Positions 1 to 64,000 of a stretch of DNA of 64,000 nucleotides are shown in pieces; positions within the stretch are counted from its first letter, which is position 1; the number at the start of each line of letters is the position of its first letter. The DNA comes from Caldithrix abyssi DSM 13497 (GTDB lineage: Bacteria; Calditrichota; Calditrichia; Calditrichales; Calditrichaceae): NCBI RefSeq assembly GCF_001886815.1, contig NZ_CP018099.1, positions 1,734,501-1,798,500 of the forward strand, read 5' to 3'. The translations under genes and the position numbers were made by a program. Under the pieces are notes generated by a model. The model made no database searches and was not told the origin of the DNA. It was given only the letters and a program-made list of their open reading frames with translations.

Positions 1-189
1 TTATCGATAAATTATTAGATCTCCCCGGTTTTAAAAATTTGTAAAAGCCGCCTGATCAATCTACCCTCGATTGCCGACCTGTTTATCCTCGCTTTAATAT
101 TTAAAAAAGTAAAAAAATAATTTAAAAAATTGAACGAACCAACGACCGATTATAGTGAAGAATATTTTAATGACAGAGGAGGTCAAAAT
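1..189. other. Upstream intergenic segment, no gene seen
   Basis: This is AT-rich DNA ahead of the flgM-like gene. A TTG-initiated extension of that gene is open from 130, but the ribosome binding site GAGGAGG near 177-183 and the ATG at 190 make it unlikely. I see no convincing -35/-10 pair and no RNA gene. The left part may belong to a transcript that begins outside the window. Confidence 0.5.
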
Positions 190-525
190 ATGAGCCTCAT
201 AAGGGACATCCTGGGTTTATCCGGCGTGGATAAAACGCAAAATTCCACGGGCGCAAAGAGGAACAATAGCGCAAAAAACGTAAAAAGCGACACGGCGTCC
301 CGGAGCGTCAATACTAATATTTCGCCGGAAGCGAAACATCTGTTAGAATTAAAAAGCGAAGCCAGCCAGTTTCTGGATAAAGTGAAAAGCGCACAAACCA
401 TAACGCCGGAGGAAATTGATCAAATTAAAGAGCGGATCACCTCTCAATATTATTTTGACTCGCAAGTGATCGACCAGATTGTAGACAAGATGCTAAGGAC
501 GGTAAAAGTAAGTCGATTAAAATAA
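190..525 (+). CDS. flgM: FlgM-like anti-sigma-28 factor
   Basis: This 111-residue protein has a low-complexity, Ser/Asn/Lys-rich N-terminal half and a C-terminal region shaped like the FlgM domain: ISPEAKHL at about residues 45-52, then ITPEEIDQIKERI, then a helix with the FlgM-like pattern Y-x-F-D-x-x-x-I-x-x-I-x-x-K-M-L. FlgM binds and inhibits sigma-28 (FliA) and is exported through the finished hook, so the disordered N-terminus fits export. The start is the ATG at 190, about 6 nt after GAGGAGG. The cognate fliA lies about 49 kb away at 49404. The protein is slightly longer than the usual ~95-100 residues. The assignment rests on pattern recognition of a short, poorly conserved family. 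Confidence 0.7.
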   Translation: MSLIRDILGLSGVDKTQNSTGAKRNNSAKNVKSDTASRSVNTNISPEAKHLLELKSEASQFLDKVKSAQTITPEEIDQIKERITSQYYFDSQVIDQIVDKMLRTVKVSRLK

Positions 526-553
526 CGCCACCATAAAATTCCGGGAATTCAAT

Positions 554-2473
554 ATGGATGCAACTGTTCGGAAACAGTCTGAAAATAATGCACTTTCTGG
601 TTATAATTATTTAATCCAATTTTTAGAGATGGCGCCGGAAGGGGCGTTACTCATTGATCTGGAAGCTTTGACAATCCTGCATGTCAACCAGAATTTTTTA
701 AACCTATCGGGCTATCAAAAAGAGGATATCGAAGCCAAACCTTTTTTAAACTTTTTTATTATTTCGGATTTAAAAGAATTTCTTGATCGTATCAATTCAT
801 TAAATCAAGAAAAGGCCGACGTGAGCTTTGACCTGGTGCTTAAAGGCGTAGAAAACCGCCTGGCTCCCGTTAAGCTGCATTTAAAGAAAAATGAATTAGC
901 AGAAATTACCGAAAAATCTGTGGCGATTTGCTTTCTTAAAGATGTTACCGAGCTGAGACGACTGGAAGTTGAGCGAAATATGCTTTCGCATGCCTTACGC
1001 CAGGTGAATGAGGGCCTGGGCTTGTTTGATCTTGAGGGCAAAATCATTTTTGTAAATGAGTCGTTTTTAGACACATTCGGCTACAGACGAAATGAAGTGA
1101 TCGGACGCAATATCGAATTCTTTTTCTCGCCTTTCATTGGCTATGAATTCCAACTGAATATTCTACCGGCTTCCATTAATGGCGGGTGGAACGGCGAGCT
1201 GCGGGCCAAACGAAAAGACGGCAAGGAGATCACCGTTTTTCTGTCCACTTCAACCGTTAAAGATGATGCTGGGCAGCCGGTGGTGGTGGTGGCTGTGTTA
1301 AGCGATATTACGCTGCGCAAACAACTGGAAGCGCAACTGCGTCAGTCGCAAAAGATGGAGGCCATCGGCCAGTTAGCCGGAGGCGTGGCTCATGATTTCA
1401 ATAATCTGTTAACGGTCATAGAAGGCTACATCGATCTGTTAAAGAACAAACTGGATGAAAACGCTTCGATCAACAGTTATATCAATCAAATGAAAAAAGC
1501 CACCGAACGGGCGGTTTCTTTAACGCGCCAGCTGCTGACCTTTAGTCGCAGACAGGTGGTTCAGCCGAAAATTCTTGATATCAACAAGACCATCCAGGAA
1601 CTCTCCAAAATGCTCAATCGTCTGATTGGCGAGCATATCGAATTAATAACCAATCTTGATCCCAAAATCTGGCGTATTAAGATCGATCCCAGCCAAATAG
1701 AACAGGTCATCCTGAATCTGGTGGTTAACGCGCGGGACGCCATGCCGGAGGGCGGTGAACTGATCATTGAAACCGAGCAGATTAAACTGGACCGCAGCTA
1801 CAACCGGTTCCATCCCGACGTCCGCCCGGGCGATTATGTGGTTATCAACGTTTCGGACACCGGCATGGGCATGTCCGAAGAGGTGCAGCAAAGGATTTTC
1901 GAGCCCTTTTTTACGACAAAAGAAAAAGGGAAGGGCACCGGTTTAGGGCTGGCCACCGTCTATGGCATTGTTAAGCAGCACAACGGACATATTTCCGTAT
2001 ACAGCGAGATCGGCAAGGGCACCACCTTTAAAATCTATTTTCCGGCGATTAAAGCCAGGACCTCCAGCGAAGTAGAAGAGAGCGAAAGAAAGCATCTAAA
2101 AGGGCGGGGAGAACAAATTCTGGTGGTGGAAGATGAGTATCTGGTGCGTGAGTTGATTTGCGATACCCTGCGTAATTTAGGCTACAATGTGCTGGAGGCG
2201 GCTAATGGCGAACAGGCCCTGAGGGTTTACCAGGAAAACGCCGACACCATCGAATTAATCTTAACCGATCTGGTAATGCCGGTAATGAACGGCCGTAAAC
2301 TGGCCCGGATACTTAAAAGAGAGAATCCCGACCTCAAAATTTTGTTCATGACGGGATATGACGATAATGCGATCAGCAAGCAAGGTATGGTGACAGAAGA
2401 TATCGATTATATTTCAAAACCATTCTCGCCTAACAAATTGGCCAAAAAATTAGAAGAAATTTTCGAATATTAA
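554..2473 (+). CDS. Hybrid sensor histidine kinase (PAS-PAS-HisKA-HATPase-REC)
   Basis: This 639-residue protein lacks membrane segments and is probably cytoplasmic. Two PAS domains (about residues 20-135 and 145-265) precede a HisKA domain whose H-box is AGGVAHDFNN, with the phospho-accepting His at residue 280. The HATPase_c domain follows (N-box NLVVNARDAMPEGG, G1 SDTGMGMS, G2 [11 protein letters not shown]). A C-terminal receiver (about 520-639) has VVEDE and the phospho-Asp D572 in LTDLVMP. Such hybrids autophosphorylate and pass the phosphate to their own receiver and then often to an HPt protein. The gene starts 28 nt after flgM, so it may share its transcript. Its stop overlaps the stop of the opposing kinase gene by 4 nt. 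Ligand and partner cannot be read from the sequence. Confidence 0.93.
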   Translation: MDATVRKQSENNALSGYNYLIQFLEMAPEGALLIDLEALTILHVNQNFLNLSGYQKEDIEAKPFLNFFIISDLKEFLDRINSLNQEKADVSFDLVLKGVENRLAPVKLHLKKNELAEITEKSVAICFLKDVTELRRLEVERNMLSHALRQVNEGLGLFDLEGKIIFVNESFLDTFGYRRNEVIGRNIEFFFSPFIGYEFQLNILPASINGGWNGELRAKRKDGKEITVFLSTSTVKDDAGQPVVVVAVLSDITLRKQLEAQLRQSQKMEAIGQLAGGVAHDFNNLLTVIEGYIDLLKNKLDENASINSYINQMKKATERAVSLTRQLLTFSRRQVVQPKILDINKTIQELSKMLNRLIGEHIELITNLDPKIWRIKIDPSQIEQVILNLVVNARDAMPEGGELIIETEQIKLDRSYNRFHPDVRPGDYVVINVSDTGMGMSEEVQQRIFEPFFTTKEKGKGTGLGLATVYGIVKQHNGHISVYSEIGKGTTFKIYFPAIKARTSSEVEESERKHLKGRGEQILVVEDEYLVRELICDTLRNLGYNVLEAANGEQALRVYQENADTIELILTDLVMPVMNGRKLARILKRENPDLKILFMTGYDDNAISKQGMVTEDIDYISKPFSPNKLAKKLEEIFEY

Positions 2474-5400
2474 TCCGAATCGAGAATTTCTCTTACTTTT
2501 CTTGCCAGTTGATGCCCAACGAACGGTTTTAACAAATAATCCTTTTCGTTTTCCAGTTTGGGGCTAAAGGCGCTCATTAGTAAAAATTTGATGTCCGGTT
2601 TGATTTGCTGACAAAGCATCCGCAGTTCAATGCCATCCATGTCAGGCATTACCACATCGGAGATAACCAGATCAATCAAATCTTTATATTTGGTTAAAAT
2701 ATCCACCGCCTGAACGCCGCTGCCTGATATTAAAACTTTATAGCCATACGATTCCAGCGTGTCTTTTGACGTGGTCAAAATATCAATCTGATCGTCCACC
2801 AATAAGATGGTTTCATTGCCTCCTCTTACCATTTCCGTTTCCTGCGAATCCTCGGTCGGCGAAACAGCCGAGTGCGGCTTGACGGCCGGAAAATAGATTC
2901 TGAAAACAGTACCCTCGCCAATTTCGCTGTCAAACTGAATATATCCGCCGTGGTGGCGCACCAGCCCGTACACGGTGGCCAGCCCCAGTCCGGTTCCCTC
3001 TCCCACTTCTTTGGTGGTAAAAAACGGTTCGAAGATGTGCGCCTTTATCTCATCGCTCATACCAATGCCGGAATCGGCGACAATAAGCTGAACGTAATTG
3101 CCCGGCGGGATGTCCGCTTCACTCTCTTTAAGCGTAACATTATGCGTTTGTATGGTTAATTCACCGCCATCCGGCATGGCATCGCGGGCGTTGATGCACA
3201 GGTTGGTCAAAATTTGATCCATGGCGCTGGGATCGCCGTGAATTAAATGAAGGTCGTCTTCTAAAGTAACGATTAAATGGATATCTTCTCCCAGATATCT
3301 TTGTAAAATCTTTTTGTTGGAAAGGACGACTTTGTTCAGGTTGATGTTTTGCAGCGAAATTTTTTGCTGCCGGCTAAACATTAAAAGTTTTCGAACCAGA
3401 TCGGCCGCGTTTTCCGCCTTATTGATAATGAGTTTAATATTTTCACGAACCGGACTGTCGCTTTTAATTTTGCGTAAAGATAATTCTGCAAGCCCAATGA
3501 TCCCGGCAAGAACGTTGTTAAAATCATGGGCAATCCCTCCGGCTAACTGGCCGATGGCTTCTAATTTTTCGATGCGCCGCATTCTCGCTTCCAACTTTTT
3601 CTTTTCTGACAGGTCTGAAATTACGCCCATCACAAAAGGACCGTCCAACATTTCCACAGGCGTCAGTTGAATTTCAATGGGAAACTCAATTCCGTCTTTG
3701 CGCATGCCCGTTAATTCCACGGATTTAGTCGCCCGGATATCTTCGAGATGTCTGAAACGGCTCTGATTAAGAATGTTATCCTTGCCTCTTAAGCTAAAAG
3801 GCAGCAGCGTATCGGCAGGTTTTAAAAGGAGCTCGTCGCGGGAGTAACCGAACAGTTGTTCTGTTTTTGAATTGACCAGGTTAATGCGCCCGTGAATGTC
3901 AATTAAAATGATTGCCTGAAATGTGGACTCTAAGAGTATGCGAAAGCGGTTCTCGCTTTTTTGCAAATCGGTTTCATATTTTTTGCGTTCCGAAATATCT
4001 CTTAAAAGGCACAATATCTGATTTTCATGGCTTTTACTCAAGCGCGCTTCGAAATGTTTTAATTTTCCTTTTACCTGATGCTGAAATTCAAATGTTTGAA
4101 TTTCGCCCGTTCGATTGGTCAGACGCAGCATGTTGTAAAATCGTTGAGCAATGGGCTGGGCAACCAACTCAAAAAATGATTTACCAAGGATCAAATGGGG
4201 TTCCACGTTAAAAAACTCGCCGTCTTTAACTTCCAGTATCGTCCCGTCAATGGTTAATAGCATCAATTGATCGGGCAGGGCGTCAAGGATGGCGCGTAGT
4301 TTTTTTTCGTTGGAGCGCAACAGTTTTTCCGCTTTTTTAAGCGGCGTAATATCATTAATATAGACGAACACTTCTTTTACCGTATTGTGTTCAATAATCG
4401 GAATGGCGTCCATTACAATCCACTTGCTTCTTCGGGGCAAATAACGGATTTTCAGAATATGGTTGGTTAAGGGTAGGCCTTTTTCCAGGGCGACGAATGG
4501 GGGAAATTGTTCGATTTTTACGCGTTTGCCCGACGTGTTGTAAATTTTCAGGTCTGCAAAATCCTTTAATGAAAAGCGGCGTTTATCATCAGGAAAATGA
4601 AATATTTTACGCGCCGCTTTGTTGATCATGGTTATTTTTTTATCGGGCGTTAAATTAAACACACCCTGAGTTAAGTTTTTATACAGCATCCTGAACTTTT
4701 TTTCGGAAGCCGTTAATGCATCCAAAGTCTTTTTTTGCGCAGTGATCTCTTTGATCATGATGTAGCAGGTTTGACGGCCGTGAAAGGTAAGAGAATGGCT
4801 TAATACCTCCACTTCTATTAAATTGCCGTCCTTCCGTTGATGAGTTAGTTCTTTGGTTTGTTGAATCAGAGCTTCGTTGTAGTCCTGCGGAATTAAACAT
4901 AAAATTTCATCCGGCTGCACAAATAATTGATCAATTTTCATAGAGATGAATTCATCAAAGGTGTAGCCATAAAGCAGAGAAGCCGAATGGTTGGCCGTAA
5001 TAATTTTACGGCTCTTGATATCAAAGATGAGCATGGGCATGGGGTTGTTTTCAAACATCAGCCGGAAAGACGCCTCGCTTTGCCTTGTGGTTCTGGAGCG
5101 GATTTCAATCAACTCTTCCAGGCGCTGCTGATAGCGAATATTTTCGCTTTGCAGCGCTTTATTTTCATTCATTAATTGCCAGATTTTCAAAGCCTTTTCC
5201 ACAGTTTTTTCAAATCCATCGGCGCATTCGGCGTCAACAACGAAATCACAAAGCGACGCCCGGCCTGGCTGTGGCGCCTTTCCATTGGCGATGAGGATGA
5301 TTTGGGTTTCGGGCCTTTGTTTTTTGATCTGCTCTAATACATTCGTCTTTGCAGGATACGATTCAGTATCGATGATAATCAAAGCAAAAGAGTCTTTCTG

Positions 5401-5523
5401 CAGCTCATCAAGGGCGGTGAAGGGGGGCGTAACCTCAACGAATTTTCTTTCTTCTTTTTGTAAAATATTTTTAAGTTGAAGAAATCCGTTCACTCGGGAA
5501 TTGATGAATAAAATGTCGTTCAT
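2470..5523 (-). CDS. Hybrid sensor histidine kinase with atypical N-terminal receiver and four PAS domains
   Basis: This is the only substantial minus-strand gene in the window: 1,017 residues. The first ~125 residues look like a receiver fold, with IIIDTES at the phospho-Asp strand, but the acidic pair near the N-terminus and the C-terminal Lys-Pro are not apparent. A short coiled coil follows, then four PAS-like modules (starting near residues 150, 270, 395 and 520). A HisKA domain ([10 protein letters not shown], His666), a HATPase with N, G1 (DSGIGMS) and G2 ([11 protein letters not shown]) boxes, and a normal C-terminal receiver ([17 protein letters not shown]) complete it. No membrane segment is evident. 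Its catalytic half closely resembles that of the adjacent + strand kinase, so the two may be paralogues. It is transcribed toward that gene from the 5.5-6.1 kb intergenic region. Confidence 0.92.
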
Positions 5524-6072
5524 GAATCCGTTCCTAAACTTTCTTCATCCTTAAATTAAAGCGATTTGTCAGGATAGACTTCATTCAACATTGAACCGCT
5601 TATTGTTTTTGATTAATCGATTAATAAATAACAAACATGGGGCAAGGAAATCAGTCATTATGAACAGACTAAATTGCGCATTAGAATTGTTGTTATTATT
5701 CATAATTAAATATTTTACCTGCACCGAAAAATTTTTTAATTAGTAATTTCTCATTCGGCAAAAGTTGGCGCTTCTTTAAAAGAATCTTACAGGATGGGTT
5801 CCTGAATGGACTTAAATATTATCGCCCAAAAAGAAAAACTTTGTTTTTTTTTATTCTCTACTTTTCAGTTGTCTCACCTTTGAAGGGGCCAATATACCCC
5901 TCTTACCCTCTTATACTCTTATACTCTTACACTCCACCCTTCCCCAGCATTTAAAGTGATAAATTATGTTTAATGGCGAGTGGTCAATTTCTGATCTTTT
6001 TGAAGAAAAAGGGTGAAAATTGTTTAAAAAATGGGCATTTCATTCGACCTTTTGGAGTAAAGGAGGCGACGT
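5524..6072. other. Divergent intergenic region ahead of the chemotaxis cluster
   Basis: About 550 bp without a credible gene. It must carry the promoter of the minus-strand kinase and probably that of the chemotaxis operon. It is AT-rich and contains an 8-bp tandem repeat at 5900-5931 and a small inverted repeat (AGGGG...CCCCT, 5884-5900) directly before it. A good Shine-Dalgarno (AAAGGAGGCG) sits just before the ATG at 6073. No sigma-54 or sigma-28 consensus was found here. Confidence 0.5.
5900..5931. repeat. 8-bp tandem repeat, four copies
   Basis: Four head-to-tail copies of the octamer CTCTTAYM (two exact CTCTTATA, flanked by CTCTTACC and CTCTTACA) lie about 140 bp upstream of the first chemotaxis gene. 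The tract is pyrimidine-rich on the + strand. Copy-number change in such tracts can alter promoter spacing, but nothing here shows that it does. Confidence 0.7.
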
Positions 6073-6552
6073 ATGGCGCAAACAATATTGCTTATCGATA
6101 ATGACGAGACAACCATTCAATTGTTCATGCAGGTGGCCGCGGCTTTGAACATCGAGTATTTAATCATGCAAAATTGGGCAAGACCCCAAAACCTACCGGG
6201 TAGAAAGACCATTAAAGCGGTGTTTGTAAATGTGGAAATGAGTTCTGTGGATCTGCAGCAGATCATAAAAGAATTTATTCAAAACGATGAAGAGGAAAAA
6301 GCGCCTGTTTTTATTATGTATTCCAAATCATTCAGCAAGCAGTACCAGGTCGCAAAGAGATTCCCGCACAACGGGGAATTAAAAAAGCCGTTCAATGCGG
6401 AAGAATTATTCGAAGTACTAAACGCATGTATGGATCTGGAAGCGCTGATCGAATATCCGGAAGAAAAATACAGAGAAAAGATAAGAAATTTCCGCGCGTA
6501 TTTAACAGCCACCAATGTTTTGATTAACAAGCTGGAGGCGTATTTTGAATAA
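6073..6552 (+). CDS. Pseudo-receiver domain protein
   Basis: This 159-residue protein has the shape of a CheY-like receiver over residues 1-120: ILLIDNDE at the first strand, a Ser at the fourth (IMYSKS) and a KKPF loop at the fifth. The third strand reads AVFVNVEMS, with Asn where the phospho-Asp should be, so it is unlikely to be phosphorylated conventionally. A helical tail of about 35 residues follows. It is the first gene of the chemotaxis cluster. Its stop overlaps the next gene, a FapA-like protein, which suggests translational coupling and a joint function. Pseudo-receivers generally act through protein-protein contacts. The role here is unknown. Confidence 0.75.
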   Translation: MAQTILLIDNDETTIQLFMQVAAALNIEYLIMQNWARPQNLPGRKTIKAVFVNVEMSSVDLQQIIKEFIQNDEEEKAPVFIMYSKSFSKQYQVAKRFPHNGELKKPFNAEELFEVLNACMDLEALIEYPEEKYREKIRNFRAYLTATNVLINKLEAYFE

Positions 6553-8068
6553 CAAAAAGCAAATAGATGAAGGACTCCGAATTATCTCATTAATGGACGG
6601 TAAACTAATACTGGCAGAAAAGTTAAGAGAAACAATCACGAGCGGAGAATTACTGGCCGTCTTGAAGCGCGCTGGTATTACAGAAGGCATTCTGCCGGGG
6701 TGTTTTCCCCTGCTGGGCCGAACGGATATCGTTCAGATTCCGGTGGCCCGCGCTTTTTATCGGGATGAACCTCCGGTCTTTAATGTCGCTTTTGGATTGG
6801 AAGCCTTTGAAAGCCAAATTTTAGAAGACATTCTGGCCGGAAGACCCTTCGATACCTTTGAAGAAAAATTCTCGGTAAAAAGAAATACCGTCTTGCTTTC
6901 AGTTCAAAAGCCGTTTACCAAAATATTAAAATACCCGGATGGGCATATTGAAAAAAAATGTAATCTGAACTTAAAGAACTACGACATCTTTTGTGGCAAA
7001 AACACCAGCGTCTATCAAAATTCAATCGTGGCTTTGATAGATGGAAGCGCCCACCGCACCAAAGACGGGAAAGTTCATGTGTATCCGGTGTTGACGGTAA
7101 AAGGCATGGGCGAAATACACGGCAAAGTGGACGAAGAGATTGCCTTCAAAGTTACCGGCGACATCCACAGCAATTCTTATCTGGAATCTCCTTCTAATGT
7201 GTTTGTATTGGGCGCCATCCGTTCGTCCTTTGTTAAAGCAGCAGGAAATATTCAGGCGCTGGAGGGCATTGACAACACCAAAGAAATAGAATCAAGCCGA
7301 ATTATAAGCAAGGGCAAGGTGATTACGGTTTATATCAGAAACTATCGCGTCCATGCCAAAGACAGAGTGTTGGTAAGCGAGGGGATTCATAATTCACTGG
7401 TCATTGCGCACGACGAAGTGTGGGCCAATTTTATTGAAAGTTCAGAAATCCGCTGTCAAAAGGGGATCATTACCAATCATATTCGTGGAAAATCACGAAT
7501 ATTTTTGGGCCCCTCTTATATCAAAGAAGACGATGTGGATTCATTCCGTCATCAAATTCAATTAAGCGAAAAAAAATTAAAAAGCCAGGAGTTCGAGATT
7601 AAAGAGATAAAAGATCGACTGGAAAAGGAAAAGCAAACTTTGATGGGCTATTTTATGCGGTTAAAAGATGCCGGAAAAACCAGAGTGATGCTCGATAGTT
7701 CCATCATTCGTCTTTTTAACTCTTTAAAACTTACTTTTGAACAATACGAAGAAAGTGTGAAAAAATACGAAAGGTTATTCGCGGAATACCTGGCATATAA
7801 ATCCTATCTCATTAACTGTCAACGGGCGATAAAAAATACCGCGCCTCCTTTTGTAAAGGTAATGGGGCGCATTGAACCGGGCGTGATTATTGCAACGCCG
7901 GCTCATGTGGTCAAGGTCTCTAAGCCCCTGGATCATGTATTAATTTTTATCGATCCGATTACCGGCCGGTTACGGTTTACCAATGATTTTAAGATGCTCT
8001 CAAACATATCTGAAAAAAGTTTTAATAAAATGTCCAATTATGTGCAGCAAACGGTTGAAAATGCATGA
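6545..8068 (+). CDS. FapA/DUF342-family protein (first copy)
   Basis: This 507-residue protein belongs to the FapA (flagellar assembly protein A, DUF342) type. It has an N-terminal domain with a GILPGC segment, a central Gly/Val-rich beta-solenoid (about residues 175-320: VKGMGEIHGKV, VTGDIHSNS, VLGAIRSSF, AAGNIQALEG, ISKGKVITV), a long charged coiled coil (about 330-420) and a C-terminal beta segment. Relatives form repetitive beta-helix polymers. FapA has been linked to flagellation in Vibrio, though its mechanism is unclear. The TTG start at 6545 is supported by GGAGG ending 6 nt upstream and by overlap with the previous gene. The stop overlaps the cheA start. A second copy lies at 18385. 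Confidence 0.8.
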   Translation: MNNKKQIDEGLRIISLMDGKLILAEKLRETITSGELLAVLKRAGITEGILPGCFPLLGRTDIVQIPVARAFYRDEPPVFNVAFGLEAFESQILEDILAGRPFDTFEEKFSVKRNTVLLSVQKPFTKILKYPDGHIEKKCNLNLKNYDIFCGKNTSVYQNSIVALIDGSAHRTKDGKVHVYPVLTVKGMGEIHGKVDEEIAFKVTGDIHSNSYLESPSNVFVLGAIRSSFVKAAGNIQALEGIDNTKEIESSRIISKGKVITVYIRNYRVHAKDRVLVSEGIHNSLVIAHDEVWANFIESSEIRCQKGIITNHIRGKSRIFLGPSYIKEDDVDSFRHQIQLSEKKLKSQEFEIKEIKDRLEKEKQTLMGYFMRLKDAGKTRVMLDSSIIRLFNSLKLTFEQYEESVKKYERLFAEYLAYKSYLINCQRAIKNTAPPFVKVMGRIEPGVIIATPAHVVKVSKPLDHVLIFIDPITGRLRFTNDFKMLSNISEKSFNKMSNYVQQTVENA

Positions 8069-10272
8069 AAAAATTTGGGAGCCCAGAGATGCCATTGTCC
8101 CCGGAAGATAAAGAAATTATCATCGATTTTGTGAACGAAGGCCAGCAAGGACTTGAACGGGCAGAAGGCAATTTATTGAAGATTGAAGAAGCCGTGGCGG
8201 GCAGGGGGGAAATTGTCGGGGAATTTATTGATGAGCTTTTCAGAGTTTTTCATTCGATTAAAGGAAGCGCCGGGTTTTTAAAGTTCTCGCTCATTACTCG
8301 GCTAACGCATCACGCAGAATCCTTGCTTGATCACATCCGTAAACATCATACGCTGGTCAATAAACAACATACGGATATCCTGCTTGAGGTTTGTGATGAG
8401 TTAAGTCGTCTGTTTGACTATGTAAAACAACACTTTTCCGAGAGCGGATTTAGCGGTAATTTTGAAAATTTGATCGCGCGTCTTGAAACGTTGACCTCGG
8501 CTCTTAAGACAAGCGGCGATTTAACGGGAACTCCCCGGGAAGAACATCCAGCGGAGGCAAAACGCTCTTCTTTTAATTTAAAGGAATTTGAGATTACGGA
8601 TGATTTGATCGTCCAGTTTGTGGCCGAAAGTACGGAACTGCTCGATGCGCTGGAACAGGATCTATTAAAGTTGGAAAAAGAACCGGCTAAGCAGGAGTTT
8701 TTAGAGAGTGCATTCCGAGCGCTGCATAGTTTGAAAGGCAATGCCGGCTATTTAAATTATCATGATATTGCCGAAGTTACGCATCAACTGGAAACCATTT
8801 TTGAAAGCGCCCGCAGCCATGAACTGCACCTTCAGCCCAAACAGGTTTCTCTGATCCTTAAAATCGTTGATTTTGTGCGGGCGGCTGTTCTTAATCTGGC
8901 AGAAGGGCAATCGCCCGCCATTCCCGGTAAATTGGGTTTGATCGATTTGATGAAAGAGATGATTCCCCAGCCTCAGCCGGCTGCACAAAGCGAACAAAAT
9001 GACACAAAGCGTATTGCTCCTGATGCGCAAAAGAAAGACGAACATAAGCTTAATCAGGCTCTAACCCAGCTCGAGGCGCCGCAGACCAGCGCTAAAGCAA
9101 ACGAGATGGTGCGCGTCGATGTGCAGAAGCTGGATCGTTTGATGGACCTGGTGGGCGAGATCGTCATTGCCGAATCCATGATTACGCACCATCCCGCGTT
9201 GAATCTTTCCGAATCGGAAGAGCTTGAGCAGGCCGTTGCCTACCTGCAAAGAAACATCCGCGAACTGCAAGATATTGCCACCTCCATGCGCATGATTCCT
9301 TTGAACGGCCTCTTTGGCAAGATGCGCCGTCTGGTGCGAGATATTTCTTTAAAAAAAGAAAAAAAAGTGGAGCTCGAAATCGTCGGCGGCCATACGGAGG
9401 TGGATCGTTCCATTATTGAGCATCTTTCCGATCCGCTGGTACACATCCTCAGAAATGCCATCGATCATGGAATTGAACCGGAAGCAGAACGCGTTGCACA
9501 GGGTAAATCGGCTGCCGGCCATCTTGTGTTGCGCGCCGACCGCGTGGGTGGAGAGGTCTGGATAGAGGTAAAAGACGACGGTCGCGGGCTGGATAAAGAA
9601 AAGATATTAAAACAGGCCAGAAAACGAGGGCTGGTCAACGAAAACAAACAGAGCCTGACAGAAGAAGAGATTTATAACCTAATTTTTATGCCAGGCTTTT
9701 CCACCGCTGAAAAAATCACCAATATTTCCGGCCGCGGCGTGGGCATGGATGTTGTTAAAAAAAATGTGGAAAAAATTCGGGGACACATCTCCATTGCCTC
9801 TCAATCGGGAAGGGGGACGACCATCCGCTTGAAAATTCCGCTTACCACGGCAATTATTGACGCCATGTTGTTGCGCGTAAGCGATACCATCTACGCCATT
9901 CCCATTCTGGATATTCGCGAATCGCTACGCGTGCACAAACAGCAGGTAATGGACCTGATCGATGGGCAGGAAATCATTAAAGTGCGCGATGAAATCATCC
10001 CTGTGATTCGCCTGGAACAATTACATAACCTTCAGGCAGGCGTGCGGGCAATCGATGAAGGCATTGTAGTGGTGACACAAACCCAGCAGCAGACCGTCGG
10101 CTTTTGGGTGGAAGAGATCATCGGGCAGCAACAGGTGGTCATCAAGCCTGTGCCAGACTACCTGGGAAGATTAGAAGGCGTTTCTGGCTGCGCCATTTTA
10201 GGCGATGGCAATATCTGTTTTATCCTCGATTTAGCCATTCTGATTAAGCTGGCGGAGACGATTAAAATTTAA
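8065..10272 (+). CDS. cheA: Chemotaxis histidine kinase CheA with two HPt domains
   Basis: This 735-residue CheA autophosphorylates in receptor arrays and passes phosphate to CheY and CheB. It has two N-terminal HPt (P1) domains instead of one, with His63 (FHSIKGSAGF) and His221 (LHSLKGNAGY). A linker, the P3 dimerisation domain (about 345-420, VRVDVQKLDRLMDLVGE), the P4 ATPase (HILRNAIDHGIEP N-box, DDGRGLD, ISGRGVGMDVV) and a P5 CheW-like domain follow. No clear P2 CheY-binding domain is seen between HPt2 and P3. The ATG overlaps the end of the FapA-like gene by 4 nt and cheW follows after 15 nt. Two HPt sites could separate two phosphate streams, which is interesting beside two CheY genes. 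Confidence 0.97.
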   Translation: MKKFGSPEMPLSPEDKEIIIDFVNEGQQGLERAEGNLLKIEEAVAGRGEIVGEFIDELFRVFHSIKGSAGFLKFSLITRLTHHAESLLDHIRKHHTLVNKQHTDILLEVCDELSRLFDYVKQHFSESGFSGNFENLIARLETLTSALKTSGDLTGTPREEHPAEAKRSSFNLKEFEITDDLIVQFVAESTELLDALEQDLLKLEKEPAKQEFLESAFRALHSLKGNAGYLNYHDIAEVTHQLETIFESARSHELHLQPKQVSLILKIVDFVRAAVLNLAEGQSPAIPGKLGLIDLMKEMIPQPQPAAQSEQNDTKRIAPDAQKKDEHKLNQALTQLEAPQTSAKANEMVRVDVQKLDRLMDLVGEIVIAESMITHHPALNLSESEELEQAVAYLQRNIRELQDIATSMRMIPLNGLFGKMRRLVRDISLKKEKKVELEIVGGHTEVDRSIIEHLSDPLVHILRNAIDHGIEPEAERVAQGKSAAGHLVLRADRVGGEVWIEVKDDGRGLDKEKILKQARKRGLVNENKQSLTEEEIYNLIFMPGFSTAEKITNISGRGVGMDVVKKNVEKIRGHISIASQSGRGTTIRLKIPLTTAIIDAMLLRVSDTIYAIPILDIRESLRVHKQQVMDLIDGQEIIKVRDEIIPVIRLEQLHNLQAGVRAIDEGIVVVTQTQQQTVGFWVEEIIGQQQVVIKPVPDYLGRLEGVSGCAILGDGNICFILDLAILIKLAETIKI

Positions 10273-10287
10273 TATGGAGGGCTTTGC

Positions 10288-10791
10288 ATGGTAGAAAATG
10301 AAGTTACAGCCGTAAGGGAAGAAGAAACGCAAAAAGATAAATATCTCTGCTTTCAACTGGATGATGCGGAATACGCGCTGGCCATTCGCCATGTAGTGGA
10401 AATTATCGGCATTCAGCGAATAACGACTATTCCGGATGTTCCTCCATATATCCGGGGTGTGATTAACTTGCGGGGCAAAATTATTCCGGTGATCGACGTC
10501 AGGATGCGCTTCCAGCTCGATGAGCGGGACTATGACGACCGTACATGCATCATCGTGGTGAGTATCAACGACAAAAGTGTGGGACTCATTGTGGATACGG
10601 TCAATGAAGTGTTGAATATCCCGCCGGCGCAAATTCAGGATCCCCCAAAAATCAAAAAAGGATCGCAAAACCGCTTTATCGCAGGACTCGCCCGGGTTGG
10701 CGATTCGGTTAAAATTATCATAAACATGGAAAAGTTTTTGTTTGAGGAAGAAATGGAAGGAATCAATAAAAAGGAAGCCGTCCTGTCGTAG
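10288..10791 (+). CDS. cheW: Chemotaxis coupling protein CheW
   Basis: This 167-residue single CheW domain couples CheA to chemoreceptors in the array. Recognisable segments are KYLCFQLDDAEYALAI near residue 18, the hallmark PPYIRGVINLRGKIIPVID near residues 51-69, and the C-terminal INMEKFL strand. An N-terminal extension of about 16 charged residues is present. The start is supported by GGAGGG about 8 nt upstream. The gene lies between cheA and a small exported protein in the same operon. Confidence 0.97.
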   Translation: MVENEVTAVREEETQKDKYLCFQLDDAEYALAIRHVVEIIGIQRITTIPDVPPYIRGVINLRGKIIPVIDVRMRFQLDERDYDDRTCIIVVSINDKSVGLIVDTVNEVLNIPPAQIQDPPKIKKGSQNRFIAGLARVGDSVKIIINMEKFLFEEEMEGINKKEAVLS

Positions 10792-10842
10792 GAGAACAAA
10801 AAACTACAATTAAACAACCATATCGATTTCAGGAGGTGTCCA

Positions 10843-11373
10843 GTGAAAAAATGGAGTTTAATCATTATCGGTTTGTTGCTGTTCATACAATATTCTTTTG
10901 GCGGTAAGGTAACCTGGCTACAGTATTTTTACGCCATCAAACAAATTTTCCCCGATGAAAAGCAGGTCTCTATTCTCATCCCTAAACAAGTCATGGAGGC
11001 CGAGCAAAAAGACATCAGACGCGCGGCGGCCATAACCAAGTTTACCGTTAAACTCTTTCCTGTGGAAGATACGCGCGACATCGGAACGAAAGTGAAAATG
11101 GTAAAAAAGAAAAGCATCCTGATTATTTATGACGATACGATGTTTAGGAATAAATCGAGCATGCTTTATATCCTGTCAAGGGCCAATGAACGGGAGCTTA
11201 TGGTTGTAACGAGCTCGGAAGAATACGGGGAGAAGGGCGCTTTTTTGACCCTGTGCAAAAAGGATGACAAAAAGCTGAAAATTGTGGTCAATTTAAAATT
11301 TAAGCCGGAGCTCGCGGCAAAATTTACGCCTGAGTTTCAGCAAAAACTGGGCATTACTCAGGTTTTACAATGA
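10843..11373 (+). CDS. Small exported protein of unknown function
   Basis: This 176-residue protein begins with a signal peptide (KK followed by a hydrophobic stretch and likely cleavage after YSFGG), so the mature part should be periplasmic. The rest alternates strands and helices (VSILIP, SILIIYDDT, ELMVVTSSEEYGEKGAF), faintly recalling one lobe of ABC-type binding proteins or the YfiR/DUF4154 family, whose members also end in a region like IVVNLKFKPELAAKF. I cannot assign a family with confidence. The GTG start follows a strong AGGAGGTG. It lies between cheW and the chemoreceptor gene, 24 nt from the latter. A periplasmic ligand-binding partner of that receptor is a reasonable inference. 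Confidence 0.72.
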   Translation: MKKWSLIIIGLLLFIQYSFGGKVTWLQYFYAIKQIFPDEKQVSILIPKQVMEAEQKDIRRAAAITKFTVKLFPVEDTRDIGTKVKMVKKKSILIIYDDTMFRNKSSMLYILSRANERELMVVTSSEEYGEKGAFLTLCKKDDKKLKIVVNLKFKPELAAKFTPEFQQKLGITQVLQ

Positions 11374-11397
11374 GCATAATCAGGAAAGGAAGGGACC

Positions 11398-13656
11398 ATG
11401 TGGTTTTCCAGACAAAATATCAGAAATAAAGTACTGTTGCTACTTATCCCGACCATTTTGTTCATGATCATAGGAGGGGTGTTGATCATACGCAAAATTA
11501 CGCTTTCTGCCCTGGATCAGAATTTACAATCCTCGCATCGAATCATTGGGCACCTGGCGGTGGAAGCTGTAAAAACGGGCGTGGAGTTTGGCGATCGTGA
11601 TTTAATTAAAGAGGCTCTGTCCGGCTTTGTGCGCGATCGGAATATTTCGTCCGTCAGAGTTTATGACGATAAAGGAGACGTGTTGTTTGCCTATGGCATC
11701 GAAAACGTAAGTCATGAAGATGCTCACAATGATGATGAACTATGGCAGAGCAACAACAATCTGTTTCTGAAATTACCGGTTACGTCAGGCGGAAAAACCA
11801 TCGGTAAGGTAATCGTTGGACAAACTTTAGAAAGCCGCAATAAAGCGTTGAACAATGCCACCAATATTTTACTTTTGCTCTCCGTTCTGGGCGTTTTAGC
11901 CATAATAATTTTTCTGATCAAAATAACGCAAAAAATCACCCGCCCTTTAACCCATTTGAAAGAAGCGGCGTTACGGCTTTCTGAAGGGCAATTAGAGGTG
12001 CAAATAACCTATCCCCATCACGATGAACTGGGAGCTCTGGTGGAGGCCTTCCAAAAGATGTCGCAGGCCATCCGCCAAAAGGTGGAAGCGGCCAGAGCGC
12101 TGGCCAAAGGCGACATTGAAGTTGAAATAGAAACCCTTTCCGAAAACGATGTGCTCGGAAGCGCCCTGAATGAAGTCAAGGGCAGTTTAAAAGAGATGGT
12201 AAACGAACTGGAAGCGGTCATTACCCATCTGCAAAATGGCGCCATCGAAGCCCGTTGCGAGGTCAGCCAATTGTCCGGCGTTTATGCAGAAGTGCTCGCC
12301 AATTTGAATCACGCGCTGGATATGTTGACCAATCCCATAAAAGAAACGATCGGCATTTTAAACGAATATGCGCGCGGGAATCTGGAGCGCTCCATAAAGG
12401 AATTGCCGGGCGACCTGGCCGGATTGACGGTGGCCATTACGACCATTCAAACCAATCTTAAGGCTCTGATCACAGAGAGCATTGAACTGGTTGAACAGGC
12501 CAAAGCCGGAAATCTTAAATACCGCAGCGATGCGCAAAAGCTGGAAGGCGCCTATCGTCAAATTTTACATGGATTTAATCAGACGCTGGAAGCCATGACC
12601 GGGCCGGTAAACGAAATTAAACACGCGTTGCAGAAACTGGCCGAAGGCGACCTGCGGGCGAAAATCGAGGCGGATCACCCGGGCGATTACGGCCAGATGA
12701 AAGATGCGTTGAATCAGTCGTTAAAGGCGTTAAACGAAGTGCTTGCTTCCATTGCCACGGCCGTGGAGCAAATGCAAAGCGGCGCCAATCAGGTGGCCGA
12801 TTCCAGTCAGGCCGTTTCGCAGGGGGCAACGGAGCAGGCCAGCTCGTTGCAGGAAACCACCGCTTCCATCGAAGAAATTGCCTCGCAGGCCCGACAAAAT
12901 TCGGAAAATGCGGCCAAAGCCAATGAAATTTCTTCGATCGCTCAAAAGGCAGCCGAAGAGGGTAACCGACAAATGGCCGAAATGCTCCAGGCCATGCAGG
13001 CCATCAACGACTCTTCCAGTCAAATTTACAGGGTTATCAAAGTGATTGATGAAATAGCCTTTCAGACCAATTTACTGGCTTTAAATGCCGCCGTGGAAGC
13101 AGCCAGGGCCGGCGTGCACGGAAAAGGCTTTGCCGTGGTGGCCGAAGAGGTTCGCAATCTGGCACAGCGCAGCGCCAAGGCGGCTAAAGAAACCGAACAA
13201 CTTATTGAAAATTCTACACAAAAGGTTAAATACGGCAGCGAAATTGCCAATCAAACGGCCAGTGCCTTGCAGTCCATCATCCAGAACATCACCAGCGTAA
13301 GCGATCTGATCGACGAAATAACCAGCGCTTCCGCCGAACAGGCCGAGGGAATAGAACAGATACGGGAATCATTAAAGCAAATTGACAACGTTACTCAGGC
13401 CAATGCCGCCAGCGCCGAGCAAAGCGCTGCGGCCGCAGATGAGCTTTCCAGTCAGGCCACCTACCTGCAAAAGATGATCGGTCATTTTAAATTGACCGCT
13501 TTTAAGTTGCAGGAATCGGTCACCGCCGCCGATCATTACCGGCCGGTGGAGGTAGGCCAGGGCCGCAAACAATGGCCGGGCTCTAACGGCAACGGAAATA
13601 TAGGAAACAACGGCGATAGTTTTGACCTGAACGATGACGATTTTGGCGAGTTCTAA
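11398..13656 (+). CDS. Methyl-accepting chemotaxis protein with HAMP array and CheR-tether-like tail
   Basis: This 752-residue chemoreceptor has one membrane segment near residues 12-31, a periplasmic sensor of about 125 residues, a second membrane segment near 157-176, and a long cytoplasmic part. Between the membrane and the signalling hairpin are several HAMP-like units (about 178-430) with recurrent E-G-D/A-L-x-x-x-I patterns. The signalling tip contains EVRNLAQRS (about 584-592). The C-terminus is a Gly/Asn/Asp-rich linker ending in DFGEF, matching the aromatic-x-x-aromatic pentapeptide used by other receptors to tether CheR and CheB. It is the only receptor in the window and precedes cheR by 15 nt. 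Start: ATG after AGGAAGGGA. Confidence 0.95.
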
Positions 13657-13671
13657 CAAAACGAGGCGCGC

Positions 13672-14505
13672 ATGAAAACAGAAGCCCCGCTGTTAACGGA
13701 TGAAGCGTTTGATAAAATTAGCGAACTGGTTCACCGACGCGTCGGTATTGTGCTGACTACGCAAAAGCGCTCATTGGTGCTTGCCCGGCTGCAGTCGGTT
13801 TTACGAGAACACGGCTTCGTCAATTTTGAAGATTATCTCAAATTCCTGAAAAATGATGCAAGCGGTCGCGCGCTGAATACATTTATTAACCGTATAGCCA
13901 CCAACCACACTTTTTTCAATCGCGAGGCGCCGCACTTTGAGTTTCTTAAAAAGGTAGCCCTGCCGCAACTAATGGAGAGCGCTGGCCGACATTCCAGACT
14001 GCATCTCTGGTCGGCAGGCTGCTCCAGCGGCGAAGAACCCTACCAGATGGCCATGGAGTTGATCGAGGTTCTTGGAGAAACTGCGGCGGCCGAGAAAGCG
14101 GCCATCCTGGCAACAGATATTTCCACAGCGGCTCTGAACCGGGCGCAAATCGGCATTTACGACAGGGAAAATGTGCAGCATCTGCCTTCCGCCTATCGGT
14201 TAAAATATTTTTTACCCGTGGATGAAAACAACTTTCAGATAAAGCCGGCGCTTCAACGCCTCATTTTATTTAAACGCTTGAATCTGGTGCGTCCCCATTT
14301 TCCTTTTAAAAAGCAATTTCATGTCGTCTTTTGCCGCAATGTCATGATTTATTTTGATCAGGAAACCAGAGCCAGTCTAATCGCAAAATTCTACCGTTAT
14401 CTGGCGCCAGGCGGTTATTTGATGTTAGGGCACTCCGAAAGCATTCCGCCCGGAAATAGATATTTTAAATATGTTCGTCCCGCCATTTACCGGAAAGAGG
14501 AGTGA
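13672..14505 (+). CDS. cheR: Chemoreceptor methyltransferase CheR
   Basis: This 277-residue CheR uses S-adenosylmethionine to methylate glutamates on chemoreceptors. An N-terminal helical domain (about 1-75) with TNHTFFNREAPHF at its end leads into the SAM-binding Rossmann domain (LWSAGCSSGEEPYQMAM near residues 109-125, then ILATDIS). The CRNVMIYF motif and the C-terminal GYLMLGHSES strand are present. Length is normal. It lies directly after its likely substrate receptor and one base before the cheB start codon. Confidence 0.98.
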   Translation: MKTEAPLLTDEAFDKISELVHRRVGIVLTTQKRSLVLARLQSVLREHGFVNFEDYLKFLKNDASGRALNTFINRIATNHTFFNREAPHFEFLKKVALPQLMESAGRHSRLHLWSAGCSSGEEPYQMAMELIEVLGETAAAEKAAILATDISTAALNRAQIGIYDRENVQHLPSAYRLKYFLPVDENNFQIKPALQRLILFKRLNLVRPHFPFKKQFHVVFCRNVMIYFDQETRASLIAKFYRYLAPGGYLMLGHSESIPPGNRYFKYVRPAIYRKEE

Positions 14506-14506
14506 T

Positions 14507-15556
14507 ATGACCACAGCACGCGTCCTGATTGTCGATGATTCGGCGTTAAGCCGCCAGATTTTGCGCAGGGGATTGCAGGAAGATCCGCAAATCGAAGTGC
14601 TGGCTGTGGCTTCCGATCCTTTGAAGGCGGCGTCCTTAATCAAAAAGTACAATCCCAATGTTCTGACCCTGGATGTGGAAATGCCGGGCATGAACGGCAT
14701 TGAATTCTTAAAGAGACTGATGGCCAGTCATCCCCTGCCAGTGGTGATGGTTAGCTCTCAAACAGAGAAAAATTCCAGAATAACCCTGGAAGCGCTGGCT
14801 CTGGGTGCGGTAGATTTCATTTTAAAACCACATAAGAACATCAGAAATGGTTTAAATTTAATGATGGCGGAATTGCGGGAAAAAGTAAAATGGGCGGCGC
14901 GCTCCCGAATATCCCCGCCGATTAAAAAAAATCCGAAGTCAACGATTAATACAATAGAGCCGAAGCGTTCTTTGACAAGAACGGATCATGTCATTGCCGT
15001 GGGCGCTTCGACCGGCGGCATTATGGCCATACGCCGGCTTTTGTGCGCTCTGCCGGCGGAGTCCCCGGGCGTGTTGATTGTACAACATTTGCCGCCGCCT
15101 TTTACTTCCATGTTTGCCAGGCGGTTGGATGAGCAATGTGAAATTCGCGTAAAAGAGGCGCGAACAGGAGCGCGCGTGGAGCCGGGATTGGCGCTGATCG
15201 CCCCGGGCGATTACCACATGCAGCTGGTGCGTTTCGGCCTGGAATATCGTGTCATCTGTCGCAAAGGCGCGCCGGTGAACGGGCATCGGCCTTCTGTGGA
15301 TGTGCTCTTTCGTTCTGTGGCCAGGCATGCCGGCGCCAGAGCCATCGGTGTGTTGCTGACCGGCATGGGCAACGACGGCGCCGAGGCCCTGCTACAAATG
15401 CGACGCGCCGGGGCGCGCACAGTGGCCCAGGACCGGAAGTCGTCCGTTGTGTTTGGAATGCCGCGCGAAGCTTTTGCCCGGGGAGGAGCGGAGCGTCTGG
15501 CAGATATCAATCAAATCCCGGAAATCATTAACGCCTATCTGAACGGAACTCTGTGA
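14507..15556 (+). CDS. cheB: Chemotaxis response regulator methylesterase CheB
   Basis: This 349-residue CheB removes receptor methyl groups and deamidates glutamines. An N-terminal receiver has DDSALSR and the phospho-Asp D56 (LTLDVEMPGMNG). After a linker, the esterase domain carries the triad Ser168 (GASTGG), His194 (VQHLPP) and Asp290 (GMGNDGA). A longer frame opens at 14471 inside cheR, but GAGGAG placed just before the ATG at 14507 and the receiver's usual beginning support the shorter start. Its stop overlaps the cheD start codon by one base, indicating translational coupling. Confidence 0.98.
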   Translation: MTTARVLIVDDSALSRQILRRGLQEDPQIEVLAVASDPLKAASLIKKYNPNVLTLDVEMPGMNGIEFLKRLMASHPLPVVMVSSQTEKNSRITLEALALGAVDFILKPHKNIRNGLNLMMAELREKVKWAARSRISPPIKKNPKSTINTIEPKRSLTRTDHVIAVGASTGGIMAIRRLLCALPAESPGVLIVQHLPPPFTSMFARRLDEQCEIRVKEARTGARVEPGLALIAPGDYHMQLVRFGLEYRVICRKGAPVNGHRPSVDVLFRSVARHAGARAIGVLLTGMGNDGAEALLQMRRAGARTVAQDRKSSVVFGMPREAFARGGAERLADINQIPEIINAYLNGTL

Positions 15557-16041
15557 TGGCCCAGTTGATTTGCGGCGTGGGAGATATTGTGATATCGAAC
15601 CGGCCTGAAGACAGCATTAAAACCTTTGCTCTGGGCTCGTGTGTGGCGGTTATTTTTTATGCGCCAGAATTGAAAATTGCCGGTATGGCGCATGTGGCCT
15701 TGCCAGATTCAACCGTCAACGTCCGCAAGGCCGAACAAAAGCCCGGATATTTTGCGGATACCGCCATCAGTCACTTAATCCGAAAATTAAAAGGCATGGG
15801 AATCAAAAAGAACGGCCAGATATGGATTAAATTGGCAGGCGGAGCCAATATGCTGGACCGCAACGGTCAATTCAGTATTGGTAAAAGAAATGTGCTGGCC
15901 ATTAGAAAACACCTGTGGCGATTTAAGCTGGGCGCCATTGCCGAAGATGTTGGATTCAATTACAGCCGAACGGTGAGTGTATGCGTGAACAATGGGAAAA
16001 TTGTCATCACCTCGCCGGGACGCTCCCCAAAAGTTTTGTAA
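15556..16041 (+). CDS. cheD: Chemoreceptor glutamine deamidase CheD
   Basis: This 161-residue protein is a stand-alone CheD, which deamidates receptor glutamines and, in other systems, interacts with CheC-type phosphatases. The catalytic residues appear as Thr23, Cys29 (LGSCVAV) and His46 (GMAHVALP), with the same spacing as in the Thermotoga enzyme as I recall it. KLAGGANM and the NVLAIRKHL region are also typical. The ATG at 15556 overlaps the cheB TGA. A second CheD domain, fused to an HDOD domain, is encoded at 22924. Confidence 0.95.
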   Translation: MAQLICGVGDIVISNRPEDSIKTFALGSCVAVIFYAPELKIAGMAHVALPDSTVNVRKAEQKPGYFADTAISHLIRKLKGMGIKKNGQIWIKLAGGANMLDRNGQFSIGKRNVLAIRKHLWRFKLGAIAEDVGFNYSRTVSVCVNNGKIVITSPGRSPKVL

Positions 16042-16063
16042 TTTTTAAACATAGGAGGGGACA

Positions 16064-16441
16064 ATGGTTAAAATACTTATCGTGGATGATTCTGCGACGG
16101 CACGGATTCTCATCAAAAAAAGCATCGAAATATGCGGCCTGGAAGATGCCGAGTTTTTTGAGGCCGCAAGCGGCAAAGAGGCTTTAGATGTACTACAAAG
16201 GCAGGAGATAGATATTGTCTTTAGCGATTTGAATATGCCTGAAATGGACGGCGTTACCCTGCTTAAAAAAATTAAGGCCTCGCCCGCTTTAAATCACCTG
16301 CCGGTGGTTATTATCACCAGTCTAAAAAATCAGGCCAGTGAAAAAGCGCTTCTGCAGGAGCATGCGCGCGCCGTGCTCGGCAAACCGTTGAAATTTACAG
16401 AAGTTTATCAGACGCTGCACGATGTTTTGCAATTTGCCTGA
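16064..16441 (+). CDS. CheY-like response regulator (first)
   Basis: This 125-residue single receiver has the acidic pair in LIVDDSAT, phospho-Asp D55 (VFSDLNMPEMDG), Ser/Thr in VVIITS and Lys in LGKPL. No output domain is present, as in CheY proteins that act by binding. It follows cheD by 22 nt, has a strong RBS (AGGAGGGG), and is followed after 14 nt by a CheX-type phosphatase that is its likely off-switch. AVLGKPL instead of the usual Y/F-I-x-K-P differs from the second CheY at 17051, so the two may bind different partners. Confidence 0.93.
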   Translation: MVKILIVDDSATARILIKKSIEICGLEDAEFFEAASGKEALDVLQRQEIDIVFSDLNMPEMDGVTLLKKIKASPALNHLPVVIITSLKNQASEKALLQEHARAVLGKPLKFTEVYQTLHDVLQFA

Positions 16442-16455
16442 AAGGAGGGAAGTTT

Positions 16456-16899
16456 ATGCGGCAAGAAACAGTAGAAATGGCGCTGGAAAAAGCCATCGCC
16501 GAGGCTTCAGAACACCTTTTCTTTCAGGAACTGATGGAAGTTCGCATGCAACGTCCGGCAGAGAGCTTTTCGCCGGGCGATTATCTGGTACTCATCAAAG
16601 TTTCAGAACCACTTAAAGGCATACTGGTATTAATTTATGAACGGCATTTTGCCCCTCAACTGGTAACCGAAGTGATTGGCGATATTGTGGATGACGACAA
16701 TGCGGTGACTGACGGCTTAAAAGAAATCAGCAATACCATTGCCGGAAATCTGATGGCCAATATGGTTCCGGACACGCCCTTTAAAATCGGTTTGCCGAGC
16801 TGCTGTCATATCTTTCATGTTAATGATCTACCGGTGGAGTACGTTTTAAACTTTTACTTCGACGAGACCAGAATAGGCGCTTTTTGGATAATGGAATAA
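16456..16899 (+). CDS. cheX: CheX-type CheY-P phosphatase
   Basis: This 147-residue protein of the CheC/CheX/FliY phosphatase family carries one active-site helix, DGLKEISNTIAGN, with the Glu90-x-x-Asn93 pair used to dephosphorylate CheY-P. One helix rather than two fits CheX, which usually works as a dimer. A strong AAAGGAGGG precedes the start. It sits directly after the first cheY gene. A separate CheZ-type phosphatase follows the second cheY about 0.5 kb downstream. Having both CheX and CheZ in one cluster is uncommon. Confidence 0.85.
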   Translation: MRQETVEMALEKAIAEASEHLFFQELMEVRMQRPAESFSPGDYLVLIKVSEPLKGILVLIYERHFAPQLVTEVIGDIVDDDNAVTDGLKEISNTIAGNLMANMVPDTPFKIGLPSCCHIFHVNDLPVEYVLNFYFDETRIGAFWIME

Positions 16900-17003
16900 A
16901 TTTTCCCGCAGGAGGAAAAAATTTCTTCTGTTATCAACGAATGGAGCAGAGGAGGCACGTAAAAACAAGGCCTTTCAATCTGATTTTCCTGATTGCAGAT
17001 AAG

Positions 17004-17019
17004 TGGCACATTTTTTGAA
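17004..17019 (+). promoter_or_regulatory. Weak sigma-54-like element upstream of second cheY
   Basis: TGGCAC, 5 nt, TTGAA in the 151-nt gap before the ATG at 17051. The -24 half is perfect. The -12 half has TTGAA in place of TTGCA. Spacing is right for a sigma-54 promoter. It could make cheY-cheZ a separate transcription unit, but a single mismatch at the critical GC lowers confidence. Confidence 0.4.
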
Positions 17020-17050
17020 TGAAAGGAAAATAAAAACTCGAGGATTGGTT

Positions 17051-17431
17051 ATGTTTGAGGACAAACGGATTCTATTTGTTGAAGATTCTCCGACTATGCG
17101 CAGAATCATCGCCAATTCTTTAAAGCAACTGGGCGTAAAAGAATTCGAAGAGGCCCAGAACGGCCTGGACGCTCTGGAAAAGTTGCACGAGGCGCCATTC
17201 GATCTGTTAGTGACCGACTGGAATATGCCGGAGATGAATGGCAAAGAATTAGTGGAGGAAGTTCGCAAACTGCCGCGGTTTAAAGAACTGCCTATCATGA
17301 TGATTACCACGCGGGGGATGGAAGAAGATGTGTTGACGGCCATACAGGTAGGCGTTAACGCCTATATCATCAAGCCTTTCACGCCGGAAATTTTGCGAAA
17401 AAAAATTATGGAGCTGTTTAATAAGTCCTGA
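17051..17431 (+). CDS. cheY: Chemotaxis response regulator CheY (second)
   Basis: This 126-residue receiver is a canonical CheY: LFVEDSPTMRR with the acidic pair, phospho-Asp D56 (LVTDWNMPEMNG), MMITTRG with the switch Thr, and YIIKPFTPE with the conserved Lys. CheY-P binds FliM/FliN at the motor. A frame open from a GTG at 17003 would add 16 residues, but the ATG at 17051 has a GAGGA just upstream and starts the fold in the usual place. It is followed by a CheZ gene 12 nt later. It is the better match to a motor-binding CheY of the two receivers here. Confidence 0.96.
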   Translation: MFEDKRILFVEDSPTMRRIIANSLKQLGVKEFEEAQNGLDALEKLHEAPFDLLVTDWNMPEMNGKELVEEVRKLPRFKELPIMMITTRGMEEDVLTAIQVGVNAYIIKPFTPEILRKKIMELFNKS

Positions 17432-17443
17432 TTGGAGGAGGAG

Positions 17444-18070
17444 ATGGGAGGAGCTAAAGGATTGGACCAGCTAATGTCAAGGATCGAACAATTAAAAAAA
17501 TCTTTGAAAACGGATGATGAGGTTGTTACTGTTGTCAGCGATGTGTTGATATTTATCGAGGACCTGATTCCCTTAATGTTGGAAGGCAACGCCTTCATGC
17601 GCGATACGGCCAATAAAGTGCCTTCGGCAGCGGACAATTTAACCAGAATAAACCAGACAACAGAGATGGCAACCAAAGAAGTCCTGGATCGCCTCGAACG
17701 CATTATGGAACAATTAGAGTCACTTAAGAAAGATATCATTAAAGAAAAAGACACACTGCAAAATGTTAAAACCGTCGATGATATTCAGGAAGAAATCCAC
17801 CAGATATTTTATGCTTTCCAGTTTCAGGATATTACCAGCCAGCAGCTGGAATATGTAAAGCGCATTTTAAAAGCCATCAACGAAAAATTTATGGAGCTGT
17901 TTAATTCATCGATACGCCTTAAGGGAAATACGATCTTTGGTAAAAACATCATAGAGGCCATCGAAAACGAAACAAAAAAGAAACTAAGCGATGATGTTTT
18001 AACCGATACGAAAGATTTTGTCAGACAAAATGAAATTACACAGGAATCGATCGATAAATATTTCAAATGA
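17444..18070 (+). CDS. cheZ: CheZ-type CheY-P phosphatase
   Basis: This 208-residue, almost wholly helical protein has the CheZ signature FQDITSQQ, with Asp129 and Gln133 at the four-residue spacing of the catalytic Asp and Gln of E. coli CheZ. A long hairpin of helices surrounds it and a C-terminal short helix ends in IDKYFK, comparable in position to the CheY-binding tail of CheZ. A TTG at 17432 is in frame, but the GGAGGAGGAG run that follows it reads as the Shine-Dalgarno for the ATG at 17444. Translation is probably coupled with the preceding cheY. Confidence 0.87.
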   Translation: MGGAKGLDQLMSRIEQLKKSLKTDDEVVTVVSDVLIFIEDLIPLMLEGNAFMRDTANKVPSAADNLTRINQTTEMATKEVLDRLERIMEQLESLKKDIIKEKDTLQNVKTVDDIQEEIHQIFYAFQFQDITSQQLEYVKRILKAINEKFMELFNSSIRLKGNTIFGKNIIEAIENETKKKLSDDVLTDTKDFVRQNEITQESIDKYFK

Positions 18071-18082
18071 GAGTGGGAAAAC

Positions 18083-18379
18083 ATGAAGAATGAAGGGCTT
18101 TTTAACCGCGATCAAAGTCTGATATTTAAAAATATTGAACGCGTTAAACCTGCAAAGGCAAAAGTGATCAAACGCGATCAGGTGGTGGTTGGTCAAAAAC
18201 GGAAAATTGAACATGCCATGCAGGTTTCGGAAACGCATACCGAGGGTAAAATCACGCCCGTGCTAAACGGCGAAGAATTGATAGGCATTATCTATGAATG
18301 CAGCTGCGGTAAAGTTGCACAGATTTTGTTCGATTTTGAGGAAACGACCGAAATCAAAAAACATGCAGCAACAGGTTAA
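18083..18379 (+). CDS. Small conserved-looking protein with CxCG motif
   Basis: This 98-residue protein of unknown function is basic at its N-terminus. The C-terminal third reads GIIYECSCGKVAQILFDF, a CxCG knuckle followed by a beta strand. Two cysteines alone would not form a zinc site unless it dimerises. It lies 12 nt after cheZ and 5 nt before the second FapA-like gene, so it is probably co-translated with that gene. No signal peptide or membrane segment is visible. I do not recognise the family. Confidence 0.7.
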   Translation: MKNEGLFNRDQSLIFKNIERVKPAKAKVIKRDQVVVGQKRKIEHAMQVSETHTEGKITPVLNGEELIGIIYECSCGKVAQILFDFEETTEIKKHAATG

Positions 18380-18384
18380 TTATT

Positions 18385-19824
18385 GTGGAAAAAATTAGAA
18401 TCACGATCAGCAAAGATGAACTTAAAGCCTTTTTAACCATCCCCATCAAGGGCGCACTGTTTCCTTCGCGAGAAGAAATTTTATTCGGATTACGAACGGC
18501 CGGCATTAAACAAGGCGTAAAGCTCGAAACGCTGGATGAAATTGCCCGGCGCAAGGAACCGGTGTACGAAGCGTTAATTGCCGAGGGAAAACCGCCTGTT
18601 AAAGGCAAAGACGCACAGCTGGTGTGGGAAATTCCTCTTAAAGGCCATGGGGACGCAACAAAAGCGGAAAAAGACGAAACAGCGCGCATCGATTTTAAAA
18701 AGGCTTTACACTTTGTTCCGGTGCAAAAACACCAGGTTCTGGCCCGTAAAATACCGGCAGAAAGCGGACAAAATGGCCTGACGGTTACGGGGAAAGAAAT
18801 TCCCTCCTGGGGCAGAGACATAGCCCTGCCAGCCGGCAAGAACACTGAGATTTCGGAAGACGGATTGGAATTGCGCGCCGCCATTACGGGGTCCGCTTAT
18901 TTACAAAATGGTAAGGTGCATGTCGATAAAGTGTTGCACATCAAAGGCGATGTGAACTACGGCACCGGCAATATTAAGTTTACCGGCCCTGTTATCATCG
19001 AGGGCGACGTTCGTTCCGGATTTAAAGTAGAGGCGCGGGACTCCATCGTTATTAACGGCAATGTGGAAGCCGCCCATATTTATTCCCAGCAGGGTGATGT
19101 TACCGTTAAATACGGGGTAGTGGGGAAAAAACGGGCAAAAATATTAGCGGCCGGCAATTTTACCTGCGGTTTTGTGCAGGATGCCACCGTGGGCGTGCGC
19201 GGCGACGTCATGGTTTCGCACTATCTTATTAATTGCAATGTTTCGGCTGGCGGCAGAGTGATCGTTAAAGGAAAGGAAGGACAGATCCGCGGAGGAAGCA
19301 TAACTTCGGAAAAAGGCATTCACGCCGTAACGGTCGGTTCGGATCGCAATATTTACACAGAACTGAAGATTTTTTCTCTGGCGCAAAACAGTTCGCAAAA
19401 AAAATTGTGGGAATTAAGCCGCATGCGTACCGACATGGCTCTGCGCCTTTCCACCCTGGAAAAACGACTGAAATTTCTGGAAATCATTAAAAAACAGGTT
19501 AAAACCATTTCCGAAGAAAAAATAGCGGAAATGGAATTTATTGCAAACGAAATTAAACGACTCAAGGCCCGCCTCATGCAGCTGGACGACGAGGAGATCG
19601 TACTGCAAAAGGAGGCCGCCAAAGAACGGATGTTAAAGGAGGTTGTTGTTGAGGGCAGTCTCTTTCCCAATGTCCATATCGATATCAATGGCCTGGGTTT
19701 TCATTCGGACGAAACATTGAGGAGCGTTAAAATATACCGTTTTAAAGATGAATTAATCGTCGAATCGTTAAAAGGGACGGAAGACCTGAATTACGATATT
19801 TTTGTTCCCGGAAGTAAAACTTAA
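18385..19824 (+). CDS. FapA/DUF342-family protein (second copy)
   Basis: This 479-residue protein has the FapA (DUF342) layout: an N-terminal domain (about 1-140) including HFVPVQKHQVLARKIPAE and GLTVTGKEIP, a beta-solenoid with repeated short Gly/Asp turns (about 185-315: IKGDVNYGTGNI, IEGDVRSGFKVEA, INGNVEAAHIYS, VRGDVMVSHYL), a coiled coil (about 335-415) and a C-terminal beta module. The GTG start at 18385 is the first plausible codon and no ATG is nearby. It retains the N-terminal domain better than the copy at 6545, so the two are diverged paralogues. It probably works in polar or flagellar assembly, or scaffolds a signalling complex. The biochemical role is unknown. Confidence 0.85.
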   Translation: MEKIRITISKDELKAFLTIPIKGALFPSREEILFGLRTAGIKQGVKLETLDEIARRKEPVYEALIAEGKPPVKGKDAQLVWEIPLKGHGDATKAEKDETARIDFKKALHFVPVQKHQVLARKIPAESGQNGLTVTGKEIPSWGRDIALPAGKNTEISEDGLELRAAITGSAYLQNGKVHVDKVLHIKGDVNYGTGNIKFTGPVIIEGDVRSGFKVEARDSIVINGNVEAAHIYSQQGDVTVKYGVVGKKRAKILAAGNFTCGFVQDATVGVRGDVMVSHYLINCNVSAGGRVIVKGKEGQIRGGSITSEKGIHAVTVGSDRNIYTELKIFSLAQNSSQKKLWELSRMRTDMALRLSTLEKRLKFLEIIKKQVKTISEEKIAEMEFIANEIKRLKARLMQLDDEEIVLQKEAAKERMLKEVVVEGSLFPNVHIDINGLGFHSDETLRSVKIYRFKDELIVESLKGTEDLNYDIFVPGSKT

Positions 19825-19838
19825 ATTCAGAGGCGAAT

Positions 19839-20810
19839 ATGCCCGATAAAAACTTAAATATTAGCGAAGCCGCGCTTCAATTGACCGAAGTCGTCTCCCT
19901 GATCAATCAGGTGAACGACTTTAGTATTGCGCTGGATATGATTCTCGATACCTGTGTGGAGTATCTAAAAATACCGCATGTGGGCGTGGCGCGTTTTAAA
20001 GAAGACGAAGAAAAGTTCCAGATCGTAAAGAGCCGCAACTTCGATCAAAATCTTAAGGATCGTTTTCGCTTCAATCTGTTTACGCCCATCAATAATTTCG
20101 TTATTCGTAAAGAAAGAACCTCGGCGTTTAAAAATCTTGGCTCCCGCATTCAGATTGGCAACGAGCGCTTCGAACTGGAAAGCGCCTTTAAAACGCTGTA
20201 CCTGTTGCCGTTCCGCTTTCATGAACAAATTAACGGCTTTTTAATCATTCATATCTATCAGAGCGAAGACGATCTTTCCGAATCTACATTAACGTTGCTG
20301 GAGAGCTTTGTCAATCTGGTAGCGCCTATTTTTCACGTTTTTGGGCCTCTTAAAACGCATAAGCGAGGCGGTGAAAATATTATCAGTAAAATTATTAAAG
20401 ATCGAATCAACGAAGCGCGTTTAGGGCTATTCCCCGTTTCGTTTGCCATCTTCCGCATTCAATTGTGGCAGGAAATGATCTCCTCTGTTGCTCTGCAGGA
20501 CACCGTACAGACCTATCAGCAAGTATTCGAAAAAAGACTCGGGCAACTGGGCGACGTGATATGGCTGACGCTCGATACGGCCTTTTTTATCTTTCCCAAT
20601 GCCGACCTGTTTACCATCGAGAGTTTATGCAGCGCTTTAAAAGAAGAGATTGAAAGCAACTTTAATAGACAGGACGACCAGGTTGAGATTAATGTAAAAT
20701 ATGTTTCCATCAGCTATCCGCAATCTGGTAAAGAAGGATACGATATCATCAATCAACTGTGGCTCCGTTTATTTGATGAATTACAGGCTGATTTTGCAAC
20801 CAATCATTAA
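19839..20810 (+). CDS. GAF domain protein with degenerate GGDEF-like C-terminus
   Basis: This 323-residue protein has a GAF-like sensor (about residues 10-170; FKTLYLLPFRFHEQINGFLIIHI is a typical terminal GAF segment). The remainder (about 185-320) follows a diguanylate cyclase-like strand/helix pattern (FPVSFAIFRI, DVIWLTLDTAFFIFP, NVKYVSISYP) without the GG(D/E)EF active site. It is therefore probably a sensor or binding module rather than an enzyme. No membrane segment. It lies 14 nt after the second FapA-like gene and before two response-regulator genes. The GGDEF relationship is my inference from topology. Confidence 0.72.
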   Translation: MPDKNLNISEAALQLTEVVSLINQVNDFSIALDMILDTCVEYLKIPHVGVARFKEDEEKFQIVKSRNFDQNLKDRFRFNLFTPINNFVIRKERTSAFKNLGSRIQIGNERFELESAFKTLYLLPFRFHEQINGFLIIHIYQSEDDLSESTLTLLESFVNLVAPIFHVFGPLKTHKRGGENIISKIIKDRINEARLGLFPVSFAIFRIQLWQEMISSVALQDTVQTYQQVFEKRLGQLGDVIWLTLDTAFFIFPNADLFTIESLCSALKEEIESNFNRQDDQVEINVKYVSISYPQSGKEGYDIINQLWLRLFDELQADFATNH

Positions 20811-20868
20811 AACGGGGAGAGAACCGACGAGTAATAAAGGAAAGAGGACGTTTTTTTTGAGGTAAAAA

Positions 20869-21438
20869 GTGTTTAATGAAAAAACAATATTAATCGTAGA
20901 TGATGACCCGGCCATTTTAGAGATGATCTCTGAAGGACTGGTAGAACACCAATTTCGCGTGATTACCGCCTCCGGCCCTGAAGAGGCGCTTGATAAAGTG
21001 AAAACCGCTTCGCTGGGCCTGGCTCTTTTAGACCTTGATCTCGGCTATCAAAAAATGAACGGCATCGATCTGGGCATCCGGCTGCTCGAACAATTTCCTG
21101 AGTTGATCATTGTCATAATGACCGGTTACCACAACATCAAATACGCCATTCAGGCCATGCGTGAATTTTCGTTTCATTATATGATTAAACCTTTTCGGAT
21201 CGATCAGATTATCTCTCTTTTTGAGCGCGCTTCTTACGAACTGCAGCTCAAAACGGAAAATCAGCGTCTGAAAGAAGAGATACAAATGTTGCAGGAAGAA
21301 GTGCATCGACTAAAAAAAATTCTGAAAGAGATCCGGCCCGAAGAGGCGAATTTATCGGTAGCGGCCAGAGAAAAAGAACTACGCAATAAAATTAAAAATA
21401 AACAGGCCTTAAATTCCTACCAGCGGCAAAAGGGATAG
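20869..21438 (+). CDS. Response regulator with C-terminal coiled coil
   Basis: This 189-residue protein has an N-terminal receiver (LIVDDDPAI acidic pair; ALLDLDLGYQKMNG with phospho-Asp; VIMTGYH; MIKPFR) followed by a coiled coil (about 120-165) and a short basic tail. No DNA-binding or enzymatic output is visible. The GTG at 20869 follows GAGGTAAA. The arrangement is reminiscent of receivers that act by oligomerisation or partner binding. It lies upstream of the NtrC-type activator, with 109 nt between them. Confidence 0.85.
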   Translation: MFNEKTILIVDDDPAILEMISEGLVEHQFRVITASGPEEALDKVKTASLGLALLDLDLGYQKMNGIDLGIRLLEQFPELIIVIMTGYHNIKYAIQAMREFSFHYMIKPFRIDQIISLFERASYELQLKTENQRLKEEIQMLQEEVHRLKKILKEIRPEEANLSVAAREKELRNKIKNKQALNSYQRQKG

Positions 21439-21547
21439 CGCGTGCAACCTCTAAAGAATCCGCAATTTCAACCGATACCTAACAATTTAATTCTTTTAAT
21501 GTGGAAGTATTTTTTAACCAATAATTGCTTGCAGGAAAAGGAGCAAT

Positions 21548-22927
21548 ATGGACGTTCAGAAGATTCTTGTCGTTGACGACGATGAACATTTGCGCATGGT
21601 GTTACAAGAAACGCTGGAATCGGGAGGATATAAGGTAAAAATAGCATCTTCTGGCAACGAAGCGCTTTCTATTTTAAAAGAAGAGGCGTTCGATCTTTTA
21701 ATCACCGATTTGATGATGCCGGGTATTAAGGGCGTGGAACTGGTAGGCAGGGCCAAGGAAATTTACCCCAACATTGGAGCCATGGTTATTACCGCTTATG
21801 GAACGATTGATCGGGCGGTGGAATCTATGCAGAAGGGGGCGTTCGATTTTATTACCAAACCCTTTTCAATCAGTCAAATCGAATCGCGCGTTAAACGTTT
21901 TTTTGAATTTCAAGCTCTGCAAAAAGAAAACGTTGTTTTAAAGAAGAAACTGGAAAGATTTCGGCTGACTCAGAAGATTGTGGGGGAAAGTCCGGTTATT
22001 AAAGAGGTGATGGATCACATCGCAATTGTGGCCAATAGCGATGCGACGGTATTCATCCGCGGCGAGAGCGGAACTGGTAAAGAACTGGTGGCGCAAGCCA
22101 TTCATGACCGTTCGGACAGGGCGGATAAACCGTTCCGCAAAATCAACTGTGCGGCTGTGCCGGAAACGCTGTTCGAAAGCACGCTGTTTGGCCACGAAAA
22201 AGGCGCATTTAGCGGCGCTTACCGTCAGCAAAAGGGCATTTTCGAAGAATGCCACGAAGGCACCATTCTGCTGGATGAAATCAGCGAAATCCCCCATTCG
22301 CTGCAGGCTAAACTGCTGCGCGTGCTTCAGGAAATGAAAATTACGCGCGTAGGCAGCACGGAAGAAATACCCGTTGACGTACGGATCATTGCCACCACCA
22401 ATCGCAATATTGATGAATTGATCAATTCCGGTAAGTTCAGAGAAGATCTGTTCTTCCGCCTGAATGTCTTTCCCATAACTCTGCCTCCGCTACGGGATAG
22501 GAAGGAAGACATCCCACTGATTATTGACCACTTTCTTTCGACATTAAAAGACAAATATCATTTTACCGAAAAAAAGATCTCTCCGTCGTTAATGAAACAA
22601 ATTATGGAGTACGACTGGCCCGGCAATGTTCGCCAATTACAACACATGCTGGAAAGAGCGATTTTGTTTTCCGGAAAAGAAGTGACCATTACTGAGAAGC
22701 ATTTTAAATTCGAAGAAGAAGGCCGTAGAAACAGCGCAAAAGGGGGAAACGGTTCGCTGGAAGTTATGCCCCTGGCAGAAATGGAAAGAAAGTTAATCTT
22801 CGCCGCGCTGAAAAAAACGAACAATCATCGCACCCGCGCGGCCGAGCTGTTAGGCATTACGGTCAGAACATTGAGAAATAAATTACATGAGTACGAAGAA
22901 CAGGGATTAACGGACGAGGAATTATGA
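21548..22927 (+). CDS. NtrC-family sigma-54 response regulator (flagellar master regulator candidate)
   Basis: This 459-residue regulator has an N-terminal receiver with D54 (LITDLMMPG), a central AAA+ domain (Walker A GESGTGKE, the sigma-54 contact loop GAFSGA at 219-224, Walker B TILLDEISEI, R-finger region FREDLFFRLNVFPI) and a C-terminal Fis-type helix-turn-helix (NNHRTRAAELLGITVRTLRNKL). The loop has Ser instead of the usual Thr in GAFTGA, a conservative change. These proteins hydrolyse ATP to open sigma-54 promoters. Matching -24/-12 elements before flgB, fliP and flgF make it the candidate class II flagellar activator, like FlgR or FleR. Its stop overlaps the next gene by 4 nt. Confidence 0.95.
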   Translation: MDVQKILVVDDDEHLRMVLQETLESGGYKVKIASSGNEALSILKEEAFDLLITDLMMPGIKGVELVGRAKEIYPNIGAMVITAYGTIDRAVESMQKGAFDFITKPFSISQIESRVKRFFEFQALQKENVVLKKKLERFRLTQKIVGESPVIKEVMDHIAIVANSDATVFIRGESGTGKELVAQAIHDRSDRADKPFRKINCAAVPETLFESTLFGHEKGAFSGAYRQQKGIFEECHEGTILLDEISEIPHSLQAKLLRVLQEMKITRVGSTEEIPVDVRIIATTNRNIDELINSGKFREDLFFRLNVFPITLPPLRDRKEDIPLIIDHFLSTLKDKYHFTEKKISPSLMKQIMEYDWPGNVRQLQHMLERAILFSGKEVTITEKHFKFEEEGRRNSAKGGNGSLEVMPLAEMERKLIFAALKKTNNHRTRAAELLGITVRTLRNKLHEYEEQGLTDEEL

Positions 22928-24270
22928 ATCGTATAGAAACCATACCATCCGGTGAATTTTATGTAACGCGCAAAACCGACGTAAGCGCTCAGGCCTTTTT
23001 AGGCAGTTGCGTGGGGCTTGCCATTCTTGACTTCCAGTCGGAAGTGGGCGGTTTGTATCATATTTTGCTGCCGCAGCCCTCGGGAACTTTCAGTGTGCCC
23101 GAGCCCAAAAAGTATGCGGTCACCGGCCTACCGCTCTTTTTGGCCGAGCTGGAAAAATTGGGCGCAAAACGCGAAAATATGAAAGCCTTTCTGGTCGGTG
23201 GCGCATTAATGGGCGATGTTTCGGATCTGGACCTGGCCTTCGATTTTGGAGGAAAGACTACCGAGATCGTGGAAAGTTTTTTGACAGAAAATAAAATTGA
23301 GTTAGTGCAGGAAGAAACCGGCGGTTATTTCGGCTACAAAATGACAGCAGATTTCTGGAACTTTAAGGTGGATATTAGTTTGACCGGCTCCAACTTTATG
23401 CAGCGCCGCAAACACGACGTCATTCCTCAGTTAGAAAGCATCGATTCGGTCATCCAGAAAATTAAGCCCATTCCCCAGATCGCATTAAAAGTAATCCGCA
23501 TGATTCACTCCTCCGATGTCTCCATGGCAACCATTGGCAAGGAGATTCGGCAGGACCAGGTATTGACGGCTAAAATCATCAATTTGTGCAACTCGGCTTA
23601 TTTCAATCCAAAAAAACGGATTGAGACCATCGATGAAGCGGTGGTGATGCTGGGCGAGCGCCGCATTCTGTTATTGACCTTTTCGATCTTTACGGAATAT
23701 TATTACAAAGACGCCGACAATGGCTATTCTTTGTGTAAAGGAGGTTTGTTTCAGCATGCGCTGGGCGTGGCCAAAGCAGCCGAAGAAATCGCGCGGGAAA
23801 CGCGCAAAGTTGAGCCCGAATTGGGCTATACCGCCGGTCTTTTGCACGACATCGGCAAAATTGTCCTCGATCAATGGGTGGATCATTTCTATCCCATGTT
23901 TTACCGCAATCTTTACAGCGATAAAAATCTGACGCTGGTCGATGTGGAGCGCAAGGTGTTTAATATCGACCATACCCAGGCCGGAACCAAACTGGCCAAA
24001 CTGTGGGAACTACCGGAAAGTCTGGCTTACACCATAGAATTTCACCATCAGGTTGAACGGTATGAAAAATACGAAAACCTGTTGCACGTTATTAACCTGG
24101 CCAACTTGCTGGTCAGCTATTTTAAATCCGGCCTGATTTTAAACAAGTTTGACGAAAAAAACCTGATGGCTTCCGTGCAATATCTGAATCTGGATTCTGA
24201 GCATTTACTAAAGATTTTAGAGCGCATTCCGTTCAACAATTTACATTCATTTTCAGAACAGCTCCGGTGA
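22924..24270 (+). CDS. CheD-HDOD fusion protein
   Basis: This 448-residue protein joins a CheD-like domain (about 1-155) to an HDOD domain (about 170-445). The CheD part keeps Cys29 (FLGSCVGLAI) and His46 (GGLYHILLP), 17 residues apart as in the separate CheD, and the VGGALMGD loop. The Thr of the triad is replaced by Gln23. The HDOD part has IPQIALKVIRMI, the QDQVLTAKIINLCNSAYF helix typical of HDOD, and LLHDIGK with His308-Asp309. HDOD proteins lack most metal ligands and usually regulate. The ATG overlaps the sigma-54 activator stop, so the two are co-translated. A link between receptor modification and flagellar gene control is an inference. It is the last gene before the repeat array. 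Confidence 0.88.
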   Translation: MNRIETIPSGEFYVTRKTDVSAQAFLGSCVGLAILDFQSEVGGLYHILLPQPSGTFSVPEPKKYAVTGLPLFLAELEKLGAKRENMKAFLVGGALMGDVSDLDLAFDFGGKTTEIVESFLTENKIELVQEETGGYFGYKMTADFWNFKVDISLTGSNFMQRRKHDVIPQLESIDSVIQKIKPIPQIALKVIRMIHSSDVSMATIGKEIRQDQVLTAKIINLCNSAYFNPKKRIETIDEAVVMLGERRILLLTFSIFTEYYYKDADNGYSLCKGGLFQHALGVAKAAEEIARETRKVEPELGYTAGLLHDIGKIVLDQWVDHFYPMFYRNLYSDKNLTLVDVERKVFNIDHTQAGTKLAKLWELPESLAYTIEFHHQVERYEKYENLLHVINLANLLVSYFKSGLILNKFDEKNLMASVQYLNLDSEHLLKILERIPFNNLHSFSEQLR

Positions 24271-24309
24271 GTTATTGGTTCACTGCTGTTTTATGCGGGC
24301 GCTTTGCTC

Positions 24310-25442
24310 GCACTGATGGTCATTCCGGCTGAGCGCAGCGAGAGGTGGAATCCCCTGCATTATGAAAGGGATTCCCGCTTACGCGGGAATGACGTGGAAG
24401 GGGGGAAGGGATTCCCGCTTGCGCGGGAATGACTGTCCGGGTGTCATTCCGGCCGAGCGCAGCGAGAGCCGGAATCCCTGCATTAAGAAAAGGATTCCCG
24501 CTTGCGCGGGAATGACGTGGAAGGGTGGGAGGGATTCCCGCTTTCGCGGGAATGACTGCCTGGTGTCATTCCGGCCGAGCGCAGCGGGAGGTGGAATCCC
24601 CTGCATTATGAAAGGGATTCCTGCTTGCGCAGGAATGACGTGGAAGGGGGGAAGGGATTCCCGCTTTCGCGGGAATGACTGTCCGAGTGTCATTCCGGCC
24701 GAGCGCAGCGAGAGCCGGAATCCCTGGATTATGAAAAGGATTCCCGCTTGCGCGGGAATGACGTGGAAGGGTGGGAGGGATTCCCGCTTTCGCGGGAATG
24801 ACTGTCCGGGTGTCATTCCGGCCGAGCGTAGCGAGAGCCGGAATCCCCTGCATTTTGAAAGGGATTCCTGCTTGCGCGGGAATGACGTGGAAGGGTGGGA
24901 GGGATTCCCGCTTTCGCGGGAATGACTGCCCGGGTGTCATTCCGGACGAGCGTAGCGAGAGCCGGAATCCCCTGCATTATGAAAGGGATTCCTGCTTGCG
25001 CGGGAATGACGTGGAAGAGTGAGAGGGATTCCCGCTTTCGCGGGAATGACTGTCCGGGTGTCATTCCGGCCGAGTGCAGCGAGAGCCGGAATCCCTGGAT
25101 TATGAAAAGGATTCCCGCTTGCGCGGGAATGACGTGGAAGGGTGGAAGGGATTCCCGCTTTCGCGGGAATGACTGTCCGGGTGTCATTCCGGCCGAGCGC
25201 AGCGAGAGCCGGAATCCCTGGATTATGAAAAGGATTCCCGCTTGCGCGGGAATGACATGGAAGGGTGGAAGGGATTCCCGCTTGCGCGGGAATGACTGTC
25301 CGGGTGTCATTCCGGCCGAGCGCAGCGAGAGCCGGAATCCCCTGCATTTTGAAAGGGATTCCTGCTTGCGCGGGAATGACGTGGAAGGGTGAGAGGGATT
25401 CCCGCTTTCGCGGGAATGACGTGGAGGGGGGAAGGGATTCCT
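24310..25442. repeat. Tandem array of nine ~123.5-bp palindrome-rich units
   Basis: Copies of the box GTCATTCCGG begin at 24319, 24443, 24565, 24689, 24812, 24936, 25060, 25183 and 25306, a period of 122-124 bp. Each unit holds three inverted repeats with shared ends: two short hairpins (ATTCCCGC, TTGC or TTTC, GCGGGAAT) and one longer one (CATTCCGGC...GCCGGAATCC around a GAGCGCAGCGAGA core). The short ones match the ATTCCC-N8-GGGAAT form of the dRS3 repeats of Neisseria and similar dispersed palindromes. The array fills the gap between the chemotaxis cluster and flgB. Open frames on both strands here are artefacts of the repeat. The last unit is cut off near 25442. Confidence 0.95.
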
Positions 25443-25761
25443 GCTTTCTCAAGATGTTTCTTGCTGAAGTGGTAAGAAAACACCTTTTGTTTTTCCTTCT
25501 TCTCTCTCGAAAAACAAATATTCACCTGCCAGAAATCAATGCAAATAACCTCACATAGTCGGGGGGAAATTATTAATAGTTCTAAAGGAAATATTTTCCC
25601 GCTGTGGTAGAAGCCAAATAATCAACCGCTAAAAACACCAATTTTTAACGCTTAACTAAGTATTGGTAAATTAATGATTAAAAGTGTTTTTCTATTCTTC
25701 TTTTCGCCGGTCGTTAAAATTGGCACAGCGCTTGTATTAGAAATGAGCGGAGGTGATAAAC
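25443..25761. other. flgB upstream region
   Basis: About 320 bp of AT-rich DNA between the tandem array and flgB. It holds no gene. It carries the sigma-54-type element at 25721-25736. About 55-85 bp upstream of that element is an imperfect inverted repeat (ACCAAT 25637-25642 / ATTGGT 25662-25667), a possible activator site, though weakly supported. The flgB Shine-Dalgarno GGAGGTG follows the promoter. Confidence 0.5.
25721..25736 (+). promoter_or_regulatory. Sigma-54 (-24/-12) promoter of the flgB operon
   Basis: TGGCAC, 5 nt, TTGTA. This matches the sigma-54 consensus TGGCAC-N5-TTGCA with one mismatch and exact spacing. Transcription would start about 10-12 nt downstream, just before the flgB Shine-Dalgarno. 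The same arrangement occurs before fliP and flgF, and an NtrC-type activator is encoded 3 kb upstream. Confidence 0.75.
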
Positions 25762-26136
25762 ATGAGAATATTTGAATTACAAAATTTGAATCTTTTAAAG
25801 AAGTCTTTAGACGTGTACACCAGGCAGCATGAGGCCATCGCCAAAAACATTGCCAATGCCAACAACCCTAATTACAAAAGGGTCAATACAGATTTTTCTT
25901 CGGAGCTTAAAGCGCGATTAGAGGGCGTTTTAAAAACAGAAAAAGCGGGTCACATTGCCATGCCAACCCAGGTACACAGTAAGTTAAGCGAAAAAGACGC
26001 AGCGCAGAAAGAGGTGGATTTAACCAGAGAAATGGGTGCGCTGGCAGAAAATCAGATTCGCTTTGAATTTGCAAGCAAAGTACTGGCCGGGAATTACCGT
26101 TTGTTGAGTCAAAGCATAACCGGTAGGTCTCAATAG
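25762..26136 (+). CDS. flgB: Flagellar proximal rod protein FlgB
   Basis: This 124-residue FlgB forms the proximal rod. The N-terminal heptad region and the conserved QHEAIAKNIANANNPNYKR motif of rod/hook proteins are present near residues 21-39. The C-terminal VDLTREMGALAENQIRFEF region matches FlgB. A GTG at 25753 is in frame, but GGAGGTG overlaps it and points to the ATG at 25762. It is the first gene of the long flagellar operon that runs to fliO, and flgC follows after 11 nt. Confidence 0.97.
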   Translation: MRIFELQNLNLLKKSLDVYTRQHEAIAKNIANANNPNYKRVNTDFSSELKARLEGVLKTEKAGHIAMPTQVHSKLSEKDAAQKEVDLTREMGALAENQIRFEFASKVLAGNYRLLSQSITGRSQ

Positions 26137-26147
26137 GAGGTTGAGAG

Positions 26148-26645
26148 ATGAAAACGCCTGGAATTTTTTCAGCTATCAAATGGACGATGTCTGGCCTGAA
26201 CAGCCAGGTTAGAAAGATGGATGTGATAGCGGAAAACATCGCCAATGCGGAGCGCGCGCCGGATGAGAACGGCAAGTTGTACCAGCGAAAGATGGTTGTA
26301 GAAGAAGAGGGCGCACGCGTGAGGCGACCGGAATTTTTAAATCAACTGGCGCTGAAACTGCGTAAGGCAGATAAAGGGCATCTGCCGGCCATGCTGGAGA
26401 GCGACGGCCCGCTTAAAGCCCGTCCTGGCGATCCGTTAAAACTAAAGGTGGTGGAGGTAAAGGGCGAAAAATTGGTTTACAATCCGGGACATCCGCGCGC
26501 CGATGAAAACGGCTACGTTCGCATGCCTAATGTGAATATTGTGGAAGAGATGGTCGATTTGATTTCCTCTTCCCGCGCTTACGAAGCCAATACCACCGTG
26601 CTGAATGCCGCCAAACGAATGGCTAAAAATGCACTTAACATTTAG
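26148..26645 (+). CDS. flgC: Flagellar proximal rod protein FlgC
   Basis: This 165-residue FlgC is a rod subunit exported by the flagellar type III system. The N-terminus carries MDVIAENIANAERAPDENGK, and the C-terminal PNVNIVEEMVDLISSSRAYEANT is the conserved FlgC/hook-family helix. Length is slightly above the usual ~135-150 residues because of the middle domain. RBS AGGAGG precedes the ATG. It is followed after 8 nt by a small gene of unknown function. Confidence 0.97.
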   Translation: MKTPGIFSAIKWTMSGLNSQVRKMDVIAENIANAERAPDENGKLYQRKMVVEEEGARVRRPEFLNQLALKLRKADKGHLPAMLESDGPLKARPGDPLKLKVVEVKGEKLVYNPGHPRADENGYVRMPNVNIVEEMVDLISSSRAYEANTTVLNAAKRMAKNALNI

Positions 26646-26653
26646 GTGAGGTT

Positions 26654-26944
26654 ATGAAAATTTCGTCGAACAACTGGTCTGTTAAAAACCTGGAAAAAAC
26701 CTATCAACAGGTCAGTCCGCGGGTCGAAAAAACGCAGCCGGCCAAAACGGCTCAAAGATTAAAAGGCCTGTCCAGGCTGACCGCTTTTACCAGGAGCAAA
26801 AAGCTTCTACCGCAGGATATCTTAAGCCTGGACGAAAAAATCACACTCAAACGCCTGTTCGAAGATCAGGCCTCTTTTAATTTTTACGGAAAGTCAAATA
26901 GACCCGGGGCGATATCCGGTATGTTGCTGGACGTAACAGGATAG
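26654..26944 (+). CDS. Small protein of unknown function between flgC and fliE
   Basis: This 96-residue basic protein has a polar N-terminal half and a C-terminal half reading LSLDEKITLKRLFEDQ, an FYGKS segment, and GAISGMLLDVTG at the end. No signal peptide or membrane segment. It sits between flgC and fliE with 7-8 nt spacers on each side, so it is certainly in the rod operon. I do not recognise the family. The position suggests a rod or MS-ring assembly accessory protein, which is only contextual. Confidence 0.75.
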   Translation: MKISSNNWSVKNLEKTYQQVSPRVEKTQPAKTAQRLKGLSRLTAFTRSKKLLPQDILSLDEKITLKRLFEDQASFNFYGKSNRPGAISGMLLDVTG

Positions 26945-26951
26945 GGGGAAA

Positions 26952-27275
26952 ATGATGGCAGGAATCGACAAATTGCAAAGCGTTAACATCCGTGAACTGC
27001 AGGGACGCAGTACCGCCTCTGTAGAAAAACAGACGGCAAAACAAACGGGCGAAGTTAAAAGCTTTGGCGAAACCATTAGCGAGTTTGTACAGGCCGTCAA
27101 TGATGCGCAAAAAGATGCGGCGCAGGAAGTGAGCGATGTGATTCAGGGAAGATCGCAAAATCTGCATCAGGCCATGACGACCATCGAAGAAGCCCGCCTG
27201 AGTTTTCAGCTAATGCTCGAAGTACGCAATAAATTATTGGAAGGCTATCAGGAACTCTCACGCATGCAGGTGTGA
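26952..27275 (+). CDS. fliE: Flagellar hook-basal body complex protein FliE
   Basis: This 107-residue FliE links the MS ring to the rod. It is an all-helical protein with FGETISEFVQAVNDAQKDA and the diagnostic C-terminal NLHQAMTTIEEARLSFQLML plus the RNKLLEGYQELSRMQV ending, the most conserved stretch in the family. Start may be the ATG at 26952 or the one at 26955, which has better spacing from GGGGG. The difference is one residue. It is followed by fliF after 28 nt. Confidence 0.95.
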   Translation: MMAGIDKLQSVNIRELQGRSTASVEKQTAKQTGEVKSFGETISEFVQAVNDAQKDAAQEVSDVIQGRSQNLHQAMTTIEEARLSFQLMLEVRNKLLEGYQELSRMQV

Positions 27276-27303
27276 GCTACCTAAATTAAGAGGAGCGTAG
27301 AAG

Positions 27304-28941
27304 ATGAATCAGGTTGCCGGAAAAATGTGGCAGATATTTCAGCAGTATTCTTTCAAGCAAAAGATGGTAATCAGCACCGTGTTGCTGGCTTTTGTTTCCG
27401 CTTTAATCGTTTTGATTTTGTGGGCCAACCGCACGGAGTACGATTTATTGTTTGCCAATCTGAATTCCGCTTCCGCCAGTTCTATTGTCAGCGATCTGCG
27501 CGAATCTAAAATTCCCTACCGCATCGAAGACGGCGGCAAAAGCATTTACGTACCTAAAGACGCTGTGGCCGAGCTCCGTTTAAAATACGCCCAGGCGGGG
27601 TATTTAAAAGATACCATTACCGGTTACGAATTATTCGAAAATAATAAAATGGGAATGACCACCTTTATGCAGCGCTTAAACATGAAGCGCGCTCTGGAAG
27701 GCGAGCTGATGCGCACCATCAATCAATTTCAGGAAGTGCAGAGTTCCCGCGTCCATCTGGTCATTCCCGAAGACCGTTTGTTTGAAGAAAACAAAAAGGG
27801 CAGCGCTTCGGTAGTGGTAAATTTAAAGCCGGGCGCCGACCTTTCCCCCGCGCAATTAAAAGGCATTGCCGCGTTAGTGGCCAACAGCGTGGAGGGCATT
27901 GAACCGGAGAACGTGGTGGTGATGGATTCGCGGGGAGACGTGCTACTGGAAGGCAATAAAGAAAACAGTTTGCTGGCCAATGTCAGCAATCAATACCAGA
28001 TGCAGCAGAACATTGAAAAAACGTTGCAAGAAAAAGTGCAAAGCATTGTGGCTGGCGTGGTCGGCCCCCGAAACGCGGTTGTAAAGGTAACCGCCGAGCT
28101 CAACTTCGATCAGATCGAAAGAACAAAAGAGGAATACGACCCCGATAATCAGGTTTTGTTAAGCCAGGAAGAATACACCGAAACTTCCAACGACCTGGCC
28201 GACTCGGTCAATAACTACACAGTGCGCAAGGTGACCTCCAACTACGAGCTGAGCAAAACGGTGGAGCGTTACGTGTCCAATTCCGGCAAGATTAAACGCC
28301 TGGCCGTCGCGGTGCTGGTCAACGGCAAATACACAAAGGTTACTAACGACGACGGAAGCGTCGAGCTTAAATACGAACCGCGCAGCGAGGAAGAGCTAAA
28401 TCAGATTGCCGCCCTGGTAAAAAGCGCGGTGGGCTACGACGAAGAACGCGGCGATGTGGTGGAAGTGCAGAACATGCAGCTGGTAGATAGTACGCCGCCG
28501 GTAGAAGAGCCTAAATTTATCGATCAGATCGGTTTTGATTTCTGGCAACAATTGATCACCTACGCTCTGGTGGCGCTTGGTCTGCTATTGGGTTTTATTT
28601 TGCTGCGTAACCTGCTTAAAACCAGCATCAACAATTTGATGGTTCCGGCTCCGGAAGGCGCGCCTGCTCTGGCCGAAGGAAGCGCGCCTGAACAGCAGCA
28701 ATCGTTGCCGCAGGCCGGGCAGGGCGAGCAGACCGTTAACGAAGTGGTCGGACAGGTGGCCGGCGAAGAGCCGCTGGCCCTGCCGGAAGATATGTTCATG
28801 AAAAAACTGAGTCCGGAGGCGCGCGCCAAACTGCGGGCCAACGATAAAATGACCAGCGAAGTTTACAACTTTGTTAGCGAAAAACCAGAAGACGCCGCGC
28901 GTTTGATCAGAGCATGGCTGATTGATGATAAAAGAAGGTGA
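27304..28941 (+). CDS. fliF: Flagellar MS-ring protein FliF
   Basis: This 545-residue FliF forms the inner-membrane MS ring, on which the C-ring and export gate assemble. It has membrane segments near residues 20-42 and 415-440, with the periplasmic ring-building domains between (RYxLLFANLNSASASSIV, the MGMTTFMQRLN segment, SSRVHLVIPEDRLF, and a YVSNSGKIKRLAVAVLV segment). The cytoplasmic C-terminus (SPEARAKLRAND...AARLIRAWL) fits the FliG-binding helices. Length is normal. It precedes fliG with 7 nt between stop and the preferred fliG start. Confidence 0.98.
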   Translation: MNQVAGKMWQIFQQYSFKQKMVISTVLLAFVSALIVLILWANRTEYDLLFANLNSASASSIVSDLRESKIPYRIEDGGKSIYVPKDAVAELRLKYAQAGYLKDTITGYELFENNKMGMTTFMQRLNMKRALEGELMRTINQFQEVQSSRVHLVIPEDRLFEENKKGSASVVVNLKPGADLSPAQLKGIAALVANSVEGIEPENVVVMDSRGDVLLEGNKENSLLANVSNQYQMQQNIEKTLQEKVQSIVAGVVGPRNAVVKVTAELNFDQIERTKEEYDPDNQVLLSQEEYTETSNDLADSVNNYTVRKVTSNYELSKTVERYVSNSGKIKRLAVAVLVNGKYTKVTNDDGSVELKYEPRSEEELNQIAALVKSAVGYDEERGDVVEVQNMQLVDSTPPVEEPKFIDQIGFDFWQQLITYALVALGLLLGFILLRNLLKTSINNLMVPAPEGAPALAEGSAPEQQQSLPQAGQGEQTVNEVVGQVAGEEPLALPEDMFMKKLSPEARAKLRANDKMTSEVYNFVSEKPEDAARLIRAWLIDDKRR

Positions 28942-28948
28942 AAAAACA

Positions 28949-29971
28949 ATGGCAGAAGTAAGCGTTTCACGCAGAAGATTAACCTCGATTCAAAAAGTAG
29001 CGTTGTTGATGATCGCCCTGGGCGTTGAAAAAGCTTCCATGATTCTTAAAAATCTGAATGAATCGGAGGTAGAAAAAATTTCCATCGAAATGGCCAAACT
29101 GCAAAACGTTCCGGCAGAGGTCATCAGCGAAGTGATTGTGGAATTTTATGAAATGATGACGGCCAACAAATTCATCGTGCAGGGCGGAATCGATTACGCC
29201 CGCGAATTACTGGAGGCGGCCTGGGGCAAAAAAAGAGCGGAAGACGTTCTTAAAAGAGTGGAAGCGGAAACCGAAGTGAGCGCCTTTTACTTATTGCAAA
29301 CGGTGGACGACAAACAGTTAATCAACTTTTTACAGAACGAGCACCCGCAAACCGCGGCCTTAATTCTTTCTAACCTGCGCCCCCGCCAGGCGGCGGCCAT
29401 TATTTCCGAAATGCCCGAAGAGATGCAGTACGAAATCGCCTACCGCATTGCCACCATGGAAAAGACCTCGCCGGAGCTGGTGGAAGACATCGAAAATGTT
29501 CTGCGCGAACAGCTGGGCAACCTGTTTGGCGGCAACCTGAGCAAAACCGGCGGCGTGGAAACCGTGGCCGAAATCCTCAATTCCGTCAACCGCACGGCAG
29601 AAAAGAATATTCTCACCCATCTGCGCGAAAGAGATTCGCAACTGGCCGAAGAGGTCACCAACCTCATGTTCCTGTTCGAAGACATTGTACATCTGCCCAA
29701 TGCCACTATTCAACGCATTTTGAAAGAGGTCGATTCCAAAACGCTGGCCCTGGCCTTAAAAGCCACCAGCAGCGAGCTGAAAGAACGCATTTTTAAGAAC
29801 ATGTCGGAACGGGCGGCAAAAATGCTAAAAGAAGAATTGGATTATCTGGGACCGGTAAGAATTAAAGACGTGGAACAGGCGCAAAAAGAGATTCTGGAAA
29901 CGGCGCGCAGACTGGAAGAACAGGGCGAAATTATGCTCGTGCGCGGCGAAGAAGAAGAATTGATTGAATAA
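28949..29971 (+). CDS. fliG: Flagellar motor switch protein FliG
   Basis: This 340-residue FliG is the C-ring subunit that contacts MotA and sets rotation direction. QKVALLMIALG in the N-terminal domain, the NEHPQTAALIL (EHPQ) motif in the middle domain, and the charged C-terminal helix (FEDIVHLPNATIQRILKEVD, TLALALKATSSELKERIF) are all present. The frame is open from a TTG at 28922 inside fliF, but the ATG at 28949, 8 nt after AAGAAGGTGA, gives the normal length. It lies in the fliF-fliG-fliH order usual for this operon. Confidence 0.98.
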   Translation: MAEVSVSRRRLTSIQKVALLMIALGVEKASMILKNLNESEVEKISIEMAKLQNVPAEVISEVIVEFYEMMTANKFIVQGGIDYARELLEAAWGKKRAEDVLKRVEAETEVSAFYLLQTVDDKQLINFLQNEHPQTAALILSNLRPRQAAAIISEMPEEMQYEIAYRIATMEKTSPELVEDIENVLREQLGNLFGGNLSKTGGVETVAEILNSVNRTAEKNILTHLRERDSQLAEEVTNLMFLFEDIVHLPNATIQRILKEVDSKTLALALKATSSELKERIFKNMSERAAKMLKEELDYLGPVRIKDVEQAQKEILETARRLEEQGEIMLVRGEEEELIE

Positions 29972-29982
29972 AAGGGAAAACG

Positions 29983-30669
29983 ATGCTGCAATTTAAAGTG
30001 AAAATATCCAAACCCATCAAAAACATTGAGCCGCAAATTATCGATAGCCGGCAGGCAAAAAACGACAGCACCGCCGGAAAGGAGAAAAGCGGTAAAGCGT
30101 CGCTGGTGGAAGCGCAAAAGATTAAAATCTTAAAAGATCGCATCAAAATTCTCGAGCTGGAATTACAGCGCGCGCGCGAAGAATCGTTTAAAGCCGGTTA
30201 CGAAGAAGGAAAGCAGAATACGCTGCGCGCAGCCAACGAACGCATTGCCGAAGCGCGTCAGCAAATTGAACGCATCCAGAAAGATTACCGCGAATCCGTC
30301 GAACGCATCGAAAAACCGCTGCTGGAGCTGGCCAAAAAGATGGCTCAAAAGGTGCTGGAAATAGAGCTCTCTTTAACCGATGAGCACCATCAGATTTTGA
30401 TGAATCAGTTGCGCAGAATGATCCAGGAAGTGCAAAACGAAAAACATGTTACCGTTCAGGTAAATCCCCTGCACCTGCCCGATTTGAACAGCGCCGATAT
30501 CAAAGAAGCCTTCCATCTTCCCAAAGAAATGGAATTGACGGTTTTGCAGGGTAAACAACTCAAAAAGGGCGAGGCGTTTGTCAGTAGCGACCATTTTTAC
30601 ATCGACGGACGTTTTGAATCGCAAATCGAAGAATTAGGCAATCAACTCATTCACGGAGAAGAGGAGTAA
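29983..30669 (+). CDS. fliH: Flagellar export stator protein FliH
   Basis: This 228-residue protein has the layout of FliH: a disordered N-terminus (about 1-50), a long coiled coil (about 45-125, with an AGYEEG-like turn), and a C-terminal domain related to the peripheral stalk of V/F-type ATPases (PLLELAKKMAQKVLEIELS...MIQEVQNEKHVTVQVNP). FliH binds and regulates the FliI ATPase. Its stop TAA overlaps the fliI ATG by one base. Identity rests on architecture plus its place between fliG and fliI, since sequence conservation is low. Confidence 0.9.
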   Translation: MLQFKVKISKPIKNIEPQIIDSRQAKNDSTAGKEKSGKASLVEAQKIKILKDRIKILELELQRAREESFKAGYEEGKQNTLRAANERIAEARQQIERIQKDYRESVERIEKPLLELAKKMAQKVLEIELSLTDEHHQILMNQLRRMIQEVQNEKHVTVQVNPLHLPDLNSADIKEAFHLPKEMELTVLQGKQLKKGEAFVSSDHFYIDGRFESQIEELGNQLIHGEEE

Positions 30670-31982
30670 TGTTAAGTTTGCAAGAAAAATTCGAACGGCA
30701 TTTTCACCGGCTGGATGAGTTGAGCCCTATTTCTGTGGACGGCAAGGTAAAACAAATTACCGGCGTGGTCATCGAAGCCACTGGCCGCAATGGCAGCGTG
30801 GGCGATGTTTGTGAGATTTTTACGCGTAGCAATAAAACAATTAAAGCGGAAATCGTCGGCTTTAAAGATGAAACCATTTTGCTCATGCCGCTGGGCGAAA
30901 CCCTGGGCGTGGCAACCGGCAGCCGCGTTAAACGTTCTGCAATCCCATTGCGTGTGCCGGTGGGCGATATGCTGCTGGGAAGGGTGCTGGACGGCCTGGG
31001 CAATCCGATGGATGGCAAAGGGGTAGTCCCCACCAGACAGTACCGAACGGTTTTCAACTATCCGCCCAATCCGTTAAAGCGCAAAAGAATCGATCAGCCG
31101 CTGGCTACGGGCATTCGCGCCATTGACGGCCTGATTACCCTGGGCAAAGGCCAGCGTGTGGGCATCTTCGCCGGTAGCGGAGTGGGTAAAAGCGTGCTGC
31201 TGGGCATGATGGCCCGTTACACCAACGCCCATGTCAATGTCATCGCACTGATTGGCGAGCGCGGTCGCGAGGTAAGGGAATTTATCGAACGCGACCTGGG
31301 GCCGGAAGGCCTAAAAAGATCGGTGGTTGTTGTAGCCACTTCGGATCAGGCGGCCACAGTGCGCATCAAAGCCGCCCTGATTGCCACCACCATTGCCGAG
31401 TATTTCCGCGATCAGGGATTGGATGTATTGCTTTTGATGGACTCGTTAACGCGCGTGGCCATGGCCCAGCGGGAGATCGGGCTGGCCATTGGCGAACCGC
31501 CCACTACCAAGGGTTATACGCCTTCGGTCTTTGCCCTGATGCCGCGCCTGCTGGAACGGGCGGGCAATTCCGACACCGGCAGCATTACCGGCCTGTACAC
31601 CGTGCTGGTGGAAGGCGGCGATCTGGACGAACCGGTAAGCGACACAGCCCGATCCATCCTCGATGGGCACATCGTTCTTTCCAGAAAAATTGCAACGCGC
31701 GGACACTTTCCGGCCATCGACGTGCTGGAAAGCGTAAGCCGTTTACGGAACGAGGTGACGCAGCCTGAACATCAAAAGATGATCGTCAAACTGCTGGAAA
31801 CCATGGCCATATATCGCGAATCGGAAGACCTGATCAATATCGGCGCATACAAAAAAGGAACCAATCCTCGCCTGGACGAGGCGATCGAAAAAATTGAGGC
31901 CATTAACGACTTTTTAAAGCAAAACATTGACGAACGCTCAACGTTTGAGCAAACCATAGAACGCATGAAGGCAATCATTTAA
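30669..31982 (+). CDS. fliI: Flagellar type III export ATPase FliI
   Basis: This 437-residue FliI is the hexameric ATPase of flagellar export, related to F1-beta. It carries Walker A GSGVGKS (residues 169-175), the Walker B LLLMDSLTRVA, and the export-ATPase signature GEPPTTKGYTPSVFALMPRLLERAG (about residues 275-300, quoted only in part). Length is normal. Its start overlaps the fliH stop, and fliJ follows after 10 nt, giving the usual fliH-fliI-fliJ order. Confidence 0.98.
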   Translation: MLSLQEKFERHFHRLDELSPISVDGKVKQITGVVIEATGRNGSVGDVCEIFTRSNKTIKAEIVGFKDETILLMPLGETLGVATGSRVKRSAIPLRVPVGDMLLGRVLDGLGNPMDGKGVVPTRQYRTVFNYPPNPLKRKRIDQPLATGIRAIDGLITLGKGQRVGIFAGSGVGKSVLLGMMARYTNAHVNVIALIGERGREVREFIERDLGPEGLKRSVVVVATSDQAATVRIKAALIATTIAEYFRDQGLDVLLLMDSLTRVAMAQREIGLAIGEPPTTKGYTPSVFALMPRLLERAGNSDTGSITGLYTVLVEGGDLDEPVSDTARSILDGHIVLSRKIATRGHFPAIDVLESVSRLRNEVTQPEHQKMIVKLLETMAIYRESEDLINIGAYKKGTNPRLDEAIEKIEAINDFLKQNIDERSTFEQTIERMKAII

Positions 31983-31992
31983 GAGGATAAAT

Positions 31993-32457
31993 ATGCCGCG
32001 GGTTAACCATTTCAGGTTACAAAAAGTACTGGAGTTCAAGGAACATCTGGAAAATATGCGCACGCTGGAACTGTACAAAGCGCAAACGCAGCGCGCAAGA
32101 GCCGAAGACGAACTGCGCGCCCTGCACTCTTCTAAAGAGGCGCTGTTACAACAAGCCAGCCAGAAATACCACTCGCCAGATAAACTGAATCTGGCGGATT
32201 TACAGATCCATTTGAGTTATCTGGGACAGTTACACGACTCCATTGAACGCCAGAATCGGAGCGTTGAAGATTTAACGAAGGCGGTTGACCATAAACGCCT
32301 GGAATTAAACGAAGCGGTGAAAGAGCGAAAAATCATTCAAACTCTGAAAGATCAGTTCGCCGAACGTCAAAAACTACAAACCAAAAAAGCCGAAAATGCA
32401 AAGATCGATGAAATTGCATTGCGCCAGAAGAGCCGAAACGGGGAACAGGGAGAGTAG
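31993..32457 (+). CDS. fliJ: Flagellar export chaperone FliJ
   Basis: This 154-residue, highly charged, almost entirely coiled-coil protein begins FRLQKVLEFKEHLENM, the usual FliJ opening, and has DLQIHLSYLGQLHDSIERQ in the middle. FliJ is the central stalk of the FliI hexamer and an escort for export chaperones. Assignment depends on the start motif, length and position after fliI. Start ATG after AGAGGATAAA. Confidence 0.93.
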   Translation: MPRVNHFRLQKVLEFKEHLENMRTLELYKAQTQRARAEDELRALHSSKEALLQQASQKYHSPDKLNLADLQIHLSYLGQLHDSIERQNRSVEDLTKAVDHKRLELNEAVKERKIIQTLKDQFAERQKLQTKKAENAKIDEIALRQKSRNGEQGE

Positions 32458-32460
32458 CCG

Positions 32461-33033
32461 ATGGTGCGCATCCTGATAATAAGTACGTTAAGCATGCCTG
32501 TTATTGTGCTGGCCATTGTAGGAGCCATCTTTTTGATTAATCCGCCGCAGCCTGCTCCGGCGCCGGCTCCTGTTCCGCAATTATCGGAAAAGGAAAAGCG
32601 AATTAAGATTAAGGCGCACGTCATGCAGGATTTTCGCAACAAACGGTGGGGAGAGTTGCGCCACACTCTGGACAGCCTTTTTACCGTTATCGATTTGCTC
32701 AATGACTCTTTAAAACGAAAAGAGGCGATTATCGACACATTAAATCAAAAAATGGTCTTTTACCAGAACGACTATCAAAACCTGGAAAAACAAATTGCCG
32801 ATTTGCAAAAGAAATTAGGTCAGGCTAAAGAAGAGGAAAAGAAGATAAAAGACCTGGCCAAAACGCTTTCGGGCTTAAAGGGCAAAAGCCTGGCCAGAAT
32901 TGTGGCTAAAATGGACGATCGAACCGTCATCAAAATTTACAATCAAATGAGCAATACGTCTAAAAGAACTTTAATGAGCAGTTTGCCGGCAGAACGAGCC
33001 GCAGTTATTGCGCAAAAAATAATCAGAAATTAG
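32461..33033 (+). CDS. MotE-like membrane protein with coiled coil and MgtE_N-like domain
   Basis: This 190-residue protein has one N-terminal membrane segment (about 5-27), a Pro/Ala-rich stretch, a coiled coil (about 60-135) and a C-terminal helical domain (LSGLKGKSLARIVAKMDDRTVIKIYNQM in part, then LPAERAAVIAQKI) that resembles the MgtE N-terminal repeat. Proteins with this layout occur between fliJ and fliK in many flagellar operons (MotE/YlxF type), and MotE has been described as a MotC chaperone in Sinorhizobium. The periplasmic part probably helps assemble or stabilise the motor. ATG follows the fliJ stop by 3 nt. Confidence 0.8.
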   Translation: MVRILIISTLSMPVIVLAIVGAIFLINPPQPAPAPAPVPQLSEKEKRIKIKAHVMQDFRNKRWGELRHTLDSLFTVIDLLNDSLKRKEAIIDTLNQKMVFYQNDYQNLEKQIADLQKKLGQAKEEEKKIKDLAKTLSGLKGKSLARIVAKMDDRTVIKIYNQMSNTSKRTLMSSLPAERAAVIAQKIIRN

Positions 33034-33044
33034 TTGGGTGCAGC

Positions 33045-34655
33045 ATGAAAAATTTAATTTTGGATTTAACAGGCTCTGTCAAAAAGAATTTGCTCCATGG
33101 CGCTGAGCAAAAAAACAAGGGGTTGCTCACTAAGGGCGAACGGGGTGTGGCATGGAAGGATCAAAACAGCCTGTTTTACAACCTGTGGGCGGCGCAAAGC
33201 CAGACGCCGGTTAAACAGGTTAAAGCCAGTAATGAGCCAATCGTCATTCCCGTGCAAACGGCTGCGGCTCGTCTTTCTAAAAATCCACAGCAGAAGTTAG
33301 CGGCAGACACAAAACAAGGAAGAATCCCGACCGCTCTTGACCATCCAGAAGGGCAGGATACAGGCCCCGCCGCAGAAAATTCATTGCAGGCCTTTGTATT
33401 AAACGTTCCGCTGGCGGCGGCGCAAAAAACCATTGAAACGCCATCGGCCGTCCCCGCCGGGCAAACAGCGCAAACGGCTTTAGAAACGCTGACCGCCAGA
33501 ATTCTCCAGACCGCCTTAAATAGCCGTGCTTTAGCGGGCCTGTCGTCAAAGATCGTTAAAGTAGATTATCAAATAGAACCCGGGGCCTTTGCAACCATTC
33601 AGCAGAAATTAGGCCTGAACACAGCAAAAGGAGTGGCTGGCTTAAACGGAGGAGCGCAATCCGCAAAGGGTAGCGTATTTTTTAAAAATTTAAGCGGTCA
33701 AATGTGGGAAGCGGTTGAAAATCCGGCAGAGATCCAGCGCCTTGTCAAACAATTCAGTCTGAAAACCACGCCCGGAATGGAAGCGACGATTAACGCGCAG
33801 AAAGGCCAGGGCGAAGCGCCATTGGCCTTAGAGGTTAAAATCAACACAAAAGGCCTGTCTGCCCTACAAAATCCGGATGCCGCCGGCCTGCAGCAAGGAA
33901 GCATGTCCCGGCTCGAGGGCAAAAAAGGCGGAGCGAAAAACCCCACTGCGCCGCAAACGAGCGTGAATAACGAACCATTCCCCGGCGCAACAGCGCAAAA
34001 AGGCGCGGATTTAAATGTTCCGCTGAGGCTAAAGGTCGAACCTGTGCAGAAAACAACGGGAAGCAGCGTCTTAGAGGACGGTCTGGCAGAAACATTGAAA
34101 CAGTCACAGACTCAGGCGACGGATGAATTGTTCAAACAACTGAAAATAGAGATACAACAGCTTCCGACGCCCGTTTTCAATCGTGGGGCGTCCATGGTTG
34201 GGCCGAACGTTGCCGCCGCTTCTCATTTTTCCAATCTGGAAAATGTGGTGGCTAAAATTCAAGAGCTGCTGGATCAGGCGCGCGCCATGCATCTGCAAAA
34301 CAGAAATATTCAGATGAGCCTGGAGGAGACGCCCGTGGGCAAAATGGATATTCAATATCGGTCCAACGAACATCAATTAACCATTCTCGTGGAAAACGAA
34401 CAAATAAAAAACGAGCTGCTCAAATTTACGCCTGTCATTCAACAAAACCTGTCAGATAAAGGCATTGCGCTCAATGGGTTTCAAGTAAATGTGGGGCAGT
34501 TCGGGCAGTCCGAAGGCGGCAAACACGCTTCGGGCAAAAATAATCATAAAACGGCAAACGCCGCTAAAGCAGGAAAGGAGGTGACGGCGCATGAATCGCA
34601 ATCCACCGCTTTAAATCGCAAGTTTGGATACAACACCATGGAAATAACCATTTAG
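33045..34655 (+). CDS. fliK: Flagellar hook-length control protein FliK
   Basis: This 536-residue protein is dominated by a low-complexity, Gln/Ala/Lys/Pro-rich ruler region (about 1-400), without stable-looking domains. A compact C-terminal Flg_hook domain follows (about 405-490: MSLEETPVGKMDIQYR, LTILVENEQIKNELLKF, GIALNGFQVNVG). FliK sets hook length and switches export specificity through FlhB. It lies in the usual place before flgD. Length of the ruler varies widely between species, and this one is long compared with the ~405 residues of Salmonella. Confidence 0.9.
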   Translation: MKNLILDLTGSVKKNLLHGAEQKNKGLLTKGERGVAWKDQNSLFYNLWAAQSQTPVKQVKASNEPIVIPVQTAAARLSKNPQQKLAADTKQGRIPTALDHPEGQDTGPAAENSLQAFVLNVPLAAAQKTIETPSAVPAGQTAQTALETLTARILQTALNSRALAGLSSKIVKVDYQIEPGAFATIQQKLGLNTAKGVAGLNGGAQSAKGSVFFKNLSGQMWEAVENPAEIQRLVKQFSLKTTPGMEATINAQKGQGEAPLALEVKINTKGLSALQNPDAAGLQQGSMSRLEGKKGGAKNPTAPQTSVNNEPFPGATAQKGADLNVPLRLKVEPVQKTTGSSVLEDGLAETLKQSQTQATDELFKQLKIEIQQLPTPVFNRGASMVGPNVAAASHFSNLENVVAKIQELLDQARAMHLQNRNIQMSLEETPVGKMDIQYRSNEHQLTILVENEQIKNELLKFTPVIQQNLSDKGIALNGFQVNVGQFGQSEGGKHASGKNNHKTANAAKAGKEVTAHESQSTALNRKFGYNTMEITI

Positions 34656-34665
34656 GAGGAAGATC

Positions 34666-35346
34666 ATGGGCGACATGATTAATTCCATTACAAACACAAA
34701 CGTAGTAAATAGCGCACAGCAAAATATCGTTTCAGACAACGCGGATCTCGGGAAATATGAGTTCCTGCAATTGCTGGTGACGCAATTGAAAAATCAGGAT
34801 CCTCTATCTCCCATGCAAAGTCAGGATTTTGCCGCGCAGCTGGCCCAATTTAGCTCGCTGGAACGTTTGATGGATATCGACAACAGTTTGCAGCAGGGAA
34901 TGGATGCCGACATGCTTCTGGCCCAGACCATTCATAACACCATGGCCACCACCTTTATCGGAAAGGAAGTGCTGGCCTACGGCGACTCTTTTTCGCTGCT
35001 GTCTGGCGAAAGCGCCTCGTTAAGTTTTGAATTAAACGGATCGGTAAAAGAAGCCACCATCGAAATTTACGACGAAAACGACCAGCTGGTGCGAACGATT
35101 AAGATGACAGAGCTGGAGAAAGGCCGTCACAGTGTGGAGTGGGATGGCATGGACGAGGCAGGCAACGCGTTGAACGGCGGCATTTACCACTTTAAGGTTA
35201 AAGCCATCGATGAACAGGATAATGCGGTTACGGTTCAAACGTTTACGCGCGGTATTGTTTCCGCCATCAAATATGAGCAAGGACAGCCGGTATTGCTGGT
35301 TGATGGTAAAGAGATCTATTTCGGCGAAGTTGTTCAAATTGGTTAA
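34666..35346 (+). CDS. flgD: Flagellar hook-capping scaffold FlgD
   Basis: This 226-residue FlgD caps the growing hook. The N-terminal LGKYEFLQLLVTQLKNQDPL plus the PMQSQDFAAQLAQFSSLE motif is diagnostic. The C-terminal half has the FlgD Ig/Tudor pattern (ATIEIYDENDQLVRTI, GRHSVEWDGMDEAGNALNGG, YHFKVKAI). RBS AGGAGGAAG precedes the ATG. Next is the small flagellar operon protein, then flgE. Confidence 0.98.
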   Translation: MGDMINSITNTNVVNSAQQNIVSDNADLGKYEFLQLLVTQLKNQDPLSPMQSQDFAAQLAQFSSLERLMDIDNSLQQGMDADMLLAQTIHNTMATTFIGKEVLAYGDSFSLLSGESASLSFELNGSVKEATIEIYDENDQLVRTIKMTELEKGRHSVEWDGMDEAGNALNGGIYHFKVKAIDEQDNAVTVQTFTRGIVSAIKYEQGQPVLLVDGKEIYFGEVVQIG

Positions 35347-35357
35347 CGAGGTGTGCC

Positions 35358-35753
35358 ATGAAAGTCGCTGAATTACAAATCAAACAGAACATCCGGCCCC
35401 TTAAGCCTGCCGATTCGGCTGCCGGAATTCAAAAGTCAGGTGGCGCAAGGCCAGAGACTCCCTTCGGTGCGCTTCTGGAACGGCAGTTGAGCGAAGCCAG
35501 CGGCCTTAAATTTTCGGCGCACGCCATAAAGCGCATGGAAACGAGGGCGCTAAGTTTGAATGAGCTCGATTTACAACGCCTGCAACAGGGGTTGCAACAA
35601 CTGGAAGCCAGAGGCGCGCAAAACTCAGTGATCGTCATGGACGATCGGGCCTTTGTGGTCAGCGTAAAAAACAGAACGGTGGTTACGGCCATCGATCAGA
35701 TTCAGAATAATCAAAAGATATTTACCAATATCGATAGTTTAGCAATCGTGTAA
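35358..35753 (+). CDS. Flagellar operon protein (TIGR02530 type)
   Basis: This 131-residue protein has a disordered N-terminus and a conserved second half: LKFSAHAIKRMETRALSL, NSVIVMDDRAFVVSVKNR, TVVTAIDQI, IFTNIDSLAIV. That pattern matches the short 'flagellar operon protein' family found between flgD and flgE in Firmicutes and other phyla (TIGR02530, sometimes FlgD-associated). Its function is not established. A role in hook assembly is inferred from position. No signal peptide, consistent with a cytoplasmic or type III-exported protein. Confidence 0.88.
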   Translation: MKVAELQIKQNIRPLKPADSAAGIQKSGGARPETPFGALLERQLSEASGLKFSAHAIKRMETRALSLNELDLQRLQQGLQQLEARGAQNSVIVMDDRAFVVSVKNRTVVTAIDQIQNNQKIFTNIDSLAIV

Positions 35754-35770
35754 TGTAAACAACAGGATGA

Positions 35771-35823
35771 AGGGCTGGTCCTTAACAGGGAGCCCTCAAT
35801 CCGCCGAACGACAGAAGCGGATT
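35771..35823 (+). promoter_or_regulatory. Two adjacent hairpins ahead of flgE
   Basis: AGGGCT (35771-35776) pairs with AGCCCT (35791-35796), and immediately after it AATCCGC (35798-35804) pairs with GCGGATT (35817-35823). No T-run follows, so they are not classical terminators. They may shape the flgE messenger (processing or stability) just upstream of the strong flgE Shine-Dalgarno AAGGAGGG. Confidence 0.4.
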
Positions 35824-35848
35824 AAACCAAAAAAAGGAGGGTCTTACA

Positions 35849-37471
35849 ATGTTGAGATCATTGTTATCCGGCGTATCCGGTTTAAGAAACCATCAAATGC
35901 GGATGGATGTAATTGGCAACAATATTGCGAATATCAACACCATCGGTTTTAAAAGCGGGCGGTTAAATTTTTCGGAAGCGCTGAGCCAGACCATCGGTCT
36001 GACGAGCGCCACAAGCGTCAATCCCATGCAGATTGGCCTGGGAATGCAAACCACGTCCATCGAAAATCTGTTCAACCAGGGGAGCCTGGAGCAAACGGGT
36101 GTATTGACGGATCTGGCTATTCAGGGCGACGGTTTTTTTGTGCTGAACGCGGGCGAGATGCGTGTTTTAACGCGCGCCGGTCAGTTCTTTTTTGACACCG
36201 ACGGAAAACTGGTGAATCATAGCGGCCTGGCCGTTCAGGGGTGGATGTTGAACCAATCCAATCAATCAATAGGCTTTGGCACGGGCAATTTAAGCGATAT
36301 CACCATCGATATGGATATGGTTTCTGAGGCTAAAGAGACTCAAAATATCTGGTTGTCCGGCAATTTGAACGCCGGATTAAAAACCACCAGCGAAGTGTGG
36401 ACTCTGGGCAGCGCTTTAACCATTGGCGGGGCCAATGCCGACGCCAGCACCGCGTTGAATGCGCTGGACCAAATCAACACGCCGCTGGTGGCCGGCGACA
36501 CCATCGAAATAACAGGAACCAACCCGGATGGCACGGCGGTCAGCGCCACTTACACCTATTCCGCTGGCGACACCATTCAGGACCTGTTAGACGCCATTAA
36601 TTCTGCCTTTAACGGAGCAACGGCTGCCATGGTTGACGGAAAGATAGTTTTAACGGATACCGAAGCCGGCGATAGTTCAACTTCCATCCGGCTGACCAAT
36701 GGGGCGGCCAATACGGGACGCATCGACCTGGCGAATTTTGTAAATACGGTTGCCGGCGAAACCGGTCGCGCTAAAACGTCGGTGGTGATTTACGACTCGC
36801 TGGGCGTCAGCCATAATGTAATTCTGGAATTCACCAAAACCGCCAATACAAACGAATGGACCTGGGTAGCCAAAACCACCGGCGATGAAGAAATTCTGTC
36901 CGGCGGGAGCGGACGCGTCACTTTCAACGAAGCGGGAAAGTTGACGTCTTTTACCTTCGACAATGGCGATACTCAGTTGCAGATCGATCCCAAAAATGGC
37001 TCTGAAATTTTGTCTATTGATTTGCACACCGAAAGCGGCGAAGGGCGCATGGGGCTGACGCAATTCGAATCGCTTTCAACGATCAGCGTTAAAGAGCAGG
37101 ACGGCCGCGCCGTTGGACGCCTGGTTAGTTTAACCATCGATAACAAGGGCGTGATCAATGGCACCTTTAGCAATGGCGAGAATATGTCGCTGGCCAAAAT
37201 TGCCCTGGCTCAGGTGCCCAATAAAGGCGGATTAATTCAATTGGGCAAAGGATTATATCAGGCCGGAATGGCATCGGGTTCTATGCAAATTGAGGAATTG
37301 GACGAGAAATCAATCAATTCAATTATCTCCGGCACGCTGGAAATGTCCAATGTCGATGTTTCCAAAGAATTTACCGAGATGATCACCACACAGCGCGGAT
37401 TTGAAGCCAGTGCTAAAGTGATTACAACGGCAGATCAGATGCTGGATGAACTGATTCGTTTGAAACGCTAA
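35849..37471 (+). CDS. flgE: Flagellar hook protein FlgE
   Basis: This 540-residue FlgE is the hook subunit. The N-terminus has VSGLRNHQMRMDVIGNNIAN, then NINTIGFKSGRLNF. GDGFFVLN and the C-terminal EMSNVDVSKEFTEMITTQRG with ASAKVITTADQML are the hook family signatures. The middle (about 170-330) holds an inserted Thr/Asn/Ala-rich surface region, making it longer than the ~400-residue enterobacterial protein. A strong AAAGGAGGG precedes the ATG. The gap of 95 nt upstream carries two hairpins. Confidence 0.97.
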   Translation: MLRSLLSGVSGLRNHQMRMDVIGNNIANINTIGFKSGRLNFSEALSQTIGLTSATSVNPMQIGLGMQTTSIENLFNQGSLEQTGVLTDLAIQGDGFFVLNAGEMRVLTRAGQFFFDTDGKLVNHSGLAVQGWMLNQSNQSIGFGTGNLSDITIDMDMVSEAKETQNIWLSGNLNAGLKTTSEVWTLGSALTIGGANADASTALNALDQINTPLVAGDTIEITGTNPDGTAVSATYTYSAGDTIQDLLDAINSAFNGATAAMVDGKIVLTDTEAGDSSTSIRLTNGAANTGRIDLANFVNTVAGETGRAKTSVVIYDSLGVSHNVILEFTKTANTNEWTWVAKTTGDEEILSGGSGRVTFNEAGKLTSFTFDNGDTQLQIDPKNGSEILSIDLHTESGEGRMGLTQFESLSTISVKEQDGRAVGRLVSLTIDNKGVINGTFSNGENMSLAKIALAQVPNKGGLIQLGKGLYQAGMASGSMQIEELDEKSINSIISGTLEMSNVDVSKEFTEMITTQRGFEASAKVITTADQMLDELIRLKR

Positions 37472-37475
37472 CTTT

Positions 37476-37502
37476 TTAAGATTCCGCAGATCGAGCCGAT
37501 AA
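37476..37502 (+). promoter_or_regulatory. Sigma-28 (FliA)-like promoter upstream of motA
   Basis: TTAA (37476-37479), 15 nt, then a perfect GCCGATAA -10 element (37495-37502). The FliA consensus is TAAA-N15-GCCGATAA. motA starts 66 nt downstream of the element. In many bacteria motAB is a late gene, and fliA and an flgM-like gene are present here. The -10 box lies in the loop of the hairpin at 37481-37517. The -35 box differs at one position. Confidence 0.6.
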
Positions 37503-37517
37503 CCCGGTCTGCGGAAT
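37481..37517 (+). repeat. Perfect 10-bp inverted repeat after flgE
   Basis: ATTCCGCAGA (37481-37490) pairs with TCTGCGGAAT (37508-37517) around a 17-nt loop. It could end flgE transcription or protect the flgE messenger from 3' decay. It lacks a proper downstream T-run (TTTACC follows). Its loop contains the sigma-28-like -10 box, so it could also be an operator over that promoter. Confidence 0.6.
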
Positions 37518-37567
37518 TTACCTTAACTAAGGAAGTTAGGGCTTAATAAAACTGGAGAGGATAACAA

Positions 37568-38329
37568 GTGGATTTAGCAACCATAATAGGGATTGTTTCG
37601 GGAGTTGCTCTGGTTGTTACAACCATCGTCATGGGCGGCAGTCCTAAAATTTTTATTCACGTGCCTTCCATGATGGTTGTGTTCGGCGGCGCGACGGCAG
37701 CTACTCTGATCAGTTTTCAGCTCAAAGAAGTGCTGGGCGTGCTCAATGTGGTGCGCAAGGCCTTTTTTAGCGAGAGCATAGACAACGTGGCGCTCATTAA
37801 TCGCATTGTAGAGTTGTCTAAAAAGGCGCGCAAGGAGGGCTTGCTGGCTATCGACAAAGAAGTCAATCAGATTGAAGACGCCTTTTTGCGTTCGGGCATG
37901 GAAATGGTTGTGGATGGAACCGAGCCGGAGCTAATCCGCAATATTATGGAAACAGAACTCTCGTATTTGATGGAACGGCACAAACGGGGGCAGGATATCT
38001 TTAGCGCTCTGGGAGAGTATGCCCCGGCATTCGGGATGATTGGTACATTGATCGGTTTAATCGGCATGTTGCAGAACCTGAACGATCCCACACAAATCGG
38101 CGGCGGTATGGCTGTGGCTTTGATTACAACCTTTTATGGCGCTCTGGCCGCCAACCTGGTGTTTAACCCCATCGCCGGAAAGTTAAAAAATCGCTCTGAA
38201 GAAGAAGTGCTGGTTAAAGAAATGATTATTGAGGGCGTTTTGTCCATTCAATTTGGGGAGCATCCCAATACGATCCAGAGAAAATTAATGAATTTCCTTT
38301 CGCCTAAACAAAGGGTTTTTGAAGAGTAA
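37568..38329 (+). CDS. motA: Flagellar motor stator protein MotA
   Basis: This 253-residue MotA has four predicted membrane segments (about 4-22, 30-50, 150-170, 182-202). The EYAPAFGMIGTLIGLIGML segment and the cytoplasmic loop with charged residues that contact FliG are clear. The GTG start at 37568 follows GGAGAGG at a good distance. With MotB it conducts the ions that drive rotation. It may have its own sigma-28 promoter. Confidence 0.97.
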   Translation: MDLATIIGIVSGVALVVTTIVMGGSPKIFIHVPSMMVVFGGATAATLISFQLKEVLGVLNVVRKAFFSESIDNVALINRIVELSKKARKEGLLAIDKEVNQIEDAFLRSGMEMVVDGTEPELIRNIMETELSYLMERHKRGQDIFSALGEYAPAFGMIGTLIGLIGMLQNLNDPTQIGGGMAVALITTFYGALAANLVFNPIAGKLKNRSEEEVLVKEMIIEGVLSIQFGEHPNTIQRKLMNFLSPKQRVFEE

Positions 38330-38335
38330 ACCGTT

Positions 38336-39028
38336 ATGAAGAAAAAACAAGATATACCCAAAAAGGGCGCCCCGCCCTGGATGACGACATTTAGCGACAT
38401 GGTAACCTTGCTGATGGTCTTTTTTATCATGATCCTGTCCTATTCAACCATCGAGCTGGAAAAATTTAAAGGGGCGGTGAGTTCCATGAAAGGGGCGTTG
38501 GGAATTCTTGATAATATGAAGAACACGATTACCAATGAGTTGCGTCAGAGCCATCAGGGACGGGACTTTTTCAAAGAACAGGTCGAAGACAAGATGACGC
38601 GGATCAAAGATCTGATCGGCAACGAAAAGATCGCCGATCAGGTTTCGATTGAGATGGACGGCAGCGGCATTCACATCCGACTTGGAGATAATATTTTGTT
38701 CGATCCCGGACGCGCCGATTTGAAAAAGCAGGCCTTTCCCATTCTAAAAGCCGTGGCCGATGTGGTTAAAGACGATTTTAAACAGATCTTTGTGGAAGGC
38801 CATACGGATAATGTGCCCATCCACACTTCGCGCTTTCCCAGCAACTGGGAGCTTTCGGCGGCGCGCGCATTGAGCGTTGTGCGCTATTTGCACTATGTGG
38901 AAGGCATTGACGCCGCACGACTGGCGGCGGTCGGCTATGGCGAATATCGGCCGCTGGTGCCCAATACCACCCCGGAAAATCGGGCTAAAAACAGAAGAGT
39001 AGAAATTTACATCAAATTTGACGAATAG
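38336..39028 (+). CDS. motB: Flagellar motor stator protein MotB
   Basis: This 230-residue MotB has one membrane segment (about 20-42) starting PWMTTFSDMVTLLM, with the ion-binding Asp21, and a C-terminal OmpA/MotB peptidoglycan-binding domain (VEGHTDNVPIHTSRFPSNWE, LSAARALSVVRYL, GYGEYRPLVPNTTPENRAKN). It anchors the stator to the wall. Start ATG lies 6 nt after the motA stop. The coupling ion cannot be read reliably from the sequence. Confidence 0.97.
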   Translation: MKKKQDIPKKGAPPWMTTFSDMVTLLMVFFIMILSYSTIELEKFKGAVSSMKGALGILDNMKNTITNELRQSHQGRDFFKEQVEDKMTRIKDLIGNEKIADQVSIEMDGSGIHIRLGDNILFDPGRADLKKQAFPILKAVADVVKDDFKQIFVEGHTDNVPIHTSRFPSNWELSAARALSVVRYLHYVEGIDAARLAAVGYGEYRPLVPNTTPENRAKNRRVEIYIKFDE

Positions 39029-39039
39029 AAAGGGTCGTT

Positions 39040-39528
39040 ATGGCGGAAGAAAAAGTACAGGAAGCGAAAAACCCAACCAAATGGGGTTTAATCATCGCGC
39101 TTTTTGGCGTGCAGATTCTGGTGGCCGTTGCGCTGGTTTATTTTCTGATTTTGCCGCGCTTAAGTCCCGCTTCCAGCGGTGAGCCCGAAGCGCAAAAAAA
39201 GGAACAGAAGGTCGATAAAAAGAAACCTGGCATTCTGGTCACCATCGATAATCTAACCATCAATCCCAAGGGCAGCTTTGGAAGGCGCTACGCCGTTTTT
39301 GAGGTGGCGCTCGAAGTGCCGGATGAAAAAGCCAAGGCGGAAATCGAGAAATTCAAGCCCAAAATTGTGGACGCTTACCTGCTCTATTTGCGCTCAAAAA
39401 CCGTAGAAGACCTTACGATAAAACTGGACATCGACCTGATGAAGCAGGAAATGGTTGAAAAAGTGAATATGATTTTGGGTCAGCCTTTGGTGCAAAATTT
39501 ATATTTTACCCGGTTTGTATTAGAATAG
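39040..39528 (+). CDS. fliL: Flagellar basal body-associated protein FliL
   Basis: This 162-residue FliL has one N-terminal membrane anchor (about 12-34), a charged Lys-rich stalk and a periplasmic domain (LVTIDNLTINPKGSFGRRYA, VFEVALEVPDEKAK, TVEDLTIKLDIDLMKQEMVE). FliL surrounds the stator and supports torque. It sits between motB and fliM, the usual place. ATG follows AGAAAGGG. Confidence 0.95.
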   Translation: MAEEKVQEAKNPTKWGLIIALFGVQILVAVALVYFLILPRLSPASSGEPEAQKKEQKVDKKKPGILVTIDNLTINPKGSFGRRYAVFEVALEVPDEKAKAEIEKFKPKIVDAYLLYLRSKTVEDLTIKLDIDLMKQEMVEKVNMILGQPLVQNLYFTRFVLE

Positions 39529-39541
39529 GTGGGGTTTCCCG

Positions 39542-40519
39542 ATGGCCAAAATTCTATCGCAAGAAGAAATTGATGCTTTGTTAGCCAATGTTTCAAGCGA
39601 AACCTCGTTTGAAGAAGAAAAACAGCCGCAAAAGATTACGGTTTACGATTTCAAACATCCGAACCTGGTTTCCAAAGAACAGCTGCGGTTGATGGAAACC
39701 ATCCACGAAGGTTTTGCCCGAAACTATGGCGTTTATCTTTCTGCGCAATTGCGGATGATTGTGGAAATGAATTTGCTGGCCATTGATCAGATTATGTATT
39801 CCGAATTTGTCATGTCCATCGCTCCGCCCAGCTGCATTTATGTTTGTAAAATGGAAGAGCCCGCTTCCCCTTTTGTGCTGGAGATGAATCCGCAACTGGC
39901 TATCTTTATGGTGGAACGATTATTCGGCGGGCCGGGCAGCCCGGTCAATGAGGCACGGCCCATCTCTGTTATCGAACAAAAAGTTATGAAACGTGTTGTC
40001 AGCCGTTTGCTGGAAGAAGTCACCAAAAACTGGGAGATCGTCACTAACCTCGAGGCATCGATCGAACGGTACGAAAGCAATCCGGAGTTTGTTCAGATTG
40101 TTCCCTCGTCCGAGCCAGTGGTTGTGGTTTCGTTCGAAATCAAAATTCACGGCCATTCCACGTTGATGAATATTTGTTATCCTTATATGTGGGTTTCCAG
40201 CATCATCTCTTCGCCTGACGTACAGGACAGAATTCTATTCGGAAATAAAGAGGCCACCCAGGATGAAAAAGAGATCATCGAAGAAAATTTGCGACAAACC
40301 CCGCTTAATCTTAGCGTTTTATTAGGCAAAACACATATTACGATAAAAGAATTTCTGGATTTACAAATGGGAGATGTAATACAGCTGGATAATCAGACGG
40401 ATAATCTGTTGCCCATCCTGGTCAATAACAAGCACGCCTTTGACGGGGTGGTCGGTTTGCGTAAAAAACGTCTGGCCGTTAGAATTGATTCCATAGTTAA
40501 AGGAGAGAACAATGAATGA
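39542..40519 (+). CDS. fliM: Flagellar motor switch protein FliM
   Basis: This 325-residue FliM is the CheY-P receiving C-ring subunit. The N-terminal peptide AKILSQEEIDALLANVS matches the CheY-binding segment (LSQxEIDALL). Middle-domain segments (HEGFARNYGVYLSAQLRMIVE, MNPQLAIFMVERLFGG) and the C-terminal SpoA domain (FLDLQMGDVIQLDNQTDNLL, VNNKHAFDGVVGLRKKRLAV) follow. Its stop overlaps the fliN start by 8 nt. Confidence 0.98.
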   Translation: MAKILSQEEIDALLANVSSETSFEEEKQPQKITVYDFKHPNLVSKEQLRLMETIHEGFARNYGVYLSAQLRMIVEMNLLAIDQIMYSEFVMSIAPPSCIYVCKMEEPASPFVLEMNPQLAIFMVERLFGGPGSPVNEARPISVIEQKVMKRVVSRLLEEVTKNWEIVTNLEASIERYESNPEFVQIVPSSEPVVVVSFEIKIHGHSTLMNICYPYMWVSSIISSPDVQDRILFGNKEATQDEKEIIEENLRQTPLNLSVLLGKTHITIKEFLDLQMGDVIQLDNQTDNLLPILVNNKHAFDGVVGLRKKRLAVRIDSIVKGENNE

Positions 40520-41426
40520 TAAACAGCTAATTGGTAAGTATAAGGAACAGGTGGATGAATTGCGGCAGGTTTTAACCAAAAGTCTGTCCGATCTGTTTCA
40601 ACGGCCTATCATGATTGGTGAAGAAGTAAAGGCCCATGACGATATCGAGCAGAGCCTTTCGTCCTTGCCATTGCCAGGCATTGCCCTGATGTTTCAATCC
40701 GGAAAAGAAGCTAATCGGCTTAATCATCTCATCCTCTTCCCGGATCAGTTCGTTTTACTGTCTTACGCCTGGATGGTAGGCGAAGAACCCGCGCAGCAGG
40801 TTGACGAGAACCATCTGGACGGTTTGCGCGAAATTTTTAACCAGATTCTTGGTCAAACGCGCATGGCCATTCCGGACGACAACTTCCGTTTTCATGTAGA
40901 AAACCTGCAGGTGGGCGTAGCCGAATCGCCCAAAGACATCTACCAGGGCGAAAATGGCTTTTACGTGCTTCAGGGAATTTTTAAATTACAATCGGAGAAT
41001 GAAAATTTTGACATCACACATCTGGTGTGGAGCGAGCAGTGGACAGCCGGGCAGATCGACGAAGAGGCGCAAAGCGATGAACATTCATCCGCTGCAATAG
41101 ATAACGTGGCCGTTGAACCGGTGGAATTTGGCTCTTTAGGCGGTAATGGTCGAACTTACGAAAACAATCCCAATATCGAAATGTTACTTGATGTGGATCT
41201 GGAGATTTCTGTAGAATTGGATCGTAAATCCATCCTGGTTTCTGACCTGTTAAAGATGGGCAAAGGCTCTATCATTGAATTCAACAAATCGGCCGGAGAG
41301 CCGCTGGATATTCTGGTGAACGGGCGAAAATTCGCCGAGGGCGAGGTGGTGGTGATTGACGATAAGTTCGGAATTCGCATTACGCAGTTAATGAGCCCGA
41401 GAGAACGGTTAAAAACTTTAGCTTAA
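40512..41426 (+). CDS. fliN: Flagellar motor switch protein FliN with N-terminal CheC-like domain (FliY-type)
   Basis: This 304-residue protein ends in a SpoA/FliN domain (about 225-300: MLLDVDLEISVELDRKSILV, LLKMGKGSIIEFNKSAGEPL, EVVVIDDKFGIRI). About 200 residues precede it, where a FliN would normally start. They look like a CheC/CheX fold, with HLDGLREIFNQILGQ carrying the Glu107-x-x-Asn110 phosphatase pair. This is the architecture of FliY of Bacillus and Thermotoga, which dephosphorylates CheY-P at the switch. The CheC-like call is inference from one motif. Gene overlap with fliM implies coupled translation. Confidence 0.9.
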   Translation: MNDKQLIGKYKEQVDELRQVLTKSLSDLFQRPIMIGEEVKAHDDIEQSLSSLPLPGIALMFQSGKEANRLNHLILFPDQFVLLSYAWMVGEEPAQQVDENHLDGLREIFNQILGQTRMAIPDDNFRFHVENLQVGVAESPKDIYQGENGFYVLQGIFKLQSENENFDITHLVWSEQWTAGQIDEEAQSDEHSSAAIDNVAVEPVEFGSLGGNGRTYENNPNIEMLLDVDLEISVELDRKSILVSDLLKMGKGSIIEFNKSAGEPLDILVNGRKFAEGEVVVIDDKFGIRITQLMSPRERLKTLA

Positions 41427-41452
41427 AAAAAAGACCTTCATTGAGGAGTTGG

Positions 41453-41944
41453 GTGTTGACTTTACGGAAAATATTGGGCATGGTTTGTGTAATTGCCGTA
41501 TTAGCGGCAACGGGTGCTGCACAAACCCAGACTTTTTTTGCTGACACCAGCGCACAAATGTCCGATTCGACTGTGCCGGCCGCGCAGCAGTTTGAACAAA
41601 CGCCTTCTTTAACCGGGCATTACATTAAACTGTTGCTCATTACATTTGTGCTGCTGGGCGCCCTTTATTTAATATTGCGCATTTTGCGTAAGTTGCAATA
41701 CGGAAATACAACTCTGAAAAATGAGCCGATAAGAGTGCTCAGCAAAACCTACCTTTCTTCCAAACACAGCCTGTGGGTCGTCATTGTGGGAGGGAACAAA
41801 TACTTGCTGGGCGTAACCGATCATAGTATCAATTTAATCGATAATTTAGGCCCCGCCGCAGAAGAAGAACTGCTTTCTGCCAGCCCCGGCGCTCTGCCTT
41901 CCTTTGGAAACTTGCTGGATAAAATAAAAAGAACCTCTTCCTGA
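41453..41944 (+). CDS. fliO: Flagellar export gate assembly protein FliO
   Basis: This roughly 163-residue protein has an N-terminal signal peptide or membrane segment, a short periplasmic stretch, a second membrane segment (about 60-82, LLLITFVLLGALYLILRIL) and a cytoplasmic domain (LKNEPIRVLSKTYLSSKHSL, VIVGGNKYLLGVTDHSINLI). This is the FliO layout. FliO stabilises FliP during gate assembly. The frame opens at 41441, but GAGGAG lies inside that extension, so the GTG at 41453 (or the next codon, TTG) is the likely start. The remaining export genes start a new transcription unit 217 nt downstream. Confidence 0.88.
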   Translation: MLTLRKILGMVCVIAVLAATGAAQTQTFFADTSAQMSDSTVPAAQQFEQTPSLTGHYIKLLLITFVLLGALYLILRILRKLQYGNTTLKNEPIRVLSKTYLSSKHSLWVVIVGGNKYLLGVTDHSINLIDNLGPAAEEELLSASPGALPSFGNLLDKIKRTSS

Positions 41945-42160
41945 GCGCAGCATTTTTTAACATAAACGGAAATTTTTTCCTTAAAGAAAATTCTTTTTCC
42001 CTTATGCTGAAATTCCCGTAAAAGAGTCCTCGCCTTCAGCGCTTGTTTAATGCCTTGATTTTTAAGCTATTATGCGCAAGAGCGTCCTTTAATTTTTGCC
42101 GTTTTCTGTAATGGCATGAAATTTGTGTTAGATAAAGGCGAGTACAAATAAAGGACGCAA
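41945..42160. other. fliO-fliP intergenic region
   Basis: 217 bp without a gene. After the fliO stop lie AT-rich inverted segments (CAGCAT 41947-41952 and ATGCTG 42005-42010; GGAAATTTTTTCC inside) that might form a weak terminator-like fold. The fliP sigma-54-type element lies at 42112-42127. Confidence 0.5.
42112..42127 (+). promoter_or_regulatory. Sigma-54 (-24/-12) promoter of the fliP operon
   Basis: TGGCAT, 5 nt, TTGTG. The spacing is exact, and the deviations from TGGCAC-N5-TTGCA are one at the end of the -24 box and two in the -12 box. It lies 34 nt before the fliP ATG, a sensible distance. It resembles the flgB promoter (TTGT in the -12 box) more than the flgF one. Confidence 0.62.
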
Positions 42161-42916
42161 ATGGGAATGAAGCGAAAAATACTCTTGCTGATGATTCTGG
42201 CGCTGGTCTTTGCGGCATTGCCCCAAGCGGGACATGCCCAGTCTGCCTTGCCTAAAATTTCGATTGGTCTGGAGCAAAGCGATGATCCAAACGCATTGAT
42301 GCCCACCATCCAGATTTTAATAATGATTACCATACTCAGCCTGGCGCCTTCGATTATTATCATGATGACGTCCTTTACGCGCCTGGTAGTGGTGTTCCAT
42401 TTTTTACGGCAGAGTCTTTCCACGCAAACCGTGCCGTCCAATCAAATACTGGTGGGGCTGGCCCTGTTTTTAACCTTTTACATCATGCAGCCGGTTATTG
42501 TACAAATCAACAACAACGCCCTGCAGCCTTATTTGAACAAGGAAATCAGTCAGCAAGAGATGTTTAAACGCGCTTCCGTGCCGCTGAAAAAATTTATGTT
42601 AAAGCAAACCAGCGAAAAAGATTTGCGTTTGTTTGTCAATCTGAAAGGCGGCGAAAAGCCCCGAACGCCTGAGGAGGTGGAGTTAACAACTTTGATTCCG
42701 GCTTTTATCATTAGCGAGTTGACGACAGCCTTTAAAATTGGATTTTTGCTCTATTTACCCATGTTGCTGATCGATATTGTCGTGGGCAGTGTTTTGCTTT
42801 CCATGGGAATGATGATGTTGCCGCCCATTATGATTTCCATGCCATTTAAAATTTTACTGTTTGTTCTGGTGGACGGCTGGTATTTGTTGGTGGAATCATT
42901 AGTGCGAGGATTTTGA
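42161..42916 (+). CDS. fliP: Flagellar export gate protein FliP
   Basis: This 251-residue FliP has a cleavable-looking signal peptide (about 1-22, ending HAQS) and four membrane segments. Typical stretches are PSIIIMMTSFTRLVVVFHFL, GLALFLTFYIM, and the C-terminal FKIGFLLYLPMLLIDIVVGS with MGMMMLPP. It forms the core of the export gate with FliQ and FliR. The start follows AAAGGACG, 34 nt after the putative sigma-54 promoter. Confidence 0.98.
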   Translation: MGMKRKILLLMILALVFAALPQAGHAQSALPKISIGLEQSDDPNALMPTIQILIMITILSLAPSIIIMMTSFTRLVVVFHFLRQSLSTQTVPSNQILVGLALFLTFYIMQPVIVQINNNALQPYLNKEISQQEMFKRASVPLKKFMLKQTSEKDLRLFVNLKGGEKPRTPEEVELTTLIPAFIISELTTAFKIGFLLYLPMLLIDIVVGSVLLSMGMMMLPPIMISMPFKILLFVLVDGWYLLVESLVRGF

Positions 42917-42917
42917 T

Positions 42918-43187
42918 ATGACAACGGATTTTGTGCTTTACATTAGCCGACAGGCTTTAACGACCGCTTTTTACATCTTGCTGCCGGTGCTGGGCGTGGG
43001 AATGCTGATCGGGCTGGTGGTGGGCGTCTTTCAGGCGGCCACGCAAATTAACGAAATGACCCTGGCCTTTGTCCCGAAAATCATCGTTATGTTTCTGGTC
43101 ATTTTTTTGCTTTTGCCCTGGTTTTTGAATTTACTGATGGATTTTACCGTTGAAATATTTAACTACATGGTATTGGTGAGCCAGTGA
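42918..43187 (+). CDS. fliQ: Flagellar export gate protein FliQ
   Basis: This 89-residue protein has two membrane segments (about 15-38 and 50-72), with GLVVGVFQAATQINEMTLAF, the FliQ signature, between them. It belongs to the FliP5-FliQ4-FliR1 gate. The start follows the fliP stop by one base and fliR follows by one base, so translation of the three genes is probably coupled. Confidence 0.98.
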   Translation: MTTDFVLYISRQALTTAFYILLPVLGVGMLIGLVVGVFQAATQINEMTLAFVPKIIVMFLVIFLLLPWFLNLLMDFTVEIFNYMVLVSQ

Positions 43188-43188
43188 A

Positions 43189-43968
43189 ATGTATGAACTG
43201 ATCGACAAAATAAGTCGCCTAACCCCATTGTACCTGCTGGTTTTCAGCCGGCTTTCGGCCATGCTGGCTACCATGCCCCTTTTTGCCTTTAGTACGGTAA
43301 ATGTAAGAGTGCGCATATTGCTGGCCTTTATTCTTACGCTGATTATCGCGCCGATTTTAAGCCAGCAAATGAGTTATCAACCAACGGCTTTTTTGCAAAT
43401 GGCGCTGGACATCATGCGCGAGGTGCTGATCGGTTTGATGGTAGGTTACGGCGCGCAGATTATTTTTGAAGCCATCATGATTGCCGGAACCTACGTGGGC
43501 TTTCAACTGGGGCTGGCCATCATGAACGTTATTGATCCCACCAGCCAGGAGAACATGCCCATTATCGGTAATTTTTGGGTGATGGTGGTGCTCATGTTGT
43601 TAATCGTTACCAATACGCACCATTTTTTGATCGAGAGTCTGTTTTTGAATTTTAAGGTTATCAAACCGGCGTCGGCCGTTTTTCACGCCGCCGCTGGCCA
43701 GACTTTTATCCGCAGCGGCTCGATGATGTTTGACATGGCCATTCGTTTTGCCGCGCCTTTGATGATTTTTATTCTACTCTTTGACGTGGCCATCTCGTTT
43801 ATGGCCAGAGTGATGCCGCAGATGAACATCTTTTTTGTCAGTTTACCCTTAAAAATCGCCTTTGGCATCTTTTTACTGATCGTCTCTCTGGATATTTTCC
43901 AGGGATTGTTTGCCTATATTGCCGACCAGATGGAAGGACTGGTTGGCGACATAATCAGAGGAATTTAA
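43189..43968 (+). CDS. fliR: Flagellar export gate protein FliR
   Basis: This 259-residue membrane protein has six hydrophobic segments. LVFSRLSAMLATMPLFAFST near the N-terminus, the GFQLGLAIMNVIDPTSQENM motif (about residues 104-123) and the C-terminal VSLPLKIAFGIFLLIVSL are FliR signatures. It completes the export gate and connects to FlhB. flhB starts 3 nt after its stop. Confidence 0.97.
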   Translation: MYELIDKISRLTPLYLLVFSRLSAMLATMPLFAFSTVNVRVRILLAFILTLIIAPILSQQMSYQPTAFLQMALDIMREVLIGLMVGYGAQIIFEAIMIAGTYVGFQLGLAIMNVIDPTSQENMPIIGNFWVMVVLMLLIVTNTHHFLIESLFLNFKVIKPASAVFHAAAGQTFIRSGSMMFDMAIRFAAPLMIFILLFDVAISFMARVMPQMNIFFVSLPLKIAFGIFLLIVSLDIFQGLFAYIADQMEGLVGDIIRGI

Positions 43969-43971
43969 ACA

Positions 43972-45063
43972 ATGGCAGAAACAGCACAGGAAAGGACCGA
44001 ACAACCAACCCCACGGCGCAGAGAAGAAGCGCGCCAAAAAGGGGATGTGGCAAAAAGTAGGGAGTTAAATTCAGTGGTGGTTTTGTTTGCCGGAATCATT
44101 TCGTTAAAAATGACCATGACGGCCTATGGCAACCAGATGGGCGATTTGCTGGTCACCCTTTATCAGGATGCTTCCACCTGGGATTTAACGGCGCAGTCCT
44201 TTCCTCATCTGAGCCTGATAGTGCTAAAGGTTTTTGCTCAGTTAACCATGCCCGTTTTGCTCAGCGTAATGGTGGCCGGTTTAACGATTAATTTTGTGCA
44301 GGTGGGGCCTTTGATGGCTTCTAAAGCGTTAAAACCGGATTTTAAAAAGTTGAACCCTTTTAGCGGCATTAAACGCATGTTCTCTCTTAATTCGCTGGTC
44401 GAACTTCTGAAGGGGATTATTAAAATATCCATTGTGGCCCTGGTCTCGTATTCGGTGGTTGACAAGTACCTGGGCGAAATCAATAATTACGCTTACCTTT
44501 CCGTTAGCGAACAGATTGCCCTTTTGGCCAGCCTCTTTTTAGAACTGAGCGTAAAAGTGGGATTGGTTTTGTTAATCATGGCCCTGGCCGATTTTGCCTA
44601 TCAGAAATATCAATATGAAAAAAAGTTGAAGATGTCCAAACAGGAAGTTAAAGACGAATCCAAACAGTACGAAGGCAACCCGCAAATTAAAAGCGCCATT
44701 CGCAGCAAACAAATGCAAATGGCGCGCATGCGTATGATGAAAGAGGTGCCCGAAGCCACCGTGGTGGTAACCAACCCGACGCACATTGCCATTGCCCTGA
44801 AATACGAGCCGAAAAATAAACAGGATGCGCCCATTGTGGTGGCTAAAGGTAAATTAAAGTTAGCCTTGCGCATTAAAGAAATCGCAAAGCAGCACGGAGT
44901 TCCCGTGATCGAAAACAAACCGCTGGCGCGCGGCCTTTATGACGCCTGCGAAGTGGGGAGAGAAATCCCGGCTGCTTTCTACCAGGCCGTGGCCGAAGTT
45001 CTCAGTCAGGTTTACAAGATGAACAAAAATCGATTACCCAATCTTGGAGAGATAAATGGCTGA
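43972..45063 (+). CDS. flhB: Flagellar export specificity switch protein FlhB
   Basis: This 363-residue FlhB starts with the conserved ERTEQPTPRRREEARQKGDV. Four membrane segments (about 30-50, 85-110, 140-162, 180-205) are followed by the cytoplasmic domain with the self-cleavage motif NPTH (residues 268-271, in VVVTNPTHIAIAL). Cleavage there, together with FliK, switches export from hook to filament substrates. Its end overlaps the flhA start by 8 nt. Confidence 0.98.
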   Translation: MAETAQERTEQPTPRRREEARQKGDVAKSRELNSVVVLFAGIISLKMTMTAYGNQMGDLLVTLYQDASTWDLTAQSFPHLSLIVLKVFAQLTMPVLLSVMVAGLTINFVQVGPLMASKALKPDFKKLNPFSGIKRMFSLNSLVELLKGIIKISIVALVSYSVVDKYLGEINNYAYLSVSEQIALLASLFLELSVKVGLVLLIMALADFAYQKYQYEKKLKMSKQEVKDESKQYEGNPQIKSAIRSKQMQMARMRMMKEVPEATVVVTNPTHIAIALKYEPKNKQDAPIVVAKGKLKLALRIKEIAKQHGVPVIENKPLARGLYDACEVGREIPAAFYQAVAEVLSQVYKMNKNRLPNLGEING

Positions 45064-47128
45064 TCAAAACAGTAAGTTTATTACCAGGCTGGCCTCCAGT
45101 TCGAGCTGGATGTTAACTGCCGGCATTGTGTTGATTCTGGCCGTAATGATTTTACCCATGCCCAGTTTTTTGCTGGATACCTTACTGGTGATGAATATTT
45201 CGGCCGCTTTGCTGGTGCTATTTGTAACGCTTTTCATTTTGCGGCCCATGGATTTTTCCGTCTTTCCGGGGCTGCTGCTGATTTTAACGCTTTTTCGCCT
45301 GTCTTTAAACATTGCTTCCACGCGGCTGATTTTGAGCCAGGGCTATGCGGGTGAAATTATTGCCTCGTTTGGCTCGTTTGTGGTGCAGGGTAATTTTGTA
45401 GTGGGCATCGTCATCTTTCTTATTCTGGTCATCATCAATTTTGTGGTGATTACCAAAGGGGCAAACCGCATCGCCGAAGTTTCGGCGCGTTTTACCCTGG
45501 ACGCCATGCCCGGCAAACAGATGGCCATCGACGCCGATCTGAACGCCGGATTGATCGATGATGTGGAAGCGCAAAAGCGCAGAGGCGAGATCGCGCGCGA
45601 AGCCGACTTTTACGGAGCAATGGACGGCGCCAGTAAATTTGTGCGCGGCGACGCCATTGCCGGTTTGCTGATTACATTGATCAACCTGATTGGCGGCTTA
45701 TTGATTGGCGCCATCCAGCGCGGATTGACCCTCAGCGAAGCCGCCTCTACCTACACCTTGTTGACGGTCGGCGATGGGCTGGTTGCTCAGGTTCCGGCCT
45801 TGCTCATTTCGGTGGCTTCCGGTATTGTCATTACGCGCGCTTCGGCCAGCGCCAATATGGGCGATCAGTTAACCAGCCAGCTGGTCGCTCAGCCCAAAGC
45901 CATTTATGCGGCAAGCGGAGTGGCCTTTTTAATGGGCCTCATGCCTGGCATGCCGTTTATTCCCTTTACCGTAGTCGCTTTGGTCATGGCCGTGATCGCC
46001 CGCCAGATCGAGGTGTTTAAACGCAGAGAGCTGGCCGCGCAGCAGGAAGAAGAAGAGATCGAAGCCATCGAAGAACCGGAGCGCATTGAGGAGTTTTTAC
46101 ATCCCGATCCTTTTGAAATCGAACTGGGCTACGGCCTGATTCCGCTGGTTGACGCCAATCAGGGCGGTAATTTGCTGAAACGGATCAGTACCATCCGTAA
46201 AAGCCTGGCCATTGAACTGGGTATTTTAGTGCCGCCCATTCGCATTCGAGATAATATTCAACTTAATGCCAATGAGTACGTGTTCAAAATTTACGGCGTT
46301 AAGGCGGCCGGCGGGCAGGTGATGCTCGACCGCTACATGGTGGTGAATCCGGATAAGTCGCTGCAGTTGCGGGGCATCGAAATGGAGGAACCCACCTTTG
46401 GCCTGCCGGCTTTGTGGGTCAACGAAGAAGAACGGGAGCGGGCAGAAATTGCCGGTAATACGGTGGTGGAAGCGCCGGCCGTTATTGCCACGCATTTGAT
46501 GGAAATTTTGCGCAACAACGCTTACAAACTATTAGATCGGCAGGAAACGCAGCGCATGCTGGATCATTTGAAAGAGACGCACGCCGCTCTGGTGGAAGGC
46601 CTGGTGCCGGATAATGTTTCGCTGGGAACCATTCGTTCCATTTTAAAAAATTTACTGCGCGAACGCATCCCCATCCGCAATCTGGTAACCATTCTGGAAA
46701 CGATTGCGGACTACGCGCCCTTTTCTAAAGATGCCGACGTGCTTACCGAATATGTTAGATCAGCCCTCGCCGAAACCATTACCGAAATTTTAAAGGTGGA
46801 AGAAGGCTATGTGGCGGTGGCTTTGCTGGAACCCAAGCTGGAAGATCACATTCTGTCTGTCATTAGAGAAGGGGGCGCGCACTTGCAAAATCTTGGCTTT
46901 ACTCCCCAACAAGTAAATAATCTTTTTGAAGATATTGCCAATAAGATCGAAGATATGTCCAATTTGGGCGTGCAACCGGCCCTGCTGGTTTCGCCGCAAA
47001 TCAGAAGAGCCGTGCGCAAGTTTACGGAAACGATCTTTCCCAATTTGTTTGTAGTGGCTTATTCCGAGCTCACTGCAGATACCGAAGTCAAATCAGTTGG
47101 AACGGTGAGATATCCACATGAAAGTTAA
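45056..47128 (+). CDS. flhA: Flagellar export gate protein FlhA
   Basis: This 690-residue FlhA forms the nonameric export platform. The N-terminal half has about eight membrane segments and the conserved cytoplasmic FHIPEP-type loop (NRIAEVSARFTLDAMPGKQM, then DADLNAGLIDD and FYGAMDGASKFVRGDAIAG). The C-terminal half is soluble (ELGYGLIPLVDANQGGNLL to the end), where chaperone-substrate complexes dock. Length is normal. The last bases overlap the flhF start. Confidence 0.98.
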   Translation: MADQNSKFITRLASSSSWMLTAGIVLILAVMILPMPSFLLDTLLVMNISAALLVLFVTLFILRPMDFSVFPGLLLILTLFRLSLNIASTRLILSQGYAGEIIASFGSFVVQGNFVVGIVIFLILVIINFVVITKGANRIAEVSARFTLDAMPGKQMAIDADLNAGLIDDVEAQKRRGEIAREADFYGAMDGASKFVRGDAIAGLLITLINLIGGLLIGAIQRGLTLSEAASTYTLLTVGDGLVAQVPALLISVASGIVITRASASANMGDQLTSQLVAQPKAIYAASGVAFLMGLMPGMPFIPFTVVALVMAVIARQIEVFKRRELAAQQEEEEIEAIEEPERIEEFLHPDPFEIELGYGLIPLVDANQGGNLLKRISTIRKSLAIELGILVPPIRIRDNIQLNANEYVFKIYGVKAAGGQVMLDRYMVVNPDKSLQLRGIEMEEPTFGLPALWVNEEERERAEIAGNTVVEAPAVIATHLMEILRNNAYKLLDRQETQRMLDHLKETHAALVEGLVPDNVSLGTIRSILKNLLRERIPIRNLVTILETIADYAPFSKDADVLTEYVRSALAETITEILKVEEGYVAVALLEPKLEDHILSVIREGGAHLQNLGFTPQQVNNLFEDIANKIEDMSNLGVQPALLVSPQIRRAVRKFTETIFPNLFVVAYSELTADTEVKSVGTVRYPHES

Positions 47129-48290
47129 ATATTACACAGGTAACAGCCTGGCCGAGGCCATTACCAAGGCCAAACAAGAGCATGGCAGCGATATCATTTT
47201 GCTGGATTCCAGAGAGATTAAAAACACCCTGGATGGATCTAAAATTGTGCAGGTTTCCATTTCCGTTGATGAAGACAATGGAAAAGTAAAGGCCTGGAAT
47301 CCGCCGGCTGTGAAAAAGAATCAAAAAGCGCTAAAGCCCTCTGAGGTGGAAACCAAAGAGGATTTTAACTCTGTGATTTCCAACATCTTATCCCGCAAGC
47401 CCAAAACGCTGGAACAGGAGAAAAAGATTCTGGAAGAGCTGGCTGAATTAAAAGAGCAAATTAACAAATTGCAGCAGAGCGCGGTGAACGACCCATTACC
47501 TCTGCCGCCGGTTTACGAACAGATTTTAAGCGCCTTGCAGGAAAAGGGCTTTAACAAGAAGATGGCCGAAAGTCTGATTAAACGCGTGTACCAGCTTACG
47601 CCCAAAGGCCCCAAAGCCTCTAAAGGAGAAATCATCTTTGCCTTAAAGAAGGAACTGCGCGAAAAGATGCGCTTTTTCGACATCAGCGCTTTAAAGGCGG
47701 CCGATCGTCAAAAAGTGATTATGATGGTCGGGCCGACGGGCGCTGGTAAAACCACCATGACCATGAAGCTGGCCGCGCATCCACAAATTTTTGCCCAGCG
47801 CGAAGTGGCCATCATTTCCACCGATCCTTATGGTCCTTCCGAAGCGCTAAAGGCCTTTTCCAGAATGAGCGGGGTAACGGTTATCGAGAAAAAGCGCCAC
47901 GACGAATTAGGCGCTCTGATGCGTCAGTTGAAAGATTACGATGTGGTCATCGTTGACGTTGCCGGCAACAGTCCGTTTGCGCCTCAATTTGTTAAAAAAA
48001 TGGAAGAATACGTAAAAATTGTTAAACCGCATGAAATTTTTGTAGTGGCCTCGCTAAACATGGATCTGGAAGATTTGTTAGAGGCCGCCTCTTTGTACAT
48101 GCTGCTCAAACCCACGGGAGTTATTTTGACCAAAATCGACGAGTCGAGGCGCATTGGTAAGTTTTTTACGTTAATGGAAGAGCTGGAGCTTCCGGTGGTC
48201 GCTTTTGGCGATGGAAAACGCATCTTTATTGATATCGCCCTGCCGGAAGAAGGGTACATCTTCGAAAAAGTCTTTGAGGGGCTTGCATGA
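47118..48290 (+). CDS. flhF: Signal-recognition-type GTPase FlhF
   Basis: This 390-residue FlhF has the N-terminal KYYTGNSLAEAITKAKQEHG region, a charged linker, and the NG GTPase domain (about 195-390) with P-loop GPTGAGKTT (205-213) and TKIDE (G4). The G2 region reads DPYGPSEAL where FlhF/SRP proteins have D-T/P-Y/F-R, and G3 reads DVAGNSP where DTAGR/H is normal, so GTP handling may be altered. FlhF places the flagellum, often at a pole, with FlhG as antagonist. The flhG start overlaps its stop. Confidence 0.95.
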   Translation: MKVKYYTGNSLAEAITKAKQEHGSDIILLDSREIKNTLDGSKIVQVSISVDEDNGKVKAWNPPAVKKNQKALKPSEVETKEDFNSVISNILSRKPKTLEQEKKILEELAELKEQINKLQQSAVNDPLPLPPVYEQILSALQEKGFNKKMAESLIKRVYQLTPKGPKASKGEIIFALKKELREKMRFFDISALKAADRQKVIMMVGPTGAGKTTMTMKLAAHPQIFAQREVAIISTDPYGPSEALKAFSRMSGVTVIEKKRHDELGALMRQLKDYDVVIVDVAGNSPFAPQFVKKMEEYVKIVKPHEIFVVASLNMDLEDLLEAASLYMLLKPTGVILTKIDESRRIGKFFTLMEELELPVVAFGDGKRIFIDIALPEEGYIFEKVFEGLA

Positions 48291-49168
48291 ACGCTAAAAC
48301 GACATCGACTTACGGAACAACCATTAACATCAAAAATAGCGGTTCAAAAAAGAGCGAAATTATCGCTATCACCAGCGGTAAGGGCGGCGTGGGAAAAACG
48401 ACCATTGCCGTTAATATGGCCATCGCCATGCAAAAACTGCGCAAACGCGTATTGATCATCGATGCCGATTTGCATCTGGGGAATGTGGATCTGAACCTTG
48501 GAATGCGCACCGACAAAAGCATTGCCGATGTGGTACGCAACGATTTACCGTTAAATAAGGCCATTGTGTCCACCCCTGTCAAAGTGGATTTACTGCCCGC
48601 CTCCTCGGCGTCGATCGATCTGATCGAAAGCGAGCCTGCCGTTCTGGAAAAACTGGCCGAAAAATTTAAACGTTTTGAAAGCTATTACGATTATATCATC
48701 ATCGATACGGGCGCCGGCATCGCCATGAACGTCCTTTCCTTTTTATTTGGCGCCGATAAGATTTGTGTGGTGATTACGCCCGATCCGGCCTCCATTACAG
48801 ACGCTTACGCTGTGATTAAAGTGGTCAAAACGGTCAATAAAGATATTCCCATCTTTTTGATCGGGAATATGGTTAACCATGCTGACGAAGGCGATATCCT
48901 TTACAAAAAGATGAATTTGATGGCGCATAAGTTTTTAAACAATCAAATCTATTACGGCGGTTCTTTATTAAAAGACGAACTGGTGGCGCGATCGGTCAAA
49001 AGGCAAAAACCTTTTGTGCTGGATCATCCCAGCGGCATGGCTTCCAACGGCGTGCGGGCCATGATCCGCAGAATCATGCAGGCTTCGATTAACAACGGTT
49101 TTTACAATAAAAATATTTTTGAACGGGTTTTAGAAACTAAAAATACGCAGTTAGAATGGAACCTTTGA
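48287..49168 (+). CDS. flhG: Flagellar number regulator FlhG (MinD-like ATPase)
   Basis: This 293-residue P-loop ATPase of the MinD/ParA family has the deviant Walker A GKGGVGKT (residues 31-38), the switch strand VLIIDADLHLGNVDLNLG and YIIIDTGAGIA. FlhG (FleN/YlxH) restrains FlhF and sets flagellar number. An N-terminal tail of about 22 polar residues could hold the activating helix for FlhF. It overlaps flhF by 4 nt and the next small gene by 13 nt. Confidence 0.96.
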   Translation: MNAKTTSTYGTTINIKNSGSKKSEIIAITSGKGGVGKTTIAVNMAIAMQKLRKRVLIIDADLHLGNVDLNLGMRTDKSIADVVRNDLPLNKAIVSTPVKVDLLPASSASIDLIESEPAVLEKLAEKFKRFESYYDYIIIDTGAGIAMNVLSFLFGADKICVVITPDPASITDAYAVIKVVKTVNKDIPIFLIGNMVNHADEGDILYKKMNLMAHKFLNNQIYYGGSLLKDELVARSVKRQKPFVLDHPSGMASNGVRAMIRRIMQASINNGFYNKNIFERVLETKNTQLEWNL

Positions 49169-49407
49169 GAAAGTTAATTTTAAGGATAGCGAGTCTGGCG
49201 GCCATTATCACTTTTGTTACGTGTGCTCTGAACGGCATTTCGCTGATGACCAGCATCTTTCGAAGCGCTGTAGTTTATCTGTTAACCATTTTGCTGGCCG
49301 TCATTATGCTGAATATTTTACGCTGGGGAGTGCTGGCAACCTCTCCCCCCGACACCTTACCCAAAAAACAAGAGCGTAAAGAACAAACTGAGAAGAAGAG
49401 TGAATGA
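49156..49407 (+). CDS. Small two-helix membrane protein between flhG and fliA
   Basis: This 83-residue protein has two hydrophobic segments (about 7-30 and 36-60) and a charged, Lys/Glu-rich cytoplasmic-looking tail. It overlaps flhG at its start and fliA at its stop, so translation is coupled to both. I do not recognise the family. Small membrane proteins occur at this place in several flagellar operons, so an accessory role in regulation or assembly is plausible but unproven. Confidence 0.8.
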   Translation: MEPLRKLILRIASLAAIITFVTCALNGISLMTSIFRSAVVYLLTILLAVIMLNILRWGVLATSPPDTLPKKQERKEQTEKKSE

Positions 49408-50177
49408 TGCAATCCACACTTTCCAAATTAAAAGAAACAGGCGAAGCGTTAGTAAAAGAATATCTTGAAACGCGCAACGAGCGGATTAAAGCTAAAATCG
49501 TTGAGCATTACGCGCCATTAATTAAAAACATTGTAGGCCGTTACAATTTGCACTATTCTACCACGCTCAACGCCGATGATCTTTACCAGTTTGGCATTTT
49601 AGGCCTGCTTAAAGCGCTGGAGCGTTTTAAAAGCAACGGCGTGCCGTTTCATGCTTTTGCCTACAAACGCATTTACGGCGAGGTTGTGGATGCCCTGCGT
49701 CGAGAAGGAATGATCGGACGCGATAAGTACGAAAAGGTACGTAAACTGGAGACAGCGGTTAAAAACCTCACCGCCTCGCTGGGCAGGGAACCCTCTACGG
49801 AAGAGGTGTGCCGGGCGCTGGACATCGACGAAAAAACCTATTACGATATTTTGAACACCTCGCTGCTGGTTTACACCACATCGCTCAACACCAAAATTAG
49901 CGACGACGAAGGCGATTTCATTTACAGAATCGATACCTTAACCGATGAAAGCGCCATGAGTCCGGAAGAAGAGCTGGAAAACCTTGATCTGAAACGACGC
50001 CTGAAAGAGATCATCTCTAATGAACTGAGCGATCGGGAAAAGATCATTCTGGCCCTCTATTTTTACGAAGAACTAACCCTGGCCGATATCCGAAAGGTCA
50101 TTAATTTAACAGAAGCGCGTATTTCACAAATTTTGAATCAAACCCTGATTAAAGTCAGAGTAAAATTGATGAAATAA
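49404..50177 (+). CDS. fliA: Flagellar sigma factor FliA (sigma-28)
   Basis: This 257-residue group 3 sigma factor has region 2 (IKNIVGRYNLHYSTTLNADD, LYQFGILGLLKALERF, FHAFAYKRIYGEVVDALRR), region 3 (RKLETAVKNLTASLGREPS) and region 4 (SDREKIILALYFYEELTLAD, INLTEARISQILNQTLIKVR). It directs late flagellar transcription and should be held by the FlgM-like protein at 190. The start may be the ATG at 49404 or at 49407. Sigma-28-like promoters appear before motA and before the gene at 59463. Confidence 0.97.
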   Translation: MMQSTLSKLKETGEALVKEYLETRNERIKAKIVEHYAPLIKNIVGRYNLHYSTTLNADDLYQFGILGLLKALERFKSNGVPFHAFAYKRIYGEVVDALRREGMIGRDKYEKVRKLETAVKNLTASLGREPSTEEVCRALDIDEKTYYDILNTSLLVYTTSLNTKISDDEGDFIYRIDTLTDESAMSPEEELENLDLKRRLKEIISNELSDREKIILALYFYEELTLADIRKVINLTEARISQILNQTLIKVRVKLMK

Positions 50178-50191
50178 AATCCGGGAATTCC

Positions 50192-50476
50192 GTGAAAATG
50201 ATCGTAATCGAAGGCGATTTAAGCCCGCTGCGTAAAAAGTTGCGCAAAGGAGAAGTCATCAAAGGGCGTATTGTTTTAACGCTTTCCGACGATCATTATC
50301 TGCTCCGTTTAATGGGACGAAATCTCATTATGAAATCCAGAGTACGATTTGAACGGAAACAGGAAGTTTATTTTAAGGTGTTGAGCGTAAGTCCTAAAAT
50401 CGAGCTGAAAATTTTTGATTTGCAAAGGGAATTGCTGGTGAATGGCCGCCGGCATTTAACGGATATTATTGCCTGA
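50192..50476 (+). CDS. Small beta-rich protein, FliK-N-like module
   Basis: This 94-residue protein reads as a string of beta strands (GEVIKGRIVLTLSDDHYLLRL, NLIMKSRVRFERKQEVYF, KVLSVSPKIELKIFD). The arrangement resembles the short beta-barrel module seen in FliK-like proteins ('Gx-x-V-x-L-I-G-R...'), but the similarity is weak and I would not assign it. The start is the GTG at 50192 or the ATG at 50198. It sits between fliA and a PAS kinase with 14-15 nt spacers, so it is co-transcribed with them. Confidence 0.65.
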   Translation: MKMIVIEGDLSPLRKKLRKGEVIKGRIVLTLSDDHYLLRLMGRNLIMKSRVRFERKQEVYFKVLSVSPKIELKIFDLQRELLVNGRRHLTDIIA

Positions 50477-50491
50477 AAACGGAGGCTGAAC

Positions 50492-51646
50492 ATGGCTGAG
50501 CAGTTGAAACAAACAACTTTGCGCGACTATCAGACAACCATAACCATTCTGGAACATCTTACCGACGCCATCTTTATTTTAAAACCCGACGGCGCCATTC
50601 AATATGCCAATCACGTGGCCTGCGATTTGCTGGGGCTGCCTCTTTCGCAAATTTTAAAGAATAACCTGAATAACTTTTTACACCCCCCCTTTCTGTTTGA
50701 AGAGAACGAAAAGAGTTTTCTGGAACAGATTTACCAGCATTCCATTCTGGAGCTGGAACGCACCTTAAAACACGGCAGCTACGCCACACCGGTGGTCATT
50801 AGCTTTGGTTTTGTGCGCAATAATCAGGATGAAGTGGATTTTATCATTGCCAGCGCCAGAGACGTGAGCGTGCGTAAAAATCTGGAAAAGGAACTCTACC
50901 AGCAGCAATTGTACGCTCAATCGAGGGATCGCTATAAAGAACTGGGCGAACTGGCCATTAATATTGTACATCGGCTGAGCCAACCCATTACATCCATTCG
51001 CCTGCTCGTGGAAATGATGCAAAAAAAACTGCAGCGGACAGGCGAAGAAAAAGAACAATTCGAAAAGAATTTTACACAAATCACCTTACTGTTGAACGAA
51101 ATGAATGAGGTGATCACCAATATTCGGAACTTCGCCTTTTTGACCGAAGAAGAGAAGCTGAAACCGGTGGACCTTTTAGAGAGTCTGGGAAATGCGCTGC
51201 AACATCTACAATACGAACTCACCGAGCATGATGTGGAAGTTTTTATCAATAAAGATAAACAACTGCCGCTTGTGCCGGGCAATCCTTTAAATATTCAACA
51301 GGCCTTTACCATGCTTTTGCGCTTTTACCTGAACAACTGGTCGCATGGCGGAGCTGCTGAATCTCGTAAGCTGCAAATCGATTTGATCAATATGGACGAA
51401 AAATGGGTAGAGCTGCGTTTTTATGAAGATCGATTGAGCGCAAAAGATATTCCTTTTACAAAGGGCAGTCAGGCGCTGGAACAGAATTTCAGCCTGGCCG
51501 TCGCCCAGTTGATGGTGACTTCTTCCGGCGGCGATTTTAGGCATCTTGCGCCCAAAAACAAAAAACATGCCTTTATGTTGCGCTTTCCCGCAGCCCATTC
51601 CGATGATCGTCAGCAATTGCTAAACATGATTGACATGATGAAGTGA
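50492..51646 (+). CDS. PAS sensor kinase-like protein with degenerate ATPase domain
   Basis: This 384-residue cytoplasmic-looking protein has one PAS domain (about 18-130) and a dimerisation helix pair with His160 in NIVHRLSQPITSI, the position of the phospho-His in NtrB-type kinases (H-x-L-x-x-P). The C-terminal region (about 245-370) should be HATPase_c, but no clear N-box, DxGxG or GxGxG motif is visible. It may be a non-canonical kinase, or a phosphatase or scaffold. Its genomic place after fliA, in a locus with a sigma-54 activator, suggests it is the FlgS/FleS-like partner of the regulator at 21548. Confidence 0.82.
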   Translation: MAEQLKQTTLRDYQTTITILEHLTDAIFILKPDGAIQYANHVACDLLGLPLSQILKNNLNNFLHPPFLFEENEKSFLEQIYQHSILELERTLKHGSYATPVVISFGFVRNNQDEVDFIIASARDVSVRKNLEKELYQQQLYAQSRDRYKELGELAINIVHRLSQPITSIRLLVEMMQKKLQRTGEEKEQFEKNFTQITLLLNEMNEVITNIRNFAFLTEEEKLKPVDLLESLGNALQHLQYELTEHDVEVFINKDKQLPLVPGNPLNIQQAFTMLLRFYLNNWSHGGAAESRKLQIDLINMDEKWVELRFYEDRLSAKDIPFTKGSQALEQNFSLAVAQLMVTSSGGDFRHLAPKNKKHAFMLRFPAAHSDDRQQLLNMIDMMK

Positions 51647-51701
51647 ATTACAGCCTGGCCTGGTATGCAATGCAATCCTTTCAGCGGAGTTCTGTCGTTT
51701 A

Positions 51702-51878
51702 GGGGCTGTCCCAAAAGTCAAAGAAAATGTATTTTTATAAAGTTTTTCTTTCCCTCACCCCCTTTAATTCCCCCTCTCCCGAAAATCTGGAGAGGGGGAA
51801 GGGGGGTGAGGGCTATTGTAATCTTTTTTCTATATTTTGGATATATATACATTTGATGTCGCTTTTGAGACACCCTCC
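51702..51878. mobile_element. MITE-like palindromic element (177 bp)
   Basis: The ends are imperfect inverted repeats: GGGGCTGTCCCAAAAG on the left, and on the right CTTTTGAGACACCCTC, whose complement matches 13 of 16 positions. TA dinucleotides flank both sides. Such TGTC(C/T)CAAAAG ends are common on insertion sequences and their short derivatives. Inside is a large nested hairpin (51752-51812). No transposase is encoded, so it would be a non-autonomous remnant. Autonomous relatives would be elsewhere in the genome. Confidence 0.5.
51752..51812. repeat. Nested G/C-tract hairpin
   Basis: The outer arms CCCTCACCCCC (51752-51762) and GGGGGTGAGGG (51802-51812) enclose inner arms CCCCCTCTCC (51770-51779) and GGAGAGGGGG (51789-51798), with a 9-nt loop. 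Folded, it would be very stable. It could end the fliP-to-kinase transcript, though the T-run comes only about 10 nt later. Confidence 0.75.
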
Positions 51879-51998
51879 TATTATCATTTCATCCCTACGG
51901 GATTATTAGATTAACCATTCAACCAATCAACCACTTAGCCATGGGTAATTTTTTCCTCATTAAAAGCAAATCCTTCCGCCCGGCTCTGGTGTTTGGAC

Positions 51999-52018
51999 GC
52001 GTTGAAAGAGCGTTGAAA
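51999..52018 (+). promoter_or_regulatory. Direct repeat, candidate activator site
   Basis: GCGTTGAAA occurs twice (51999-52007 and 52010-52018), 11 bp apart, which is one helical turn. It sits about 100 bp upstream of the flgF -24 element, the usual distance for an NtrC-family enhancer site. The same word was not found upstream of flgB or fliP. Confidence 0.35.
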
Positions 52019-52117
52019 TTAAAGTCTTGAAATGGGAAAGTTGTAAGTTTAATAAAAACAATGCAAAATAATTGGTTGCGCTTTCCCTTTGTGCGGCAGA
52101 ACAGAAAGGCGCGGTTT

Positions 52118-52133
52118 TGGCATTGCATTTGCA
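52118..52133 (+). promoter_or_regulatory. Sigma-54 (-24/-12) promoter of the flgF operon
   Basis: TGGCAT, 5 nt, TTGCA. Only one base departs from the TGGCAC-N5-TTGCA consensus, making this the best of the candidates. It lies 33 nt before the flgF ATG. It begins the transcript that would include flgF to flgL. Confidence 0.82.
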
Positions 52134-52166
52134 ATAACTGCCGTAAAAAATAGATGAGAGGCAACC

Positions 52167-52877
52167 ATGAAGCTAAACATGACTTCCATGAAACAGGCCA
52201 TGCTGGGGCAACTGCAGCAAAATGAAGTGATTGCCAATAATCTGGCCAATATCAATACGCGCGGTTACAAAAAAGACCTGATGTTTTTTGAGGTGTTAAA
52301 AGACAACGACACCAACTCCAAAGCGCGCATGGCCACCGATTTTGAACAGGGCGCCTTAACACAAACAAACAATCCATTGGACCTGGCCATCTCTGGCCGT
52401 GGTTTTTTTACCGTGCAAACCAAAGATGGCGTGGCCTATACGCGCGACGGCCATTTTAAGCTGGATGGTAACGGAGTGTTGCGCACGCAGCAGGGGATGG
52501 CCGTTTTAGGCGAAGGCGGCGAAATCGTATTGATCGGCGAAGATTTAAAACCGGAGCAGATTACCATAACGCACAACGGCGAAATTTATCTCGGAGATGT
52601 TTTCATCGACCGTTTGCTGATTCAAGACTTTGAAGATTACAGTCAATTGCAAAAGAAAGGAGAAAACGTGTTTGTGGTTGATGATTCGGTTCAGGCAAAG
52701 GAGGTGGAAGAGCTGGAAGTGCATCAGGGCTTTCTGGAAGAAGCAAATGTGAATCCGGCGGAAGAGATGATTCAATTAATCGAAGTTCAGCGGCAGTTCG
52801 AAAGCATCCAGCGCATGGTGCGCACGCTGGACGAAACTTTTCGTAAAGCAGCGACCGAAGTGGGCAAATATTTTTAA
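52167..52877 (+). CDS. flgF: Flagellar basal-body rod protein FlgF
   Basis: This 236-residue rod protein has NEVIANNLANINTRGYKKDL, GRGFFTVQTKDGVAYTRDG and the C-terminal VNPAEEMIQLIEVQRQFES. These are common to FlgF and FlgG. The shorter length and position immediately before FlgG support FlgF. ATG follows AGAGGCAACC. flgG starts 19 nt later. Confidence 0.93.
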   Translation: MKLNMTSMKQAMLGQLQQNEVIANNLANINTRGYKKDLMFFEVLKDNDTNSKARMATDFEQGALTQTNNPLDLAISGRGFFTVQTKDGVAYTRDGHFKLDGNGVLRTQQGMAVLGEGGEIVLIGEDLKPEQITITHNGEIYLGDVFIDRLLIQDFEDYSQLQKKGENVFVVDDSVQAKEVEELEVHQGFLEEANVNPAEEMIQLIEVQRQFESIQRMVRTLDETFRKAATEVGKYF

Positions 52878-52896
52878 ATAAAAGGAGAATGAAGGC

Positions 52897-53685
52897 ATGT
52901 TACGGGCATTAAAAACAGCGGCCCTGGGGATGACCGCCCAGCAATTAAATGTGGACGTAATCGCCAACAACCTGGCCAATGTAAATACAACCGGTTTTAA
53001 AAAGAGCGCCATCGAGTTTCAGGACTTGCTCTACGAAAACCTGCAGCTTGGCGATCGCGACGGGCGTCGGGGCCATGAAAACCCGGTGAAGTTGCAAATT
53101 GGCCTGGGAAGTCGGCCGATCAACACCTTTCGTTCCTTTACGCGAGGCGACGTGGTGCAAACCGGCAATTCGCTGGACCTGGCCATTAACGGACGAGGCT
53201 TTTTTCAGGTGCAACTGGCCGACGGCAATTATGCTTACACGCGCGACGGTTCTTTAAAGATCAATTCCGAGGGCTACCTGGTAACCAACAGCGGACTTAA
53301 AATCGTTCCGGAGATTGCCATACCGGATAACGTGAGCAGCATCCAGATCAGCGAAAACGGCCTGGTTACGGTGATGATTGACGGAGAAAACGAACCGCAG
53401 GAAATCGGGCAAATTGAGCTGGTTACCTTCATGAATCCGGCGGGCTTGCTGGCTCGCGGCGGCAATTTGTTCTCCGTGACCGAAGCCTCCGGCGAACCCA
53501 TTTTCGGTTTGCCCAATGAACAGGGCTTTGGCGGCGTAATGCAGGGATATCTGGAAAAATCCAATGTGGATGTAGCTCAGGAGATGATCAATCTGATTGT
53601 GGCCCAACGCGCTTACGAAATCAATTCCAAATCGGTTAAAACCGCCGATGAATTGCTGGCGTTGATCAATAATTTAAAAAGGTAG
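52897..53685 (+). CDS. flgG: Flagellar distal rod protein FlgG
   Basis: This 262-residue FlgG is the standard length. It has MLRALKTAALGMTAQQLNVD, VIANNLANVNTTGFKKSAIE, the FlgG-specific FRSFTRGDVVQTGNSLDLAI, GRGFFQVQLADGNYAYTRDG and the C-terminal SNVDVAQEMINLIVAQRAYE. RBS AAAGGAGAAT precedes the ATG. Together with FlgF it completes the rod, and FlgA, FlgH and FlgI follow. Confidence 0.98.
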   Translation: MLRALKTAALGMTAQQLNVDVIANNLANVNTTGFKKSAIEFQDLLYENLQLGDRDGRRGHENPVKLQIGLGSRPINTFRSFTRGDVVQTGNSLDLAINGRGFFQVQLADGNYAYTRDGSLKINSEGYLVTNSGLKIVPEIAIPDNVSSIQISENGLVTVMIDGENEPQEIGQIELVTFMNPAGLLARGGNLFSVTEASGEPIFGLPNEQGFGGVMQGYLEKSNVDVAQEMINLIVAQRAYEINSKSVKTADELLALINNLKR

Positions 53686-53691
53686 GCGACC

Positions 53692-54417
53692 ATGAAAGCA
53701 GTGCGTAATCTTCTCTGGATTGGTTTAATGATCTTTTTGGGCGCGATGCAGGCTTTTGCTCAATCGCATCTGGAAAATAAGGTCAAAGCAAAAATTCAGG
53801 CTTTTTTCGAAGAGCGCTTTGCGGTAAGTACGGAAGATTTGCGCATCAGCTACCTGCGTTTGCCGGACCTGTCGCATCTGGCAGTTGACGACTACCGCAT
53901 CGAGTGCGTCTCGCAGTCGCCCCTGCCGCGCCTGGGACATCAGACCATCTGGCTACAGTTGTCAAAGGGCGGCAGAACCGTTTTAAAAACGCCAGTAACC
54001 GTAAAAATAGCCATCCGCCGTTCGGTGTTTCTGGCTGCCAGCAACATCGGTTTCCGTAAACTCGTTACAGAAGATCATATCGTGCAGCAGCAGGTTTGGC
54101 TGACCGATACGGAAATTTACCGCAGCGCCCTGCAGCATGCTTCGCAAATTGTAGGTAAGGAGAGCGCACATTTTATTCCCAAAGGCAGCATATTGGTCGC
54201 CAGAGACGTTCAAAATCCAACCGTTGTTAAGCCGGGGGATGAGGTGGAAATACAGGTAAAGGCCGGCGAACTGGTGGTTAAAACCAGAGGCATTGCTCGC
54301 TCGGCCGGACGCATTGGCGATGAGGTATCGGTAAAAAATTTGATGACCGGAAAAAGACTGAAAGGCACGGTCACTTCTCCCGGCGTTGTGTGTATTAACC
54401 ATTCGAGGGCTTTATGA
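53692..54417 (+). CDS. flgA: Flagellar P-ring assembly chaperone FlgA
   Basis: This 241-residue protein has an N-terminal signal peptide (about 1-23, ending AFAQS) and the FlgA layout: a wing domain and a C-terminal SAF domain (KGSILVARDVQNPTVVKPGD, EVEIQVKAGELVVKTRGIAR, GDEVSVKNLMTGKRLKGTV). FlgA assists FlgI assembly in the periplasm. Its start lies 6 nt after flgG and its stop overlaps the flgH ATG by 4 nt. Sequence is divergent in the N-terminal half. Confidence 0.94.
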   Translation: MKAVRNLLWIGLMIFLGAMQAFAQSHLENKVKAKIQAFFEERFAVSTEDLRISYLRLPDLSHLAVDDYRIECVSQSPLPRLGHQTIWLQLSKGGRTVLKTPVTVKIAIRRSVFLAASNIGFRKLVTEDHIVQQQVWLTDTEIYRSALQHASQIVGKESAHFIPKGSILVARDVQNPTVVKPGDEVEIQVKAGELVVKTRGIARSAGRIGDEVSVKNLMTGKRLKGTVTSPGVVCINHSRAL

Positions 54418-55013
54418 AAAGTATGTTGATTGTTCTGGCGCTAAGCGCGTTGAGTTTCGCTCAGGCCATTCCGTCGCTTTACAGCGATATTAAAGCGCAT
54501 CACGTGGGCGATGTGTTGTCGGTGATCATTGTGGAAAACGCCAACGCCAGCCGGCAATCCAAAAGCAACAGCAAACTCAATTCGGAAATTGGGATGAATG
54601 CCAAATCCTCAGGCAATATTGCCGATTTTTTACCGGTGTTTGGCGGTTCGGGGGGCTTTCAATCCAGACACCAGGGCGAGGACGGCACCTCGCAATCCGA
54701 CCGTTTAAGCGGGCGTATTTCGGTGCGTATCGTGGAGCAGACCGAAAACGGCATGTTTAAAATCAAAGGCGAGCGAAAACTAAACGTAAACGGCGAAGAA
54801 AATTTAATGAAGTTAGAAGGCTATGTCCGCCCGCGGGATATTAGTTCGGCCAATACGGTTTATTCTTACCTTATTGCAGACGCGCGAATTACTTATCGTA
54901 AAACGGGCATCGGACATAGGTTTATTCAAACCAGAACGGTAACCAAAATTTTAAGCTTTGCCCTGGCAGGAATCATGGTAGCCGCCAGCGCAGGCTACTT
55001 TGCCTTTAAATAG
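54414..55013 (+). CDS. flgH: Flagellar L-ring protein FlgH without lipobox
   Basis: This 199-residue protein has FlgH features: YSDIKAHHVGDVLSVIIVEN, ANASRQSKSNSKLNSEIG and a C-terminal GYVRPRDISSANTVYSYLIA with DARITYRKTG. FlgH is normally an outer-membrane lipoprotein with a Leu-x-x-Cys signal. Here the signal peptide ends SFAQA with no Cys in or near the expected site. Instead the C-terminus carries a hydrophobic segment (about 178-197, ILSFALAGIMVAASAGYFAF). The ring may therefore be anchored differently. It is followed by flgI after 14 nt. Confidence 0.93.
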   Translation: MKSMLIVLALSALSFAQAIPSLYSDIKAHHVGDVLSVIIVENANASRQSKSNSKLNSEIGMNAKSSGNIADFLPVFGGSGGFQSRHQGEDGTSQSDRLSGRISVRIVEQTENGMFKIKGERKLNVNGEENLMKLEGYVRPRDISSANTVYSYLIADARITYRKTGIGHRFIQTRTVTKILSFALAGIMVAASAGYFAFK

Positions 55014-55027
55014 GGGGAAGGGAAGAG

Positions 55028-56167
55028 ATGCGCAATCGTTTATTGAGCATTTTGATCATTAGCGGATTGATGGTGGGCGGTTTAAAATCCGAAGTTCGGA
55101 TTAAAGACATCGTTTCCATCGAAAACGGAAATCGCGTTTCGTTAATTGGTTACGGTCTGGTGGTTGGCCTGGCGGGAACGGGCGATCGGCCGGCCAGTAG
55201 AAGGGGCGCCATTTTTACGGTGCAATCGATCAGCAACATGCTGGAACGCTTTGGCATTACGGTTCCGCGCGAAGCTTTGCGCACGCGTAATGTGGCCGCC
55301 GTGATGGTTACCGCTCAAATTCCGCCGTTTAGCCATGTGGGAGCAAGGTTTGACGTGGTGGTTTCTTCTCTTGGAGACGCTACCAGTCTGGAAGGCGGCG
55401 TGCTGTTGATGACGCCTTTGCGCGACGGCGCGGGCAATATCTACGCCATGGCGCAGGGCCCGCTTTCCGTTGGCGGTTACAATGTGGAAACTTCGGCCGG
55501 CGAGCGTTTAAAGAAAAATCATTCGCTGGTGGGGCGCATTCCTGATGGCGGCTATTTGCAGGTTGAACCGCCCAATCAAAATATCGACGTGCGCAAACCC
55601 ATCGGCCTGCATTTGAACGAACCCGATTTTGTAACGGCCAGACGCATTGCCAACAGGATTAACGCCTATTTTGCCGGCGATTCCGGCGCCAATAACCTGG
55701 CCCGCCCGGTAAGTCCGGGATTGGTTCAACTGTACTTTCCCGACTCGCTGGAAAATCCCGCGCAGGCTATCAGCTACATTGCGCAGGTAGAAACTCTGAC
55801 GGTTAATGTGGATGTGGAAGCGCGCGTGGTGATTAATGAGCGAACCGGAACCATCGTGGCCGGAGGCAATGTGCAGATCGACGAGGTAATGATTTCGCAC
55901 GGCAACCTGACCATTCACACCATGAGCTCGCCGGTTATTTCGCAGCCCGCGCCGTTTAGCAGAGTGGGACGGACGGTGGTCACGCGCATAACGCAGACCA
56001 CGGCGCAAGAAGGAGAAGCGAAGACGGCGGTCATTCAAAAAACCGCAACCGTAAGCGATCTGGCCACGGCGCTTAATACACTGGGGTTAAAACCGCGGGA
56101 TATCATCGCTATTTTTCAGGCCATCAAAGAGGCCGGCGCCTTAAAAGCCAAACTGGTCATAAATTAG
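55028..56167 (+). CDS. flgI: Flagellar P-ring protein FlgI
   Basis: This 379-residue FlgI forms the periplasmic P ring around the rod. It has an N-terminal signal peptide and the conserved RIKDIVSIENGNRVSLIGYG, LVVGLAGTGD, LRTRNVAAVMVTAQIPPFSH, and VNERTGTIVAGGNVQIDEVM. Length is normal. Together with FlgH it shows that this organism has an outer membrane. Confidence 0.98.
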   Translation: MRNRLLSILIISGLMVGGLKSEVRIKDIVSIENGNRVSLIGYGLVVGLAGTGDRPASRRGAIFTVQSISNMLERFGITVPREALRTRNVAAVMVTAQIPPFSHVGARFDVVVSSLGDATSLEGGVLLMTPLRDGAGNIYAMAQGPLSVGGYNVETSAGERLKKNHSLVGRIPDGGYLQVEPPNQNIDVRKPIGLHLNEPDFVTARRIANRINAYFAGDSGANNLARPVSPGLVQLYFPDSLENPAQAISYIAQVETLTVNVDVEARVVINERTGTIVAGGNVQIDEVMISHGNLTIHTMSSPVISQPAPFSRVGRTVVTRITQTTAQEGEAKTAVIQKTATVSDLATALNTLGLKPRDIIAIFQAIKEAGALKAKLVIN

Positions 56168-56178
56168 GAGAAAGGTTG

Positions 56179-56556
56179 ATGGAATCCGTAAAACTGGATG
56201 TTTTGCGCCAGACGGCCATTAAAGATTCACAAAAACCAACGACCAACAAAGAAGAAGAAAAGTTACGCGCAAGCGCCAAACAACTGGAAGGGCTGTTCTT
56301 GACCTTTGTTTTAAAAGCCATGGAAAAAACAATTCCCCGTTTTGACGACAAAAAGCAGTCGAATAATCTGGTTTCGATGATGTTCAGTTCGGTGATGGGC
56401 GAAGATTTAGCTCAACGCGGCGGCGTTGGACTGGCAGAATTCATTTACCGCAATATGCACAAAGGCGATAATTCTGCGCAAAACCTTGAACTGCCCGCGC
56501 AGAACTGGATCGATTTAGTTCCCCAAAACATAATTTCAGGGAGGAATAATGAGTAA
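56179..56556 (+). CDS. flgJ: Flagellar rod-binding protein FlgJ (N-terminal domain only)
   Basis: This 125-residue protein matches the N-terminal rod-binding domain of FlgJ (AKQLEGLFLTFVLKAMEKTI, DDKKQSNNLVSMMFSSVMGE, GVGLAEFIYRNMHK). The muramidase half of the enterobacterial protein is absent, as in many other phyla. A separate wall hydrolase must then open the peptidoglycan. A TTG at 56176 precedes the ATG at 56179, which has AGGAGAAAGG upstream. Confidence 0.92.
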   Translation: MESVKLDVLRQTAIKDSQKPTTNKEEEKLRASAKQLEGLFLTFVLKAMEKTIPRFDDKKQSNNLVSMMFSSVMGEDLAQRGGVGLAEFIYRNMHKGDNSAQNLELPAQNWIDLVPQNIISGRNNE

Positions 56557-57070
56557 TTTGTCGCTAACTTCGAATGAATCCACCAAAACAAAATTGTTTC
56601 AATTGCTGCTGGAAGAAATCCACGCTTACAGCTATCTGGCCGAAACCGTAAAGCAAAAACAAGAAGCCATCATTAAAAACAATCTACAAACCATGGAAAA
56701 CCTTTCGGGCGTGGAACGTCTGCTGGTTAAAAAAGTGGAGTTAATGCTGCAAACCAGAGAAAAATATCTGAATGAATTATTAAGCAATACAAATCTGGAT
56801 TTACCCCTGCAGTTAAATAGCTACATCGAACAATTGCCGTTAAAAGAGCAGGCGCGCTGGCGTAGCCTGCAGCAACGTATTTCTCGCGCGGTTGATAAAA
56901 TTCGACGTTTGAACAGAGAAAATCAACAACTGGTTCAATCGTCCCTGAACTACGTTCGGGGCGTAATCGAGATGTTGTACGCCATAGATCAGGAAAACGT
57001 GCTTTACACCAGCAGCGGGCAAGAAAAAAAAACAACGGCAGGCAAACAGGTGGTAAACTACAATGTTTGA
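56549..57070 (+). CDS. flgN: Flagellar export chaperone FlgN
   Basis: This 173-residue helical protein has the FlgN pattern: LLLEEIHAYSYLAETVKQKQ, EAIIKNNLQTMENLSGVERL, then long helices ending near VRGVIEMLYA. FlgN escorts FlgK and FlgL, the two genes that follow. Its start overlaps the flgJ stop by 8 nt. Assignment rests on helical pattern, length and the flgK neighbour, because FlgN sequences are poorly conserved. Confidence 0.85.
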   Translation: MSNLSLTSNESTKTKLFQLLLEEIHAYSYLAETVKQKQEAIIKNNLQTMENLSGVERLLVKKVELMLQTREKYLNELLSNTNLDLPLQLNSYIEQLPLKEQARWRSLQQRISRAVDKIRRLNRENQQLVQSSLNYVRGVIEMLYAIDQENVLYTSSGQEKKTTAGKQVVNYNV

Positions 57071-57082
57071 TAAGGGAAGATC

Positions 57083-58426
57083 ATGAGTATTTCCAGTATT
57101 TTAGAGATTGGTAAGCGTTCTTTGTTGGCTTACCAGTCGGCGGTCAAAACAACAAGCGATAATATCTCCAATGCCAATAACGAATATTATCGTCGTCGTC
57201 GCGTTAATTTTGATCAGTTAAACGGCGGTTACAGCCGGCTGGGCCTGTCGATTACCGACGCTGTTCGATTGCGGCAGCGCTTTGCCGAATACCAGATTTA
57301 TACCGAAAACCAGCATCTGGGAAAGTACCAGAACACCCATCGCCTGCTTTCGCAGGTGGAGGTGCTGTTTAACGAAAACAGCGATGCCGGTTTATCGAAG
57401 GTGATGAGCGATTTTTTTGGCGCCTGGAACGATCTGGCCAAAGAGCCGGAAAGCGATTTTGCCCGGAATCTGGTGTTAGACAAAGCGATGGTCCTGGCGG
57501 ACACTTTTGAGCGAATTGACAGCGGCCTGCAAAACATCAAAGATCAAATTGTGCCCGAAACCAGAATGACAGTGGACGACATTAATCAAAAAATAGAACT
57601 CATTCACAAAATCAATCAGCAAATTCGCAAACAACCCAATGGGGAATTGTTGGATCAAAGAGACCGCATTTTAGACGAGCTTTCTCAGCAAATCAATATT
57701 CAAATTAAAGAAAAAGACAGCGGCGAAGTAAACGTATATTCCGACGGCATATTGCTCGTCTCTCACGATATTTTGAATGAGCTGGAAGCAAAAACAGTTA
57801 CCGAAGAGGGCCATTCGAAAATCAGAATTCAATTGAAAGGCAGCGGCTATCAGATTAATCCCAGCAGCGGCGCGCTGTCTTCGCTGGTGGAATTTTACAA
57901 CGACACATTGCCGGAGTACAAAGAAAAACTGGATGCGCTGGCTCGAACCATTGCCCGCAAAGTGAACGAACTGCACACTCAGGGCGAAAATCTGAACGGC
58001 AGCGGCGGGATCAATTTTTTTGCCGATGATATTGCCGGCATGTCGGATTTCAGAGTCAATCAGGCGATTGCCGAAAATCCGGATCTGATCGCCAGCAGGG
58101 CAAGGGGCGGGGCAGAAGGCGACGGCAGCATTGCTCAGCAAATCAGCGACCTGCAATTTGCCGGCCTTTTTAAAGAAGGCACCGCACATGAGTACTATCA
58201 AACCTTTTTGACCGGCCTGGGCGAAAACATCCAGGAAGCGGACTTTTTAGCGGACAGTCAGGAGATGATTGTCAATCAGTTAAAAAATCAACGCGATTCC
58301 GTAACGGGCGTTTCTATGGATGAGGAAATGACGCGTATGGTTCAATATCAACAGGCTTACGAAGCGGCGGCCAAAGTGATAACCACGGTGGATGAAATGA
58401 TGGCTACCGTCATGCAAATGGTCTAA
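57083..58426 (+). CDS. flgK: Hook-filament junction protein FlgK
   Basis: This 447-residue FlgK has the family N-terminus (GKRSLLAYQSAVKTTSDNIS, NANNEYYRRRRVNF, LGLSITDAVRLRQRF), the FFGAWNDLAKEPESDFARNL stretch and the C-terminal SGVSMDEEMTRMVQYQQAYE-type motif with AAAKVITTVDEMM. It is shorter than the ~550-residue Salmonella protein, in the variable surface domains. It joins hook and filament with FlgL. Confidence 0.97.
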   Translation: MSISSILEIGKRSLLAYQSAVKTTSDNISNANNEYYRRRRVNFDQLNGGYSRLGLSITDAVRLRQRFAEYQIYTENQHLGKYQNTHRLLSQVEVLFNENSDAGLSKVMSDFFGAWNDLAKEPESDFARNLVLDKAMVLADTFERIDSGLQNIKDQIVPETRMTVDDINQKIELIHKINQQIRKQPNGELLDQRDRILDELSQQINIQIKEKDSGEVNVYSDGILLVSHDILNELEAKTVTEEGHSKIRIQLKGSGYQINPSSGALSSLVEFYNDTLPEYKEKLDALARTIARKVNELHTQGENLNGSGGINFFADDIAGMSDFRVNQAIAENPDLIASRARGGAEGDGSIAQQISDLQFAGLFKEGTAHEYYQTFLTGLGENIQEADFLADSQEMIVNQLKNQRDSVTGVSMDEEMTRMVQYQQAYEAAAKVITTVDEMMATVMQMV

Positions 58427-58444
58427 AATAGGGAAAGGATGACC

Positions 58445-59323
58445 ATGCGAATTACACAATCCATGTTTGTGCGCAACACCATGCAGCGTTTATTCAAAAG
58501 CCGCGAAACGTTAATGAACACGCAAGATCGTCTGGCTACGCAGAAAAAGATTAAACTGCCGTCGGATAATCCTGTGGGCTACTCCAGAGCCCAGAGAATG
58601 CGCGAGGCCTATCGTCAGAATGAAGTGTTCCTTAAAAATATAGAAGAATCTGAAGGCTGGTTAGATCATACGTCCAGTTTGCTTGAACAGATTTATCAGA
58701 ATGTGGTTGACGCCCGAATTGAAGCCACCAAAGGCACGGACGCTGTGGCCACGCCGGAGTTGATGGATTCGCTGGCCAAACAGTTGCGCGGCATGATGGA
58801 TGAACTGGTGGCCACGTTAAATACTACCTATCTGGGTAAAAATGTATTTGGCGGAACGATTACCAAAGAAACCACGCCTTTTGAGAAAAACGACCTGGAT
58901 GTTACTTATCAGGGCAACGATCAACACATCAGACGCAGAATGTCCAGGCAGATTGTGATGGATATTAACGTTACGGGATCGGAAATAATGCAAACCAGCG
59001 TGTTCGATGCCTTGAAAGAAACCATCGTCGCCCTGGAAAACCACGATGTTGACGCCCTTAAAGGCGCGCTGGAAAATTTAAAGAGTTCAGAGAAAAATAT
59101 CCTTAATGTGAGCGCCGTTTACGGCTCAAAAATTAATAATCTGCTATTGATAAAAGAGCGAATGATCTCGACCAATGAGAATTTTCAGAAATTTATTTCT
59201 CAGGAAGAAGACGCCGTGCTGGAGGAGGAGATGATTAAATTAAAATCGGAAGAGATCGCTTATCAGGCGGCCTTGCAATCAACCAGTCAGATAATGGGAC
59301 TCAGCCTGCTCAAATATCTGTAG
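58445..59323 (+). CDS. flgL: Hook-filament junction protein FlgL
   Basis: This 292-residue FlgL has the flagellin-type N-terminus MRITQSMFVRNTMQRL, TQKKIKLPSDNPVGYSRAQR, and the C-terminal SEEIAYQAALQSTSQIMGLS heptads. An ATG two codons upstream (58439) is in frame, but GGGAAAGGA is better spaced for 58445, which gives the canonical MRIT start. It is the last recognisable flagellar structural gene in the window. Flagellin and its cap are not encoded here. Confidence 0.97.
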   Translation: MRITQSMFVRNTMQRLFKSRETLMNTQDRLATQKKIKLPSDNPVGYSRAQRMREAYRQNEVFLKNIEESEGWLDHTSSLLEQIYQNVVDARIEATKGTDAVATPELMDSLAKQLRGMMDELVATLNTTYLGKNVFGGTITKETTPFEKNDLDVTYQGNDQHIRRRMSRQIVMDINVTGSEIMQTSVFDALKETIVALENHDVDALKGALENLKSSEKNILNVSAVYGSKINNLLLIKERMISTNENFQKFISQEEDAVLEEEMIKLKSEEIAYQAALQSTSQIMGLSLLKYL

Positions 59324-59330
59324 GGGAAGG

Positions 59331-59420
59331 ATGATGACGGCAGTAACCAATGTATCTTTTAAGATATGTTCAACATGTGGAGAGATATGCATAAAAAGCT
59401 TTTATGCAAAAATCCGATAA
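59331..59420 (+). CDS. Possible 29-codon reading frame after flgL
   Basis: A short frame begins with ATGATG, 8 nt after the flgL stop and directly after GGGGAAGG. It encodes 29 residues including a CxxC (ICSTCGE). It overlaps the palindrome and the -10 box of the sigma-28-like promoter. It may be a real small gene, the remnant of a longer one, or chance. I see no csrA or fliW similarity. Confidence 0.3.
   Translation: MMTAVTNVSFKICSTCGEICIKSFYAKIR
59389..59407. repeat. AT-rich palindrome upstream of the transferase gene
   Basis: GCATAAAA (59389-59396) pairs with TTTTATGC (59400-59407) around AGC. It overlaps the -35 region of the sigma-28-like promoter, so it may be an operator or a weak terminator for the flgL transcript. 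Confidence 0.45.
59392..59420 (+). promoter_or_regulatory. Sigma-28-like promoter of the giant transferase gene
   Basis: TAAA (59392-59395), 17 nt, then TCCGATAA (59413-59420), seven of eight bases of the FliA -10 consensus GCCGATAA. The spacing is 2 nt longer than the usual 15. It lies 43 nt before the ATG at 59463. Late expression would suit a filament-modifying enzyme. Confidence 0.45.
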
Positions 59421-59462
59421 AATACACCCCCGCCATAAATTCAAAAAAAAGGGAGAAAAAAA

Positions 59463-62400
59463 ATGGCTTTGATTATAGGTGGCATGCACAGATCGGGGAC
59501 ATCCCTTTTAACTAAAATATTACAAGAAGCAGGCTTGTTTCTTGGAGAAGCAGAAAAACTAATGCCGCCGGCGGAAGATAATCCTGAAGGATTCTGGGAA
59601 CATCTGGATTTTGTGAAATTGAATGATGAGCTACTCGAATACTTTGGCGGAGCCTGGGACCTGCCGCCTGATTTTCCTGAAAACTGGGAAACCCTACCCG
59701 CGCTTAATCTGTTTGAAGAGAGAGCAATTGAGCTCATCGAACAGTTTGAAGGGCAGGATTTTTGGGGCTGGAAAGATCCGCGTAATTCGCTAACCCTTCC
59801 TTTCTGGAAAAAACTGCTTCCGGAGACCTCTTTTATTTTGGTCATCCGCCATCCTCTGGAGGTGGCCAAAAGTTTGAAAAAAAGAAATTTCTTTTCTCTT
59901 CCTAATGGTTTAAATCTCTGGCGACAATATAACGCTTCCTTTGTCCGGGCGCAGGACTCAGGGCAAAGGATTCTGGTTGTTCATTATGAAAATCTTTTGT
60001 TGACGCCGGAAAAAGAGATTAAACGTATTTTTAAATGGCTCAATCGTGAATTATCCGAAGATTTACTCGTTAAAGTAAAAAATGCCGTAAAACCTGAACT
60101 GCGTCATCAAAAGGCAGACGAGACAGAGACCATCCTAACCGAAACGTTTTCCGATGTTCTGGACATGTACAAAACATTGTGTGACCATGCCGAATACAAT
60201 CCGAAAGCGCTCAAGCCTGAAGTTAAAAAAACATCCAAATCAGAAAAACCGGCTTTAACTTTAAAAAATACCTCGTTTTCCTATTGCCCCGATCCCATAT
60301 TTGTAATTGGCAGCTATCGTTCAGGAACCAGTGTGCTGGCGCATTCACTGGCAAAGCATTCGCAAACCTGGATTGGCGAAGAAAGTAACTTTATGGCGCC
60401 AATTGCCCGGCAGGCCATAGAGGCCTACAAGCTGGGAACGCAACATAAAGAAAGACACTGGCTTTACTCCCAGAATGTTAGCCTGGATGAATTTCTGTTT
60501 TATATGGGGCTGGGAATTAACGCGCTATACACCCAACGTGCGCAGGGCAAACGCTGGATCGAACAAACGCCCGAATACACGCTGGATGTTGCTTTGTTTT
60601 CGAAGATGTTTCCCGGAGCCAGCTTTGTGCACATAATTAGAGACGGACGGCAGGTTGTACACTCTCTGATAAACAGCAATTTTAACTTTTTCGCTGCTCA
60701 TGATTTTAAAAAAGCCTGTCAAACTTGGGTTAATTTTGTGCTTGGCGGTTTAGAGTTTGAAAAAAACAACGGCAAACAGGCTATTCGCGTTTATTACGAG
60801 TGGTTGAAAAAACAATCGTCTGAGCAATTCAGGAGTCTTGCGCAAAAATTGCATTTGCAGTTTGAAAGCAGCCTAACAGAGATGTTCGACAATGGTGTGG
60901 TGATTAATTCCTCTTTTAAAAATGGTAAAAGGAAAACCTGGCAGGAAAGCTGGACCCGGGAGCAAAAAGCGCTGTTTAATGAAATAGCCGGCCGTTTGTT
61001 GATAGCCCTTGGTTACGAAAAAGATGAACGGTGGGTAAAATCGTTAACTCCGAAAGAAAACCTGCCGGATCAGGACCTCAGAGCGCAGGATATTCTTTCG
61101 ATGGTTCGAAAAAGACAAATGGTATCAGTGCCTGAAAAAAAATCGAATCAGGACAAAGAAGCAAAGAAAAAGGCGCCGAAAGTCTCGCTGATTATTCCGT
61201 TGTTCAATAAACTGGAGTTAACTCATCGCTGTTTAAAAGCGATATTGCATAATACGCATTATCCGAGTTACGAAATTATTTTTGTGGACAATGGTTCAAC
61301 GGATGAAACGCGCCCTTATTTAAAGCAACTAAAACTTGCGAATGTTAAAATTGTATTAAATGATCAAAACCTTGGCTATGTGGGAGGCTGTAACAGCGGC
61401 GCAAACGTTGCTGATGGGCAGTTTTTACTGTTTTTAAACAACGATACCGAAGTACAGCCAGGCTGGCTGAAGAATCTTGTAGCATTAATGAATGAGCGCC
61501 CGGACTGCGGCGCGGTTGGCTGCAAGCTGGTGTATCCAGATGGTCGTTTACAGGAAGCGGGTGGGATCATTTTTTCCGACGGTCAGGGATGGAACTACGG
61601 TCGGGGTTTTAATCCCAATGATCCGCGTTTTAATTTTGTCCGCGAGGTAGATTATGTGTCCGGTGCGGCTTTAATGATCAGGCGGAATGTTTGGGAAAAA
61701 GTAGGCGGTTTTGACACGCGTTACATGCCGGCCTATTACGAGGATACCGATCTTTGTTTTAGCGTCCGGCAACAGGGTTACAAAGTATATTATCAACCGG
61801 CCAGCGTGGTCATCCACTATGAAGGGCAGACCGCGGGTACCGATTTGAACAGTGGGTTCAAGAAATATCAGCAAATTAATCGGAAAAAATTTGTGGAAAA
61901 GTGGAAGCACATTTTAAGCGATCAATTTACAAATGATCCTGAAAATGTTCCTTTTGCTTCGCAACGCAATGTAAAATTTCGCATTTTAGTAGCCGATCCA
62001 TTTTTACCGTTATGGGATAAAGCTTCTGGTTCACTACGCCTTTTCAATTATTTAAAGATTCTTAAGAAACAGGGAAATCACATTACGTTTATTGCTCGGG
62101 TGGGTTCTACAGACCCTAAATACAAACACACTTTGCAGCAGTTAGGTATTGAGGTTTACGAAAATGATGAGCGCGCTTTAAATTTTGCCGGTTTTGTGGT
62201 TAATAGGAAATTGCCCGAAATTCCATATAAAACTATTTTTAAAGAACGCCGCTTTGACGTGGCCATTTTGTCTTTTTGGCATGCTGCCTTTTATTACATG
62301 GAGCTGATCCGCGAAATGTCTCCGACTACCAAAGTTATTGTGGATACGGTGGATATCCATTTTGTGCGCGAATTTCGAGAAGCGAAACTGAAAAAAGATA

Positions 62401-64000
62401 AACGGTTAGAAAGCGAAGCGAAACGAAAAAAACAACAGGAATTAGCTGTTTACCGGAAAGCGGATCGTTTATGGGTTGTAACAGAAGAAGACCGTAAGCA
62501 CATTGAAAAATATGTAGGCAATATGCCCATTGACATTGTGCCCAACATTCATGAACCGGTTGTGGTTGAAAAAGCGTTTGATCAAACCAGAGATCTCTTG
62601 TTTGTGGGGAATTTTAGTCACCCGCCCAACATCGATGCCGTAACATACTTCGCATCGAAAATCTTTCCTGAAATCAAAAAAACATTAAACGATGTAAAGT
62701 TTTACGTGGTGGGCAATAATCCGCCGCCTGAAATTAAAGCGTTACAAAGCGAAGATGTTATTGTTACCGGTTATGTAGCCGATCTGGATCCGTACCTGAT
62801 TAAAGCGCGGATTTCTGTCAGTCCGTTGCGTTATGGCGCCGGTATGAAAGGAAAAATTGGACAGGCGTTGAGTTATGGTCTTCCGGTGATTACTACCTCC
62901 ATTGGCGCAGAGGGCATGAACCTGGTTCATGGCGAACACGTCCTGATTGCCGATGATCCGGAAAAGTTTGCCGAAGAAACCATCAGATTGTACCGGGATC
63001 GAGGATTGTGGAAAAAACTATCCCGTTCGGGTAAGCAGTATGTAGAGCAGAAGTGGGGTCCTGCCAGCGTAGAAAATAAGTTGCGAAAAATCATCACAGC
63101 GACAAGTGCCGGGCGTCGGAATAATCCTAAAGTCTCCATCATCATGCTCACTTACAACGCGCTGGAATTTACTAAAAAATGCGTCAATTCCATCCTGCAA
63201 AATACGCATATTCCTTATGAAATCATTTTTGTGGACAACGGCTCAAAAGACGGCACGGTGGACTATCTGAGGTCCTTGCAAGCAGAGTATGATCACATTC
63301 GGGTTGTTTTCAACAAAAAGAACAAAGGTTTTGCCGCGGGCAACAATCAGGGCGCGAGAAAAGCCAGAGGAAAATACCTGCTCTTTTTAAATAACGACGT
63401 GCTGGTGGCCGATGGCTGGCTGGAAGAACTGGTGAGCGCTCTGGAAAAAGATCCGCAAATCGGCATGGTGGGCCCGATTACCAATTCCATCAGCGGTTTG
63501 CAGCGCGTGGAACAAATTCCCTACCAGAATGACGACGGTTTTTACCCCTTTGCGGCAAAGGTAAAAGACGTGAATCGCGATAAAATAACCCCTCGTCGCA
63601 GAATCGCCGGCTTTTGTCTGCTGATGCCTAAAACGCTGTTTGAACGGATTAAGGGATTTGACGAGAGCTTTGGCACGGGAAATTTTGAAGACGACGACCT
63701 GTGTATTCGCGTCCGTCAGCAGGGCTACGCCATTATGGTGCACGAGGGCGTGTTCATCCATCATTATGGCAGCCAGACCTTTAAAGCCAATAAGATCGAT
63801 TACGATCAAAGCATCAAAAACAAGGCGCGCGTCTTTTTTCGCAAACATCCGCATGTGGATTACGAAGAGCTGCTGGAGATGAAAAAGCCGTTGGCGCAGG
63901 TGCACGCTCGCTTAAAGGAAGAGATGAACGCGGCCTTTGGCGAAAGCGATTTTAAAAAGGCGGCGCAGCTGGCCCGACAGATTGCAGCCGAAAATCCGCT
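59463..64000 (+). CDS. Giant sulfotransferase/glycosyltransferase fusion protein (partial, runs off window)
   Basis: One frame stays open from the ATG at 59463 (after GGGAG) to the window end, more than 1,510 codons. Domains in order are a sulfotransferase-like domain (P-loop GGMHRSGTS, residues 6-14), a second one (GSYRSGTS, 283-290; IEQTPEYTLDVA; FVHIIRDGRQVVHS), a GT2 glycosyltransferase (PKVSLIIPLFN near 572; FVDNGSTDE; FLNNDTE; YEDTDLCFSVRQQG), a GT4 glycosyltransferase (about 839-1215; DLLFVGNFSHPPN, SVSPLRYGAGMKGKI, LSYGLPVITT), and a second GT2 (PKVSIIMLTYN near 1222; FVDNGSKDG; FLNNDV; FEDDDLCIRVRQQG). A helical, perhaps TPR-like, tail begins near 1490. It probably makes a surface glycan, for example on flagellin, given its position and promoter. 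The activity of the sulfotransferase-like parts is unproven. Confidence 0.93.
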   Translation, partial: MALIIGGMHRSGTSLLTKILQEAGLFLGEAEKLMPPAEDNPEGFWEHLDFVKLNDELLEYFGGAWDLPPDFPENWETLPALNLFEERAIELIEQFEGQDFWGWKDPRNSLTLPFWKKLLPETSFILVIRHPLEVAKSLKKRNFFSLPNGLNLWRQYNASFVRAQDSGQRILVVHYENLLLTPEKEIKRIFKWLNRELSEDLLVKVKNAVKPELRHQKADETETILTETFSDVLDMYKTLCDHAEYNPKALKPEVKKTSKSEKPALTLKNTSFSYCPDPIFVIGSYRSGTSVLAHSLAKHSQTWIGEESNFMAPIARQAIEAYKLGTQHKERHWLYSQNVSLDEFLFYMGLGINALYTQRAQGKRWIEQTPEYTLDVALFSKMFPGASFVHIIRDGRQVVHSLINSNFNFFAAHDFKKACQTWVNFVLGGLEFEKNNGKQAIRVYYEWLKKQSSEQFRSLAQKLHLQFESSLTEMFDNGVVINSSFKNGKRKTWQESWTREQKALFNEIAGRLLIALGYEKDERWVKSLTPKENLPDQDLRAQDILSMVRKRQMVSVPEKKSNQDKEAKKKAPKVSLIIPLFNKLELTHRCLKAILHNTHYPSYEIIFVDNGSTDETRPYLKQLKLANVKIVLNDQNLGYVGGCNSGANVADGQFLLFLNNDTEVQPGWLKNLVALMNERPDCGAVGCKLVYPDGRLQEAGGIIFSDGQGWNYGRGFNPNDPRFNFVREVDYVSGAALMIRRNVWEKVGGFDTRYMPAYYEDTDLCFSVRQQGYKVYYQPASVVIHYEGQTAGTDLNSGFKKYQQINRKKFVEKWKHILSDQFTNDPENVPFASQRNVKFRILVADPFLPLWDKASGSLRLFNYLKILKKQGNHITFIARVGSTDPKYKHTLQQLGIEVYENDERALNFAGFVVNRKLPEIPYKTIFKERRFDVAILSFWHAAFYYMELIREMSPTTKVIVDTVDIHFVREFREAKLKKDKRLESEAKRKKQQELAVYRKADRLWVVTEEDRKHIEKYVGNMPIDIVPNIHEPVVVEKAFDQTRDLLFVGNFSHPPNIDAVTYFASKIFPEIKKTLNDVKFYVVGNNPPPEIKALQSEDVIVTGYVADLDPYLIKARISVSPLRYGAGMKGKIGQALSYGLPVITTSIGAEGMNLVHGEHVLIADDPEKFAEETIRLYRDRGLWKKLSRSGKQYVEQKWGPASVENKLRKIITATSAGRRNNPKVSIIMLTYNALEFTKKCVNSILQNTHIPYEIIFVDNGSKDGTVDYLRSLQAEYDHIRVVFNKKNKGFAAGNNQGARKARGKYLLFLNNDVLVADGWLEELVSALEKDPQIGMVGPITNSISGLQRVEQIPYQNDDGFYPFAAKVKDVNRDKITPRRRIAGFCLLMPKTLFERIKGFDESFGTGNFEDDDLCIRVRQQGYAIMVHEGVFIHHYGSQTFKANKIDYDQSIKNKARVFFRKHPHVDYEELLEMKKPLAQVHARLKEEMNAAFGESDFKKAAQLARQIAAENP

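Follow-up and report, generated by a model that had tools for sequence, protein, structure and literature searches.

Directly upstream of cheA in the genome of Caldithrix abyssi DSM 13497 lie two overlapping genes, one for a degenerate receiver protein, here called psREC, and one for a FapA-like protein, here called FapA2, which raises the question whether the two proteins belong to the chemosensory array encoded alongside them or serve another cellular structure. A first-pass annotation of this DNA had proposed the former and regarded the combination as an uncharacterised structural module of this chemotaxis system. The working and recruitment of FapA appear to be little studied outside Vibrio, and a 2025 review describes the switching of bacterial pseudo-receivers as a mystery (PMC12632262); a strict psREC-FapA2 pair is a small two-protein system in which both become testable. 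Titles and abstracts contained no report on this pair or on a DUF342 protein tied to CheA, most subscription journals lying outside the scope of that search. Here, we analyze the locus within a window of 64,000 nucleotides (contig NZ_CP018099.1, positions 1,734,501 to 1,798,500 of the forward strand), to whose numbering all coordinates refer, and follow it through a survey of 40 genomes of the phylum Calditrichota.

Organization of the locus

The gene for psREC (6073 to 6552, forward strand, 159 amino acids) starts with ATG, upstream of which AAAGGAGG is found, and its 3' end contains the TGGAGG that precedes the TTG start of FapA2 (6545 to 8068, forward strand, 507 amino acids), the two genes overlapping by 8 nucleotides. 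FapA2 in turn shares an ATGA of 4 nucleotides with cheA (8065 to 10272, forward strand), which encodes two Hpt domains, and both overlaps are as the first-pass annotation had described them. The overlap of 8 nucleotides with a TTG start recurs in genome G003, and gene pieces suggest the same for G002; for FapA2 and cheA, an overlap can be stated with certainty for the window alone, the other genomes with cheA downstream mostly having a gap at this place. From psREC onward the order is psREC, FapA2, cheA, cheW, a gene for a YfiR-like protein, a receptor gene, cheR, cheB, cheD, a receiver gene and cheX, followed by cheY (17003 to 17431, forward strand), a cheZ-like gene (17432 to 18070, forward strand), a gene for a CxCG protein of 98 amino acids with a conserved C-x-C-G tail (18083 to 18379, forward strand) and, directly 3' of the latter, FapA1 (18385 to 19824, forward strand), before genes for a GAF protein, a receiver, an NtrC-type regulator and a CheD-HDOD fusion lead to the flagellar genes from flgB; names in this order that lack a Pfam match were read from the translations. 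Divergent from psREC, on the reverse strand, a hybrid PAS histidine kinase is encoded (2470 to 5523). The second FapA-like gene and the CxCG protein further along, both listed in the first pass, are thus present.

Fold and residue losses of psREC

The assignment of psREC is based on its open reading frame, Pfam, a predicted model and an alignment. At 20.8 bits, the weak Pfam receiver match of the window protein falls short of the cut-off (30.2 bits); of 14 members, five give a match at E<=0.01. In the AF2 model (pLDDT 84.3, pTM 0.69) a receiver is predicted with an added C-terminal helix at residues 129-158, and in a Foldseek search with this model receivers rank first among the 164 PDB chains returned at E<=0.001, so that model and structural search together indicate the receiver fold although Pfam alone stays below its cut-off.

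The catalytic residues of receivers, namely the two acidic residues, the phospho-acceptor Asp, the Thr and the Lys (DD, D, T, K), were compared by aligning the 17 psRECs with four ordinary receivers encoded in the window, which served as controls and all retain the five residues; two of the psRECs had been completed from pieces at contig edges. The first acidic position is Asp or Glu in all 16 readable psRECs. The second acidic residue, which in CheY is a direct metal ligand, is retained in none of 16 (Arg in seven, Lys in six, Asn in three), and the position of the phospho-acceptor Asp57 is occupied by Asn in nine, Asp in five and Ala and Glu in one each (n = 16). At the Thr87 position Tyr is found in ten, Phe in three, Cys in two and Thr in one (n = 16), the switch aromatic equivalent to Tyr106 is absent in 17 of 17, and Lys109 is kept in 16 of 17. 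At the position of CheY D13, where a basic residue is a change that activates CheY, 13 of 16 psRECs carry a basic residue. The window psREC has Asn at the phospho-acceptor site, as the first-pass annotation had noticed, and Asn at the second acidic position as well. The Asn at the phospho-acceptor is therefore part of a wider decay in which loss of the second acidic residue is more consistent.

psREC is a pseudo-receiver as defined for the bacterial pseudo-receivers (PsRs), whose receiver fold lacks one or more of these five residues (PMC12632262), and the residue losses across the aligned proteins bear out the earlier view that the receiver is a true pseudo-receiver. It differs from the PsRs of that review in that the second acidic residue is replaced by Arg or Lys in 13 of 16 proteins, while Asn is given there as the common replacement. 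Since the metal site, a reliable phospho-acceptor and the switch residues are lost, psREC should not carry the usual signal, while a binding surface remains; the protein should thus act as a phosphorylation-independent binding module. A role as phosphate sink or as an ordinary CheY-like protein was considered and is ruled out by the same losses.

FapA2 is a divergent FapA paralogue

FapA2 was assigned from its open reading frame, Pfam, a predicted model and a tree. The protein matches the FapA family PF03961 with 64.5 bits (cut-off 31). At E<=0.01, all 16 of the 16 members match this family and none of them matches FapA_N (PF20250). FapA1 of the window is a canonical FapA with FapA_N and beta-solenoid (Pfam 204 bits), and a profile comparison aligns FapA2 with FapA1 along the full length, N-terminal part included (hhalign 99.4%). 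The predicted model of FapA2 consists of an N-terminal domain, a beta-solenoid at approximately residues 167-321, a two-helix coiled coil (329-376 and 385-430), a closing beta region and a tail of low confidence; the solenoid with coiled coil expected in the first pass is accordingly found in the prediction and would suit a structural role. The rows of VIA-align for FapA2 cover mainly the coiled coil (328-432). A sequence search of FapA2 against the PDB gave no convincing relative (best E 0.014), and a Foldseek search of its model against the PDB no match at E<=0.001.

In a tree of 48 FapA proteins, from which G030 (masked bases), G020 (gene split over two contigs) and L080 (a duplicate of L004) were left out, FapA2 forms a clade of its own with support of 100/99, and the copies of FapA1 fall together with the FapAs of other phyla. 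FapA2 as a canonical FapA is ruled out by this separate clade and the absent PF20250 match, and the protein is filed as a divergent paralogue. With the FapAs of Vibrio and Borrelia (PF03961) it shares a beta-solenoid interrupted by a coiled coil, and, as for FapA2, the context of the Borrelia protein is flagellar, its gene lying among flagellar genes (PMC11607428). FapA2 is unlike both in its separate clade, in the missing PF20250 match and in having a pseudo-receiver gene of its own. In G027 and G031 FapA2 is the sole FapA found.

Distribution in the Calditrichota

FapA2 is present in 17 of the 40 genomes and psREC in exactly the same 17, which represent nine genera and four families, so that the counts are not independent. 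The psREC profile matches in these genomes with at least 63.9 bits, contig-split pieces included, with nothing else above 45 bits, and the best score in the 23 genomes without FapA2 is 43.4 bits. psREC lies directly 5' of FapA2 in 17 of 17 genomes, in 15 as an open reading frame (one cut by a contig end) and in two as contig-edge pieces.

The pair is found together with flagellar genes throughout. FlhA is present in 17 of 17 FapA2 genomes when an 88-residue piece at a contig end of G031 is counted, where FlhA, FlhF, FlhG and FliA lie at the end of a contig. A clear FlhA is also present in nine of the 23 genomes that lack FapA2; a further two give weak paired matches (about 100 bits), and the last 12 give none. 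Expressed the other way round, FapA2 occurs in 17 of the 26 genomes with a clear FlhA and in none of the 14 without.

Outside the phylum, the FapA2 profile found nothing above 96.5 bits in 345 genomes, compared with at least 273 bits inside the phylum for gene pieces, and a scan of genome contigs, which reaches close relatives only, gave 7 loci, six labelled as Calditrichota-type MAGs and one as Caldisericaceae. FapA2 is therefore likely restricted to the phylum. Among the FapA loci of other phyla, 17 were inspected for a neighbouring receiver gene (L004 and L080 are one and the same gene); none has a psREC next to FapA, and one has ordinary receivers.

Relation to the chemotaxis genes

cheA is the commonest next gene after the pair and follows FapA2 in 11 of 17 genomes (the window, G001, G002, G003, G015-G020 and G030; in G020 across a contig break). 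The neighbourhood is conserved in that psREC and FapA2 stay together in all 17 genomes, so that the lack of conservation which the first pass had named as a refutation is not observed; adjacency of cheA does not reach beyond these 11. CheA of the window type is present in 13 of the 17 and CheD in 14; the missing CheA of G031, which has CheD and CheZ, could reflect incomplete assembly and was left out of the losses. In G009, G011 and G014, which are 72-99% complete and belong to two genera, psREC and FapA2 are followed after 278-350 bases by cheY, cheZ, the CxCG gene and FapA1, the block from cheA to cheX being absent, and neither window-type CheA nor CheD was found elsewhere in these genomes. 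The three retain a longer CheA, located beside its own receptors in G009 and G011, and some CheA-like protein occurs in 17 of 17 FapA2 genomes. G024 and G036, on the other hand, have window-type CheA without the pair. An obligate component of the CheA array would occur always and only with its cognate CheA, and the pair does not. In the remaining genomes a glycosidase gene follows FapA2 (G012), FapA2 is succeeded by the CxCG gene, an NtrC regulator gene and flgB (G027), or the contig ends 560 bases past FapA2 without a recognised gene (G031).

Window-type CheZ above 100 bits is found in 16 of 17 FapA2 genomes compared with 1 of 23 others, G027 giving no match. As the pair is kept without the cheA-cheX block and CheZ accompanies it in 16 of 17 genomes, it is independent of the adjacent array genes and travels with a cheY-cheZ-flagellar package. 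While the initial observation is confirmed, its interpretation is supported only in part: FapA2 would suit a structural role, but an assignment to this particular chemotaxis array is not supported by the counts for cheA, window-type CheA and CheD or by the pair in G009, G011 and G014. The constant partner of psREC and FapA2 is the flagellum.

A possible flagellar role of the pair

We consider psREC and FapA2 to be a dedicated two-protein flagellar module of the Calditrichota, a reading that we hold with about equal degrees of confidence and doubt and that builds on the observed co-occurrence and adjacency of the genes, the residue losses, the separate FapA2 clade and the constant flagellar genes. 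FapA2, with its beta-solenoid and coiled-coil arm, would be the structural part, to which psREC might bind, perhaps via its added C-terminal helix and the coiled coil of FapA2. No longer phosphorylated or switched in the usual way, psREC would serve as an adaptor that works without phosphorylation and recruits FapA2 to its place of action, most probably the flagellated pole or the base of the flagellum; once localised there, FapA2 may help to place or assemble the flagellum. In FrzS, CikA and FimX, polar localisation requires the pseudo-receiver (PMC1974792), and for Vibrio vulnificus the title of a reference in PMC8789113 states that the polar landmark HubP recruits FapA; titles cited there and in PMC6877527 place FapA with HubP at the flagellated pole, and Vibrio FapA binds dephosphorylated EIIA-Glc (PMC6877527). 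Given these polar roles, psREC as a localising adaptor of FapA2 appears to be the most economical reading.

A close likeness is to FrzS of Myxococcus xanthus, a motility protein which also combines a pseudo-receiver with a coiled coil and in which the face of the receiver, with no phosphorylation of Asp, determines localisation at the pole (PMC1974792). FrzS, however, is one polypeptide, has no beta-solenoid and is linked to type IV pili, whereas psREC and FapA2 are two proteins from two genes in a flagellar context. A more specific version, which we put forward tentatively and consider less than probable, describes the pair as a polar-targeting device split over two proteins: a receiver that is frozen because its metal site, its phospho-acceptor and its switch residue are lost would have become the subunit that targets a FapA scaffold, dedicated to this task and independent of phosphorylation. 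In that case the sole function of a signalling domain would be to direct a cytoskeleton-like flagellar protein to where it belongs. To our knowledge, no FapA with a partner gene of its own has been described before, and FapA2 with psREC would be the first.

In favor of a flagellar module, the pair survives the loss of the cheA-cheX block, lies near flgB in G027 and is accompanied by FlhA in every genome. Several observations count against it: nine flagellated genomes lack the pair, cheA is so often the next gene and a CheA-like protein is always present. The C. abyssi genome has a flagellar gene set, but electron microscopy showed no flagella (PMC5317091). Moreover, the pair tracks CheZ (16/17 vs 1/23) more tightly than it tracks flagella (17/26), which makes a role at the CheY-CheZ end equally plausible. 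Such a role could be that of a scaffold: by mimicry of CheY, psREC would dock on CheZ, FliM or a different partner of CheY, and FapA2 would collect CheY and CheZ at the motor or pole. The basic residue at the D13 position and the retention of cheY-cheZ beside the pair in genomes without the remaining block would fit; we nevertheless regard this as distinctly unlikely, since G027 has the pair without a CheZ match and the losses of the Tyr106 equivalent (17/17) and of Thr87 (15/16) mean that the usual output coupling of CheY is not kept in psREC.

That psREC and FapA2 hold or position the CheA-CheW-receptor array encoded alongside is a rather unlikely reading, although in 11 of 17 genomes cheA stands directly 3' of FapA2, with an overlap of the two genes in the window, and most FapA2 genomes have window-type CheA and CheD. 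The continuous psREC-FapA2-cheY-cheZ order of G009, G011 and G014 without either protein speaks against it, as do G024 and G036; the second, longer CheA with receptors in G009 and G011 means that some array persists there. Control of expression, in which psREC would be a decoy or partner of the divergent hybrid kinase and the pair would regulate flagellar genes, seems very improbable to us. Such a kinase is found at this place in 13 of the 15 genomes in which that side is covered, but it is absent there in G027 and G031, the residues for phosphotransfer are missing from psREC, and the FapA2 members gave no match to a DNA-binding domain in Pfam. Compared with these alternatives, the flagellar module is the reading that we prefer.

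Further observations in the window

A search of Rfam gave no match within the window. Scans with promoter consensus patterns gave 149 matches for sigma-54 (shuffle mean 174) and 3 for sigma-28 (shuffle mean 1.05), which does not usefully exceed shuffled sequence, with no site between 5524 and 6072. The C-x-C-G tail of the CxCG protein is conserved in nine of nine aligned proteins, and the protein has no Pfam match at E<=0.01. The YfiR/ABC-substrate-binding-like protein between cheW and the receptor (10843-11373, 176 amino acids) recurs among the che genes of several relatives. At 22924-24270 a CheD domain is fused to an HDOD/HD domain, separate from the stand-alone CheD at 15553, and between this gene and flgB a dense block of short repeats (24362-25452) contains long open reading frames for repetitive peptides on both strands.

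Follow-up and report, generated by a model that had tools for sequence, protein, structure and literature searches.

Directly after flgL, at the end of a flagellar gene cluster of Caldithrix abyssi, lies a single giant gene that encodes two sulfotransferase domains (ST1 and ST2), three glycosyltransferase domains and a TPR tail. We judge it rather probable that the product is a one-polypeptide enzyme for the glycosylation and sulfation of flagellin. The flagellar part of this reading is well supported by what gene order suggests, and active sulfation is moderately supported. A bolder version is held tentatively, at slightly less than even confidence: that a single-chain assembly line builds and sulfates the flagellin glycan, that sulfotransferase and methyltransferase modules are gained and lost among related species ahead of a fixed GT2-GT4-GT2-TPR core, and that the product is the first sulfated bacterial flagellar filament.

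Domain organization of the giant protein

The stretch of DNA analyzed (the window; 64,000 nucleotides, positions 1734501 to 1798500 of one 4,978,541-bp contig) contains a flagellar cluster with the sigma-28 gene fliA (49404-50177, + strand; TIGR02479 FliA_WhiG above cut-off) upstream of the giant gene, and the cluster ends in flgK, flgL and the giant gene itself. The gene for the hook-filament junction protein, flgL (58439-59323, + strand; an ORF with a Flagellin_N match over the cut-off), is directly upstream of the giant gene and is separated from it by 139 bp. From position 59463 (+ strand) the frame of the giant gene remains open through the window end at 64000, and it stops at the window-equivalent position 65021 (contig position 1799521) to give a product of 1,852 aa. 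The sequence-only reading had described an unbroken frame of more than 4.5 kb that directly follows flgL and encodes, in order, two sulfotransferases, a GT2, a GT4 and a GT2; all of this held, Pfam giving the order Sulfotransfer_1/3, Sulfotransfer_3, GT2, Glyco_trans_1_4, GT2, and extension to the stop codon added TPRs as the further domains.

All of the domains are encoded on the + strand. ST1 occupies aa 1 to 245 (59463-60197; Sulfotransfer_1/3 at about residues 4 to 228), and ST2, which resembles tyrosylprotein sulfotransferases (TPSTs) according to phmmer, Foldseek and an alignment of four homologues, occupies aa 262 to 546 (60246-61100; Sulfotransfer_3 at 278 to 468). The first GT2 domain (aa 568 to 850; 61164-62012; Pfam span 575 to 804) has the motifs VDNGS, LNND and YEDTD, and the second (aa 1220 to 1480; 63120-63902; Pfam span 1225 to 1442) has VDNGS, LNND and FEDDD; between them is a GT4-type domain (aa 855 to 1215; 62025-63107; Glyco_trans_1_4 at 1043 to 1179). 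The C-terminal TPR tail (aa 1490 to 1852), which Pfam places from about residue 1490 to the C terminus, begins within the window (63930-64000) and lies almost wholly beyond it, ending at 65021. The highest 19-residue hydropathy, 1.3, is too low for a transmembrane helix; with no transmembrane segment, the giant protein should be cytoplasmic.

Flagellar neighborhoods across Calditrichota

One flagellin gene belongs to the same cluster and lies 3 kb ahead of the window; another was found 83 kb downstream. Orthologues of flgL were present in 26 of 40 genomes of Calditrichota, and the DNA downstream of flgL was read in 25 of these 26, the present genome included. Genes of a glycan-modification type followed flgL in all 25 neighborhoods; in G005 and G010 these were acyltransferase-like genes assigned by similarity only, and the contig of G010 then ends. 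Either GT2a-GT4-GT2b or GT2-TPR elements occurred within the DNA read in 18 of the 25, with a 19th case (G019) further downstream. One group of genomes (G024, G025, G026, G028, G033 and G035) has the order flgL-fliW-csrA-GT2-TPR followed by flagellin genes, except that csrA was not called in G026 and the contig of G024 ends before any flagellin gene; in the other five, the GT2-TPR orthologue sits between fliW/csrA and the flagellin genes. In a second group, the genes after flgL encode acyltransferase-like proteins, sulfotransferases, methyltransferases and aminotransferases together with giant glycosyltransferase proteins, and no glycosyltransferase match fell in the stretch covered in G004, G005, G010, G015, G016 and G018, mostly where the contig or range ends.

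In 14 of the 25 neighborhoods, sulfotransferase domains were encoded downstream of flgL (G000, G001, G002, G008, G015 to G020, G023, G032, G034 and G036); the standalone sulfotransferase gene of G017 was assigned because it is nearly identical to the one in G018. Each genome encodes about six such domains, so that placement of one within 15 kb of flgL by chance would be near 2% per genome, a rough guide that ignores shared ancestry; the neighborhood counts are not phylogenetically independent. Linkage to flgL nevertheless persists across several families of Calditrichota. The putative flagellar assignment is well supported because the gene order is conserved in many relatives and is not a feature of one locus alone. 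In two second-family flagellar islands, we also observed genes that look like acyl-carrier protein, AMP ligase and short-chain reductase genes (L079, 5429-7978; L082, 9584-11898), which suggests that acyl or amino-acyl groups may decorate the flagellar glycan there.

Eighteen bp after the giant gene and beyond the window (65040-66422, + strand) is a gene for a 460-aa protein in which both Pfam and a structural model place a GT2 domain ahead of TPRs. Its best phmmer match among solved structures is GmaR (E = 2.5e-31), followed by SunS (1.7e-22). The structural model (mean pLDDT, 88.8) gave matches to SunS/ThuS as well as to the TPR domain of O-GlcNAc transferase. Identity as SunS was considered and rejected; the fold is similar, but the protein scores 105 bits against the curated TIGR04195 cut-off of 350, and for this reason we call it GmaR-like. 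When this protein was searched for in 11 whole genomes, its best match was at the flgL locus in 9; the exceptions are G019, with the best match 22 kb downstream of flgL, and G003, with the match on another contig (the contig is broken). The genes beyond the GT2-TPR gene are on the opposite strand, and no polymerase, flippase or transporter gene was recognized beside the giant gene in this genome. A capsule or O-antigen cluster downstream, which the sequence-only reading had named as an outcome against a flagellar role, is thus not what follows; there is one flagellin-glycosyltransferase-like gene, after which the island ends.

Sulfotransferase domains and PAPS supply

Each sulfotransferase domain has both a 5'-phosphosulfate-binding loop and a 3'-phosphate-binding motif. 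In ST1 these are HRSGTS (residues 9 to 14) and RHPLEVAKS (129 to 137), with WKDPR (103 to 107) in between, and HRSGTS, the KDP motif and the R..P..VA.S motif are kept in an alignment of seven homologues; the model pLDDT of this domain is mostly 85 to 97. ST2 has YRSGTS (from 285), GEES (from 305) and RDGRQVVHS (from 393), and RSGTS, the second Glu of GEES and IRDGR.VV.S are kept in the four homologues from flagellar loci. ST2 matched human TPST1 with an E value of 2.8e-9 (phmmer). An AlphaFold model of aa 1 to 549 had a mean pLDDT of 83.7 and a pTM of 0.53, the mutual placement of ST1 and ST2 being uncertain, and its best Foldseek matches were TPSTs with bound PAP (E = 2.2e-8; TM = 0.60 to 0.68 by target length). 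The catalytic set of TPST2, which we take to be Arg78, Glu99 and Lys158, is partly preserved: in the alignment, the Arg (R286) and the Glu (E307) are kept, and the position of Lys158 is occupied by Gln368 (Gly in G032). The alternative that these domains lack PAPS-binding residues, raised in the sequence-only reading, was not borne out, as the motifs are kept and the predicted structure matches TPSTs solved with PAP.

The genome encodes PAPS synthesis in two adjacent genes, cysC (4455732) and sat (4456306). No family match for a PAPS reductase was found in this genome, and the same model matched in 14 of 14 control genomes. Since sat and cysC are present and a PAPS reductase match is absent, the PAPS made is probably destined for sulfate transfer. 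Elsewhere, the genome encodes seven more Sulfotransfer_3 domains, and therefore the giant protein is one candidate consumer of PAPS among others. The sat-cysC pair itself (L132, 7660-9457; genome about 4455660-4457457) apparently serves sulfate activation for sulfotransferases and not assimilation. Separately, two genes with Sulfotransfer_3 (L134, genome 1660001-1680000; 3392-12370 and 12403-17094, - strand) encode proteins of 2,992 and 1,563 aa that appear NRPS/PKS-like, a label taken from the start of the translations only, and sulfotransferase domains within open frames of similar size were seen in many genomes of Calditrichota.

Modularity and distribution of the fusion

The sulfotransferase modules ahead of the shared core vary between species of the same genus, which have ST1 and ST2, ST1 only, or neither. 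Thus, G002 has ST1-ST2-GT2 after flgL and G001 has ST1-GT2, the contig then ending in each case, and in G003 the order GT2-GT4-GT2-TPR begins at residue 11, with no sulfotransferase in the sequenced part. Because G003 has the core without a sulfotransferase in the part sequenced, sulfation would not be needed for basic function. Beyond the genus, G023 and G032 have methyltransferase and ST2 domains ahead of the same core, and the G032 protein reaches 3,036 aa. The species series amounts to a natural experiment in modular evolution. An assembly error as the source of the fusion was also considered and is unlikely, since in G002 the ST1-ST2-GT2 order is encoded in one frame after flgL.

An alignment-based search of 84,980 genomes for ST2 returned 39 loci, among which the only close relatives were three Calditrichota records (59, 54 and 44% identity); the other loci were more distant and were standalone sulfotransferase genes or clusters lacking any flagellar match. 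Fusions of the ST1-GT2-GT4 type, about 1,130 to 1,235 aa long and with neighboring ST2-like genes, occur in Chthoniobacterales and in one Acidimicrobiales genome; the surrounding DNA examined gave no match to flgL, flgK or flagellin. It follows that the sulfotransferase-glycosyltransferase fusion is a wider module and that this architecture alone is no sign of flagella; the present case is distinguished by the use of such a fusion beside flgL and with a TPR tail. Among the individual loci of Verrucomicrobia/Chthoniobacterales, ORFs of about 1,100 aa beginning with ST1 were seen at L102, L106, L107, L109, L118, L120, L122, L126 and L127; GT2 and GT4 were confirmed in L106 and L122, ST2-like genes occur at the same Chthoniobacterales loci, and there was no flagellar match where checked.

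Proposed mechanism and alternative explanations

In the mechanism that we favor, the separate GmaR-like GT2-TPR protein would put the first sugar on Ser or Thr residues of flagellin before export. The giant protein would then dock to flagellin via its TPR tail, and its GT2, GT4 and GT2 domains would add up to three more sugars. ST1 and ST2 would transfer sulfate from PAPS to hydroxyls of the flagellin glycan, and the sulfated glycoprotein would be exported to the filament. We infer the acceptor, the order of action, the sugars, the position of sulfate on sugar and the sulfated product. Modification of flagellin or of a hook-associated protein, as proposed in the sequence-only reading, is thus supported by the flgL linkage in relatives, the GmaR-like partner, and the finding of neither a downstream capsule or O-antigen cluster nor a loss of PAPS-binding residues. 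A point against modification of flagellin is that the C. abyssi genome paper reported a full flagellar gene set and occasional tumbling motility but no flagella by electron microscopy (PMC5317091). The Gln of ST2 at the TPST2 Lys158 position counts against the combined mechanism.

That same Gln, replaced by Gly in G032, would fit sulfotransferase domains that are vestigial or inactive, so that the enzyme product is an unsulfated glycan, as would the missing modules of G003 and the reduced set of G001. We consider this improbable, since the four ST2 homologues do not vary in the phosphate-binding motifs or at the TPST catalytic Glu position, the motifs of ST1 are kept in all seven of its homologues, and the PAPS-synthesis pair is retained without a detectable PAPS reductase. 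It is likewise unlikely that the giant gene lies after flgL by coincidence and that its product serves instead to synthesize a sulfated polysaccharide, surface or secreted, or to modify a different protein. The non-flagellar Chthoniobacterales and Acidimicrobiales loci, with their ST1-GT2-GT4 fusions and adjacent ST2-like genes, lend themselves to that explanation, and giant glycosyltransferase/sulfotransferase proteins are also encoded away from flgL in Calditrichota (G009, G010, G024, G025 and G027); however, the flgL linkage holds across several families, the partner protein is GmaR-like, its gene being followed by flagellin genes in one branch, and no gene for a polymerase, flippase or transporter was recognized next to the giant gene here.

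The acceptor and the sulfated residue may also differ from those proposed. The giant gene follows flgK-flgL, not flagellin, in this genome, as might be expected if a hook-associated or cap protein (FlgL, FlgK or FliD) were the acceptor; we regard this as quite unlikely, because in related genomes flagellin genes come directly after the partner GT2-TPR gene and the nearest functional models, GmaR and FlmG, act on flagellin. Direct, TPST-like sulfation by ST2 of a tyrosine in a flagellar protein, and not of a sugar, would agree with TPSTs being the closest solved relatives of ST2 by both sequence and fold. We nevertheless consider this very unlikely. ST2 has low similarity (about 20%) to TPSTs and belongs to a broad Pfam family, three sugar transferases share its polypeptide, and flagellin 1 has a single Tyr in its central region, compared with 21 Ser/Thr.

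Comparison with known systems

Flagellin glycosylation in bacteria is already well known. GmaR of Listeria monocytogenes is a flagellin O-GlcNAc transferase and antirepressor that transfers GlcNAc to flagellin and whose TPR domain has been proposed to recognize flagellin (PMC9638930). The downstream 460-aa protein shares its GT2-then-TPR layout; GmaR (637 residues) differs in its additional linker and antirepressor domain and in its single glycosyltransferase, whereas the GmaR-like protein is paired with a giant protein of multiple glycosyltransferase and sulfotransferase domains. FlmG of Caulobacter crescentus is, similarly, a soluble flagellin glycosyltransferase that acts in the cytoplasm, and its TPR domain, not its glycosyltransferase domain, binds flagellins (PMC7591256). 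FlmG has one GT-B domain, which transfers pseudaminic acid, and an N-terminal TPR domain, in contrast to the three glycosyltransferase domains, two sulfotransferase domains and C-terminal TPRs of the giant protein. The flagellin glycosylation islands of Geobacillus (PMC5109656) and Enterobacteriaceae (PMC4875605) also place glycan-assembly genes inside the flagellar cluster, with a content that varies between close relatives; these two papers contain no words starting with sulfo- or sulfat- and do not mention fused enzymes.

With respect to sulfation, ST2 shares its fold, phosphate-binding motifs and catalytic Glu position with human and tick TPSTs (3ap1, 5wri and 8w5z) but differs from them in its low identity, the replacement of Lys158, its fusion to glycosyltransferases, its bacterial origin and its predicted cytoplasmic location. 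Halobacterial archaellins were reported in 1985 as sulfated glycoproteins, although a study of 2019 did not detect sulfated sugars on them (PMC6591318); the two sulfotransferases of the halobacterial pathway, Agl30 and Agl31 of Halobacterium salinarum, were identified in 2025, act on the N-linked glycan of its glycoproteins and have been studied for their effect on motility (PMC11980604). They differ from ST1 and ST2 in being archaeal, separate proteins that act on N-linked glycans. The open literature yielded no report of sulfation of bacterial flagellin or of sulfotransferases encoded within flagellin glycosylation islands, and the sole paper there that pairs "flagellin glycosylation" with "sulfotransferase" concerns giant viruses; as subscription journals lie mostly outside that search, this absence is weak evidence of novelty. 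If the proposal is true, the sulfated filament would carry a strong negative charge, and glycan assembly by the fused enzyme would follow an order set within a single polypeptide. The claim of flagellin sulfation is directly testable by mass spectrometry, the organism being cultivated.

The interval between flgL and the giant gene

A sigma-28-like promoter had also been claimed for the giant gene. A relaxed-pattern scan located the sequence TAAA-N17-TCCGATAA at 59392-59420 (+ strand), one of 2 matches in the window versus 0.16 expected, so that the sequence is present; its status as a promoter is uncertain. The N17 spacing is longer than the usual 15, a one-mismatch scan gave comparable sites elsewhere in the window, and the two flagellin genes, like the homologous genes of G001 to G003, had no such site ahead of them. 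Moreover, the site overlaps a possible gene remnant, a 29-codon frame at 59331-59420 (+ strand; MMTAVTNVSFKICSTCGEICIKSFYAKIR followed by a stop). Through the pattern FKICS.CG this frame matches proteins of G002 and G001, for which 1 and 5 of 5000 shuffles, respectively, were as good. In both of these genomes, a Cys-rich protein of 121 to 133 aa with no Pfam match is encoded between flgL and the giant gene (L031, 17436-17801; L021, 2321-2722), and the 29-codon frame is possibly a remnant of the start of such a gene.
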